DNA of 64,000 nucleotides. Source: Branchiostoma floridae (lineage: Eukaryota; Chordata; Leptocardii; Amphioxiformes; Branchiostomatidae). A program made the position numbers and the translations under genes. Location of the stretch: assembly GCF_000003815.2 (NCBI RefSeq), contig NC_049994.1, forward strand, positions 12,480,994 through 12,544,993. The letters run 5' to 3'. Shown one piece after another: positions 1 through 64,000 of the stretch. Position 1 is the first letter of the stretch, and every line of letters begins with the position of its first letter. Below the pieces are notes generated by a model that saw only the letters and a program-made list of their open reading frames with translations, did not search any database and was not told the origin of the DNA.

Positions 1-1
1 A

Positions 2-667
2 GCAGAAGAGACGGCAAATAATCATCCCAACCTCTTAGATGGACTTACTGAGAAGACGAATGTTGAAGAAGTTGTCAATGATGTGAGTCCAAGACAGAAA
101 TTAGAAGTCCCTGGGCAGGATGAAGTTCTAAGACGTTACAGTCCTATCATGTCAGACGTCTATGGAAGTGGCCAAAATTCAAGAAGCACATCATTTGATG
201 AAGATGACACAGACATGACAGATAGAATCAGGCTGGTTGCACAGGACAGAGAGTTGCATTTGTACAATGCTTCAGAAGAGGAAGGAACAAACCATTGCGA
301 AGTCAATGGGGGAGGGAAGGATGACTGTATTGCATCCCATAAACTTGGTAATGGGAACATAGAACAGGCTGGTAGAGGATCATATAATGGAACTGAGGAT
401 AGAAATGGACAGATCCAAGATGGCATTATGACTGGGGATAGGTTAAGGAAGGCAAGTAATGGCGAATTGTCAGAAGGGAGCAGTGACCAAGAATATGGTA
501 GCAGACCTGCTGGACTTAGTGGGTACTCCTTCCAGGCTAGTCTGGCAGCCCAGGCTGTGGCAAGGTCACGTCAGCTGGGCCTGGGGGCAGCAATGCTGCA
601 GGAGCAAAGCTTCGGGGACGAGGAAACATTCGGCTCTGGTAGTGAGGATGATGATGATGGAGACTAG
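2..667 (+). CDS. 3' end of an unidentified protein gene (partial)
   Basis: The frame is open from the first bases of the window to a TAG at 665-667, giving about 221 residues of a C-terminus; no start codon belongs to it here, so the gene begins upstream. The sequence is hydrophilic and low in obvious domains: acidic and serine-rich stretches, then an alanine-rich segment near codon 180 (SFQASLAAQAVARSRQLG) and a very acidic tail ending SGSEDDDDGD. This looks like a disordered regulatory tail with a short amphipathic helix before the end. I do not recognise the family. It converges with STT3B, whose stop codon lies about 3.5 kb downstream on the other strand. The length and even codon use favour a genuine coding exon over chance. 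Confidence 0.7.
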   Translation, partial: AEETANNHPNLLDGLTEKTNVEEVVNDVSPRQKLEVPGQDEVLRRYSPIMSDVYGSGQNSRSTSFDEDDTDMTDRIRLVAQDRELHLYNASEEEGTNHCEVNGGGKDDCIASHKLGNGNIEQAGRGSYNGTEDRNGQIQDGIMTGDRLRKASNGELSEGSSDQEYGSRPAGLSGYSFQASLAAQAVARSRQLGLGAAMLQEQSFGDEETFGSGSEDDDDGD

Positions 668-3600
668 ACAATGTTTGTTTGTATTACACAGGGAAAACAA
701 CCTTTTCAACCTATCTTGTAACCATGTCTTCAAGTTCATGTATCAAAAGTTTTCCTACCATTACCAATGGTGCTACTTGCCTTGATAGTGTAACATGCTT
801 TAAATGTGATGTACACGTGGTTTGGAAACATCCTATAGATGCTGTTGATCTAGCCAAGACTATGCGTGAGCTAACTATTTCATTGTAAGCCAACCTGGGA
901 CCACTGTGACAACCAAAAAAGCAGTAGATTATGTTACATCACTTGACATTTCCAAAAAGCACAATCTTTGCATTGTTGAAATTCTTATTAAATTATTTCA
1001 AGCTTGTATGAAATTGGAATTTTTCCTTGTTGTGATTTTGTGTTGTGATGAACAGTTAAAGCCGCCTATCAAAAAGCACATTGCAAGTACATTTGTACAA
1101 GTGGTTGTTAAAATGCCGTGTAGTAGACTCAGTGTTCGTACCAAGCATGAGTGTTGGCAAGTCAGTGTGTGTAATTGCTTGTGTGTGCCAATGTGTAGTG
1201 TGTCAGTGTGTGCATGTTCATGAGTGGTGTGCACCAGTCAATGTGTGATTTTATATAATTTTTTGTACTCAAGATTTTCTCTGTATGAACAAGAAAACAG
1301 CGTTAGAGCCCAAAATCAGTTGAGACTGAACACAAATGATTTTTTTTTATTTTCCAGAAACAACAAAACTACTCAATACAATGTTTGTCTACAATGTCAC
1401 CGTCCTACAATCAACGTCTCATTCTACACTATTGTCTCCTGAATGACATGTTCAAGAATTCTTCCTGAAAAACAAAAATCTATCATGAAGTCATCTAATA
1501 ATGTGTCTGGCTTCAGTGTCCACTGTACATCATGTGTTTATGTATTGCATTTCATTCGTCATCAGCTGGAGATCACATTTTTCCATAGTCCTGAATGGCA
1601 TTAGAATTACTTCAATTTACAATAAATGTACCACACATTTCTCACATACTGTCATACAATTTACAGTTGTTTCTTCTAAGTCCCAAGCATAGGCTTCAAA
1701 TATTCTGTTCACAAAGACACTTCAATTTCAATTCACAGTTTCCCCCACATTTGTAGCAAAACAACAACTGGATGCTTTGAGTGAAACAATTTTCAATAGT
1801 TTCCTGATCTACAACTTTTTTTGGGTTACAAATTTTCCCCATACATAAAAAAAAAACAGGATCACTCAGTGATTTGGCAAATTTCGAAACTCGTGGTACT
1901 AACATTTTTTAACTATTTATTGTTGGCAGTGATATATGTTGGCAACAATATTAAGAGCCAAAAAGGACCAAATCATTCAAAGTGATGAAGAAGTCTGATT
2001 AAAAAGTGACTAGACATTGCAGAAGGAAACGTGCATGCTTTGTTGATTATTTCTGAAAAAAATTGAAGGTCCAGCAAATAGCTCTTATTAGAACTAACTT
2101 AAAGGCAAATTGTTCTCAATATAGTGGTTTTTCATCCCTGGTAATTAGGGCCTTTTCAGTAAAAAAAAAAAGAGGAATATTACCAAACAAAGTTAACATA
2201 CTTGACTAAATTGTAATTCAATTATTGATCCTAGGAGCAATGTTCCCCATGTTATTTTCTGTAACAGCCCTTGAGTCTGACAATGAAAATGTCAAACCAT
2301 GGAAACAACCAACACTGACAAGGGTATGTACAGTAATCAGAGCAAGATACATCGGAACAAATTTCCTGATCTACAGTAGATGTGCCCCCATGACGATGAT
2401 GTTTTCTATGTGATTCATAGTACAGTAGCTGAAATCCTGCAGATTGTTTGCTTTTGAAATATTACACTTGGTATTGGAAGGTTTATACATCTGCTTCTAG
2501 TTGTCCTTGGCACCAAAAGAAAGTCCTCCGGTATCTACAATGAAATCTGGATTTGAGTAATCAGAAGCAATTTTGATATACTATTTTACAATGCCTAAGA
2601 ACGTGAAATACAATGTACTTTTTAAACAGGTCTGCAAGCACTTGTTTTAACTGTAAAAGTTTGGACACTTCAAACTACAATGTAGGTACACCTTAAATTG
2701 CCTGTGATACTTGGGTGATTAACTTTACGAAGTACAGCAAAAGAACCATTTTAAACTACTAGTAGTTGCCTTCAAGGCAATGCAAGATAGACTCAGTGTG
2801 CAGAGAGAAATTACCAAACAACAGCATAAAAACAGCTAGGTTTTGGTGTGGATTTAGACATTAAGAAATTTATTGCATTTCTATATTGTGCAAGAGTTCA
2901 CAGAACCCACAATTTACTAAAAAAAGTGAGGCTTTTCATGGTACAATATTGTCTGATCTTGTCATATATATTTCCTTGTTAATGTACTCCAAGAACTTGC
3001 AATTGGCCTTCCTGCACGAGCTTGCAGATGAAAAATACTAATTAAATTGTTATGTAGCCCTGTAACAAATAATATTACATTATGCAGAACAAAACCCAGT
3101 ATGGTTATAGTAATCATAAGCTTTGATATGAAATCACCAGATCAAAATTTTTACATACTTGCACAAGTAAAACAATAAAAAAAAAATAAGCAAAAAGCAA
3201 AATAAATTCTGATTTCCAATCTGAGTTGTATGAATAGAAATGCATCCCACATTTGCATAATTCCATTTTGAATCCTAGACAATATGAACTATATCAACCT
3301 AATGAAATAAACAAGGCAGAGTTACTGAGCAATTTAAACTGACTTTCATACATGGCTATCATATTTATTAACATATCAGACGTACCCATAAATTAAACCA
3401 CATCTTTATCAGATAGTTTTGAGTACTACTAAGAAATCACAGTTTCGTACAATTTCTAAGGTGTTAAGAGATTTGAGCAGAGGGTCATTTCAAACTTGTG
3501 CAATGTCTTTTGGAGTCTGAACTAGGGGTACTCAGTGATGGGGTACTGCTGCATCAACTTCAATATAATAATTTTCCAACCCATGTAATACATTTTTTAT

Positions 3601-4123
3601 GTAAGATGTTTCAAGACATGTTTGGAAAAAAAAACACATACACAAAACTAAAAAGTTACAAGACAGCTATATTTATTGTTTGCAGTTTCATTTTGCTACA
3701 AGGGCGCACTAGTAGTGTGAGGTTTAAACACCATTTTTTGTACATGAAAGAAATTTTAAACTTGAATGTTTAGTAAGAGTCCCACCCCAGCAGCACATAG
3801 CAGGATATAATGTTGTAGTCACTGGTGGCTATTCCTAATGTTTTATAGTGTAGATTCATCAAGCTATTTCTGAAACTGGCTTCCATGCAAAATCTGAAAC
3901 TGTGAACACTGAAATCTTGTAGAAACTAAAGCCCTACTACTACTACGTCTTAAGCATTGTTTATCATTGCATTTGTATACACCATTTTTACACACATCTT
4001 TTTTTTTTTCTTAAACTTTACAGCAAAATTTTCTTCCTTCTTTTCAAAAACTTCCTTCCTCTGGATGAGCTACTGGACACTCAGGGGGAGGGGGGTGGTG
4101 CAGATGCATGATTGACAGGTTGT
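668..4123. other. Intergenic region between convergent genes; probable 3' UTRs
   Basis: No credible coding sequence. It probably holds the 3' UTR of the plus-strand gene ending at 667 and that of STT3B ending at 4124. AATAAA on the plus strand near 1620 is a candidate polyadenylation signal for the upstream gene. TTTATT near 2870 and 3670 (AATAAA on the minus strand) are candidates for STT3B. A GT-rich stretch lies around 1147-1215. No transposon ends were recognised. Confidence 0.5.
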
Positions 4124-7100
4124 TTACTTCTTAGAGGAAGATTTCCTGCTCGGCTTCTTGTTCTTGCTGGATGGTCTCTTCCCCTTCTTTATCAACAGCT
4201 TGTTCTTGATGAATCCTCGTTTTCTTTTTCCCGACTGTGAAAAGGAGGAATAGACAAATAGAAAAATACATCAGTTTTTTAATGTTCCCAGAGGATGTCA
4301 TCCATATAATCAAATCAATATGGCCATGTATGAAAGGAACAAAGAACAGCAAATGCTCCGTTACCTTTCTGGAAGTGAACTTGGTTTTGGGTTTGATGTC
4401 TGTCTACCTGACGGTGTGATCTAAGCTATTAAACCCCTAAAAAGGCAGCTGTACTGGTTATGCAAAAGGAACAAATAACAGCAATTTCTCCCTTATAGCC
4501 TTATCTTTCTGGAAGTGTACTTGGTTTGGGGCTTGATTTCTGTCTTCCTGACGGTGTGATCTAATCTAACCTCTAAAAAGTGTTACGCCTAAAAGGCAGT
4601 TGTAAATGTTATGTAAAAGGAACAAACAACAGGGAATGCTCCCTTACCTTTCTGGAAGTGAACTTGGTTTTGGGTTTGATGTCTGTCTTCCTGACAGTGT
4701 GATCTAATCTGACCCGGTTGTCCTGCTTCTTGACCTTGTAGATCCTGACCAGCCAGTGCTCGGTGGTGTAGGCCTCCTCCAGGTGCTGGAAACTGATGTC
4801 CTTGTTGCCGATCTCCACGTTCCTGGTACGGTCAAAACCAGGGGGGGTTCGGAAGTCCAGCTGCAAAACACAGTTGTTGTCATGAATCTCAGTGCTTGAA
4901 AAAAGTTTTTATCAAGATGATTTTATCATGGTGATATCTTGAAATGGGTAGTCACATTTTTATTTCTTTGGGCCTGTTTCCTTTCTCAACAAAGAAAATG
5001 TCCTTTTAGGGACAAATGAGTACTATGGGATGAGATGCTCTAACACTCAAGTTGTTACAAATCTGAAAGGCTATGTTCATCACTACATGTAGACCCCTTG
5101 TACAACTATAAAAAGAATACAAGAGTTAACAATGCCGGCCTGAAGTGATTGTTATTTCCAAGGGCACTATTGTAGAGTCGAAGTCATTGTCATTAAAAAC
5201 AGTAAGGGCACTCTCACTTGATACCTTTAACAAGTTCTATAGAGTTAGATGTAATAGAACAAGCTGCTGCAACTACAAAAGCACCCACCAACATCTTATC
5301 TAAACACAACAAATTTCTTAACACTCCTGCTTCAGATTTAGGGATACTAACCTGCATCTCCCCAAACCTGTAGTAGCAGAGTTTGTACATGAGACAGTTC
5401 AGCAGAGTCTTGGAGCCCGCCTTGTCCACTCGGAACTCTCCCTGGGGGGTGAAGTAGTCACCTTCCTGCATAGGTACAGAAAATAAAGGACTTCTTAGAA
5501 ATGATGACGCTACATTTCAAAGAAGCTTAACAGAATAAGTACAATCATATAACTTACTTAGCAAAAACAATGCTTCAGAAAGTTATATACAATGTACTTG
5601 ACCCTGCAAAAAAATCAGCATTTGTTCTTAAGTATTTCTTTTCATTTATTTCCCGTCATTTATTCATTTTTCCAACCCAAATCAGTTAGTCAGCCGGTCA
5701 ACTTACCAACTCACAAATTCATTTGTTTAATCATAACCTATGATACCTTCCCTCCTTCTTTCATTCCATTGCTTTTATTTAATCCATGTACACTTTTAAT
5801 GCCCTAGCAATCACATGCTTTGATACAATATCGCACAAATAAACCCTTAGAATCAGTAAAACTTGTTTCTTTTTATATCTTACCCTGATCTCCTTGGGAT
5901 GTTCCCCCTCTGCGATCCTCACCATCCACAGAAACTTGTTAATGTCATCTCCGGAGTAGCCAATCACACCCCCGAATATAACCAGCACATAGTCCACATC
6001 CAGGGCCTTCATGATCTCGTAAGCCCTCGTCTCATTGGACGACATGGCCTTTCCAACCTGTAAAACATAAAAAGTGACCAATCACTGTTTATGTTACACT
6101 TAGAACTAGCAAATGGTAATGGTAAAGCAGCCATTCTCAATTGAGGTGAAAAATGATGCTTTTTCAAGTAGCTAGTGGTCCAAAGCATAAATGTACACCA
6201 TTGATAGCTTTTAAATACAGTGAGTAATGCACAACTATCTAAAACAGCTCAATTGTTGCAAAACTTACTTGTAAAACCAAGAATGAATTAGTTTGTTTGA
6301 CCCTTACAAAGCTGCATAATCTGTTAATCGTTATCAATAAGAAACTGTGGAAACACCCTTGGTCAGCCACAGGTTAAAAAGACTTCAACCATTGACAGAT
6401 GCCCACCAGTGCTATGTGACTGTTGTTGCAAAGCTGCATCATCTTAATTGTTATCAATAAGATACTGTGGAGACACTTGGTCAGCCAATGGTTAAAACGA
6501 GTCAGACTATTGACAGATACCCACCAGTGCTATGTGACTGTTGTTCCACGTGTTGTTGTCCACCAGCGTCGTACGGTTCGCCATGCCGGCGATCTGGTAC
6601 CCGTAGTCCCACCACGACATCACGCGGGAATGGTCGTCTGTGTTCTGCCGCAGCCAATAGTAGGCCTCCCTGAAGTCGTCCAGGATGTTCCGCGACCTTT
6701 GCATGATGTACAAAATGACCATTAAACTGGTGGACGTACCGACTAATAAGTATCTAACAACAGCTTAAAAAAGTTAGTGCCAGAGTTACCAACCAAGAAT
6801 TGATGTGTTCAAAAATTCGTACTTTCCTAGAACTATAATATATTGTAGAGTGGAATATGTTATCATAAGTACGGTAGGGGCATCTTCTCTGGATAGTTTT
6901 AAAGAACGCTTGCAGATAGATTTGCAAAAGTTAGGCGTGACAGGTCTTTCAGTGCAATATAACCAGCTGCTGCCGCGCCGCGTGCCTGTGAAGCTGCTGT
7001 GTTACGACGACGGGCAGTTATACCGGCTATATAGATACAGATACAGAAGCTGGTGTGTTACGTTGAAGGGCAATTACACCGGCTATATAGATACAGACAC

Positions 7101-10100
7101 AGAAGCTGGTGTGTTATGCTGAAGGGCAGTTATACCGGATATATAGATACAGATACAGAAGCTAGTGTGTTACGCTGAAGGGTGGTCATACTGGCTATAT
7201 AGACACAGATACAGAAGCTGATGTGTTACTCCGAAGGGCAATTACACCGGCTATATAGATACAGACACAGAAGCTGGTGTGTTGCGCTGACGGGCAGTTA
7301 TACCGGCTATATAGATACAGATACAGAAGCTAGTGTGTTACGCTGAAGGGTGGTCATACTGGCTATATAGACACAGATACAGAAGCTGATGTGTTACTCC
7401 GAAGGGCAATTACACCGGCTATATAGATACAGACACAGAAGCTGGTGTGTTGCGCTGACGGGCAGTTATACCGGCTATATAGATACAGATACAGAAGCTG
7501 GTGTGTTACGCCGACAGGCAGTTATACCGGCTATATAGAATCTGATACAGATACAGAATGATACAGACCCGTCGTGGTTGTAGGAGGCCAGCACGACGCT
7601 GGGGCTGGAGTAGGCGTTGCTGGTGACCCAGGTGCAGTGCACGGCGAACATCATGAGGATCATCATGACTGCCATGACGACGATGGTCTTCACGTTTCCG
7701 CCCAGGCTCTCCGGCTCGCCGCTGGGCTCATGCCGAATCTTCCTCACCTTCCCTGCCTTCGTTAGAAAGGTCACAACACAAAATTAGAGATAGCCAAACT
7801 CGTAGTAAGCTATGAAACCTGTGCCCATCAGTTACGGTACTGGAATGGTTATCGTGATTATGATTTTTTACCTCTTTCAGCAGTGTTAATTAGTCTTCCC
7901 TGCCTTCGTTAAAGAGGTCACGACGCAAAATTAGAGATGAAGGTCGATTGAGGTCAGACATCCACGTAATAAGACGTGCCAAACTTGAAAGCCTTTTGTT
8001 GTTATGAAACCAGTGCCAATTAATTATGACAGTGGATTGATTATCGCGGTTGATTTTTACCTCTTTCAGCAGTGTCAGTTATCATTCTCTTCAGGCAAAT
8101 TCATGTGCTTCTTGGTAAAGATATTGAAAATGGACATGATACATGTACTGGTAGATATCCATGATACTGGTAGATAGCTTATCATATCTTTTTGCAATTG
8201 CCCTAACAAATTGTTTTCATGGACCCAATAAGAACCAGCTTTACAGGGCATATTACAGATATAATGCACAAAACAGAGTTTTGAGGTTTGCACTAAGATC
8301 TCTGAACACTTCTATAAAGTCTTACGAACCTTCGCAACACTTAATAATCACTAACACACATTCATGGAGAACAGAAACATACATGGGATGAGTGATAGAG
8401 TGAGGGAAGGTAGTGTGAGAGGAGTATGGCAAGTGTTTTTACTGATATCTATCTATCTATTCATTTTTCTAATTTCTACATGTATCTTTCTACATGTAAC
8501 GTAAGTTCACCTTTACCTGTGGTATAACCCTATGCCTGTCGTTTAAAAAAAATGGCATTTAGGATTTCATGTTAAGGGACGCTTGTTTCAAAATGCAACC
8601 ACCTGAATGCCGTTTGTGAAAACAACGGATATATGCAAAGATAAAGGTGAACTAACCTAAATGTTAGAACATCTAGTTATTCTTTGTTTCTATGGAGTAT
8701 TGTGTTCTACTTTTGTGTTGGCTGGTTTGGTGAAAGAAAGAAAGAAAGAATAAAAGAGAAGGAGGAGCAGAGAGTGGACGATGACCCAAAAAAAGAAAAA
8801 TGAATGAACAACAACTTACTGTTTTGGTTACCTTATCGTACAGATCTTTGCTTTTATTTCTTTTGTCACCCTCTTCGTCGTCCTCGCTCTCGTCCTCGAT
8901 GTGGTGGACCTTCGGCGTGTCGTCCACCAGGTAGCGTTCCAGAACGTTGGAGAACGCGATGGCGGAGAGGATACAGACCACGGGGGTCAGGGTCAGCATG
9001 AGGCGCACCATGACCCCGGCGAAGTAGCTGGCACTGATGGCGTACAGCACGACTGAGGGTGGGAGGAGGGTTTGACATGCATGTAAGGCCATGTGACTTA
9101 ATTATTTGGATGCATCCATGAAGGTAAGACATCCAGGTAGGTAATAAGAAACACCAAAAAGCGGTTACTGAAGCAACAGGATATGATTGTGGAAACAGTC
9201 AGATGTTTCAGACAACCATCCAGTGTCATCCAGTGTCTTTTGCCAGTGACATGTTGCTTGAGTAACTACTCTTTGCCTATTATTTGGATGATGCCCTCTG
9301 GGAATCCCCAAACTGATGCCAGTGTGCGAATAAAAAAAGTTTGGCCCAAAAAAGTGCCTTCATCATAAAACCCAAATACAAGTGGTCACGAAGGTTGATC
9401 AAATGACTAAACACACAGAGCATACCAAACAATAAATTCTTAATTCTTATTCTTTAACATTTTCTTCTTTGACCTTGGAATTGACTTTGCCCTTCTATGA
9501 CATTAGCATCCGTTTTCCAGTACTTTTTGTGCCTGTGTCATGCATGACTTGTATATCTCTATGACAATTATAAAAAAAAAAGATCAATGAAAAAAGACAG
9601 CAGAGTCGACCCACTGAAGACTCTCTCTTGTTGACCTTCTTGATACAGAACCAGACTATCTATGAGCTACAATGTCTTAACACAGTCTTAGGGTTCTGAA
9701 AGCAGAGTCTAAGGATTCTGAGTGCATTCCTTTAAGTATAAAATTGTTATTGTTTCTGTTTTTTTTATATTTCTGTTTTATATGTTTACATTTTTATATC
9801 AAGTATGCAATGTGCACTTCAATATTTCTTTGAAAAATAATACAATAACAAATGATTAAAAAATAGCATAGTCCACCCACTGAAGACTCTCTCATCGTTG
9901 ATCTTCTTGATACAGAACCAGACTCCAGCAGGGAAGGTGCAGACCAGCACATGCAGGTCGAAGAAGAAGGAGACCCAGGTGGTGGGCTGGTGCTCCGACA
10001 CTGACGCGATGATGGGGATGTGGATCTTAGCATACCTGGGGTTAAAGGAGTAAATCAGGGCTTTAATCTGAATACAATATACTACCTCAGTGAAAGGTGG

Positions 10101-13100
10101 CCCACAGCCCGATTCGAGCTTCTCATGAATAAATAAAGGTGCAAATAAACAAACACCAAACATGTATCTATTTGATATGAACTTACTGTTGCCATTTCCT
10201 ATGTATGGTTTATGGTTTACAGTGATATGTGACAGAGTAACACTTTGACAGAAAAACAAACAAACAATAGCAGCCTGGGTCCTAACCAGTGCTGTCTCCA
10301 GCTTGAAATTTAGTTCCGTCCCTAACATTTGGGGGGGAGGGGATCGGGCCGAAGGCTCGCCAAACTAGGGGGGTCCGGGGGCATGCTCCCCCGGGAAAAT
10401 TTGAAAATTCAAACCCTCTAAAACGCTATTTCACGTATTTTCAGTTGCAAAATTTCATTTCGCAAAGTAGGACTACACTCCACGATCTCGAAACAAAAGG
10501 CTTTGTTCCGACTGCCCGGCCCTTGGTCGGGAATTTCGCTGACGAAATATTTTGTTCGTTAAGCAGTGTTGCGTTTACACTCTAAACTTTGCATGGTACT
10601 TGTTCGACGTCATTTTCACGTATGTGTTAATAATTTGGATAGTTCGGGGGCTGGATAATGCCGCGGGTGTTGGCATTATTGGCCGAGGTCCATTGGCGCA
10701 TTTCAACTTGTAAGATATCGTAAGATCGTAAAGGAAGTTTACATCACCAATTATATCATCTACCTACTTTGTCTGGTACTGATTGCTAGCATGCTCAGAT
10801 AGATTTCTATACTATATTTTGCAGCTTCATTTTGCTGGTGTTGTGTTGCTGTTTCTTTAACCATCAAGAAATGTGCATTTTTCGATAAAATTGAACACCT
10901 TACTGCTCGTCGTCCAGCACCGTCCAAAGGGTACAGATTTGCAAAAGATCGGTGGAGAATTGCCAACAGCGATCATGTTCACAGCGCTGGGTAAGAATAC
11001 TGTCGCGGGCTACTTCCGTATAATTTTAGTGGAAGATCGGCAAAAAATATACAAGTTCGATTCCTGATATTTTCCCGTGAAAATAGGGTTACATTCCGCC
11101 GAAAATTATGTATAAGCTGTAGCGAGTTGAAAAATGTGGCTAGACGTGTCGTTACCATGGTAGCAGGTCCGGCGGCAGCCTTCTGAAGTAGCGCCTGCGA
11201 CAGGGCGTGCGTGATAATTCTACAAATCCAATCAACTTCCCACCTATCACAGCCAGCAGCGGCGCGGACGAAGCGGTAACACCATGTCAATCACGAAGAA
11301 GCGAGGAACTTTACGAACACGGCGCTGCGAACTCGGTCCCAAATCCAAGCACAGACGTGATTTTGAAGATAAATGGCGCAAGAATCGGCCGTGGTTTCGT
11401 CACATCTTGGACGTAGACGGTGAGAATATGGTGTTTGTCGTTTGTTTACAGTTTGCACCGCGGGGAAAACGTCCTTTGTTGTAGAACTATGGAGATCACC
11501 AGTGTGACGGTTTACTGAGGCCTCCGAAACACACACGACTGCCGAGTAAAGAAAGATAATTTCTGATTCGCCGTGTCAGGTTCATAATGAATTGCAGTTT
11601 CCCGTTAATGTTGATTTTAAAACGTACAAAGGGCCGGGTGGGTGATTCGATCGGCATTGCAAAATAGAACATTGAATAAAAGTGATTATTACCGATGTTT
11701 TCTTGTCATGCTTGTTCATAATCCATACGCCAGTACACACACAACAAGGCTTTTACAATACGGAAACAAATTGGGCGGGATGCATTCTCCGCCCACCGCT
11801 CGGGCGGCCTGCCTATGAAAAGAAGCTGATTTCTGCTAAACCCCGAACTTTCGCCAATAGGGCGTGTCTGGAAAATGTTTATGAAAAGAACAGGTGTACA
11901 CCGCGTGTTCGCCACATCATCAGTTCGAGAGTCATGCATCCACCGGTCCCAGTAGTTTATGTTCGGACATTGGTGCTAGTTGACATTGGGACTTTAGCTT
12001 AAACTTGCTAAAGAGCCACAACTGTGGTAAGGCACAGTGGTAAGGTAAGATAACTACGCAGCCCCGCCTTCTTTTGCGCCACGCGAATAGCACGCTTTGC
12101 CGATCTCTGATGTCCACACATCTCCGTATGTCCGGGCCGCGTTTATCTCGCCGCTTGGAACGTGGGGGCGTCGTGAAGGAAAAGGCAAAAGTCGATTAAA
12201 TTTGAAGTCGGAAGCCTATTTTAGTTATTGAATCTGCCATTTTAAGCTTACGAAACTGCATTTTCATGTCATGAAATTAAGATTTTTGGGACGGAGTGGG
12301 TGGATTTTTTTCCCGTCCCAACAAGTAAATTTCCGTCCAGGGACGGAGGGACGGGTCCTGGAGACAGCACTGGTCCTAACATACTATACAATACACTGTT
12401 TGTCAGTCTAGTACAGACTGGGCATAAGAAAAGTTTTACTTGGTACCCATTTACTCAACAGACAATAAACAACATCCCATAACCTACTTACCCCGTGTCA
12501 TATAGAGAGTAGAATCTTCCACTCCATGGTGCAACATAACCTGAAATACAAGGATTTGTACATAAATATCATGGAATGTTAGGTATGAAAAAAAAGTTGT
12601 AATAATGGTACATTTTTCCTGACTTATCCCTCTTATAAGTCATCGAGGAAGTAATACAGCCCCATATATGGGTCTACTGGCGTTAACTCACCAACTGAAA
12701 GGACTAATGCAACCCTCACAAGTCACAACGTGCCCAAACTAGTCCTCTTGACTTCCCAACACATGGTAACTCACCTGCGTATGTTTTTGTACCATGTGTA
12801 TGTAATGATATATGTTGATAGATTTATCAGTACTCAAATCTATGCAGTATCTCTGTTGTATTTTATCTGACCCTTACCTCCCTCATGACCTCAGTGATTT
12901 GAGCTTCTCATGAGTAAATTTTTTCTTTCTTTTTAAGACCTTTATTTCCAGCTTCAAGTACAATGAGTACATACATATTTCAGTCTATGAAACAGTACAT
13001 ATTTCAGTACATACGTATTTCAGTACATACATATTTCAGTCAGTTTTGAGTACAATGGATACATACATACTTCAGTATTTAACATGTAAGCACATCAGTA

Positions 13101-16100
13101 CTGTGTAATGGAAAATATCAGCAATAGAAATCGCAAAAACAAACAAACAAACAAACAAACAAACAAACAAACCTGCGTATGTCAGGTACACCACCGCCAT
13201 GAGGACGGCGGCCGCCGAAGCAGCCACAGCGAAGAAGAAGAGCGACCTCATCTCGGACTTGGTCAGGCTACTCAGGTGCGTGTGCAGGTACTTCAGGAAC
13301 CCGTACGCTATCAGGAGCGCAAACACACCTGTGGGGACAAGGGAGGTGTGGAGATTTGGTCTAAAATTGAGACAAGATTATCTATTAAAGGGCAACAAGA
13401 AAAATATGACCAGTACATGTCAATGTCAAGTACTCACTGTATCTAAACTCAAAGGTATTTTTAAAATGTGAGTGTGAGTGAATGAGTGACAGTAAAGTGA
13501 ATGAGAGTGAGTGATTGAGTGAATGAGTGGGAGTGGGTGAGTGAGGGAATGAGTGATAGTGAGTGAGTGAAAGTGTGAGTGAGTGTGTGTGTGTGAGTGT
13601 GTGTGTGTGTGTGAGTGAGTGTGTGTGAGTGAGAGTGAGTAAGTGAGTGGGTGAGTGATGGAAACAGTGTGACTTACCGGCTGATGCCATGTGTTCGCTG
13701 GTCCTGATTGGCTGGAAGCCGACGAAGGGGACCTGCATGGACAGCAGCAGGCCCAGGATGAAGAACGCACAGTACGCTGTGGGGGAAAGGTCAGAGGTTA
13801 GGGCCAGGTCAGATTCATCACACAACGGGTTTATTGTTTGGATGGTCATGGATATGGTCAAGGTTGCTATTAGCCATTGTGAACAGTTGTTTCTGTCATA
13901 ATCTTGATGAAAATGCTAGTATGACAACACGATCCCCCTTTGAATCCCAGTTGTTGTCGCTCAGACAACATGTACCAATGGTATGGGAAAGGGTCACAGT
14001 CCTCAGGACATGATGTTCAGCTGTGGTCCACTGTATGTTGTACTTGCCAATAGGAGCTAGGGGAGTGGAAGAGTAGTTCTTCTCTGAGGTTTGGGACCAC
14101 AAGGAATGATGAGGGCTGTTTCTTCACTTCTGAAGATCACAATTACTAAATAATAGTTACAAAAGGCTATGAAGATCACAACTACTATATGTAATATTAG
14201 CAGCTACAAAAGGCCATGAAACCATGATTCCATCCTTACCTACGAATATCCTGTAGGAGAACCTGCCCATCAGGAGCAGCACAAACACGTGCAGTGGGAT
14301 GAGGTTGATGATGTAGACGTACCCTCCCCAGGCAGACACCTGTCAATCAAACATGTTACCACGGTGATGGTTACCACAGCAACACCAGTGGTTGCCATCA
14401 TAGGAAATGGCTCTAACCGTGTATGTTGTTTATTCACAGACAAATTCATCTCAACAACTGGATAAGATACAGACACTATCACTATATATTTCCAGTGGCA
14501 TTCATCACTCTTCTTCAGCATCACTAGAATAATGTTCACGCTAAAGAAGAGTGATAGATATCAAATAAAATGTCAAGAAATGATCTTCGTATCTTATCTA
14601 GTTGTAGAGATTGATTTATCTGTAAACAAATATCCTTTTAATTCAATATCTAACCTACAGTTAATATCTGACCTAAAGTTAATAACTAACCTTCATAAAT
14701 GTATTCTAATTATTTGTCTAAGCTATATAGGAAAAAATAGGAAATTTTACACAGACAATACATAGAGCTGGACTCACCATATAGAAATATGCCAAAGCTG
14801 TACATCCTGCCCAGAATATAGACCCTGTCTTTACTGATTTAACCTGCAGAAAAGAGAAGGATTGTTTACTCAGATGACTGATATCATAGGAGCCGAGGTA
14901 AAACTGCTACCTAATAATAAATTAATCAGAATATTGTCTTTGAACATATTATATCAAATTATTGACAGCCAACAAAAACGTTCTTTTATACATAACATAT
15001 AAATTCTTCTAAAATTAATTTTAAACATTTTCTTATGACGTTTACCTATAAACAACACCATTCATACATTTGTACATAACATTTGCATTGTTTGCCCATA
15101 CATTGATGGTTAGTAGGGTAAAGGCTAAACATGAGGTTTATACATCTTTCATGTAGTGAAGGGCTCTCATTTGCAATGATTACTAGAATACTTAGTAGTT
15201 GAGTATTATACAAGTATATGGAACTGGGCCAAAATTAAACAGTGTAACAATACCAGCCCTTCAAATGTTGTCCATTGTCATTGTATCATAAGTGGTAGGG
15301 TTGGAAGTGGTGGCGGAGAGTTTTGTTAATTTTTTGGCTAAACAGAAAGCTTTTATCAGAGATACTTCAGACAACTGAAGTACCCTTGAAGCTAACTCAG
15401 TTGGAACTGCCTTTTGTATGGATTACGCTTTTCCTGGGTAAATGTGAACAAGCTAAAGTGTTGCCACGGTAAAAAAAGAAAATGTTTCAATTTTAAATCA
15501 TAACTTCATTTTGTATATCCTGAAAGGCAACAAGACCCAAAATAACCACTGGAATTTTCTTTCCCTACGCAATGATTTCATTTAATACTAATAGTCCTCT
15601 ACTAAAGTTGTAAAGAGAGAAAATATTTGCACTAAATCATAACCTACTCAAACAGAAAGACAGAATTGCAGCATTTCCTACCTAGCCTCTGAATAGTATA
15701 TTCCATTGCGCAGATATATGTACAAAAAAAACAGCTCAGGTGGAACATACCATCTGTAAATAAGGGAGGGGTAGCCCTGCTCGTTTTCATGCATTTAGCT
15801 CTGGACTTAATCCTAAATAGAAAACTTCACTTGTCTAAAAAATCTGCCGGTCAAATTGAAAAACAATCCCCAAATCAATATTACATGCAACAGCCTTTCA
15901 AACAGCTAACATCCTAGTCTGAAGGATCTAAGCATGTCACTCATGAACATGCAGTACAAGCCTTCAGTGTAACAGATTACCGAGATATTGATTTTATCCT
16001 GCATCCCGATACTCTCATTTTGAATAATTGACACTAAGTGCCCAAAATACGGTTTTGAAAATTGTCTTGTCAGTTTCAGGGATCCTCAAGGTGTCTAGCG

Positions 16101-19100
16101 TCTTCAGTCCAATTGATTTTAGGTCAAGATAGGGTCAGGACCCAACCCAGATCGACCTCTCGAGTGCCCTCTTGAACTAAGAATAGCTAACGTACGGTAC
16201 AATACTTCAGACAGTCTGCACGGTAATTTTCTAGGGCAGGGCTCGAAATACCACCTGCATATGCAGGTTAGTGCAGGTAAAATGGGAACTGTGCAGGTAT
16301 TTCTGATGTCTCCCTGCACCTAACCTGCGCTGGTCCATGTACAGGGTTTTATGTATAAATGTCATATGCTGTGCATGTGGACTATGTTGTGGACCTATAA
16401 AGCATAAAAGAAAAAAAAATAGTAATAGTTCATGAACAATTTTAGTTTGATCCATACTTCCTAAATTCAGAGTGGTGCAGGTTAAATTTGTCTGGTGCAG
16501 GTAATTTACAATGTTACCTGCACCAGCGCTGGTATGCAGAAAAAGTATTTCGGGCCCTGGACAGTCTGCACGGTAATTTTCTAGGGGCAGGTTTGCGGGA
16601 GGGGGGCGATTGCATATCAGTGAGAGTAATCCTTGTGGGGGAAGAATACTGTACAAATTTGACATTTAGAAACGCAGTTCTGTCAAATCCTATCATGTTT
16701 CCAATCCCCCAGATGAATCTATTCCATGTAGACCAATTGCTGCAGGGAATACAGGCATTTATAGCTAAGCTAACAAGACAGGTGTTACCCATATGCCGCT
16801 ACAAAATGTACATCTGGATTCAAACCCAGAACACAAAGTCAGGTAGACAATTAATCATGTTAACAATTACATTAAATAGCAAAGTTATACACATTATGAC
16901 ATGTGACAACCCCTGCATGGTAACGCTAGTTCACCTCTATTCACTGGGTAACCTATATCCGTTGTACCTAAAAACAGGATATTTCGGGATATCAAGTCGA
17001 CGGACAGTGGTTTTAAATTACATTTTTTTCAATATGATGACAGTTTCAGAGCACCTTCCGTCAACTTGATATCCCGAAATACCCTGGGATAAAGGTTACC
17101 CCGCGAATAAAGGTGAACTAGCATTATACACACTGTCAGGAATATATATCAAATAATGTCTAGACGCTAGAAATCCCTCTAATGACTGTAAAAGACCATT
17201 TTCATCCCATACTATGCACCGTTGTATCAAGTATACAAGCCTCATAGAACTGTAGTTATGTAGAGTAGATGTAACGCTTTGTACCTTGTACAATTGTTGT
17301 GCAATAAAGTTATTATCATTATTATGTATACCATATAGTATTGTGTGAGAGTAAAAAACAAACAAAATGTACATCTGCTTGGTTTTTGGACCTGGTCATT
17401 AACATAATTATTATACTATACCATTAGGCTTGCCCTATACTATTGTGTACATGGAAAAATGGCTTTGATACTTGAATCCTTCAGACTAGGATGTTAGCTG
17501 TTTGCAAAACTGGCTTTGCTATGATTTCAAAACTGTAAAAATTGCTTGTATGAAAATTAACAGGTAGTATCAACAGGTAGTACTAAGCTACTGACAGAAG
17601 AAGAAAGAAAAGAACACACCTGCAAAAACAATATCACCTACCAGGGAAAACATAATAAAAATGTACTTACCCATAGAAAGTAAGTAAAAAGTAAGGCAAA
17701 GATGGCGATTCCCTCATTGTCATAGGACCCTGCTACTGATCTGGAGATGTAGCCAGGAACTGGATGGAATAAATAAAGTTTTACTTTCAAACCAAATATC
17801 TGTATCTATACAATAGAAAAATTTCTTTCTTTCTAGGTACTGACTAGGTACAAAAAAAGTCAAAGTTCTTCTAATATATTGTATGATTATTTTGTGTTCT
17901 GAGACCATACATTTTGAAACATTGCTGTGAGTGCTATTAACTCATGTAGGTCTTAAGTATTCCTATGATGGTTTGAAACATTGCATAAACATAATGTTCA
18001 TTCATGATCTTTTCAATCCATAGCATAAATCTTTGATACACAGTACTAAGAAAATACATGTAAGTACAAAAATCATATTTTCTTAGTACTGTATATTAAA
18101 GATTTATGGTATGGATTGAAATGGTAATATTATTGTAAAATGAGCAAAATTACAAGTAGAAGATGGTCTGAGTTCCTTACCTATTGCAATGAAACATGCT
18201 GCTAGCAGCCCTGCCCCCTGGCTCCATAACTCTTTGGTTAACAAGTATGTTGCTATGGATGTCAACCCACTGGATGGAACATACAAAAGAATACAAAAGA
18301 TGATTGAGTGTTAGAAGTAACCACCTAAAACAAACCATGGAATATATCGAATGAATAGATGAAAGTTCAATCTCTTCTTCTGGATAAATCAAATTTAATT
18401 CATTGAACTAAATTTGATTTATCCAGAAGAAGAGATTGAACTTTCATCTATTCATTATATTCCTGGATGTATAATCTTCACAAACGTAGCATGGAATATA
18501 TCATTTTAAGATTAGTTTAATGTACTGTAAATACAAAAACTTTCGCGCCAACTACAGAACAGTACTGTAAATACTGTAAATGCATTAAGTTATCACGATG
18601 GCGCTACAAAATCACAGCGAACACTCCATTTTCTCAGTGGTTTGCTTTTGGACGACTTTTCGGAAACAATCCGACAAAGACTAAATCCACAAGTATGGCC
18701 GCCAAACTGCTATCATCTAAAAAACATCATTCTACAATTCTCATTAGTTATACCAACCGGCTATTGCCTAAAAGATGCAATAATATACCTAGTCTAACTC
18801 CCTACATCTCACCTGAAGGTTGGAGCTAAGAACACACAGACATCTCTGATATGTACAGTAATGTGGAGACTGTTGAGTAACCAGTGGATGGTTCCTGCTG
18901 TCACCATCAAACCTGGGTACACCTGGGTAAAGTGGAGACAGTCAAGCTGTTAGAGAGCCTGGTATACATTTTGAAGTCCTGGGTTCAAATCCCAGCAGAA
19001 TCATCATAGTTCATACCAAATAGTACATACTGCTTGCACTTTTGCGTAGTTATTGTATGGGACTTGAACACCACCACTAGCAGTGGACTAGCTCCCCTGC

Positions 19101-22100
19101 TGTATGGCCAAAGGGCTGTTGAGAAGGAGAAACACTGCCCTATGCCCTATGCTTCAAAAGTCGTAGGAAGGATTTTTCTTTTCTTTTTTTAAATATCACA
19201 ATGTTTATGACAAATGCTGACCCTTAGTATAGGCTACAGGTCAAAGAGACAAACCATTTAACTGCCGAGATACAGATAATGCTAGTTCACCTTAATCCGT
19301 GGGGTCATCTATATCCGTTGTATTAAAAAAAAGGGGGTTTAGGGATATTAAGCCGACAGACAGTGGTTTCAAACTGCAATATTTTGAATGTATTGCAATT
19401 TGAAACCACCGCCTGTGTACTTGAAATCACTAAGTACTGTTTTTTCAAACAAGAAATATCAGATAAAGGTGAACTTAAGGTGAAATATTCCAAAATCTAC
19501 TATTATTTCTACATGTATCTACTATTGTAAAATGCAGACTGAAAAACTACATTCTAAGAAATTGTATGAGATACTTACCGTCCCCCCTACTATCCTCCCG
19601 AGCGGATACCACGCTCTCTCATCAAACCAGTTGAGGAAGTTATAGAAGCCATAGTTGACCAGGTGATGTGTGGACCTGTAGTTAAACCTGAGAAAAAAGA
19701 CAGAGATGTTGGGTAAAATAGATGTAACTGGTACAGCTAACAGTAACTAGTATACACCATTAGAAAATTTTAGACAAAAAAAAGCACTTAAACATTGTGT
19801 CACATACAGTCAAACTATACTAACCACCTGTCGACATAGACCAAATTTCATAATCTCCAAGCAGATCCACGGTGGCGTAATATAGTATCAAACCCACCGT
19901 TTGACTCCCTTTGGCCGGCCATACTCCTTGGCCAGCTTTGATACTATCTTATGGCACCGTAGGATCTGCTTGGAGATTACAAATTTCATTGTTCCCTTGT
20001 GTACCTAATACCTGTACCTACGTGTATACCTGTAATTGTCACAGGTCAAAACCTAAATGCTTGGGGTATGTTATGTACCAAAAGTAATGTATTGAAACGA
20101 GCTAAAACACAAAACATTAAAGCATTTTACCATTATCTATATATCTGTTAAAACTCTGTTAAAAGCAGTTGTAAATAATCTTGATTGAGATATAGCAATA
20201 GGAAAAATTCACCACTTAGATAAGTTAGAAAGGCAGTTTGCTATATGTAGCTAGATTGTCACTCATAATTTCCAGCCAGAATCTTTATCTTTTTCAACCA
20301 CCTTGACATTTTTGGCAAACTGCACATTGGTACCTCAAGCCTCGGCAGTTACAATACAAGCACTTTAACTCACAGGGCTCGAAATACTGGGTGCATGTGC
20401 ACCCAGGTGTGGGTGCACAGGGTGCACCCAAATATTTTCTTAGGTTTGTGTATGTAAAGATATCAAAGTATACTATTATACATCATATTCTTGAAATCTA
20501 AGTGTTAGAAAGATAATAAAATGTCTGTCATGGTACTTGTTTACTAGTAAGAATTTAATAGCTTGTAACTAAGTTTTATCACTAGGTTATTACTTCAATT
20601 TAAGAGGTGCACCCAAAAATTTTTTGGTGTACCCAATTTCTTAAGCTGGGTGCACCAGTGCACCTAATACCAAAAATGAATTTCAAGCCCTGAACTCAGG
20701 AATATCTCTTGTAGACTTGGGAGCTATCCATACTCAGTCTGGTAGACATGTATGCAGTCATTTACAATGTTCAGGTTCACTACCGATGATTCCCCAAGAT
20801 TATGCACCAATAATCCGTCAGGCTGAACATGCGCTTGAACTTGCATATGGAAATGGCTGGCAGCCAAATCTCACTGTATGTCTGGGGCCGAGGGTAAAAA
20901 TGTTGTGTTTCCTGTCTCCTAGACTACTGTAAATGCGTTTAAGTTCGCGGGGAGTTAATTTCGCGGTAGCGGGAAAAAGGACTTTTCGCAGTGGTTTTAA
21001 GTTCGCGGTAACACCGTAGACTGCAGTCTAATACCATAATAGAAAAATGTTCGCGGTGGATTTAAGTTCGCTGTGAAGTGGTCACAGCGAAAACCGCAAA
21101 CATCAATCCACCGCGAACATTTCTGCATTTACAGTAACCTGCCAACCCTAGACTTTTTTGTCTTTCGCCGCGCTTCCGCGGCGAAAGGCAATCAGACTGA
21201 TATTAGATTGCTGTCCGTCTGTCCGTCCGTCCGTCCGGGTCGACCATGCCATACCGTGCTAGCGAGATATTCTACCCTGCAGATTCGATGGTATTGCCAA
21301 AGGCCATGCAAGTACTAGTATGTATGACATACGTATCGGCCTGCCATGAATGTGCTGCTTGGTTTATGCATGGCTTATTAGCAGGAATAAAGGACCTGCA
21401 ATGTGCCCTGCACAACGTATTTGTAGACGTCTATTCAACCAAAGACCTCCGCGATTCAACTTGTACTATATCTGCAAGGTAAAGAGAAAACATTTAAGGT
21501 ATCTTTGCGTACGTGTATTCGATGGATATCAGTCACACTTCGTTTCTCTTAGTGAATGCGGCGCGTACGAAAGGGTCCAAACGTTGTGGTGTCTTTCCTC
21601 CCAGTAGGTAGGGGTAGGTCGGACCTTACGATTAGGCGGTCAAGAAACACTGGGCAAGTTCCAAGGACGTTATCGTCCTTGGCAAGTTCAGAGCATAACA
21701 ACGTTACAATGCCAGCAGTTGAAGGAAATCTTCATCTCACAATCTGTCACTACCACACGGCAATATTGCAATGTAATTGTGGAATATAGCGTTTTTCGTG
21801 TGCGTAGAAATGTAAAAGAAATTTTCTTTGACACGGGTGGGCGCAAAGCATCATGGGGCAGCAAAGAAAGTAGATAGCGGGGAACCCCCTACAGCTGTAG
21901 GATCAACCAATCAGAGGTGCGTATTGCGATCACGTGCACGTCTTAGCTAGCTGCAAGCGTAAAAAATCCTGGAATTGGGCGGGCAGTCTTCAATCCCAGT
22001 GTCAAAGATATTTCCACGGCTTGCGGAGCTAGCGGCAATGCGAAAAAAATCCTCGGCTTGCGCTGAGGAACTGGGCGGGCAGTCTTCAGTCCCAATGCCG

Positions 22101-25100
22101 TCGACTGGACAGCGGCGAGCACGTCGCTAGCTCGTGAAACACACAATGACGTAATTGCTGTTTGTTTTACTAGGGGTGAAACCGTCATTTCACCATGTTT
22201 CACTCTTTTGTCACGTAGGTGCAATATTTGCTTTCACCCTTCCATATTTACATGGGAACAATGCGAATCCGGGTGACACATTTTCACCGTGTTTCACCAA
22301 CATTCACCCATTATGTGCCATTTTCACCGTACGCCGTGTGGTAATGATCAAGGAGGTTAAAAAGAGATGGTAGTTGCAATGGAAAGAGATCCTAAAATCT
22401 TCCTAAACTTCAACCTACACAAGAACAGCATCGGCTGTCCCGACATAGTCAGGAGAAAAGCAAGGTAAGGGGTGGACACAATAAACTATACAGCAAAATA
22501 TGACTTTTAGCAAGGAGGTTAACCTCGTTGCTTTTAGTCCTTCTTTAACCTCCTTGCTTTTAGTCTTCAGATGCGCCATATGCATGACGGGTAAAATGTT
22601 GATTTGTACCTGTTTTTACAGATTTCATGTTTTTAAGAAACTGACAAATGTCGTAAGTGTTGTCCAAAATTTAACATTATTTGGCGGATATCCACAGTAT
22701 TTGTTGTAGCATTCTAAAGCTATGAAAACTTCATAACTAAATAAAATGATAACATGCTCTTGGCCACAAAAGAAGTGACCAACAGTAATTATATTGTCTG
22801 GCTATGTTACATTTGCTATTTGACCTGGAGTCCAAATTTCTGGAGAATCATTATTTGTTTGATTGTTTGGTTGTTTGGAGGTTTGGTTGTTGAACCTCAT
22901 ATTTAAAACAAGGAGAGTTTTCGGTTTTTACAGTGAGTAGGTTAGTTCCAGTGCCACAAAGCCTGTGTCTACATCGAACATGTGTCTAGTTGTAACATAT
23001 TTTGATTACCCCACAACTCGCTCATTTTTGCATCCCCTTTCCTTACAGAGAGAGCATTATTAAGCAGGTAGCTAAGCTGTTGGTGCAGATCCATGCCTTG
23101 GACCACGCCCTGCAGGTCGCCAGAGAACACAGCCTCAAGGATCTCAAACAGATGGTTGTCGGGCGGTAGCACATGGTTACCACACAGGATACTATACATC
23201 CTTCAGAAACTTGGGAACATGGGCTTTCAAAAAACTTACCACCTGTAGCTTTTACACTGGTCAGCTTGTGGTCATCTCATATGGTAAAGGATATCTAGTC
23301 CATTGTATAGTAAGTCCTTTCATGAACTAGTGATATTGAGTAGCACAAACTTAGATGGGGGAGGGGAGGACCAGGTCGGATCAAAGAAATCTCCAATTGT
23401 TTCCATCTCATGTGAACTGGGTTGACAGACATGATGTAAGATTTTGGTGTAGAAATGGCCATTGTAACAAACCTATACTTACCGGTATGTAATTTTAGTA
23501 CGCCTTATTCTTATAAAGGATTCATACCTTCTGTAACATCTGGAGTCTGTACATGTTCATAGTGTGTACTGGTGCAGTCTCTCTGCTAGCAGGTAGTGAA
23601 GAAATACAGTCAGAATATGATGTCCTTTCCACTTTTACATTGTACAACTCAAGTGATGGCTATCATGAGGAAATATCTGCCTTTGATCAACATTCATTGA
23701 ACGGAAAAAAAGCATCCATCCTGAATCTTAGCACATTCTAATCGTGTTTGGTGAAGACTGGTGACAGTGTATAGATTGACTTGAGTAGGGAACTGTGAGC
23801 ATTGTACATACAGGAAAGATGTGAAAGCTATATACAATGTATCTACTGAGTTTTGTGGAGGTCTACTGTCAAAAGAGTCAAATAAAACTTGATTTTTTTT
23901 TTTGCATACAAAAATCGTTACCGACTGAATTTGTCAGTTATTCTATTTATGAATCTCCTAAAGGCACAGCATCAAGTTCTCTGACGAGGTCTTTTTTAAC
24001 CTCCTTGGTGTTATTAAACAGCCGTCGGGGTCTCGCTGGCGGCGTCTCGCGTCCTCCCCAGCCATGTGGAAATTTTGGAAGGTCGGTGACCGGAGAGAGC
24101 TCGCCCGGAACGTCGCATGTATAGACAACTACTTTTGTATAGTTGCATATGTTGGAACAAATAGCAATTTATTACAGGCCTGCGATAACAAAACCTACTA
24201 GTATATTGTTTTCGTTGGCGTCCATGGGCGCCACCATTTTGTCCCAAGGGAGTGTCGCATGTTGGGAAGGGGTGTCGCGATTTTGATGTGTTATTACGAT
24301 GTTACAATTTTAGGACCATATATCCGTGCACAAAATAAAGCGCTTATATACCGACGCTTTCGATCAGTCCTCTGATCCTTCTCAAGTTGAAATGACCCAG
24401 AGCCTAAGTCACGATGTGGAGAATTACCTCTATGAAATCCAGAATTGTGCAGAGATCTGACGTGGGCTGGGAGGCGGTTGCATGTGGAAAATTGCTTACT
24501 ACTCGAAATTTCAAGGGATCTTCGTGGAAGAAACTTCAACAAAAGTGTATCCCTCTTTGATATATGTAAAATACACTGACTAATATTTTATCTAATTGAT
24601 TTCAAATGAGAAGATTCCAAGCTACCCCGATGGAGTGAGTTTGTGGCCCATAACCACTGACGTAATGAATCAAAATCTCAATAATTTTGCTTTCCGAAAA
24701 GAAATGAAACGTTCCTTTCAACATACCACAATGAAACTGCATTTGCATTTTGAAACTCATTAAGTACAATTTTATTAACAGACACAGACCTGACAAAAAT
24801 CAGTAAACTGGATGCTGCACCAATTAGAAAATGAACACATTATATCAGCAGGCATCTATACGTTTAAGGGCTTACTGGTGCAATAAATTACGAGAACAAA
24901 TTGAATAAACTTTGTACGTCAACGTACAGAACAAGTGTTGTTCACATGAACATAGGACTTTATAACACCAGTGGTAATCAGATACTCCACTAATTCCTTA
25001 GTAGCGAAATGGACAATTGTTTTGAGTATCGCCCCTTCAAAAGTTTGCACAGACCATCAAGTCCGGACCTGCACCTGATCCTTTGTACCTGTACCTGAAT

Positions 25101-28100
25101 TTTCTGTTCCAGTACCCACCCCTAGTTCATACCATTGAAACTGTTCTGAAACTCATCTGGTAAAAGTTTTACCTACACAATATAAGTAAGCGAAAGACCA
25201 GCTTTTTTTAAAAGCTCTTGTTTGAGTTGGTAGTGGAGTCATGTAGCTTCCAGTTAGACTTTTTATTCAGCCTGCTTCCTATTCAAGTTAAGACACTTGC
25301 TTGTCCTATCATAATGAAGGATAAATGTATCTATTACAATGTATGTACAAAATTAAAGTTTGACTTGACAAGTATCCAGACTCCTCATACATTTTAATGT
25401 ACTTTGTTCAACTCTATTGTAATATGTATCACTAGAGTTTTGGCCAGCCTAAAAAAAAATTACAAGAAAAAAAAAAGATAATCCCTACCTACCGACCCTA
25501 ATTTTGTCAGGACTGAAACAGGAAACACAACATTTTTTCCTAGGCCTGAGTCTCTTGATGGGAACAATCCTTCTGTCCTTGGCTTGTCCTTTCTACCCGT
25601 CTGTACTGACAATTATATTGGTACAACAAGTCAGAACGATGTTAGCTTGGACAAAAACGCCACATATTGCATACTAATGGGGTGTAATATCATGATTTGG
25701 CCTTTGAAAGGGCCGGCCATGAAATGTTTGTGATAAGAGCTGTTATCATTTGCTATCTATGGGAAAATATATTCTGATAATAAGTAACGGTTACAGTAGT
25801 TCACCTTTATCCGTGGGGTAGTCTACATGATCTGTTATTTTTAAAACAGGGTATTTAGGACTTTTTAAATATCTGACAAAACTTGTTTTTACGATAGCAA
25901 ATTATAGAACCTAACTAGGGGTGGGTACCTGTATGGTGTACCGGTACAAAACTGTTTTTTCTTGTTTGACAGGTCCAGCAAAACCAGACCCGAAAAATCA
26001 GTGGACCGGATGTTGGAGTCCGGACCTGGACCTGATCCTCTGGACCTGGACCTGATCCTCTGGACCTGGACCGTACCTGTACCTGAATTTTCTGTACCAG
26101 TTGTAACCACCCCTAATTCTAACCAATTTCCTTTCCCCCAACCCTGTAGCCATTACAAATCTGCTGAAAAAGGCTGGCTCATCAGTGAGAGTTAAATCAC
26201 GGCTCCCCAGGCGCTGTATCAGATGGAGACAAATAACCAGTCTAAATAAAGCCGTGGATAAGTCACTACTGTAGGGCTAGGAATACTGTGTGCATATGCA
26301 TTTTTGTGCATTAAAGATTGGAGCTATACACCTAATTTTTGACTGTGGGTAAACTGGTGTACCTAGATTATATTTGTGTAGGGTTATGTACATACAGAAA
26401 GGTGTTATTCTATGCAGCATATTCCTGACCTTGATGTATCAGAAAAAAATTAGAGCCTTTGTTGTACATTTGCATTACTTTGATTTGTTTAAAACCTTTA
26501 ACTTAGCTACAGAATTATGAATGCAAGCCCTTAAGACAAGCAGTAAAGTTTACGATTAGGTTTGTTGACATTCTACTTTGTCTTAATCCCTTAAATGTAT
26601 GATCTACATACCGGGTAATGTAAATTTCTACTAAATTCTAGGTTAAGTACCGGTGCATGTAAATTTCTAGGCTAGGTGTATCTAGATTTCTAGGTTTACC
26701 TATCAGAGAAAAAAAATTTGGATCCCTGCATTGCTCCTGAATTTCTTTCCATCTGAGGAACTGTTCCTTGCATTGCCACGGTATTGATTTGGTGGCCTCT
26801 GGACCTCTGGGTAAAGATTCCTCGTGATTTCTCATTTGCACCTTAGTCCTTCCTGATTCTACTGTCTAAAGTATTGATCTATGTATCTACAGTGATGAGG
26901 CTATTTTCCTTCTCCTCAAGTATCAAATAGTAATGCTAGTTCTCCTTTATTTGCGGGGTAACCTATATCAATTCTTTTTTAAGCAGAGTATTTAGGGATA
27001 TCAAGTCCATGGACGGCACATTATCTTGAAAATTGCTGTGATATTTTGAAAATATTGTAATTTGAAAGCATAGTCTGTTGGCTTGATATCCCTGAATACC
27101 ATTTTTAAAAACAACGGATATAGGTTACCCAATGGATAAAGGTGAACTAGTGTTACAGTAAAAATAGGTTCTAACAAATGAAATTTTAAGCTGTTCTACA
27201 GTAGATGTTAGAGGATCAACTGTATAACAAGGAATTTCTCTTAAGATAGAAATTTTCAAAAATCAGTGTACAGATGAAAAATTTATTGCGAACAGTGGAG
27301 GCATGTAACTAGTAGAAGAATTACACAGTTCACTAAGATGAACATGCTGTGGTCAAGTTGTAAATTATTAACCACTGAATTTCTGCGGGTTCTGTAGTGG
27401 CAAATTACATATCAAGAAACTTGTTCTATCTATAGTTCAGCTTCTGACAGAGGAAACTGACATCTTGGTTTGTAGATTTGAAAATGATATAAAGATTCAA
27501 AGAAACATCTGATGGCTTTACTATTTAGCTAAGTAACCCTTTACCAAACTTGTATTGACCATTGGCTGAGGTTACAGGTAGAAATAGTTCAGCATTTGGC
27601 AATAGTAAAATAAAGAAGAGAGGCTCCAAGAAAAGATACAAATCTCTTTGAGCACCCCTCTTTATACATGCAAATAGAACAGTCCAACTTACACTGTCTT
27701 GCCTCCATACTACACGGAACAGTGACTTAAAATATTTCTTCCAATTAAGCCTCGCGCACCTTCGAAGGTACGACCTTTCCAAAGTGGAAAATTTATTGAG
27801 GATATTCCGAAAGCAATCTGCCAATACCCGATGGGACTATCCTCACACCTCCTGTCGAAAGGCATGAAGTTTGGGTTCACATAAAAGGGAGCTCAGTCTG
27901 ATTAAATGTTTTATCCTTCTGTGACTTCAAACACAAAGCCTTGGCATACTGTGTGTGAGATAGCAAAAGGGCAGCGTGCATTGCTAATGAAATTACCGCA
28001 CAATGAGATTCGCTATCGCAGCTGGATAGATGGGATGATACTTTCATTAGGGGCTCAGATGGTGGTTGGATTGGAAAATGCAGACAAATGTCATCAAAGG

Positions 28101-31100
28101 AATCTGTAGAATTGAATAAATCAATTTCGCTTGATTACAAAAACTTCATCAAATGTTACTCTGAAGGCGGATTGTTCGAATGATTGCCCTTTTCTTATTG
28201 GGAAATACAGCGGGTTATATTAGCCACAGACATATCAAAAATCACAGTGGTAACACCAAAATACATGTATATGCATGTATCATACATAGAGATTGCATTC
28301 TGGCAGAATTGCGGATTCTACTGGTAGATCCTAATAAGAGCCTGTAGATTTATATATGCTGCCTTAAATTCAAGTACAGTCAGAACTTCCAAACTTCAAT
28401 TCATGTAGCCTAGATACCAGTTCCCAGCCCGATCTCAAAAATATCTATCGCACACAATAGATATTTTTGAGATTGGGCTGAGGTCTGGTATCCAGGCTAC
28501 AATTCATGTCACTTTTATATATATCAAGGGCTTGACTTGAAATCTAGGATTCATTGATGGATCTGTAGATGGATCTATTGATGTAGGGACAAGATACGGG
28601 ACAGTACCACGTACAGATTGTCATGGTCATAGCTGATAGACTAGAGGAGGGGACCTCCAAGATCGAGAAGAGTAGAAGATCCTTACATATCCCTAGCATC
28701 CTGATTGTCTCTAGCTCTGTCAACAAGGATTCCAATCGGGATCTCAGAGTCAATATAATCAGTGATTTTGCCAGATCAGAGGCTCTATCCCGACATATAA
28801 ATGGTATGTGAAATAAAGGCAATACTAGAAAGGCAACATTTAGAGAAAATGCAGGAAAATGTGGGAAAATAGAGTGTTCATGGTGTTTACTTTTAAGTTT
28901 GCGATAGCCCCATAGACTGTAGTCCCATACTATAATGGAAAAATGTTCGTGGTGAAGTGGTCAACGTGAAAACCGCGAACATCAAAACCACTGCGAACAT
29001 TTCTGCATTTACAGCATAGCCATTCTTGAAGAAAATCAGAACCACATTAACAAGTACTAGTACTAGTAGGCAAACATAGAACAAGTATTGCATGGTTGCT
29101 TACATTGATTGAACACTCATGACAGAAGAAGACAAAAGATGAAGATGAAGAGGAACCAGCAAAAACAATGTTATCCATACAAGAAACAAAATGATTCTTT
29201 TGAACAAAGTCTGCACAAAATCAATTTCCTTTATTCCTATGTGCGGTCTCCATTCTATGAATCAGCATCGTCCCAGCTTCTCCATCTGTATCTAAGGCGA
29301 CAGACATCTATTTAAGTGTGCTGGGAGTATTCTGCCCCACAACAGCGTAATCTAATTTGCTACTGTTTTCTAACATGAGCAATTGTCATCAGAGGTAGCT
29401 GGGATACAGCCAAGAAAGACAGCGGGCATCGTCAGTGAGAGGAAATGCTGTATGATTGATATAGGTCTCTGACTGAGTCAAATCAAATCAAATTCCAACA
29501 ATGCCAGGCTTCTACAGGAGGGTAGCAGAGAAACACTACAAAGCTTATCTTGGTTACAAAATGAGTATCAAGATAAAATCTTAGTTAACTGTTACTGAGC
29601 TGTTACCATTAACACCAGAAGTTCCACACATTTCAAAATGGCCAGAGAACACAAGCTTGGAGAGTAGCTTTTATGTATACTAGTAACTATAGCAGTATAC
29701 TAGTACTTAGTCTAGTATTTTTTGCTTGAAAAGCTACTCTCCAAGCAGAGGTTTGGCTCTGGCTGTTTTTGAATGTGTGCATTCTTGTCAAGTTTTCTAT
29801 TTTGTAAATTGTATCGTTTTCTTTACATCTGTCGACCAAATGGTACAAAATAAAAAGCCTGACAAAAACGCGTCTAAAAGACAGCTGGAGCTGAACCTCT
29901 GCTTGGAGAGTACAGAAAAGCTACTATTACATTGGATAGGGGTCAATGACCTGCAGGTGTCCGTTGATCCCTAAAAAATCATTGAAATGAAGTCAGCCAT
30001 GTTCAAACTCAACGTGTCCTTTTGAGCTCGCATACTCCCTGGGCCAGCTACTTTTCTGCTGGCCATGGGTGATACCGGTTATAAGAATGAAGGCAAACCC
30101 TTGGAACCAAACGGTATCAACGGGGAATTCAAAATTATGCTGAAATTCTCTTGCTTCACCTAGGAGTAGGACTTCCGATGGCTTAACGAAGAAATGGAAC
30201 TGTGCTTGTAAGCTCTTGAATCTGGACAGAATCAGTATCTGGAGCGGAGCCATACAGGATCCTGGTTACCAACAGAGGAAAATCCTTTCTCAATTTTAAG
30301 ACTTTCTCAGTAAATGCATCAAAAAGTCCTTTAACTTCCTGGAAAATTGGAAATGTTCAGAGGGATTTGCTTTCACAGCGTTCTTGTCAGTTTTGAGTTT
30401 GCAGTTGAAAAAAGGGCAAGCTGAAGGCTGAAGTGATTGTGAAGCAGTAACTAAGAAAACCACCCACAGAAAGTCATTGTATGGGTGGAAAAAAACTTGC
30501 CAAGATCCATATTTTCCATCTAAAGTTGGTATCAAACCAGACAAAACAGAGGACACGTCTCTCTCTGTCTGACATTTGTGCTTGGCCGAGTTACAAGACT
30601 AATTCGCCCTCAATTTTGTCTGGCCATGAAAGATACATAATATATATGGGAGGCAATCCAACCTGCCTGATAGTCAGCCAAAAAACTCTCCACGCTGGAG
30701 GGAATGGGTTTTAGATGCGATCGTGACCAGGCTTTTACAGGGACTTTTGACGTCAACATTTATATGGAAAACTGCTAATGGTACAAGGAGGGGGAGGGGG
30801 GATTTATTTTAAAGCCCTGCAGGTAGGCATTATTGATAATAAAAACAGTACTGTCTGGAGGCACTTGTGAACTAAATCAGTAAATGTCTGCCTAGAGTCA
30901 GAGGTAGTAGCAGAGGAATCATACCAATTAACCAATATGTCAATAAGAAATGGGTTATATAGTTTTGCAAGAATAACATGCACGGCTTCTGTATCTATAT
31001 CTGTATAGATATATGTAGACCTCGGGGTTGGACAAGTCCACTAGCCGGATTGTCCAGGGCAAGTGAAAGTGCTTATCAGGCAAGTGCATGTCCTGCACCA

Positions 31101-34100
31101 CTTGCCCGATCGGGCAAGTAAGATTTTTCCATGAAAGAGATTTTGCTATACATGTTACCTTTCACAGTCATACCATCAAGCAGTAGTCAACACAGAAAAA
31201 TAGAGCCAACAATAAAAGAATTCAATTGATGGAATTGAAAATACTTAGACAAATGTCATTTGCATGTTCAGATAAGTGAAAAGTTTGTTCAGGCAAGTAA
31301 ATTTTCTATGTACTTGCCCGATAGGACAAGTAAATTTTACAAAAATTGCCCAACCCAGGGCCTTACACAATTTACAAACACTCATTTACTCAGTACAGGT
31401 TTTGTGCAGGTAGACACCAGAAATCTTTTGCACATCTCCAATTCTACCTGCACTAACCTTCATATGCAGGTGGTACTACTAAATGCATCTAAATTTTAAG
31501 CTCGCTGAGATTTACTTTCGTGGTAGCGGGAAAATGGAGTGTTTGCGGTGGTTTTAAGTTTGCAGTAGCGCCATAGACTGTAGTCACATTCTATTATGGA
31601 AAAATGTTCACGGTGGTTTTAAGTTTGCAGTGAAGTGGCCACTGCAAAAACCGCAAACATAAAACTACCACAAACATTTCTGCATTTACAGTACTACCAG
31701 CCTTAGATGCCATGCCCTGAAATTTGTGCCTTCCACTGAGAATTTAGAGAGCTGAAAGTTAACTCGATGAATTCTGCACAGTGGTTGCAAGCAATAAAAC
31801 GATAGGTTTATTTTCAATTTTTCCCCCACCAACGAATGATACATCACTTCTAATGGGCAGCAAAATCTAATGCTGTTATGCATTTTTAATACTGATCGCC
31901 AGGGAATACAATTTTACGTCTTACTCTGCATAGATAACGTTGCTCCATTCTGATAAAGAGATGAATATGAATAACTGTACCTAGTTTGACTTGAAAGTTC
32001 AAACTATAATGAAACGAAATTTTAACTGCCACTGACGGACTATAAATACCAAATGCGCGGGTGTGTCTGATAGCCTGTACCAAGTGATTTCGGATGAACC
32101 TGAGGAGTGTCACTGGTTCTGTCGTAATTGCAAGAAAGGGGCCCAGAAGTTGTATCTCAGTGTCATAGCACTTACGGGGGAATTACAGTCAGTCAACGAG
32201 AAACTCCGTTTACTGGAAAGTAAGGATTCTGAGCTAGAAGCGAGAATACATCTCCTAGAAGAGTCCCAAACAAACACACAGCACACGAGCGGACTAACAG
32301 AAGAGCAACTTATTGAGAAAATCGTGAACAAAACTACAGAAACTGTAACTAAGTCAGTAAAAGACAACGTAGACAAACAACTAAGCGAAAAAGAGGACCA
32401 AGAGTCCAGGAGGTTAAACCTCATAGTGCACAACCTACCTGAGTCCAACTCCAGGCAAGGTGACATAGACAGCTTTACTGAACTCGTAAAGGAAGAATTC
32501 AAGTTGAAGGTGAATGTCACCAATGCCCAGAGACTAGGTAAGCCAAGTATTGAGAATACCAGACTGGTCAAGGTAACCATGGCCAATCTAAGTGAAAAGA
32601 AACAAGTACTGGCATTGGCCAGGGAACTGAGAGAAAGCGCACACGAGGTCTACAGCCAGGTCTACATCCGCCCAGATTTAACCAAGAAACAACTTGAAGA
32701 ATCAAAAAACTTGAGAGAGCAACTGAAAGGAACAAGAGAAAGAAATCCAGACAGGAAGTGGATAATAAGAAGGGGACAGATTGTAGAGGCAAACTAGACC
32801 AGCTTAATTACCACGATTTGAGCGTATTGTACACCAACACAGACAATTCAATCATGAGCAAGTATGACGAACTTTGTGCAATCATTACAGAAAAACAGTA
32901 CGATGTTATATGTCTGACCGAAATTAAACCTAAGCAAGGATCTCTACCCGATCGACAAGTTATGCAAATACAGGGCTATGATCTGTTCACCAGTGACTTA
33001 GAATCTCCAAACACTAGAGGCACATGTGTATACATCAAAGCAGTGTATAAGGCAAAGCAGGTGATCCCGCCGACAGAATTTGTAGACTGCACCTGGGTAT
33101 CAATACAAGGAAGAAATGACACGTCCATACTAATTGGAACCCTATATAGGTCAGGAACACCAGCTCTTGCAATTACCAGAGACCTGGCTCTTCACGAGAC
33201 GTTAAATTGGGCGGTTAACACGCAAGACTCACATGTGCTGATCACAGGAGATTTTAATCACCCTAACATAACTTGGACCCCATCACCACACTTACGGGCC
33301 ACACATGCTGATAATACTGACAACCCTGCAACTAGATTTATTGAATGCATGCGCGACACCTACCTTTACCAGCATGTCACAGGACCTACAAGGTACCGTA
33401 GCGACCAAACCCCCACACTTGACGACTTAGTCCTCAGTAATGAGGAGGGGATGATAGAGCAGATTACACATGAGGAACCACTAGGCGCAAGCGACCATGT
33501 TAGAATTGAGTTCAAGTTTGTCTTCAGCACACCAGTCAAGGAGAACAAGAAGACAACTTGGAGATTTGACAGAGGTAACTACGAAATGATGAGAGAGGAC
33601 TTGAAGCTCAACTGGGAAAACCTGCTCGAGGGTAAGTCGACCCAAGAAGCTTACGCCTTATTCCGGCAGAAAATTGCGGAAGCAGCCCAGAAACACGTCC
33701 CAACAAAGACAATTGACATCTCTAAAAAGAAACTCAAACCATCTTGGATGGATGAGGAAGCATTCCGCAAGCTAAAGAAAAAGCACCACGCCTGGATAAG
33801 ATATTTGAATACTAAAGACATCAGCGACTGGACAGCGTACAAACGAGCTAGAAATGCGGCCACACATGCGTCTAGGAAGGCACGCAAATCATTTGAGAGG
33901 AAACTTGCCGCAGAAGCCAGATACAATAACAAAGCCTTCTGGAACTACGTCAACAGTCGCCGAAAGACTAGAACACAGGTGGGAGATCTGAAGGATGCAC
34001 ATGGGAACTTTACTGCCATCAACAGCGAGAAAGCAGAGATACTGAACAACCAATACTTTAGGACGTTTACACAAGAGGATCACGAGAATATCCCGACATT

Positions 34101-37100
34101 CCCGAGGATCCAGTCAACCACGGCTCTTGACACAATTAACATCACAGAAGAGATGGTGCTTGAGCAGCTACAGTCACTCAGAGTGGACAAATCTCCAGGC
34201 AAAGATGGCGTACACCCTAGAGTGCTCAAAGAGCTAACAGACGAGATTGTTGGCCCCTTAACCCAAATCTTCCAAAAAAGCATCAATGACGGCAAACTCC
34301 CAGACGAGTGGAGAGAGGCCAGTATAACCCCCATCTACAAGAAGGGAGACAAGTCAGACCCCGCGAATTATAGGCCGGTGTCTCTGACTTCCGTGCCATG
34401 CAAGATGCTAGAGAGGATTATAGTTAATGAATTGATCACCCACATACGGAACAATGATCTCACATGCGAGCAGCAGCACGGGTTCACACATGGGAAATCC
34501 ACTATAACCAACCTACTGGAAGCAATGGATGTCTGGACTGAGGCCCTAAGTCATGGCCTGCCAGTTGACGTAATCTTTTTAGATTACGCCAAGGCCTTTG
34601 ACACAGTGCCACATGAGAGGCTTTTGAGGCGGGTAGAATCCTTCGGAATCGGCGGTAGCCTTCTGCAATGGATCCGTAACTTTCTGACACAACGGAGGCA
34701 GCAGGTTGTGGTGAACGGAAGTGCCTCTTCTTGGAAACCGGTTATAAGTGGAGTGCCTCAGGGCTCGGTCCTAGGACCGCTTCTTTTTACGATTTTTGTA
34801 TCAGACATCCCGGAAAAGATCCAAAACTTTGTCTCGTTGTTCGCGGATGATACAAAAATCTATGCTGCTACCCAAAAATGCGAACAAAGTGCGCATACAT
34901 CTTGCCTGCAGGCAGACTTGAACAGCCTACAAGAGTGGTCTGTAAAGATGCAGATGCGATTTCATCCCGACAAATGCAAGGTTATGCATCTAGGGAAGGC
35001 CAATCCCCAGCACAAGTACACAATGAACAAAGCAGATGGAACTAAGCACATGCTGGAGAGTACAGACGAAGAAAAGGACTTAGGGGTCACTATTGACAAA
35101 AATCTGAAGTTCAGCAAACATGTGCAAGTGCAAGCGAACAAGGCGAACAGAGTTCTTGGTCTGATCAAGCACACCTTTGCACATATTGAAAGAGAATCCT
35201 TTTTACTTCTGTACAAGAGCCTAGTGCGACCGCACCTAGAATATGCAACAACAATATGGTCCCCCAAGACCAAGAGAGACAGAGACACAGTGGAAAGAGT
35301 GCAGCGACGAGCCACAAAACTGGTGAAAAGTATATCCCATCTCACGTATCCAGAAAGGCTAAAAGAGCTGGAGTTACCCACGTTACACTTCAGAAGACAG
35401 AGATCTGACATAATCCAGCTGTTTAAGATTACACACGGGCTTGATACAGTTAGAGTGAATAACCACTGCAACCTATGCGGGAGAGCCATGTTTACACCAA
35501 GCTTGGCATCAAACACACGAGGGCACCAGTATAAGTATCAAATCCAAAAAGCTACGGGCCCGAGGGCACACTTCTTTCCCACACGAGTTACCCCAGCATG
35601 GAATAAACTCTCACAGAGCACAGTGAATAGCAAGTCAGTGAAAGAGTTCAAGACAAGACTGGGGCAGGAATGGGGACTGCACCCAGACAGACATGAGTAC
35701 CACTTCTCTTACTGATGCTACCACCGCCACAACTAGGACAGCCTTATTACCCGCAAGGGTATCGACTGGCTGTGGTTCAAGGTAAAGATTCAAGGTAAAG
35801 ATAAATGACAGTGATATTATATGATCACAATTTGTCTGAGGGTTTCATTTTCAGACAACCAACTAAAGAGAATCGCTTGAATATGAGAAGATCACAGAAA
35901 GCAACTCCGACTATTACACCAGAATCCTTGGTCTCTGGGGTGCATGTCAGTTTATAGATTGTCACATTTCCAGCTAGGGAACAATCTGTTCTAAACCAGA
36001 GATTTCTTTCACCTGATACTAAATATTGAAAACTGATTTGCTTATAAATGGTAGCAACAATGCATTTTGTGAGATACAATAGACAAAGTGCAAATCCTCC
36101 TTTTGTATTTTGTTTTCTTCATATAACATCAAGCATGTGAAATAATGTATTTCATATGCACCATTTGCAACACAAACTCAACAGGGACCCATCAGAATAC
36201 ATGCATAAAAAACAGTCCTTTGTCTTCATTATAACACACTTATAAGTAGGCTAAGCCAAGATACATTTCTTAATCAGAATTCAGATGCCTAAGAATGAAT
36301 TTGGCACTTCAATTCCAATTCCAAGAGGAATATCTTTAGCAACACGTCAATATCAGTTTACTGTTTAGTTCAAATAGAAATTAGAATAATATCTCTTTTT
36401 CTAATTGAGCGTAATCTTTTTATATAATGTTTTTTTTTTCATTGTGAGTTACTAGCCTTAAAACAATAAGACTTTTTATTACTTCCTGGTTGCCAATGCA
36501 AAACACAGATGTTCTGCTTTTCCTTTTAAGAGTTATAAATGACCATCATAAAACAATAAATTTGTCTTTCAGTGACAGAAACTTTTTGTACAAAGTATTG
36601 CCAACATGACGACATCATTACTTTGACCAAGGCTGGCCAAAAGTCAAAATCAACAAATCCTGGAACTACCCTAAGTTTTCATGGAGATAATGCAATAGTA
36701 AATGACAAACTAATCAAACATTTAGTTGCCTTTATGTCATTTATGAAAATGAACAACAGAAAGGAATATCATTGCTAAATATTTTGTTTATCTATATATT
36801 TTACGACAGACTTTATACAGAAATACAACAAAGCTTCTTTGCATACATCATCAATACAAAAGAACATCATCAATACAAAAGAACAAAGACAAAACTGACC
36901 TCCTCATTAATTATGTATATATACAGGGTAACACTAACAGCTATATTCGTGTTCACCTTTTCATTCTCTTTCAATTGCCCCTAATTACAACAAAGGTACC
37001 AGCAGTCCAATTAAGCATTGCGCATTGCACATTAACCCTTAACAAACGCCCCTCCCCCACCCATGTGCGCACCTGACGATCACCTGAGACCAAACCTTAA

Positions 37101-37500
37101 TGACGATTAAAACACACTTCCTCAAAACGTGCGTCCTCTTCCCGGTCAAGTTCACGTAATAAAACCGTCTACAGCTCTCCAGTGAGACATTATCAGGCAG
37201 GAGCGCCATGGTACTTGATCTTTTATGAATGAGATGTGGGTGCATAAAAAAAGGAGGGCAAAGCGAACACAGGTGACTGGCGATTTTATCACGCTTGTGT
37301 TCCGCCCTCCCACCTTAGCGGGCGTCTCCGGCCACTTACCAGGGATCGAACTCGTGGATGATGCTCTCGAAGCGTATGACGGCGAACAGGCGGCTGCTGA
37401 AGGCGGCTAGGTAGGCCAGAGCGAGGATGGAGAAGGAGAGAAGGGACTGCCACCCGGCAGGGTTGGACAAGGCCGTGCGGATGTTGCTCTCCCCCGCCAT
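4124..37500 (-). CDS. STT3B: STT3B, catalytic subunit of oligosaccharyltransferase (18 exons)
   Basis: Transfers the lipid-linked glycan to Asn of N-X-S/T sequons in the ER; the B isoform mainly works post-translationally. Exons read by eye, all phases consistent, 2376 nt, 791 aa: 37340-37500, 19579-19687, 18813-18922, 18181-18269, 17671-17759, 14778-14843, 14240-14339, 13678-13776, 13173-13328, 12492-12540, 9881-10035, 8832-9052, 7569-7756, 6525-6696, 5884-6057, 5352-5465, 4648-4860, 4124-4234. Family motifs: HEFDP (D52), DNE (170-172), SVSE (354-357), WWDYGYQ (559-565) and the [10 protein letters not shown]-type motif (626-633). Multiple hydrophobic segments fill the N-terminal two thirds. 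An acidic insert (about 444-460, [12 protein letters not shown]) and a lysine-rich tail with [10 protein letters not shown] point to STT3B rather than STT3A. The start ATG (37498-37500) sits in a YY1-like motif. Exon 13 has a weak donor (GTCTGT) against a minisatellite; exon 9's donor is formed by a GTTT microsatellite. Several exon edges are duplicated in neighbouring introns (listed separately). Confidence 0.96.
4329..4714 (-). repeat. Triplicated 3' end of STT3B exon 17 with its 5' splice site
   Basis: Three tandem copies start near 4329, 4459 and 4610 (steps of 130 and 151 bp). The last contains the real exon end (4648-4714, about 67 nt of coding sequence) and its donor AAG|GTAAGG. The middle copy has lost the GT (ATAAGG). 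The first keeps a GT (GTAACG). All copies share the flanking AAAGGAACAAA words, so the unit spans exon and intron. The extra copies lie in intron 17, on the transcript-downstream side of the true donor. Confidence 0.9.
4861..6306. other. STT3B introns 14 (part), 15 and 16 around exons 15-16
   Basis: Non-coding apart from exons 15 and 16. No transposon ends or tandem arrays were recognised; it is AT-rich single-copy-looking intron sequence. Confidence 0.4.
6307..6545 (-). repeat. Tandem duplication of the 3' end of STT3B exon 14 with its donor
   Basis: Two head-to-tail copies (about 6307-6428 and 6429-6545), roughly 85-90% alike. The second carries the last 21 coding bases of exon 14 and the donor CTG|GTGGGT. 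The first, in the intron, repeats those 21 bases and carries CTG|GTGGGC at 6400-6408. A spare 5' splice site therefore lies about 120 bases downstream of the real one. Confidence 0.88.
6969..7561. repeat. 56-bp minisatellite in STT3B intron 13
   Basis: About ten units with a strict 56-bp period. The word GGCTATATAG recurs at 7025, 7081, 7193, 7249, 7305, 7361, 7417, 7473 and 7529, with a variant at 7137. A higher-order copy of three units (168 bp) appears twice and is essentially identical (from 7161 and from 7329), so the array expanded recently. It reaches to within about ten bases of the donor of exon 13. Confidence 0.95.
7748..8080 (-). repeat. Tandem duplication of the 3' splice site of STT3B exon 13
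   Basis: About 147-bp step. The words spanning the intron end and the first 9 coding bases of exon 13 (7748-7764) recur at 7895-7911. Both copies end with a related stretch containing CTCTTTCAGCAGTGT. The upstream copy is a decoy acceptor, ACGAAG|GCAGGGAAG, without the rest of the exon. Confidence 0.8.
8504..8653. mobile_element. MITE, family B (GTTCACCTTTA ends)
   Basis: Imperfect inverted-repeat element with GTTCACCTTTACC at one end and AAAGGTGAAC at the other, plus inner matches (GTCGTTT / AAACAACGGATAT). Same family as 16921-17126, 19277-19477 and 26931-27155. No coding capacity. Lies in STT3B intron 12. Confidence 0.75.
9605..9657 (-). repeat. Pseudo-exon: partial duplicate of STT3B exon 11 end and donor
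   Basis: About 53 bp closely matches 9871-9924 (last coding bases of exon 11 plus the donor), displaced by about 267 bp into intron 11. The donor GTGGGT (9609-9614) is intact. A one-base deletion in the coding part (GTCAACAAGAG against ATCAACGATGAG) breaks the frame. Confidence 0.88.
10287..12372. mobile_element. hAT-type DNA transposon, 2086 bp, with 8-bp target duplication
   Basis: Terminal inverted repeats CAGTGCTGTCTCCAG (10287-10301) and CTGGAGACAGCACTG (12358-12372) are perfect. They are flanked by identical 8-bp direct repeats GTCCTAAC at 10279-10286 and 12373-12380. An 8-bp target duplication and CAG-type ends fit the hAT superfamily. The interior is richer in CpG and GC than the surrounding intron. 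Near its left end is a palindromic GGGGGCATGCTCCCCC block (around 10376-10391), almost the same as in the element at 51379-51935. No full transposase is present. Lies in STT3B intron 10. Confidence 0.92.
11284..11419 (+). pseudogene. Possible first exon of a hAT transposase-like gene
   Basis: From an ATG at 11284 the frame encodes a basic peptide, then [20 protein letters not shown], then DVDG, ending at a good donor ACG|GTGAGAA (11420). The F..KW....PW....D pattern resembles the start of TTF-type zinc fingers in hAT transposases and ZNF862-like proteins, but the cysteines would have to lie in a following exon that I do not find in this element. The rest of the transposase is therefore lost or unrecognised. 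Confidence 0.4.
13137..13172. repeat. (AAAC)n microsatellite forming the donor of STT3B exon 9
   Basis: Nine AAAC units. On the sense strand exon 9 ends GCA G| and the intron starts GTTTGTTTGTTT, so the tetranucleotide array itself provides the 5' splice site. Confidence 0.95.
13469..13660. repeat. GTGA/GT-rich simple repeat in STT3B intron 8
   Basis: About 190 bp of degenerate GTGAGT and GTGTGT repeats, starting some 17 bases past the exon 8 donor (read CACT-rich in the transcript). Confidence 0.93.
14428..14633. repeat. Inverted-repeat (hairpin) element in STT3B intron 6
   Basis: The arm at about 14428-14475 is the imperfect reverse complement of about 14588-14633 (for example GGATAAGATAC against GTATCTTATC). 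The middle carries further complementary AAGAAGAGTGAT words. Probably a degenerate MITE. Confidence 0.65.
16237..16559. mobile_element. hAT-like non-autonomous element with GTGCAGGT repeats
   Basis: Ends CAGGGCTCGAAATA and TATTTCGGGCCCTG form a terminal inverted repeat. Both subterminal regions carry many copies of TGCAGGT/ACCTGCA. No coding capacity. It is bounded by a perfect 27-bp direct repeat (16210-16236 and 16560-16586), far longer than a normal hAT target duplication. A truncated relative lies at about 31393-31480. Confidence 0.75.
16921..17126. mobile_element. MITE, family B
   Basis: About 206 bp. TAACGCTAGTTCACCT at the left and GGTGAACTAGCATTA at the right; arms of some 70 bp include the GATATCAAGT / ACTTGATATCCCG match. 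No ORF. Confidence 0.85.
18012..18121. repeat. Hairpin element in STT3B intron 4
   Basis: Arms 18012-18055 and 18076-18121 are about 85-90% complementary with a loop of about 20 bases. They lie close downstream of the exon 4 donor on the transcript. Confidence 0.8.
18350..18456. repeat. Perfect 48-bp inverted repeat in STT3B intron 3
   Basis: Arms 18350-18397 and 18409-18456 are exact reverse complements separated by 11 bases. Outer flanks GGAATAT and ATATTCC extend the symmetry after a small offset. No ORF. Confidence 0.95.
18930..19195 (+). mobile_element. Candidate tRNA-derived SINE next to STT3B exon 3
   Basis: A perfect pol III B-box-like GGTTCAAATCC lies at 18982-18992, preceded by a degraded A-box-like AGCTGTTAGAGAGCCTGG. 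It is followed by an unrelated body ending in a T-rich run near 19165-19192. It begins within about 10 bases of the exon 3 acceptor. No flanking duplication was found, so this stays tentative. Confidence 0.4.
19277..19477. mobile_element. MITE, family B
   Basis: TAATGCTAGTTCACC at the left and GGTGAACTTA at the right, with long imperfect arms. Lies in STT3B intron 2. Confidence 0.8.
19851..19979. mobile_element. MITE, family C (TAATCTCCAAGCAGAT ends)
   Basis: TAATCTCCAAGCAGATCC at the left and its reverse complement at the right (ending 19979). A second nested inverted repeat around GATACTA lies inside. Related ends occur at 39703, 48908 and 53671. Confidence 0.85.
20373..20692. mobile_element. 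hAT-like non-autonomous element with GGTGCACCC repeats
   Basis: Begins CAGGGCTCGAAATACT and ends TTTCAAGCCCTG. Subterminal regions are full of GGGTGCAC/GTGCACCC words. AACTCA occurs on both outer sides (20367-20372, 20693-20698), perhaps a decayed target duplication. It shares ends with 16237-16559 but not the inner repeat word. Confidence 0.7.
20925..21136. mobile_element. MITE, family A (TACTGTAAATGC ends)
   Basis: TACTGTAAATGCGTTTAAG at the left and CATTTCTGCATTTACAGTA at the right, with internal GTTCGCGGTGG words. At least four further copies are in the window (28850, 31484, 48647, 49784) plus fragments near 18523 and 47855. Confidence 0.88.
21137..22348. other. CpG-rich repeat-like stretch within STT3B intron 1
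   Basis: A hairpin with TTTCGCCGC/GCGGCGAAA (about 21160-21190) is followed by a (CCGT)n run (about 21214-21240). A segment containing GGGCGGGCAGTCTTCA occurs twice (about 21976 and 22073). The part at 22160-22330 is dense in TTTCACC words, like the subterminal repeats of other elements here. The composition differs from the AT-rich intron around it. No gene recognised. Confidence 0.45.
22349..24007. mobile_element. Possible DNA transposon with CAAGGAGGTTAAAAA ends
   Basis: CAAGGAGGTTAAAAAG at 22349 pairs with CTTTTTTAACCTCCTTG ending at 24007. Internal copies of the same word lie at 22512-22555 in both orientations. No transposase is visible, and the end pairing could be coincidental because the word recurs (also at 50164). 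Confidence 0.4.
25788..25880. mobile_element. Half copy of MITE family B
   Basis: GTAGTTCACCTTTATCCGTGG followed by the family's inner words; the opposite arm is missing. Confidence 0.6.
26931..27155. mobile_element. MITE, family B
   Basis: TAATGCTAGTTCTCC at the left and GGTGAACTAGTGTTA at the right, with inverted arms of about 80 bp. Confidence 0.85.
28406..28499. mobile_element. MITE, family D (TAGCCTGGATACCAG ends), hairpin
   Basis: 94 bp. TAGCCTAGATACCAG at the left pairs with CTGGTATCCAGGCTA at the right, and the arms are complementary almost to the centre. Longer relatives lie at 39200-39329 and 39894-40075. Confidence 0.85.
28850..29015. mobile_element. MITE, family A, left-truncated
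   Basis: Matches the body and right end of the element at 20925-21136 (CATTTCTGCATTTACAG), with the left end missing. Confidence 0.75.
29735..29912. mobile_element. MITE with TACTCTCCAAGCAGAGG ends
   Basis: TACTCTCCAAGCAGAGGTT at the left, its reverse complement at the right. A third partial copy of the end lies just outside (about 29657). The core TCTCCAAGCAGA is shared with MITE family C, so the two are probably related. Confidence 0.75.
31022..31360. mobile_element. Non-autonomous element with GGGCAAGT repeats
   Basis: Left GGGGTTGG and right CCCAACCC ends. Many GGCAAGTG/ACTTGCCC words sit in both subterminal regions. Its architecture is like the CAGGGCTCGAAATA elements but the ends differ. 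Confidence 0.55.
31393..31480 (-). mobile_element. Truncated relative of the GTGCAGGT element
   Basis: Reverse complement closely follows the left half of 16237-16559 (ACCACCTGCATATG, then GTTAGTGCAGGTA). The terminal CAGGGCTCG is absent. Confidence 0.6.
31484..31693. mobile_element. MITE, family A
   Basis: Same body and right end (CATTTCTGCATTTACAGTA) as 20925-21136. It abuts the truncated element before it. Confidence 0.78.
32036..32797 (+). CDS. LINE ORF1, N-terminally truncated (PHD half-finger and coiled coil)
   Basis: Open frame of about 253 codons after a TGA at 32033-32035. There is no credible ATG at its beginning, so the protein start is missing. The first residues, [10 protein letters not shown] then WFCRNC, are the second half of a PHD finger of the kind known in ORF1 of CR1-group LINEs; the first zinc ligands are lost. 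A coiled coil follows ([20 protein letters not shown]), then a basic segment with HNLPES and LGKP words seen in LINE ORF1 RNA-binding regions. It overlaps ORF2 by about 40 bases in another frame. The product would bind element RNA; this copy is probably inactive. Confidence 0.82.
   Translation, partial: RTINTKCAGVSDSLYQVISDEPEECHWFCRNCKKGAQKLYLSVIALTGELQSVNEKLRLLESKDSELEARIHLLEESQTNTQHTSGLTEEQLIEKIVNKTTETVTKSVKDNVDKQLSEKEDQESRRLNLIVHNLPESNSRQGDIDSFTELVKEEFKLKVNVTNAQRLGKPSIENTRLVKVTMANLSEKKQVLALARELRESAHEVYSQVYIRPDLTKKQLEESKNLREQLKGTRERNPDRKWIIRRGQIVEAN
32758..35715 (+). CDS. LINE ORF2: APE endonuclease and reverse transcriptase
   Basis: About 985 codons without a stop. The first in-frame start is a GTG in the ORF1 overlap, so translation may start by reinitiation or frameshift. 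The N-terminal third is an apurinic-type endonuclease: [15 protein letters not shown] (about residue 164) and SDH (about 245). The reverse transcriptase follows: [10 protein letters not shown], then [22 protein letters not shown] and the catalytic FADD (695-698). The C-terminus has [11 protein letters not shown] and a Cys-rich [11 protein letters not shown]. These are hallmarks of the CR1/L2/Jockey group. Key residues seem present, so this ORF may still be functional, though the element as a whole lacks its 5' end. Confidence 0.93.
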   Translation: MDNKKGTDCRGKLDQLNYHDLSVLYTNTDNSIMSKYDELCAIITEKQYDVICLTEIKPKQGSLPDRQVMQIQGYDLFTSDLESPNTRGTCVYIKAVYKAKQVIPPTEFVDCTWVSIQGRNDTSILIGTLYRSGTPALAITRDLALHETLNWAVNTQDSHVLITGDFNHPNITWTPSPHLRATHADNTDNPATRFIECMRDTYLYQHVTGPTRYRSDQTPTLDDLVLSNEEGMIEQITHEEPLGASDHVRIEFKFVFSTPVKENKKTTWRFDRGNYEMMREDLKLNWENLLEGKSTQEAYALFRQKIAEAAQKHVPTKTIDISKKKLKPSWMDEEAFRKLKKKHHAWIRYLNTKDISDWTAYKRARNAATHASRKARKSFERKLAAEARYNNKAFWNYVNSRRKTRTQVGDLKDAHGNFTAINSEKAEILNNQYFRTFTQEDHENIPTFPRIQSTTALDTINITEEMVLEQLQSLRVDKSPGKDGVHPRVLKELTDEIVGPLTQIFQKSINDGKLPDEWREASITPIYKKGDKSDPANYRPVSLTSVPCKMLERIIVNELITHIRNNDLTCEQQHGFTHGKSTITNLLEAMDVWTEALSHGLPVDVIFLDYAKAFDTVPHERLLRRVESFGIGGSLLQWIRNFLTQRRQQVVVNGSASSWKPVISGVPQGSVLGPLLFTIFVSDIPEKIQNFVSLFADDTKIYAATQKCEQSAHTSCLQADLNSLQEWSVKMQMRFHPDKCKVMHLGKANPQHKYTMNKADGTKHMLESTDEEKDLGVTIDKNLKFSKHVQVQANKANRVLGLIKHTFAHIERESFLLLYKSLVRPHLEYATTIWSPKTKRDRDTVERVQRRATKLVKSISHLTYPERLKELELPTLHFRRQRSDIIQLFKITHGLDTVRVNNHCNLCGRAMFTPSLASNTRGHQYKYQIQKATGPRAHFFPTRVTPAWNKLSQSTVNSKSVKEFKTRLGQEWGLHPDRHEYHFSY

Positions 37501-37505
37501 CTTGG
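37493..37505 (-). promoter_or_regulatory. YY1-like motif over the STT3B start codon
   Basis: The minus strand reads CCAAGATGGCGGG with the ATG of STT3B inside it. This is the YY1 consensus (AAGATGGCGGC) but for its last base, and the placement is common in TATA-less promoters where it sets the start site. The DNA around 37340-37600 is GC- and CpG-rich. Confidence 0.6.
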
Positions 37506-39199
37506 AACACGTTCTGCCGCTGGACCAATCGCAGCGCGGCACGGCACAGCCAAGTCTCGCGCCGGGCCGCGGGAAGCGCCGACGGGAAGGAGCGTCGTCT
37601 GGCGGAAATTTTACACAGTGCAGGTACAGATTGGAGCAGATGGGTCTAACAAACCATGAAGGTTCATGGAGTAATGATATACAAATTATACGTGTTTGTG
37701 TGGTGTACAATTTTTTGTGGCTTCTGTTTATCTGTCAGTTTAGACAATTTTGTGATTTTAGAGGGAAAATCTTGTGGCTGTAGTGATATTGTAAATAGAT
37801 AAATTGTTGCAAGGATGATTGTTGGTAGTAACATCTCTCTCATACATAAATCCGCTACCTGCCTTTTACCATGGCCAATATTGAGCGAAGGAGGCCATAT
37901 ACATGTATACCTGCCTTTGTGCATGTTATCGCTCTAAACATTATTCGTCTGCAAATTATGTAGATCTGCACCTAATGTGACTGGTGTAGTTGTCAGCTAA
38001 ACCACTAGGGGTTATGTAATAAAACGTGAATTTTACGAACCCTGAAATAAATGTTCCAGTCAAGGAGCACACACCTGCGCTATATGGCTGGAGGAATACT
38101 AACGGTATAGAATGATGGCTGAATGACGCTTTTGTTATCGATCTTTTCTTTCACGCCACCCCCTTGTCTTCTTCTTGCGCTTAAATCAGACGGATGGAGT
38201 TTTTTTTTTTTCAATGTCCCTTTGTATTTGCTTGCTTCATCCTGCTTTCACTGTTTCATAGTTTAATAGACGTTATTTCGTTAGGGCCCAAATCATGTTC
38301 GGACTTGTTGACTGACTTGGAATCAAGACATCGGGTGTTTGTTAAGCTGCATTATTGAAAAGGGTTGAAATTTGCCAAATTGGATTTGGGTTTTAATTGC
38401 TCAAACCGTAATGTGATCGGCTCAAATCCGATTTTTGAAGCCGTTTTACTTTAGGCCCTGTGCATGTGAATAGATCAAATCGGATTCAAGAATGGTCCCT
38501 CTGCTGCCTCGAACTATGTATTCTGTATGGTACCATTGGCTCAAGCTCTGATAGCCACATGTTGCCTTTCTTTATGATATTCACTACCACGCACCGCCTC
38601 CACGACTACCAATGCACGCTGTAGGGTTCAAGCTCAAAAATGCAAATATGACGTCAGCCGCCAATCTGCATCGGCCGTCCGTTTGACCATGGCAACGGTT
38701 CACAGGGGGGCGATTATTGAATATTAGCGGCGTTGCCACTCCCCCCTGCTTCGAACGTGAGGTTGTTACGTAAACGTTTATATGATTCTTGCAATACCCG
38801 GACGTGTCAAGAATGAAAACCTTCAGAGGTATCGTCTGCAAGATGGGGCACGTTCATGCCTGTTTCTAGTGTGTGTAGGATTTATTCCCCATGATCACAT
38901 ACGGATTATACTTAAATGTCAATGTCTAGAATTGTATCCAAACCTTATCACCACCGTAAGCTATAGCTGACGAGTCTATTTTGTCCTCTTTCGCAAAGAG
39001 ACTCGAGCTAAAACGGGTTTGGATACCAGGCTTGTCGAAAGTCTTCTATTTCCGTAAGATCATATGGTCTCCTTCAGTAGTCATGATCAGTATTGACAAT
39101 TCCTTGGTTACAGCTTTGGCATGCAATCGATGTGAGGTTATCAGTGGCGAAAGATCCGTAATGACAAAAAGAGAAAAACCATCTTCACTTTTTTAACAT

Positions 39200-39329
39200 T
39201 AGCCTGGGCACCTTTCTCCATAGTAATCGCTAGCCTGGATACCTGTCATTCTTCGTAGTATTGTATCCGCTAACCGTGGAGAGAAAATATAGAGGTAGCG
39301 GTTACTACGGAGGATGGTACCCAGGCTGC
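39200..39329. mobile_element. MITE, family D
   Basis: TTAGCCTGGGCACC at the left and GGTACCCAGGCTGC at the right. A second inner AGCCTGGATACC word lies near 39232. Confidence 0.7.
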
Positions 39330-39702
39330 TTCAATATATGGGAGACATGAACTTCAAATCTCAGACGTGCATGTGTAGTCCATGACTGGAAAATTCATCG
39401 ATGTACACTAGTACTAGTAGTAGACATTGATTTGCGGTAGGGCATGTCGAAGACGTTAAGTGAGTTTCTGGAAGAAAAGGATCCAAATCACGAATAACAT
39501 AAGATCGTAACATTCTTTAACTTCACCGTTTTCTCAACACACATGCCTTGGAGACTTCTTCACACCTTTCACACAAATGTATACATAGTATGGACCTGGC
39601 ATAGATCCGAGTCCTTGAACCGGAACATGATAGCAAATGGACAGTCCCTGCCTCATACTGCTCGTACTCCTTTCTCGTACATGTTGCTCATGATACATAG
39701 CC

Positions 39703-39815
39703 TAATCTCCAAGCAGATGTTGGGGTAAGAATGCCAATCGCGGCCTATTGAAATCTACAGAGGAGAAACCCTATCAGTCACTAAAACATTTACGATTTCC
39801 TAACCCAACATCTGC
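39703..39815. mobile_element. MITE, family C
   Basis: TAATCTCCAAGCAGATGTTG at the left and CCCAACATCTGCTTGACC at the right. Confidence 0.75.
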
Positions 39816-39893
39816 TTGACCTGCTTGAAGCTCACCATAATTCATGCAAACCATCCTTGTGTTAATGTGTTAACATATATACCGGACAGAATC

Positions 39894-40075
39894 TAGCCTG
39901 GTTGCCAGACGTTGACTGTTTCCAGGGTCTCATGACAGCCCAACTCCTTGGCTAAAGGACGTTATAACGTTATGACATCTTGGCTCTAGGCTCTTGGCTT
40001 TCCTCCCCAAGGAAATTCTACACCAGGCCTCCTAACATTAATAACATTATCGGCCGGGGTCTGTTATCCAGGCTA
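39894..40075. mobile_element. MITE, family D
   Basis: TAGCCTGGTTGCCAGAC at the left pairs with GTCTGTTATCCAGGCTA at the right, about 182 bp. Confidence 0.75.
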
Positions 40076-42395
40076 GGCAGAATCGCTCACCCAAGACCCC
40101 CTACCAACCCAACAATCCGTTTTAATAATAGTGACTGTTGATGCATAAATTGTGGTGAATGTGCATTGTACTCGCAAGCCTTTCCCTGATTCAAGGTCCT
40201 TTACCCTTGACCGAGCTGTAATCAGTACTGCTACACAGAAAACCCGTTTTCCCGGGGATGATATGTAGTAAATCACACAGCTAGCGTTCCAAATTTACAT
40301 ACACCAGAAGCAAATATCGTAAATCGTTGATGTGCTCATGTGTAGAGAACCAGTGACAATGAGTGGCGACTTAAAGAAGAATTATATTTTTCCAATCATC
40401 GGGGCATTTTCCCTCCTTCTGTAACATCTCTCTTATCCCTGAATAAACTTACAGATTTTGAAGACATTTAACCCCGGGAACTGCTGTTGTGACATCGATA
40501 TGAACACAATTTCTATGATTCTTGATTCTATGATTTTTTCCACACAAATGCCGATCGAAGCACAGATAGCCCGAGCCTGCTTGTAATGGGAGACTTCAAA
40601 GCTACGCCGTTACATTACGATCAAAGCTAACAAGGGATGAAATTATTGCCCAATTACTTTTTGGGGGGTCAGCGGTAGGGCATGGTCAGTGTGCATGTTG
40701 ATCGAGCCTTGTCTTGTTTTGAAAAGAATCAGTGAAGTATTTTAATTTGTCTTTAATTTGTCTTTGGATTAGATGTTTGGAAGGAGAGGGTGGACTTGGT
40801 TCGGCCAAGCAGCCCGCGATGATGATGATGATGATTTTAATTTTGGAGAAATGTTTACCAAAACGATATTGAGAGAAAAAAAGCTTCAATGAAAATGTAC
40901 AATTGACAAAGAAATGTACAATTGGCACAGAAAATTATCAAATGTTGTAAGAAAATGTTGAAGACGATAAAGCCTCACATGCCATACTGATAACGTTAAC
41001 ACATTAATGTGACATCATGTAATGCCATGACGAATACCTCTGTATCCATATCGACGCTATACCTTATCGTTAATTATTCATGTAACGTTAACGTCATACC
41101 GATTCTAGCCAGACGTAAAACCCACTCACTATCGATTTTTTTGTAACTTGTCGTATCTTAAATTATTCCAATGTACCGATGTCGATACATGAACTATGCA
41201 TTTCTGTAATTTAAAGAACATTCAGATTTAACATTCATTTTGCGTTATTTGACACTTGCACAGATTTACCAAATATGGATAGAATCTTATTGTTGGTGCT
41301 GCTGTTATTCTCATTGAACGTCTATGCCATAGCTAGCTAGACTTGATTGTTGTCCATGTTGAAATTGACTCTTCGATTCAAACCCCATCATCTACGATTC
41401 TATCTATTCTATATAATATATCGATCATCTAGGATTGACTTATCGATTTTGACACGAAATAATTTGCGAAGAACATTGGCTTTTGCCAAGTAGGCAATGT
41501 AGTAGACAGAGATGAGAGTAACGCCCCTCTCCTGTTGACTACAGCTGAGAACGTGCTGACCCCTGACCTTAGGGGGCGTGTCACGGCAAGTCAACTCTCT
41601 CATTCCCTTGCAAAACCCGACTTGATTCCGGATTTGCAAAAAAATATTGAGTGACTTGTAATACAAAACTATCAGTTGTTCATATGTTGACAGATAAACT
41701 AGTCAGAATGTGGATTTCTGCCAAATTATCGGACAAATTGTCACCGATCAATGGGTAGAATCTCGTAAATTGGGTCACCTGATCCATTATTTGTGAAATA
41801 ATCTTGTGAATAGGCGGATCTATATCCATCCGCAGGAGGTTGACGTGTGGATTGATAAACATGATTCCTGTGAATTTCAGTAGCATTTCCTGTATGTGGA
41901 ACCAATATTTTGATGTGTTAGTGGTCTAAAAGAAGAGATATTTAAGTGTGAGGAAGAAAATGTCGACAAATTGTCACATTTCTGTCCGGACATTGTGTTG
42001 ATTTATGAGTATGGCACTACTTGGTGCATACCAAGCCAACAATGCACGTCCATACACTGTGTAAGAACATCATTAGTAAAATCTATTGTCTAAAAAAAGT
42101 AGTCAAAAAATGTTTAATACTAGATTATAGTGAGTATAATGATAATATTTTCTGAAAATAAAGAATGAAAATGTCCTGTGCGATACAAAAGTCTTTACAT
42201 ATACCCCCTAAAGAAAAGCGGTAGATCCTCCCAGCGTAGGGATATGTGTGTTTACGTCCATATCAGCCCGTGCTGAGGCGATAGACGGCAGTTGAGCAAT
42301 GTCGGCGTTGAGGAGAGGTAAGAGACGAAGAAAACCCGCAAAAGTCTTAAAATTCAGCTGATTTTCGCAGATCGGGCCGATTTTTACTGGCATTT

Positions 42396-43238
42396 ATGCT
42401 ACCAAGAGAACAGCTCGCGACTATGGCGGATTTAGAGCACAGTGTGAGCCCGGAAGCGGAGGGAATGGACGGGGACGATGAGCGGACGGAGACCGAGCTA
42501 GCGGAGCACGACTCCCCGGACAGCAAGCGGGAGTGTCACCGTAACGACGGCGGCGATCACCCCCTGGAGGAGCACCTCAACGATCGGCGGAGAAAACACC
42601 ACCGGCGGGGACACCGGGGCTCGGGGGCGGAGGGGAGGAGGCGTTTCCGCCGCAAGTGGAAGCCGTTTGTCAAGCTGAGCTGGGAAGAGAGGAAGGACTT
42701 GGAAGAGCGCGAACGGAAACGCGCGATGCGGGTCCGCGAGATGATGTTCGCCGAGGGCCGCACCGTTGCACCCTACAACACCACGCAGTTCCTCATGGAG
42801 GACCACGAAACACAGTCCCCCTTCCACTCACCCAACCTGGAAGTCCTGCAGCGACAGCAGAGCAACGATACCTCCAACTCGGACGACATGCCGGACTCCC
42901 CCGAGGACGACTTCGGCATGGAGGCCGGTTTCTTCGAGAAGGACTTTTCGGAGACGTACGAACAGTTTCACGCCGAGAGTCTGAACAACATGAGCAAGAC
43001 AGACCTCATCAGAGAATACCTGGAGATGGAGAAATGCGTGGAGAGACTTGAAGCAAAACTTGAGACGGCAAGCAAGGAGGACAACTCGTCTGAAGACAAG
43101 ACGACGTCTCCCGTGGGGAACGACAGAGAAAGTGAGCTACGCCGAGAAGTCGAGAGACTCCGCCAAGAAAACGCCAAACTTCAGGCCGAGAACTCTCTCC
43201 TAAAGCAAGGCCGACAGAACAGCGCACCCGAGGCATAG
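42396..43238 (+). CDS. HEXIM1: HEXIM, 7SK-dependent inhibitor of P-TEFb (single exon)
   Basis: 280 aa, intronless like the human HEXIM genes. HEXIM binds 7SK RNA and then inhibits CDK9-cyclin T (P-TEFb), holding back transcription elongation in the nucleus. Visible parts: acidic N-terminus; arginine-rich basic motif at about 64-88 (RRRKHHRRGHRG, RRRFRRKWKP), which in the family binds 7SK and importin; WKPFVKLSWEER; PYNT at 126-129 within VAPYNTTQFLMEDH, the CDK9-inhibiting motif; acidic stretch at about 160-180; FFEKDFSETYEQFHAESLNN; then a C-terminal coiled coil for dimerisation and cyclin T binding, ending in a Leu-rich heptad segment. Two in-frame ATGs (42396 and 42423); the second lies in ACTATGGCGGAT and may be the real start. 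Vertebrates have HEXIM1 and HEXIM2; a single ancestral gene is likely here, so the symbol marks the family. Confidence 0.95.
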   Translation: MLPREQLATMADLEHSVSPEAEGMDGDDERTETELAEHDSPDSKRECHRNDGGDHPLEEHLNDRRRKHHRRGHRGSGAEGRRRFRRKWKPFVKLSWEERKDLEERERKRAMRVREMMFAEGRTVAPYNTTQFLMEDHETQSPFHSPNLEVLQRQQSNDTSNSDDMPDSPEDDFGMEAGFFEKDFSETYEQFHAESLNNMSKTDLIREYLEMEKCVERLEAKLETASKEDNSSEDKTTSPVGNDRESELRREVERLRQENAKLQAENSLLKQGRQNSAPEA

Positions 43239-46200
43239 TCTCGCCTGGAGAAAGTCTCACTTGGTATATAAATCTGTGATAAGTCCATTGTAGACCTATA
43301 ATGTCACTGTGTCTAGTTTTATGACATCATCCGAGCTTAGTATTATTTCATGCCCTAATTTGCTATGTGCATTTTAAGTAGCTGATGTGTATAACGCGCA
43401 TACATTTGTACGTCTTTTAAACAATACTGTAGTGTTATGCAGAAAAACACCTACCCCGTACCGGTACTCTTTCTTAAAAAAGCATTGACAGAAAACAATG
43501 GTGCATTCAGCAAGAAATTACAATGTCTTCATACATTTTATGGTGCAAAGTTTAATGATTTGTTTTGTGGTTCTTGTGATTGAGTCTTTAAAGGTTTTTC
43601 CTCCGGTAGCAAAATGTTGGTTGATGCCACTTCTGTAGATGTCTTGTAGTTTGTTTATGTTTTTGTGTGCACCCTGACACGTACACCTTGCCAGGGGTCC
43701 TATTCATGCATTATTTACCAAGTGACGTCAACTTACCCCTGGGGCCCTTACCCCATATTAGATCTCCCAAAGTACATTGTATTGTGAAGCCAACCGCTCT
43801 GCTACGATTCCATACCCCAATCCTCAATACAAAAATCTTTCACTCGAGAAGGGAACCCAGAAAGGCATCTGAAAATCGATGCTTACATCCACAACTTGAG
43901 TGCTTGGGATGTGTTTATTTTTAGCCGCTGCTGGTATCCTAAGCTAACCAAATTTAAAGGGGGCAGAGTTGGGGCATACTATTTCTAACCGGAGATAGGG
44001 GTGACTTGGTTTGCCTTATTATGAAATTGCCCATGCAAACTGAGACTTTTTTTTAACAAGACTTTTTTGATCCATTGAATTTCAAACAGGAATCTGTCCG
44101 TATGTCAGCAGCTCTCAGTTTGCATACAGACAGCTTCTAAAGTAGGCCATATGTTTTCCCTTTGGGTCTGTAATGGTATCAAGCAGAGCAGTTGGCTGGC
44201 CTGTCAGATAACATAAGCTTGCGCCTGTTTGGCCTTATCGCTAATGGGTGATACCACTTCTTACAGTTATAAATGCCGTTTCTGGGTGATATGGACTGGA
44301 TCAATTGAACGCAGCGTTTCGTCAAATTTCTTCCAATATAGCAAGCTTTTTCTGTTTTTATAACTTTCACAGTTGAAGAGTTTTGTTCCCACGGCCATTG
44401 AAATGTGCAGTAAATGATGTTTTTGTAGCTGAGGCGGCAGTCCGTCCGGAGTTTAGTGACCTTTGTACAGTGATGGAGGTGCCTCCATTGTTCAAGGAGC
44501 CTGTTGACGTCCCCTTGTTTGGATGGGGAGGGGCTAAGGTGTTCAAGTTACAGAGTCTACAAGGGTGTTGTTGTGGCCGGACATGGAGGCACCTTCAACA
44601 TATTGATTGCTCACAAAGAAAATGCTCCCCTTCTCCCATCTTTTTGGGCGATGATTTTTTACTCAAACTCATGGAATTGATTGTAGTATGACTGTGAGGT
44701 GGATTTGACAGCAATTTTTGGCAGCTACACGAAACTACCCGCCGTGCTTAAGATTGTGGAGAGTTTGTATGTCGATATTGTCTGTTTTCTGTCCACGTTT
44801 CCTTGCTCTGTGGAGTCATCTCTACGTTCATCCATCCCACTGTACATGCTAAATGAACTTTGCCATCACATTTTCAAATGTCTGGAGGCTACTTGACTGC
44901 TTCAAAAAGCTTGTGTTGCTGCTACTGTCGTTTTAAAACCTTTGCGTGTAGCTTTCCCCCCATCACACACTTCATTTTCCAAGTGCAATTTCATCAGCCT
45001 CTATGTTGCTTGTGTCCACAGCCCATGACCTGTGTGCGACCTGTGACCCAGGGGTCACCTGGCCGGGCCAGAGAGGATCATGGGATGGCTCCCTGGTATC
45101 TCAGCCCCTGGCTGATCATGAGGTTGTCAAGGTAACAACACCGTTACCGTGGTTACAGGCAATTTTTGTAGAGCATGAGAACCTTTCTTTTCCATTTTTC
45201 CTCCCGACTGTACCGCACTAACATTGTACACTTTGATTCCAGATGTGAGCACTGCAATTCTGAGGTCTTCAACACGGCAGCCTCACTGTCAAATAGCTCT
45301 ATACATGTTCTAGGTGATGTATTTCCCCTGTAGAGATAGCGCGTGTGTATAGTCACAACATGTTCGGTAGGAATGTTAGATAGCTACTGAGGTATGGAAG
45401 GTCTGAAAGACTGCTTTTCCCGTTTTGACACACAGTGGACCAAAATTTTTTTAAATGAAATGTTTATTGCACAAAGATCAAGAAAGTTGACAACATTTTA
45501 TAGTTGTAAAGAGCCCTTCCAAGCCATTGTGGCTGTTATTAGAGTTATATATATTGCATGTTTCTATGACAAGAAGGGGTCAATATTTGAAGGAACGGTA
45601 GACAACATATTTTGTATAATAGAGCACACTTTTCTGACCAAAAAAGGGAGTTGTAGAATATCTTCTGAAAGAAGCTCTATTTTTGTATAAAAAGAAGCCC
45701 AGTAAAGACTGGGTGCCAAAAAAAACAAGAACGAGAAAGCTTGATCTACCTACGTCTGCAACCAAAGTGTTTGACGCATCTCAGAACAGCTATACCTTCC
45801 GCAAGTAATGGCCTCTTTTGTTAAGTCAACAACACATTCAACATCTTAGGGAAAACCAGCCAGAATCCATTGCATTTGTCAATGAAAGGAAACAACAAAC
45901 GTGTGAAACTGTTCGTCTCTTTTCAAAGCTGAAATCTTGTGCCAAACATTGAAAAAATTCAACTTCTTAACTAACTAGGCTACAGCTGTGCAATATACAG
46001 TGCCAAAATTGAGCAATTTGAATCAGAAACTGATTCAAAATGAAAATAAAATTGTCAACTCAAAGTAGTTTAAAACTGCAAATGTTGAAAGTAGAGTTTG
46101 TCAAAGTGGCATTTGAATTTGTTGGGTTTCTGACTGGTTCCCTCTAGAATATGACATTTTTTCAATAAATGAACTTCAATGCACTGAAGGAGTAACATAT

Positions 46201-46555
46201 AAAATGGGCATGGAGTACTGCTCTTTCATATGGACACAGCCAGCCAAACAGGATTTGAACAGGAATGATGATTGTTAATAAACTTTGCAGAATTAGGGAA
46301 CACCTGAAATGATGTGACTGTTGGAAAATGCAATGTTGATGAGAATGAACTTGAATGGAGAATGTTTTAACATGGAATTTGGCTTCAATTACATCTGTCT
46401 TCTGTGGTTTATTTTTGGGTAATTATATGTAGTCCTCATAGTACTACCAATCGAGTCCCTCTACAAGAGATCTAATATCTAAGGTAGATTCTAAATTCTG
46501 GTAAGCTTTGAATGTAAACTATTCTCAACTGAAGGTTGCCAATGAACACTCCTAG

Positions 46556-46618
46556 GCTGGCTACACTCCTTTGCCAGGTTTTGATACAGTCTTATGCTAT
46601 GTGGGATCTGCTTGGAGA
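46556..46618. mobile_element. Half copy of MITE family C
   Basis: GGCTGGCTACACTCCTTTGCC through GGGATCTGCTTGGAGA matches the right half of 19851-19979. Confidence 0.55.
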
Positions 46619-48422
46619 GTAAACTATAATGAGTCTTCATTTAGAAAATATCACAGCAACTTATCATGAGATGTTCTGTAGTGCAGCTGGTTCAGCAAGT
46701 GCAAAAATAGCAGTAAAACATGGCAGATCCGAAATGTCAGTCATCCAGTGGAAGTAAATGGGGAAGTCAGCTGTTTTAATGGCAGTTGCCAGACAAGATG
46801 ATAACCTGCTGATAAAGACAAAGTACTACTAGTATTCTTGAAGCCAACAAGATAGGCAGAACCTCCCCCATCGTGATTATTCAACACATGCCTTTACCAT
46901 CTGGTATGCCATGGGTCCGAAAGAGACATGGAATGAGAACAGACATCATCAACAAGAAAATATGTACCTGTATTGGATGCAGACTTCATGCATTCATAGT
47001 TGACATAACGCAAATACATGGTTTTTGGATCTTGAGTGCACTGTTAGAGTAGGGCTATTTTATTTAGTGCAAAATGGGCCACAGGTGTGGCTTGGAAGGT
47101 AGGGAGAGAATCCAGATGAACTAATGAGTGTAGACAGAAAGTGCCTGCCCTAGGGGCAAAATCTTTCACTACCAGGTCAAGTCATGCATGGGAGCCAGGA
47201 GGTAAACAAAGATGATGTAGGCAAGTAAAAAAAGAAGGCAGAAACTTGTCACTGCCATATGTCCACTGATCTGAGTGAATTGTTGGTTAATTAGATGTCA
47301 TAGATACAATTTTGTGTTTGAATCTGACAGGGACAACTAACTGAATGCATGTCTGGTATTGCTTTTAATATGACAGTCTGTTTCTGTTGAACAATACAAA
47401 AAGGGTCTGAACATTAGATTTTAGGCATCACAACTGATCCTATGGCTAATCTATCATGAACGTTCCCATTGTTGTAATCTGCAACCCTTCAAAGGCCCCT
47501 ATTGTAGGGTTTTGCTGCCAGGACCTGGCACATTCTCAAGACCAAAATTTCCAACTGTTTCCAATCATGATAATCAATTAAACATTTTGTCATTTGATTA
47601 GTCCAGACGAAAACAAATACATGTACTTGCAACCAAAATTCCAGGTATTCAACATGTTTGTATGGTATGACAACATCAGATTTGATCAGGCAGATTCAAA
47701 TTGTTAATAGAAAATCTATATGAGAGGGATGGAAACAAATTCAAAGCTGGGGAGAGCCCTGACAAGTCCTTAACATTAACCATGCTGCTACTGGGGTACT
47801 ACAACAAAAATGAATACAGTTTACCTACCTGTTAGGAAATACTTAGCATTTGGTACTGTAAATCTTAAAACTTTCATGGTGGTTTTGTTTTCACGATAAC
47901 CTTACGAAATCATGGCACCACAAAGATCTACAGAATTATTCTATTCATGAATTTAAAAAACTGCAAAAGTAAATGAATGTACAGTATTTATAGAGTGAAT
48001 CACCTCCAGCGACATACCATGCGTCAATGGATTATGGAGACCTGCCCACCCTGGAATGTAGGCCATGCAGACTATGTTTAATTCATGGTTCCATCCTAGA
48101 TTATGGGGCTTATTCAAACAAGGCGATTTGTGGAATGGCGAAATTTCATAGATGGCCTTGCACTGTTGTTCATGATTTACTAGGCCTAACGTCACCTTGT
48201 AATATTTAATCATGAACAGAAATTGCTTTATGGTTAAGCATGTCTTGTAATTGATGACCAAACTCTGAGTGGACTTGTAGAATGGTCACCGTAGACACCT
48301 GGCTCATGACTGCCAGTTTCCTTTAAAATAGTATAGCAGTTCATGTGATTCAAATTAACCCATGCTAGAATATGAGATATCCCTCTCCTGTACCAGATAT
48401 TGGTAAGGCATGAGCACCCTCC

Positions 48423-48475
48423 CACTCAGGGTTGACAAGATCGTTAGGCTTTGCCGCGATTGTCAACCCTGAGTG
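48423..48475. repeat. Short perfect hairpin
   Basis: CACTCAGGGTTGACAA (48423-48438) and TTGTCAACCCTGAGTG (48460-48475) are exact reverse complements with a 21-base loop. Nearly complementary bases continue outward. Confidence 0.85.
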
Positions 48476-48646
48476 TGAGGGTGGACCTTCTTAAGCTAAA
48501 TCGTGTGTTGCAATCGTAAGTCACAGTATATTTCTGAAAAAATTGACAGGCAGAACAATTTTCATCCCAACATATGCTTGGTGATTTACCCCTAGCAAAA
48601 CAACATGTTTATGATTATGTACCGTATCCAAATCATGTCCAGAAAC

Positions 48647-48840
48647 TACTGTAAATGCAGAAACTTTCGCGGTGGTTTAATGTTCGCGGTTTTTGCGGTG
48701 GCCCCTTCACCATGAATTTAAAACCACTGCTAACATTTTTCCACGGCAGTAAGAGGCTACAGTGCATGTTACTACCGCGAAAAGTCCTTTTCCCGCTACC
48801 ACGAAATTAAATCCCCGCACACTTAAATGCATTTACAGTA
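48647..48840. mobile_element. MITE, family A (opposite orientation)
   Basis: TACTGTAAATGCAG at the left and TAAATGCATTTACAGTA at the right, with GTTCGCGG and TACCGCGAAAAGTCC inner words. Confidence 0.85.
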
Positions 48841-48907
48841 AATTTACAACATACAATGGAGAACCCCTAAAATGTCAGGGGCACCATGGTCTAGCTTTAT
48901 CCAAAAT

Positions 48908-49016
48908 ACAATCTCCAAGCAGATGTTTGGATGGAAAGTAGTTGTGAAGCTCTCTGATCAACTGGCATTTTCAGGTAAGGTCAGGAAAGCCAACATCTGC
49001 TTGGACTTGGAGATTA
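48908..49016. mobile_element. MITE, family C
   Basis: ACAATCTCCAAGCAGATG at the left and CATCTGCTTGGACTTGGAGATTA at the right. Confidence 0.75.
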
Positions 49017-49783
49017 TCCAAAATGGCTCATAGCCCCCAATATGTGTACTCAATCAATATCGATATCAAACGGGAAATTACAGAGAACAAATTCATCATT
49101 TCATTCAAACCAAGGAGATTCATAACCTCCTTAATCAAACCAATGTTTTTGAACTTTTTCCATTGAAAAATAAGTTTGGCATACCATTCACAACACTAAA
49201 TGGACAATCCCTAAAGAATCTGAGGACCAAGGGTCTTCTGGCATGGATCCAAAATGGGCCACCCCTAGTGACCTTTGACCTAAGGTGGTTCCCTTGAGTA
49301 AAATGTAAACATGAGGGAAGAAATACTATCCCTGATTATTCTGTCCCTGCATCCCATTTCTAGCCTCATACATTTCAGCTATTTTGCCAAAGGGCTTGTA
49401 GTGTACCATATGTGTAAAACTACATAAATTTAGTGGCTTGAGAAAGGCATGGGTCTTCTATCTGGGTCATTGAGTGATTGACACAGTTTCTGTACAAAAC
49501 ACACCTACACATGATGATCACTGGCTTGATTGATTGGTACAATACTGTCTGTATGAATAATTTAAAACGTAAACACTGACCTACATGTATGCAAGTGAAA
49601 TTAGAAAAGTTGTAGACATAGAATTTTGTTTGTTTCAAACACAGATGAGGTCCGAATGGGAACAGTGGACCCATATTTACATAGGGTGAACCATTAATTC
49701 TCCAGGAAGGGGAAGGAGATTTGGTCAGATGGGATAATGAGCGTGTCTACATGTAATGGGACAAACTAGGCATTATTTCCTAC

Positions 49784-49973
49784 TACTGTAAATGCGTTTA
49801 AGGCCGCGGGAAAAATGACTTTTCGCGATGGTTTTAAGTTCGCGGTAGCAATATGCACTGCAGTCTCTTAATGCCATGGAAAAATGTTCGCAGTGGATTT
49901 AAATTCGCGGTGAAGTGGCCACTGCAAAAACCGTGAACATAAAACCACAGCGAACATTTCTGCATTTACAGTA
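49784..49973. mobile_element. MITE, family A
   Basis: TACTGTAAATGCGTTTAAG at the left and CATTTCTGCATTTACAGTA at the right, 190 bp. Confidence 0.88.
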
Positions 49974-51378
49974 TACCAATTGGTCTGTACCTTAAGCTAT
50001 AACTTAGTATAAGCACTTTCTTCTGAGAACATTCTTCCCTACAAATACATGTACAATTATCTAAAGTAGTTAGGGTGCTGTCTTTGGTAGTAGTCGCTGG
50101 CTCAGTAGTTAGTCACAGGCTCATTATCTTCTTACAATCAAGTGGAAAGATTAAACCAGTGTTAACCTCCTTGGTGTTACATGTTACGTAACTCAGTAAG
50201 TAACTTTAAGTTAGTAACTGAAGATTACACCTGGGTACTCTTCTATTTGTTGACTCTACATGTTTATCTAAACAGATAAATTGTGTTTGATGGATATTTG
50301 ATGAGCCCCCTTATGAAGATTTATCCAATTAATCTTATATTAGAGTGGACAAAGGGAACACAGAATGGATGTGTGGGTGGCAATATTTTAACAGCATAAG
50401 TTGTGCATGATAGAAAAAAAACAGCAATGATGTTGGAAACAAAATACTAGTATCTCAAATTCTTGTTTAATTTCTAGTCAACATTGTTTCCAGGTGGAAT
50501 TTGATTTGATTTTTGACACAAGTCATTACAATCCAGGCCTTCAATGTTGTGCCCAGTTTTGGGTAAAGACAGTACAGCCAGATGTTCTCATCATGTTATC
50601 AAGTTTGACATTTGTGACTACATGCCTAGAGACTGGTATTCTTGGCAATAAATTACTAGGGCAGACCACAGGCACAGCATCTTCAATGCAATCTATAATA
50701 GAATTTAAATGTTAAATACAAAAGAACCTTAAAATCATGTTTCTAGGGATTTTCTCAGGGGATTTGCCCATATCATATGTTAAAGAAATTTGACAGAACA
50801 TAACAGTGAAGGCAGAGTGAAATATATTCTTGGATCTCATCATTTGAATTCTTTACATGAATGCAGTCAATAGCATTATTAGTTAAGTTTAATATAGATC
50901 AAAGAATGAACTTAACGTTTCTCCTTTGCGTATTCGCTATGTTAATTTCATTCTATTGCATAGGAAATAACTTGAGTATTGACAGGCCTTTTTAAATGCA
51001 CTGGCACAACTTTGTTGTTATTGACTACTTCATGAATGCAAGAACGGAAAGACATATGTTTACTTCCTATGGACACTACAGCACTTGGCATGAACCATAT
51101 GAAAACATATGGTACCCACTAAAGAACTTACAGACTACTACTAGTATATATGACGATCCATTTGGTCAGGGTTAAAGCCCCCTGCTGTGCTTTTGGCAAT
51201 GTGACCAGCCAAAAGTATGGCAAGGATCCTCTAAACGAAAGAGCAATATTTATCATGCAGCTAAATGCCATAACAGTTGCAAACTGTGCTCTGTACTGTG
51301 AATTCACTAAAGATTGCAGCAGCTATATCTTCCAACAAAAACAAATAGCTTGTGATGTCTTTGAGTTTGCAGTTGATA

Positions 51379-51935
51379 CATGCCCGTAGCCAGGGGGGGT
51401 TCGGGGGGTTCTGAAGAACCCCCCCCACACGATCGAAGGTCCGCTTTTTCACGCTCGAAGGTCCACTTTTTCATGTCAAGATTTTTTTCCAAAGGCATGA
51501 CTGATCTGCATTTTTCACTGATAGACATTTCATTCAATCTTAGTGAGTCTATTAGCAAAATTTGCCTCGGAAAGTGCAGGAAATGGCTTTTCAGAGGGTC
51601 CAGATTTCAAAATTCCCCCGGACCTCCATTGTAAAGCCTCGCGGCTTTGGTATCAGACATGATGAAAATATGTCAGGTCGGCCTCAATGACTTATGCCAA
51701 AGTCTTGTGTATTTCAATAGAAATTCCATTAAACTTAGCCAGCGAATTTTGCCCGTCAAAATGCAGGAAATGGCGTTTCAGAAGGTCAATATTTAAATTT
51801 TTTTCCGGAGGAGCATGCCCCCGGACCCCCCTAGGCAGCTCACGCCTTTGCCGTGAGTCTCGCGCCTGCGGCGCTCGATGGTCCCACCAGCACTAAAAAG
51901 AACCCCCCCAACCAAAATCCTGGCTACGGGCATGT
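51379..51935. mobile_element. DNA element with CATGCCCGTAGCCAGG ends
   Basis: CATGCCCGTAGCCAGG at the left and CCTGGCTACGGGCATG at the right form a 16-bp terminal inverted repeat; TGATA occurs on both sides outside. Runs of G and of C lie just inside the ends. The interior has two related segments with AGGAAATGGC(T/G)TTTCAGA and, near 51805-51830, a GGAGCATGCCCCCGGACCCCCCTAG block shared with the hAT element at 10287. No ORF of note. Confidence 0.8.
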
Positions 51936-52189
51936 GATAGAACACAATAAATACATGGCACAATGAGCAAACTTAAAAACAAAACTTTTAAACTTTACAA
52001 AACTCTCTTGAGTAATCAAAAAAAGCTATGCAGACTGCTTGAAAGAATGTATAAACAACAAAAACATTTTTACGTATCTAATTTCCTAAATCAAAGATTC
52101 TATCTTCTTCCTGCAAATAAAATCCCCCTTTTCACTGCCATTAAATCCAAAATACATCTCAAAGGGTTGCAAATAGCCAGGTATGCCCT

Positions 52190-52195
52190 TTTATT
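52190..52195 (-). terminator. Candidate polyadenylation signal of ARH3
   Basis: TTTATT on the plus strand (AATAAA on the minus strand), about 350 bases past the ARH3 stop codon. Confidence 0.45.
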
Positions 52196-52546
52196 GTAAC
52201 ATTACATCTGTACATGTAGTACCTAGTTAGACTTTAATGATGTCTATATAATGTTCTTGGTTAAACATAATATTGGAGACACAATAATCTCATTACATTC
52301 ACAGAATGAACATACATTGTACCCGGTACATTAATAACATTAAGCAATTTTCAAAAGAGAACTAAATTTTTCCAAAAAAGTTGTGGCACAATTTTCATCC
52401 CAACTCTTGCCACTGTCCATTGTATAGGTAGTTTCTACCTTGATCACACTTTTGGGGGCAGTAAATTTATCTAGAATGAAACTACAGAATAGAAATAACA
52501 TGTTCCAAAGCCTTAATCCTGTAGTCTTTGTAACAAGTTTGCAGTG

Positions 52547-54318
52547 CTACTCAGTTGTACTGGGTTTTGCCCCATCCCCCTTATTCTGGGCATCTTCACT
52601 GTCCTCGTCCCCATTGTCTTTTTCTATTGTTTCTCCTGTTGCTAGGCAATATAACTGGTCAGCAAACCTGACAGCATCATTGGCTCCCTCACATGCCTTC
52701 ATCCAAGGGGGTGGTACGTACTCAATCCCATAATACGCACCAGCTATGGCCCCTGCCATAGTGGCTATGGTGTCTGTGTCCCCGCCTAAGGAGATGGCGT
52801 AGATGATGGTACGTTCCAGAGCGTTGTCTGTGGGGATGTCGTCGACAGAGCGTGTACAGTGGAGGAAGGAGAAAATGGCTGCCGGAACAGAGTTCAGCGC
52901 TTTGATGTCATTTCCAAGTTGGTCTTGAACTTCCTGCCTTGAGACCTTTTCCCTTTGTAGAAACTCCTTCATGATTTCTAGTTTTGCACAGTAGGGCTGG
53001 TCTGGCAAGGATGCCTCTTTAGATGAAGCTGCCTCTTTGCTCCCTTTCTCTTCTTCTGATTGGTCACCTTCAGTGCCTTCTGATTGGCCAGTTTTGTTGT
53101 CCTCTGATTGGCCAACTGCCTGTCCTTCTGATTGGCTGCTGCCTGCATCATTTACCTCAACTATCCTCATCTTCTCAAGCAAGTTGTCTACAAACTTAAC
53201 CACATTTAAGTTCTCATCTTTACTCTGCTGCAAAGCAAGATGAACAGCTAATGCTTCCAGAATAGCCCCATTATACCCTTCCCTATTGAAATGCGTAATC
53301 ATAGCAGTCTGCTTAGCTACGTCCTGAACTTTCTCCACATTACCATAGGCGTACAGTGCCACCGGTGCAACCCTCATAGCCCCACCATTGCCGTACGACC
53401 CTCTCCCGTCGAACTGCTCTCGTGCCGGCTCAAAGACATCTTGAAGGCCTTCATCAAGGAGCCTGTAGAAGACGGTGATGACGTTCCCTCCGTAGCCACG
53501 GCCAGACTCCCTCTTGTACTCCTTAGCAAACCTGGTGGCCATGTCACGGGCGTCAAAGCCCTTGCACTCAATGAGGGAGCTCGCTACCGACCTGGAAGTA
53601 TAGAGAAGAGTCAGATTTGAGTAAAGCTTTACTTATGTTCTGAACCTGGTTGGTCAAGTACCGTCAATTGTAATCTCCAAGCAGATGTTGAGGGGGACAT
53701 AAATTGTCATGTTTATTGTAAAGCAGATGCCATGGTCTCTTGCATAATTAATTTGATTTGGACTCACTTCTCGGAGCAATCTTTTTAGCACTCTTTCAAT
53801 ATACGATATTATCCCGAGTCTTCAACTTATGAGGTTATGCTGAACCCTCAACTTATAAGTCTTATGAGTTTGGCACACACATGAAGAAGAAGAAGGGGGC
53901 AGAAACGTCCACCCATCATGTCCTGGGCTACTTAAAGTCTGCGGTTTTGTGTGAAACAAACCTTGCCATGGCTGTGTCATCCGTAAATTCCACCTCCCTT
54001 CCTCTTTGCTTGTTGACATGCTCCACATATCCCAGAATCTGTGTAAGCAAAACAACAACCAAACCATTTAAAAGACGTATACTATCTCAGTATCTGAACT
54101 TGACATCAACACCTACACATACGCACTGAACTATCGTCAGTTCCACGAGAAGTATTTTCATTAACTGTGTAAGACTGTAACATAGTTTTAGCCACCTTAT
54201 CAACTGGCCGACAGCGACCCTCAAACTCGGCACCGATGCAGTCCCCGGCTACGGCGGCCGCAAGACAACCACGAAACCGCGAGCGTAGAATCTGAGCTAC
54301 CGACGCCATTTCAGTCAT
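52547..54318 (-). CDS. ADPRS: ARH3 / ADPRS, ADP-ribosyl-serine hydrolase (3 exons)
   Basis: Removes ADP-ribose from serine after DNA damage and degrades poly(ADP-ribose) and O-acetyl-ADP-ribose. Exons 54196-54318, 53962-54038 and 52547-53591; phases fit; 414 aa against 363 in human. Exon 1 has RFRGCLAAAVAGDCIG with the catalytic-loop Glu in GAEFEG. Exon 2 has FTDDTAMA (metal ligands T60, D61, D62). Exon 3 has SGRGYGGNVITVF, GRGSYGNGGAMRV, YNGAILEALAVHLAL and SLGGDTDTIATMAGAIAGAYYG (ligands D338, D340, T341). Metal ligands of the family therefore all appear present. The extra length is mainly a hydrophilic insert at about 215-255 with four octapeptide repeats, and an acidic C-terminal tail. 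Two possible starts, 54318 and 54309. Divergent from CNTRL. Confidence 0.95.
53055..53150 (-). repeat. 24-bp coding repeat in ARH3 (four octapeptides)
   Basis: TCTGATTGG recurs at 53055, 53079, 53103 and 53127, a strict 24-bp step. Translated on the minus strand it gives four x-Q-S-E-x-x-x-x octapeptides (residues about 219-250). Confidence 0.92.
53671..53690. mobile_element. Single end of MITE family C in ARH3 intron 2
   Basis: TAATCTCCAAGCAGATGTTG; no matching opposite end seen. Confidence 0.5.
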
Positions 54319-54600
54319 CTTGGAAACTTCCTTGTTGGCTGTCTCTAGTTACTGTTCTAGTGCCTTATTGGTACAGCCCTTAGATCAAAACATTTCTTCA
54401 TTTTGTACCTTTATACAATTGTTTAGAGACATATTGAAAATGAAACATCCCGAAATTTGGTACTTCATTCTATGTGAAGGACTAATTACGTAAAATAATG
54501 ATTTTATGTGTCATGTTTTGATTAGGCAACTATATTTTATGCACAAAACAGCTAAAATGTCAAAGGTGAATCATTTGTAAGGAACAAGATGGCGGCGATG
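54319..54600. promoter_or_regulatory. Putative bidirectional promoter of ARH3 and CNTRL
   Basis: Divergent genes. A perfect YY1 consensus AAGATGGCGGC lies at 54586-54596 on the plus strand, and the ARH3 start codon itself sits in CCAAGATGAC on the minus strand. No TATA box seen. The CNTRL transcription start is inferred to be near 54590; the first coding exon begins at 55649, so a long 5' UTR or a separate non-coding exon is implied. Confidence 0.5.
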
Positions 54601-55648
54601 GACGGTTGAAGAATGTAGTATCGGGTTTTGGCGGTACTTTTAACTGTAAGAGGGTCTCGGGTTTCCCTTCATTCGAAGGTAAGGACATCTTAGATGCTCA
54701 AGCGCTGGTTACAAACAAGTTGTGTAAGTATAAACAGTCAGAACAAGGCTTGGGGAAGCCTGGCGTTTTTGTGTGTAGAGTCGAGTTGCGGGGAGGGGGG
54801 CTTTTGTTGACACACTGACGGAGCAACATTGGGGAGAAGACAACGCTGTGAGGCATGACGAAGTTGGGAATTGAGTTATTTCTGTCTGGGGTCTGGTAGA
54901 ACAGAAAATTGAAGGACGTGGAGTTGAATACCAGCTGGTAAGAGGTTGTAAGGGTGGTTGGAAGAAAGGCAGTTTTGTGGTTCAGAAACACGACTAGGAA
55001 CCTTATGTTTAGTGTGTCTATCTTATGTGGAAGACTGCGAGAATTATTTTTCTTATTTGACACGGAGATTTGAAGTACGTTTCACTGGTATCTGGCTTGT
55101 CCATAGTCATCGCCATTGTAAGAATATACTAGTAACTGTAACGTAACACTTCACCATAATGTTGACTCTGGAAGTTGAACATACAACAGGTGGCCCTGAT
55201 TCAACTAGGTTAAACTTAAGCAATCTTAGTATCTGTCACCAAATGACTTGTCCAATTTTAGATACTGGTGCCGCGACATTCATAATTTCATGTGACTCTG
55301 TACAAAGCATCAAATTACTAGTATTTGGTACATTGATTCAGTAAAACAAGATTGCAGCCAACACTACAGTAGAGGCTTTTCATTGGTGCCACAGTAATTA
55401 TAACTTGAATTCCCAGCGACCATGTTAGCATGTACACGTATGTAATTGAGTTTCAGCATGAGACATAGCACTGTAATTCAACGTGGCACAAATGACATTA
55501 AATCAATGGCCTGCATACAGTTGTAAGACTGGCTGATTACTGGCATATTGAAGTAATGTAGCCCCTTTGAATTGATACTTTTTCAGGTGACTTGAAGCCA
55601 CAGTGCCATATCACCTGATGTGTGTAGTTGTGCCAAACTTGGACAACA

Positions 55649-58600
55649 ATGAAGCGTGACTCAGCAACACAGGCCAGGAAGCCTGCCAGTGCCAGGTAGG
55701 AACTTCCTAAAGACAGCTTCTTTTTGTGTCTAGGCAAAATTAGCATTCTTTGTTTCTATTAGTTGACAGAACAAAAAAGGAGTACAATCTATACCCCCAG
55801 ATATAGTGGTCATAACCTCTTGTAACTCATTTACAAAATTTTCACACTTAATTGATTTGAAATTAATAAACAGAATAAAGTGCTTGTTACATAATGTGTA
55901 TAAATCAAGGTTATTGAAATATAGTAAGCCTGTTTTTAAGTCCAAGAAACATTTTTCTATAACTGTATAAGCAAGCTCCTTAAAATCAAATGCAGAAGTA
56001 TACCAAATACCAATACACTCCATCCAGGCAGTCTTGAGTTATGCTGGTCATCTACACACATACACATACACAAATGCTACCGAGAACATAACCATTTCGG
56101 CAAAGATAATTAATCTAGGTCTACGAATGTATACATTATCATACAACAAGTACTAGTAGGTTATGTTTTCAAAAATGTTTGTGCCGTTCTGTGCTTTTGA
56201 CTGCATAACTCAGGAAGATGGGGATGAATTTTTATGATATTTGGTCTGTAAGTAGTCTGCAAGACAAAGGTCAGTTTTGATAATGTGCCCCCTAGGGGCA
56301 GTGGAACTACTGGTTTTAGCAACTCATGTTCTGGTATGAGGTCGTAGAACTCAAGTTTACCATATTTCCCCACAGGAAGCCAGCATCTGCCCGAGCTGCT
56401 CCATCAGAGAGGTCCAGGAGTGCAGCAACGCCCTCGGGCAGGCAGTCAGCAGACAGCATCCTGGTGCAGAGAGGACGGGGGCAGGAGAACGGAGATGGTG
56501 AACAGAGGAGACAGGAACCCGGGGTTCGCTACATCTCCGACGTGCTCGTCAGGAAAATCACCGGGGAGGAAGACCTGGGGTACATCACAAAACTTAGCCT
56601 CACTCTTACAGGGGACAAGAAGATCAAGTACATCGAAAACTTGGAACCTCTACGTCGACTTGAGGTTCTCATCCTCAACAACAACATCATTGAGAAGATT
56701 GAGCGTCTGGAGAGGCTTACAAATCTTCGGGAGCTAAGCATCGCTTCAAACAGGATAAGTGTGATAGAGGGCTTAGAGACACTAACAAACCTACAGGTAC
56801 TGAATCTGAGTGGAAATAGGATAGAGCATATTCCTTCATGGATGGGTAAAAGATTGAAGGCTCTTAGAGTTCTACAGTTAGCAAGGAACCAGTTATCTTC
56901 CCTTTCAGAAGTAGCAAGGTTAAGGCCCCTACCTGATCTCATCCACGTGACCATAGCTGAGAACCCAGTATGCGACATGCCCCACGCTCATCTCTACACA
57001 GTTTTCTGTCTGAGGGGTCTAGAGAGGCTGGACAGAGCCCAGGTTACAGACCAAGATAGGCAAGAGGCAAAGGCTCGGTTTGGGCAGGAAGAGATACGCT
57101 CACTGGAGAGATCCCTGGACCAGAAGGAGAAGGAACTGCAAGCGCTCCAAGACGAACACAACGCAACACTTGAAGAGCTACAGGTCAGCACCGGGCGAGA
57201 AAAGAGGCTCAAAAAGAGTGGTTCAGATCAGGACTTTTCAATACAAGAGCTTGAGAATCAGCTAGATGCCAAAGATGAGATACTGCTGAGGAAAACAGCC
57301 GAGCTAGCACGTGCCTGTCAGAAACAGTATGAATTAGAGCAGGAGCTTGCGTTCTACAAGTTAGATGCCAAGTTTGAACCAATGAGCTACCGACCTCCCC
57401 CTGATACAGAACTTGGGGAATCGCCAGAGGAGAGCCCCTACATTGGTAAGGCTCGCTACAAGCGTAACATTTATGCGGGAGAGAGCTTCATTCCCAGTGG
57501 GGCCCAGCCACTGCGCATGACAGCTATAGACATAGAAGATGCAGATGACGAGGGGACTCGACGAGTCCACGAACAGCTCCACCATGCTTTAGACACACAG
57601 TTAGGGGACAAGGAGAGATCCATCCAGGACGCCCAGACGCAGCTTACACGACTTCAAGAGGACCTGTACAGGAAAGAGCAACAGATGCAAGCAGCTGCTG
57701 ACGAGCTGGCAAGGCTTACAGAAGGCATGCCATTGGCCCAACTGGCACAGAAACTCAAACAGGTACAACAGTTACAAGAAGAAGCAGACAAGATCGAGCA
57801 AGAGATGGAGAGGCAGAGAGACCTGATGAGACGACAGCAAGAAGAGATAGATGATCTACGTGCACAGATGGATGCTCTAGAGGAAGGGACCCCAGAGAAG
57901 GCTCATGCAAAGGCAGCTATGGTCAGCAAGCAGCAACAGTTGGATCTAACCAAAGAAGAATACAAGAGGCTGCAGGAGCAGCTCAACAATGTGCTGCAGA
58001 GGATCGCTGATGAGACAGCCGAACTTCAGGACCTTGAAGACGAATTAAAAGAGGGCCAGATGCAGGGAAATGTGGGACTGCAGGCAGAACTGCAGGGGAT
58101 CATCGGAGGACTACAGGACTATCTTCAGAACACAAGAAAGAAAGCAGACAAACAACAGAAGGAAAAAGAGAAGCTTGAGAGGGAGAGAGATGGACTCCTG
58201 CACAGATTGAGGGAACTTCAAGGAGAGAGAGAAGAGAAGAATGCAGCAAAGAGAAAACTGGCAGAGTTGGAGCAGCTCCTTGCTGACCAGGATGAGGATC
58301 ATGGCGCATTGAGACGAGCAAAAAATGATCTTGATCGACAGAAAGCCGAGGCAGAAGCCAAGTTGAAAGCCTCTCAGGCAGAGATCGATAAACTAAGAAG
58401 GGAACTTGGTAAGGCCCATGATGAAAGTATGGCAGAGCAGGAGGCTCTTCAACAGGAGCTGGAAGAAAAAGCTAGACAAGCCAGAAACCTCAAAGACAAG
58501 GAAACAGAAGCACAGGAACTAGCAGCACAAGTAGCTGCTCTGAGGGCACAGTCAGCTGCCCTGGCAAAGCAGCTGCGCGATGCGGAACAGGACCTTCAAG

Positions 58601-61600
58601 ACCTCATGGATACCAGCATCAATCCAGAGGATCTCCAGCAGAGAGTGCAAGAGTTGAAAAGATATGTAGAGAAAGGCACAGGAACACTGAAACCTCAAAG
58701 TGAGAGGGACAAGGTCGGGAAGCTGCTAGGAGACTTACAGAAATCTCTCAGTGAGGCACTGGAGAAGAGAGCAAAAGACGCGGCTGATGCAAAAAGGCGA
58801 CAACAGCAAGCTGAAGCCGCCATCAGAGCCCTTGAGGATCAGCTAGCACAAGCCACAGACAGCTACACCCAGAGTGCGAGGGATGTGGCTCAGCAGCAGC
58901 GGGATGNNNNNNNNNNNNNNNNNNNNNNNNNNNNNNNNNNNNNNNNNNNNNNNNNNNNNNNNNNNNNNNNNNNNNNNNNNNNNNNNNNNNNNNNNNNNNN
59001 NNNNNNACGCAAGTGGAGGACAAGCTGGCTGAGGCAAAAGCAGAGATGACCTAACTGCGAGGCACCATGGACGATGCAGAACGGAGAGCAATGCGGGACA
59101 AAGCAAAGGGAAAATCAGATCTGAATGACCTTGCCCAGCAGCTTGCTGACCTTCAGAGAAAGATGAGGAATGCGGATTCCCTGACGAGGCAGCAGATGGC
59201 AGATGCGGAGTCCATGGCAAACCTGCGTACGTCACGGGCGCGGGAAGAACTGGCCACTGCTCAGGACGAGATCGGGATGTTGCAAGATCTTCTCGATGAC
59301 CTTCGCAACAGGCTTCGGCAACAGGAACGTAAAGCGGGTGCCAGTCAGATGGCGCAAGAAGATCAAGACAGACAAGTGGACAATCTTCTAGCAGCGCTGA
59401 GGAACCAGCGCAGAGATGCAGACAGGTTAAGGGCCACGTTGGATAAATTGTCAGATGAAAATGCTGACGACGTTGCAGCACTGATGGCAGAAGTGAACGC
59501 ACTGCGGGATACCCTCTCACAACAAGCTCAAACAATCGCAGCGCTGACCACACCAGCTCCGCAATGGTACTACGTCCCAGCAAGGGGGAAGACCGGGGGA
59601 TACTGGGTGCCTTCCACGAACGGTCAACAAGTGCCTGGGGGCCAGGCTGGAGTGCCTAGTAGTAGTGTAGGAGGTTACTGGGTTCCCACTACAGGAGGAG
59701 GTGGAAGAAGTGGGTACTGGGTTCCGACAGCGAGACAACCGGGGAGCCCGATTGTCATCAGGTCTCCTGCGGGGCCGCCAAGGTTCTACAGTACCCCAAG
59801 GAGACGTGGTGGTGGAGGAGGAGGAGGAGGGGATGAAGATGGAGATGGCAGCCCACCAATCTTCTATGCTCCAGCTGGATCAGTACCAGTACCAGTGGCT
59901 GCACCTCCTGGATATGAAGCTGTCATCCCTCCTGTAGTACAGACCGTCGAAGATGATGCAGCCCTAGTATGTAACGTACCTGAACATCACGACCTAGAGG
60001 ATGAACTTGCAAAGATGAACGAGCTTCTGTCCAAGTTCAAGACGGAGAAGAAACGAAGAAAGTCTGAGATCGAAGCTCTTGACCTTGCGTTAACACAGAA
60101 GGAAGAACACCTCCGCGAGCTTGAAGATAAAAACGAAGAACAAGACAGACAGCTCAAAGAAACAGCCAGAAGGTTAAAAGAGAAATCAAAGAGTGCCAAG
60201 CTAGATGATGAGTTTGTGGAGGATGCCTTGGATCAGCATAGGCAGCTACTAGAAGAGATAGCTTGTGTAGAGGAGACACTGTCCAAACGTAGGGCCGAGT
60301 TACGGGAGTCTGACCGCCTCTTACAGCAGTGTCGGGAGGACCTGACCAGAACAACTGCCGAGGCAGGAGACACCATCAGGCGATACGACGAAGCGCGTGC
60401 CAACCTTGGCACCACAGAAGAGGATGTAAGGGAGCTCGAAAAGAGAGCTAAAGAGACAGGAAATGATTTACTTGATGCGCAGGACAAACTGACAGAGCTT
60501 CAAGGGGACATCCTACATGCAGAAAGCAAGAGAGCTGGACTGGAGCAAGACATAGACGACATCAAAAGGGTCATAGCTCAGAGAGATGGAGAATTCCAGG
60601 CTCTGGACATCAAGACGAAACGGTTAACAGAAACTCTGCAAGAGTTAGAAGCACAGGTTGTGATCACCGAGGAAAAAGAAGCAGAAAGGCACAGGGCCTT
60701 AAAGGATGTGGAAAGAGTCCTGGCAGAACGAAAGGCTGAGCTGGGAAGGCTTAAAGGACAGGTGGAAGTGAAGCAAGGCGAGCTGGAAGAACTAGATAAG
60801 GATCTTGGACACAAGCAGACACATATTCAACTGCTGGAGGAAAAGATAGCTGCCACCAAAGCTGAGCTGGCTTCAGCAGCTAAAGAAAGAGACACTGTGT
60901 TAACAGAGACACAGAGGGAAGTGAGAGAGTTCCAGGACCTGCTGGAAGACCTTCGTGCTGAGAGCCAAGACCTTGACACAGTTGTGAAGGACAGAAAGGC
61001 AGAGCTGACAGAAATCAAACAGGAAATAAACGACAAGGAAATCGACCTTGATGCTGTTACAACAAAGATGGAGCGCTGTGTTACAGAGTATAGGCAAGCC
61101 CAGGAAACCTTGAAACGGGAAAGGTCGGACCTCGACTTGGCAAAGCAGCAAGTGCGAGACAAAACGCTGGAAGCTGACCAGCTGGAAGCACTCATACAAG
61201 AAGAGAAAACACGTCTAGAGCAAGTGCAGAACAAGAACAAGCGGAAACAAGCAGAGGTGCAGAGGTTAGATGAACAACTAAAGGAGCAACAGCAAGAGTA
61301 CGACTATCTATGTGAGCAGCAAAGAACTCTCCAGGCAAATGTCAAGACATTGTCAGACGAGAAGGTCATGTTACAGGAGTCCAGAGATGGGTTGATCACC
61401 AAGACCAGGGAATCCAAACATCGTCTCGGAGAAACCGAGCAGCATCTGCGGACAGCAGAAGACCAGTTGGAGCGACTACAGAGAGACGTAAGACAGGAAG
61501 AAGTGGATTTGGCAAAACTGAAGAAGAAGGTTTCCTCTGCAAGGGAGGAGGACAGAATCATACAAGACAGCCTCCAACATGCGAAAAAGCAGCTGACAGC

Positions 61601-62696
61601 CATGAAAGACGACCTGCATGACATTGAAGACAAGTTGAGTACTGCTGAAGAAAAGTTGCGCAAAGCCGTGAGTGACAGAGAGGAGACTCTGTCAGATCTG
61701 CGGAGGCTTAACGAAGCAGTCAGAAACTCCAGATTAGCGTACGATCAAGCGTCGCAAAAGGAGCGAGAACTACAGGACAGTGTAAGCAGGCAAGAGAGGA
61801 AGTTGGACAGTGACAGAGACGATCTACAACGGATTCAAAGCGTGAGAGGGCAGACTGCATCTGAACTTGACCATATAGGAAATGAGGTCATTCGGAAACG
61901 TCAGGAGTTTGACCACCTTCAGGCACAGATAACGCAGATGCAGCACACAGAAGAGAAATGTACGCAACTAGACCATCAAGTGAGCATTATGAGTGCACAG
62001 CTGGCAGCTCTGCAGGGCGAACTGAGGAACAGAGACGAGGAAAAGACAGAGTTGGCTCAAGCCCTTAGTTCTTGTCAATCAGAACTCGAAACCCTGCGAG
62101 AAAGTTCGAAACGGGAGCAAATCACCCTAAACAGTAAGATCAAGGAGCACCAGGAGGAGATGAGAAAATTGAAGAGAAAACTCCAGAAAGTGCAGAGTGA
62201 GTTTGAAGGGGAAAGGAAGGCTTTGAATGAGGAGATAGAGAAGCTGGAGAGTTTTGGGAAGAAACAACTTGACCAGGCAGGAAAGATGGGGGAAGAGTTA
62301 ATGACTCTGAGACAGGAACATAACAGGCTACAGCAGGAGCATCAACTACAGCAGGATTTGAAAAACATCGCTGAAATGGGGCAAAGATCGCTCGCAAACT
62401 CGCCCACTCCAAAGAAACGTCGCACGGTGAGAATAGCTGCCCCAGGAGAAGAGGCAGACAGGATCGCCAAGGAACAAGAGAACCTGAAACAGCAGCTTCG
62501 TCAGCAGATGTCTCGCCGGGCACGTGCGATGGAGGGAGAGCGGTTCCGTAACCGTGATCAGCTGAACGTTTTACGGGAAAGAGTACGCAACCTAGAGGAC
62601 TATGTGAGCAATACCTCTGCAGACTCGTCATTAGCTGATGTGTCAGGATTTTCTTCATACAATAATTCTGGACTGGGGCATTCTCAGGGACATTGA
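55649..62696 (+). CDS. CNTRL: Centriolin (CNTRL), two coding exons, interrupted by a gap
   Basis: Centrosome/mother-centriole protein needed for late cytokinesis and microtubule anchoring. Coding exon 1 is 55649-55695 (MKRDSATQARKPASA plus two bases, donor GTAGGA). Exon 2 starts at 56376 after TTTCCCCACAG and runs to the TGA at 62694-62696 without introns. Residues about 67-245 form leucine-rich repeats with cap (RYISDVLVRKITGEEDLGYI, then VTDQDRQEA). The long coiled coil includes the family signature LARACQKQYELEQELAFYKLDAKFEPM (given as LARACQKQYELEQELAF then YKLDAKFEPM) and ESPYIGKARYKRN. A Gly/Pro-rich hinge with several GYWVP words lies at about 59560-59960, then CNVPEHHDLEDE, more coiled coil, and a C-terminal VSNTSADSS. 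Total about 2.1 kaa, close to human (about 2.3 kaa). Oddities: 100 N at 58907-59006 and an in-frame TAA at 59052-59054. Start chosen by splice phase and similarity of the joined frame. Confidence 0.92.
58907..59006. other. Assembly gap of exactly 100 N inside CNTRL
   Basis: A run of 100 N, a common placeholder for a gap of unknown size. The reading frame differs on the two sides, so the real missing length is not 100 or the sequence beside it is wrong. Confidence 0.98.
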
Positions 62697-64000
62697 GGAG
62701 AACAAGTTTGTAGTTATACATAAACCACTATCATGAGGGGTATCTCCATCCTGGAATCCATACTTTTCTAGCTCCATTCCATTTAAATCTTTGGTCCTAC
62801 ATGTAATATCATTGAGTAGTTTGATTATTGAATATTTCTCACCAGCAGTCTAACAGGGATTAAACTCTAAATGCCTTTTTAATCCCTGTTACTGTTAGCA
62901 TGCAGTTCAGGGCTGTCTTCAGGACCCATTGCTGTCTTCCATCATGGAAACTTGATTGTTTGGATGGATACAAATTTCACACTATGGCCATTTGTCCTAA
63001 AAAAATTAATGCCATTGATAAAAATGTATTTTTGTAAGCTTGACATGGAAGATTTAACATTGAAAATTCACAACCAGACTCCTTAACAATGAGTAGGATG
63101 GAAAAAGATTAAAGCTGGAGACAGCCATGATGCTGTTACAGACGGCAGTGCAACTTGGATCCAATCAGCCATGTTTCAGGCAAATAGTTGAATGTCAAAC
63201 AATCCTCTATTAACCAGAGGCATGCTATTCTGTGGCAGCAAAAGCAGCCAATTTGGTCTGTTGTATGTGTTCTCAGTATTATTTCTGTTTTGACCAGTTT
63301 CTACTTAATTTCAAAAGTAGTATACGTAAACATATTGCCACTAGAAATGATTTTTTGGTTGTTTCTTTTCTTTAGGATAGGACTGTTACAGTGTGTGCAG
63401 TGAGACATATCTTATAACTTGATGTTAAAGTTATTGTAACGTGTACATTGTGTTGTCATGAAGCCACTTAATGTATGGTTATGGTATTTATACTGGTTTG
63501 CTTATTGTTATAAGCCGGCCAAAGTTGCCATCTTACATAGTTACTCTACAAGGATGTATGCTACTAAATGTATGTGTCATATACATTGTACATGCACATG
63601 TAGTGTATGTAACATGCCATGTATCATGAATTTTCTACCACTTACAGTATTCCAATATTTCGTACCATTCAAAATTGAAGTGCCAAAATATACAACATTG
63701 ATAGTACTAGTGTTGGCAATACTGGAAGAGTAATGAATATGTAATGTAATGAATATACTTACTCTGTTTTGAACCCAAAGCCACTAAAATCAAATGCCAT
63801 TGTGTCAAGGTATAACTTTGTACCAGCTCTATTGGATGTGAAACGTTATATATGTGACAAAGCCAAAGATATTTTTCTTACTCTCTTGGACAACAACTTA
63901 AGGCAAGGGATTATTTTTCATGTTTTGTTTCGCATTTGCTTATTTTGTGTGTGTGTTTTTTTAGAAAATTACATTAAAATGGAACAAAATGGTTGGCTAA
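62697..64000. other. CNTRL 3' flank / probable 3' UTR
   Basis: AT-rich non-coding DNA. ATTAAA near 62863 and 63108 are weak candidate polyadenylation signals. No repeats with recognisable ends. Confidence 0.45.

Follow-up and report, generated by a model that had tools for sequence, protein, structure and literature searches.

Four exon edges of the STT3B gene of Branchiostoma floridae have extra, diverged copies in the adjoining intron. These copies are very probably "mirages", i.e., local, mostly head-to-tail duplications of ∼110 to 150 bp, with one end landing by chance in an exon and the other in its intron; short tandem duplication most likely left them behind as neutral by-products. The significant copies at four edges, the intact frame of exons 2 to 18, and coding damage in the copies (one stop codon, one 1-bp deletion) support this reading. 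The DNA analyzed (the window) was a single stretch of 64 kb.

Copies of exon edges in STT3B

The host gene of the copies lies on the minus strand, and its product, STT3B, is a sugar-attaching enzyme. Its exons were mapped via the reading frame and GT/AG borders, the choice between junctions being guided by human STT3B. When joined, exons 2 to 18 (19687 to 4124) form a single open frame with a single stop; the end of exon 1 was recognized near 37340, and the gene spans ∼33 kb, with a first intron of 17.6 kb. The protein encoded by exons 17 and 18 matched STT3B (6s7t_A, PDB) with an E value of 4e-39 and STT3A with one of 4e-17 (one query residue was mistyped). In exon 12, a second donor lies in frame 12 nt from the first (8818-8832; AAG/GTAACC and ACA/GTAAGT, the slash marking the exon–intron border), possibly an alternative site that adds VTKT. 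Intron 1 contains a LINE-like open frame of 1005 aa on the plus strand (32698-35712) with endonuclease and reverse transcriptase domains.

The edges and copies described here are all on the minus strand. Real exon 17 (4648..4860), placed by the intact-frame map and the match to 6s7t_A, has its donor (AAG/GTAAGG) at the low end, with 4648 as the last exonic base. Its end is present twice more. Copy 2 (4433..4571), which includes the head of the intron, aligns with 4585-4714 at 112 matches and 18 mismatches; it has an 8-bp insertion, and the donor GT following its last exonic base (4505) has become AT. Copy 3 (4326..4427) aligns with 4611-4710 at 93 matches and seven mismatches, retains the GT (GTAACG) after its last exonic base (4365), and carries an in-frame TAG in its coding part. 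The real end of exon 14 with the head of its intron (6426..6548; donor CTG/GTGGGT, last exonic base 6525) adjoins a single copy (6304..6430; 110 matches, 12 mismatches; period 118 in Tandem Repeats Finder), the decoy donor of which reads CTG/GTGGGC (last exonic base 6407). At exon 13, it is the start, together with the tail of the preceding intron (7748..7892; first exonic base 7756), that was copied (7895..8081; 118 matches, 24 mismatches, and 48 gap columns), resulting in a decoy acceptor (first exonic base 7903). The real end of exon 11 with its intron head (9816..9924; donor TCA/GTGGGT, last exonic base 9881) has a copy at 9547..9657 (92 matches, 14 mismatches), with a 1-bp coding deletion and an identical decoy donor, TCA/GTGGGT (last exonic base 9615). 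Thus, the alignments recovered every copy where the original prediction had placed it, including the two additional exon 17 ends with GT and AT, respectively, the GTGGGC kept at exon 14, the GTGGGT kept beside a frameshifted coding part at exon 11, and the decoy acceptor of exon 13. The claim that the copies span both exon and intron held at all four edges, exon 13 contributing only 9 bp.

The copies of exon 17 (three, including the real one), exon 14, and exon 13 are contiguous or nearly so, i.e., three of the four sets, with unit spacings of 140-143, 118, and 147, respectively. The exon 11 copy comprises 110 nt at a spacing of 266, and is separated from the real edge by a 158-bp spacer (9658-9815) without match to 9300-9546 beyond the copy; exon 11 is therefore not a clean head-to-tail pair. 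The idea that the spacer is what remains of a 267-bp unit after decay found no support: 210 of 500 shuffles reached its score against 9300-9546. A tandem origin of the exon 11 copy is nevertheless what we infer, with the unmatched spacer counting against it.

The significance of the copies was assessed by scanning 32 STT3B edges (the exon 1 donor and the exon 2 acceptor were left out) against 200 dinucleotide shuffles of each edge's own intron. At four of the 32 edges, the neighboring intron clearly contained additional copies; these were the ends of exons 17, 11, and 14 and the start of exon 13, with z values of 39.7, 31.0, 22.3, and 14.1, respectively, none of these scores being reached by any of the 200 shuffles. 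The exon 9 donor was the fifth edge to exceed all 200 shuffles, its match being a GTTT microsatellite, and the remaining 27 edges had z values of at most 2.2. In a second scan of the same edges, with only two intronic bases in the query, the score of exon 13 was equalled by 10 of 168 other blocks of the window. This weakness is due to the fact that only 9 bp of exon 13 were copied; the evidence for this copy is carried by its intronic part. In the same scan, the end of exon 9 emerged as a possible fifth case, its very short copy (12773..12784) being an exact 12-mer, ACATACGCAG/GT, followed by GAGT. Its score was reached by none of 418 other window blocks but by seven of 5,000 shuffles, which, with 32 edges tested, makes it a marginal candidate, and it was held back from the clear cases.

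Local repeats are few in the window as a whole. Self-comparison of all 64 kb (direct repeats, starts ≤1.5 kb apart, E ≤0.001) returned the four edge cases, a 56-bp minisatellite, a GTGA-rich run, and four weaker pairs (16210, 21945, 25060, and 51554); Tandem Repeats Finder added several short arrays. The minisatellite (6990..7551, 10 copies) was rejected as a further edge copy, since it lies entirely within the intron, 17 bp away from the exon 13 donor. Donors also have tandem arrays nearby at exon 9 (13137-13172, 0 bp away) and exon 8 (13468-13658, 19 bp away), and the exon 9 donor, GTTTGT, continues into the AAAC array. Elsewhere in the window, a 295-codon open frame (42351-43235) matches the HEXIM family, an ADP-ribosylglycohydrolase open frame (52550-53632) includes a 24-bp tandem repeat (53043-53136), and the window's only 100 N (∼58900-59050) interrupt a long plus-strand open frame for a coiled coil.

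Placement of the duplications

The edge-crossing share expected by chance was taken from a null model in which duplications of the observed lengths are placed at random. Among tolerated cases, this share is 24-26% over exons 2 to 18 and 34-38% in exons 11 to 18, and finding four of 4, 5, or 6 events on edges has p values of 0.003 to 0.045 and 0.013 to 0.15, respectively. A further calculation put the share at 10.9% (13.7% with simulated detection) for the whole gene including exon 1 and at 32.3% (38.9%) for exons 11 to 18. With detection not modeled, four edge events among 4, 5, 6, or 8 have p values of 0.0001, 0.0007, 0.0018, and 0.007 over the gene and 0.011, 0.040, 0.090, and 0.24 in exons 11 to 18; with detection modeled (assuming a uniform distribution of ages up to 50% divergence), these become 0.0004, 0.0016, 0.0042, and 0.016, and 0.023, 0.079, 0.16, and 0.38, respectively. 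Which events to count is a matter of judgement; neither the minisatellite nor the weak pairs within introns are part of the lower totals. When simulated for the gene, 554 of 559 intron-only pairs at the observed intronic divergence (10-20%) were found. Missed detection thus explains little of the edge focus at this age, and it does not account for the scarcity of intron-only duplications.

The four events fall within 5.2 of 33.4 kb (p 0.013, or 0.022 when edges instead of bases are drawn). Among the four edges, three donors and one acceptor, a preference for donors was not significant (p 0.30). Simple arrays in the introns of STT3B show a tendency to sit close to donors, with a combined p of 0.0016 for 10 arrays, which becomes 0.028 without the AAAC array (touching the exon 9 donor) and 0.025 if nearness to either edge is considered. 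Because the edge, clustering, and array tests were conducted after the fact and on one gene, which moreover has a very long first intron, their results are to be taken as leads.

As proposed originally, the copies could stem from a mutational process aimed at exon edges; transcription-linked breaks near 5′ splice sites would be one example. Such a process is conceivable but not established, and we consider it unlikely; the p values span 0.0001 to 0.38, according to which events and which region enter the count. The lowest values over the gene, without and with modeled detection, come from restricting the events to the four edge pairs. The minisatellite and the three weak pairs at 16210, 21945, and 25060 can also be taken as events, ones off edges, and four of eight then yields 0.007 to 0.016 for the whole gene and, for exons 11 to 18, 0.24 to 0.38. 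The almost complete detectability of intron-only pairs at the observed age speaks for an edge-aimed process, as do the simple arrays 0, 17, and 19 bp from donors and the fact that the first repeats in lancelet PGBD5 abut 5′ splice sites, according to the excerpted text of PMC3902484. The weakening of the array signal in the alternative counts and the nonsignificant donor bias speak against it. A broader version is likewise doubtful, namely that exon–intron edges, 5′ splice sites above all, are hotspots of short tandem duplication in this lineage, the edge duplications and the arrays 0 to 19 bp from three donors sharing one transcription- or splicing-linked cause, and that decoys are continually supplied in this way as raw material for new introns.

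Decoy splice sites and decay of the copies

Four of the five decoys kept their GT or AG, the one lost being the GT of exon 17 copy 2. Scored by their match to the U1 consensus, the decoy donors come close to the real ones (6 versus 7 for exon 17 copy 3, 5 versus 6 for exon 14, and 4 versus 4 for exon 11), and at exon 13 the decoy and the real acceptor are almost identical. Use of the donor copies at exons 17, 14, and 11 would add 118 to 283 nt, the extension running into a stop after 15 to 59 nt, and use of the exon 13 decoy acceptor would lead to a stop at codon 6. Any decoy, if used, would therefore bring about an early stop. The open frame that exons 2 to 18 form with the outer (real) sites is consistent with normal splicing. 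It had been put forward that all extra donors lie downstream of the real one and that the copies may reflect tolerance, downstream decoys being ignored. The position is as described, but it is no sign of tolerance, because a duplication that takes an exon tail plus an intron head places the decoy donor downstream by geometry alone. That downstream decoys are ignored, and hence tolerated, is nonetheless plausible and in line with RT-PCR on other amphioxus mirages.

The five pairs, when pooled, differ at 12 of 206 exonic and 63 of 394 intronic sites (Fisher p 0.0002; exon 17 enters twice, so the rows are not independent), as expected if selection holds the real exonic member. Intronic divergence amounts to 16%, plus 72 gap columns. 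The 12 exonic changes comprise four synonymous, seven nonsynonymous, and one stop, separate from the 1-bp coding deletion in the exon 11 copy, and fall on codon positions 1, 2, and 3 in three, one, and eight cases, respectively; one of them, at 4696, is counted twice. At this position both exon 17 copies agree against the real exon, which for this reason has probably itself changed there.

That the copies serve as alternative splice sites, e.g., yielding stop-containing transcripts that tune the level of STT3B, is highly improbable. The exon 11 decoy donor does equal the real one in its U1 match, the exon 13 decoy acceptor is a near-identical neighbor of the real one, and the extensions reach early stops, like regulated poison exons; on the other hand, the GT of exon 17 copy 2 is gone, the coding parts are decaying, and for the published mirages no disturbance of splicing was seen in the excerpted text of PMC3087553 and PMC3902484. 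An assembly artefact, in which two diverged haplotypes of one stretch were joined in tandem, is also highly improbable: one globin mirage appears aberrantly assembled in the draft genome (PMC3087553, in part), and the excess of third codon positions (eight of 12, a small number) would suit alleles, but the stop codon and the 1-bp deletion in the coding parts, the seven nonsynonymous changes among 12, the intronic divergence with its gap columns, the three copies of exon 17, and the short units with neighbor spacings of 118 to 266 bp all disfavor this part of the original prediction.

Local duplication, with ends placed by chance, thus remains the preferred reading. The copies would probably have arisen through slippage during replication, a switch of template at short homology, or unequal exchange; the original splice site would remain beside the intact exon and be the one used, and the intronic copy with its decoy site, being free of selection, would decay. 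The clustering of the events (p 0.013), the scarcity of intron-only duplications despite near-complete detection, the distribution of exonic differences over codon positions, and the probable alteration of real exon 17 at 4696 count against this reading.

Comparison with mirages in other amphioxus genes

Mirages are already in print for amphioxus, which weakens the notion that four independent events in one gene are surprising. Among the literature matches listed, no title pointed to an amphioxus case beyond PMC3087553 and PMC3902484; the phrase "mirage minisatellite" found no match, nor did Branchiostoma plus "exon boundary" with two other terms. According to the excerpted text of PMC3087553, the amphioxus globin genes BflGb6 and BflGb9 carry mirages at 5′ and 3′ boundaries alike, with units of 150-160 bp, the BflGb6 copies being 81-100% identical, and RT-PCR suggests normal splicing; a model in the same paper proposes mirages as a source of new introns. 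It also cites Adh3 and other loci as cases, with a unit range of about 10 to 160 bp, and, for Adh3 (Canestro 2002, as cited there), units of 10-72 bp and somatic instability. For lancelet PGBD5, the excerpted text of PMC3902484 describes imperfect repeats in tandem at splice sites, with units of 60 and 108 bp, confirmed by re-sequencing, and names troponin C as a further case.

In STT3B, boundary-spanning units were found at four edges and both boundary types are represented (three donors, one acceptor). The tandem arrangement of exons 17, 14, and 13 fits that of mirages, as do their spacings (140-143, 118, and 147), whereas the exon 11 copies (110 nt at a spacing of 266) lie 158 bp apart without counterpart. 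Natural tandem copies of real splice sites provide a test of how the spliceosome chooses between near-equal neighbors, and four or five in one gene suggest that they may be frequent enough in the lineage to make a genome-wide count worthwhile as a test of chance against an edge hotspot.

As in the globin mirages described in the excerpted PMC3087553, the STT3B copies span exon–intron boundaries of the 5′ and 3′ types with imperfect identity, and AG or GT is kept in many, but not all, of the globin repeats, compared with four of five decoys in STT3B. In BflGb6, the copy number varies between haplotypes; STT3B was read here from one sequence. The repeats of PGBD5 (PMC3902484, in part) are similarly imperfect and coincide or overlap with splice sites; they differ in being partly annotated as an extra exon and in a number that varies by assembly (2 or 7, 3 or 6). 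Compared with Adh3, as cited in PMC3087553, the STT3B units are longer and the copies diverged. Thus, the phenomenon is known in amphioxus, and STT3B, in which four, perhaps five, edges of one gene have mostly one extra copy each, differs in this from the globin mirages and adds a new instance, perhaps also a new number of cases for a single gene.
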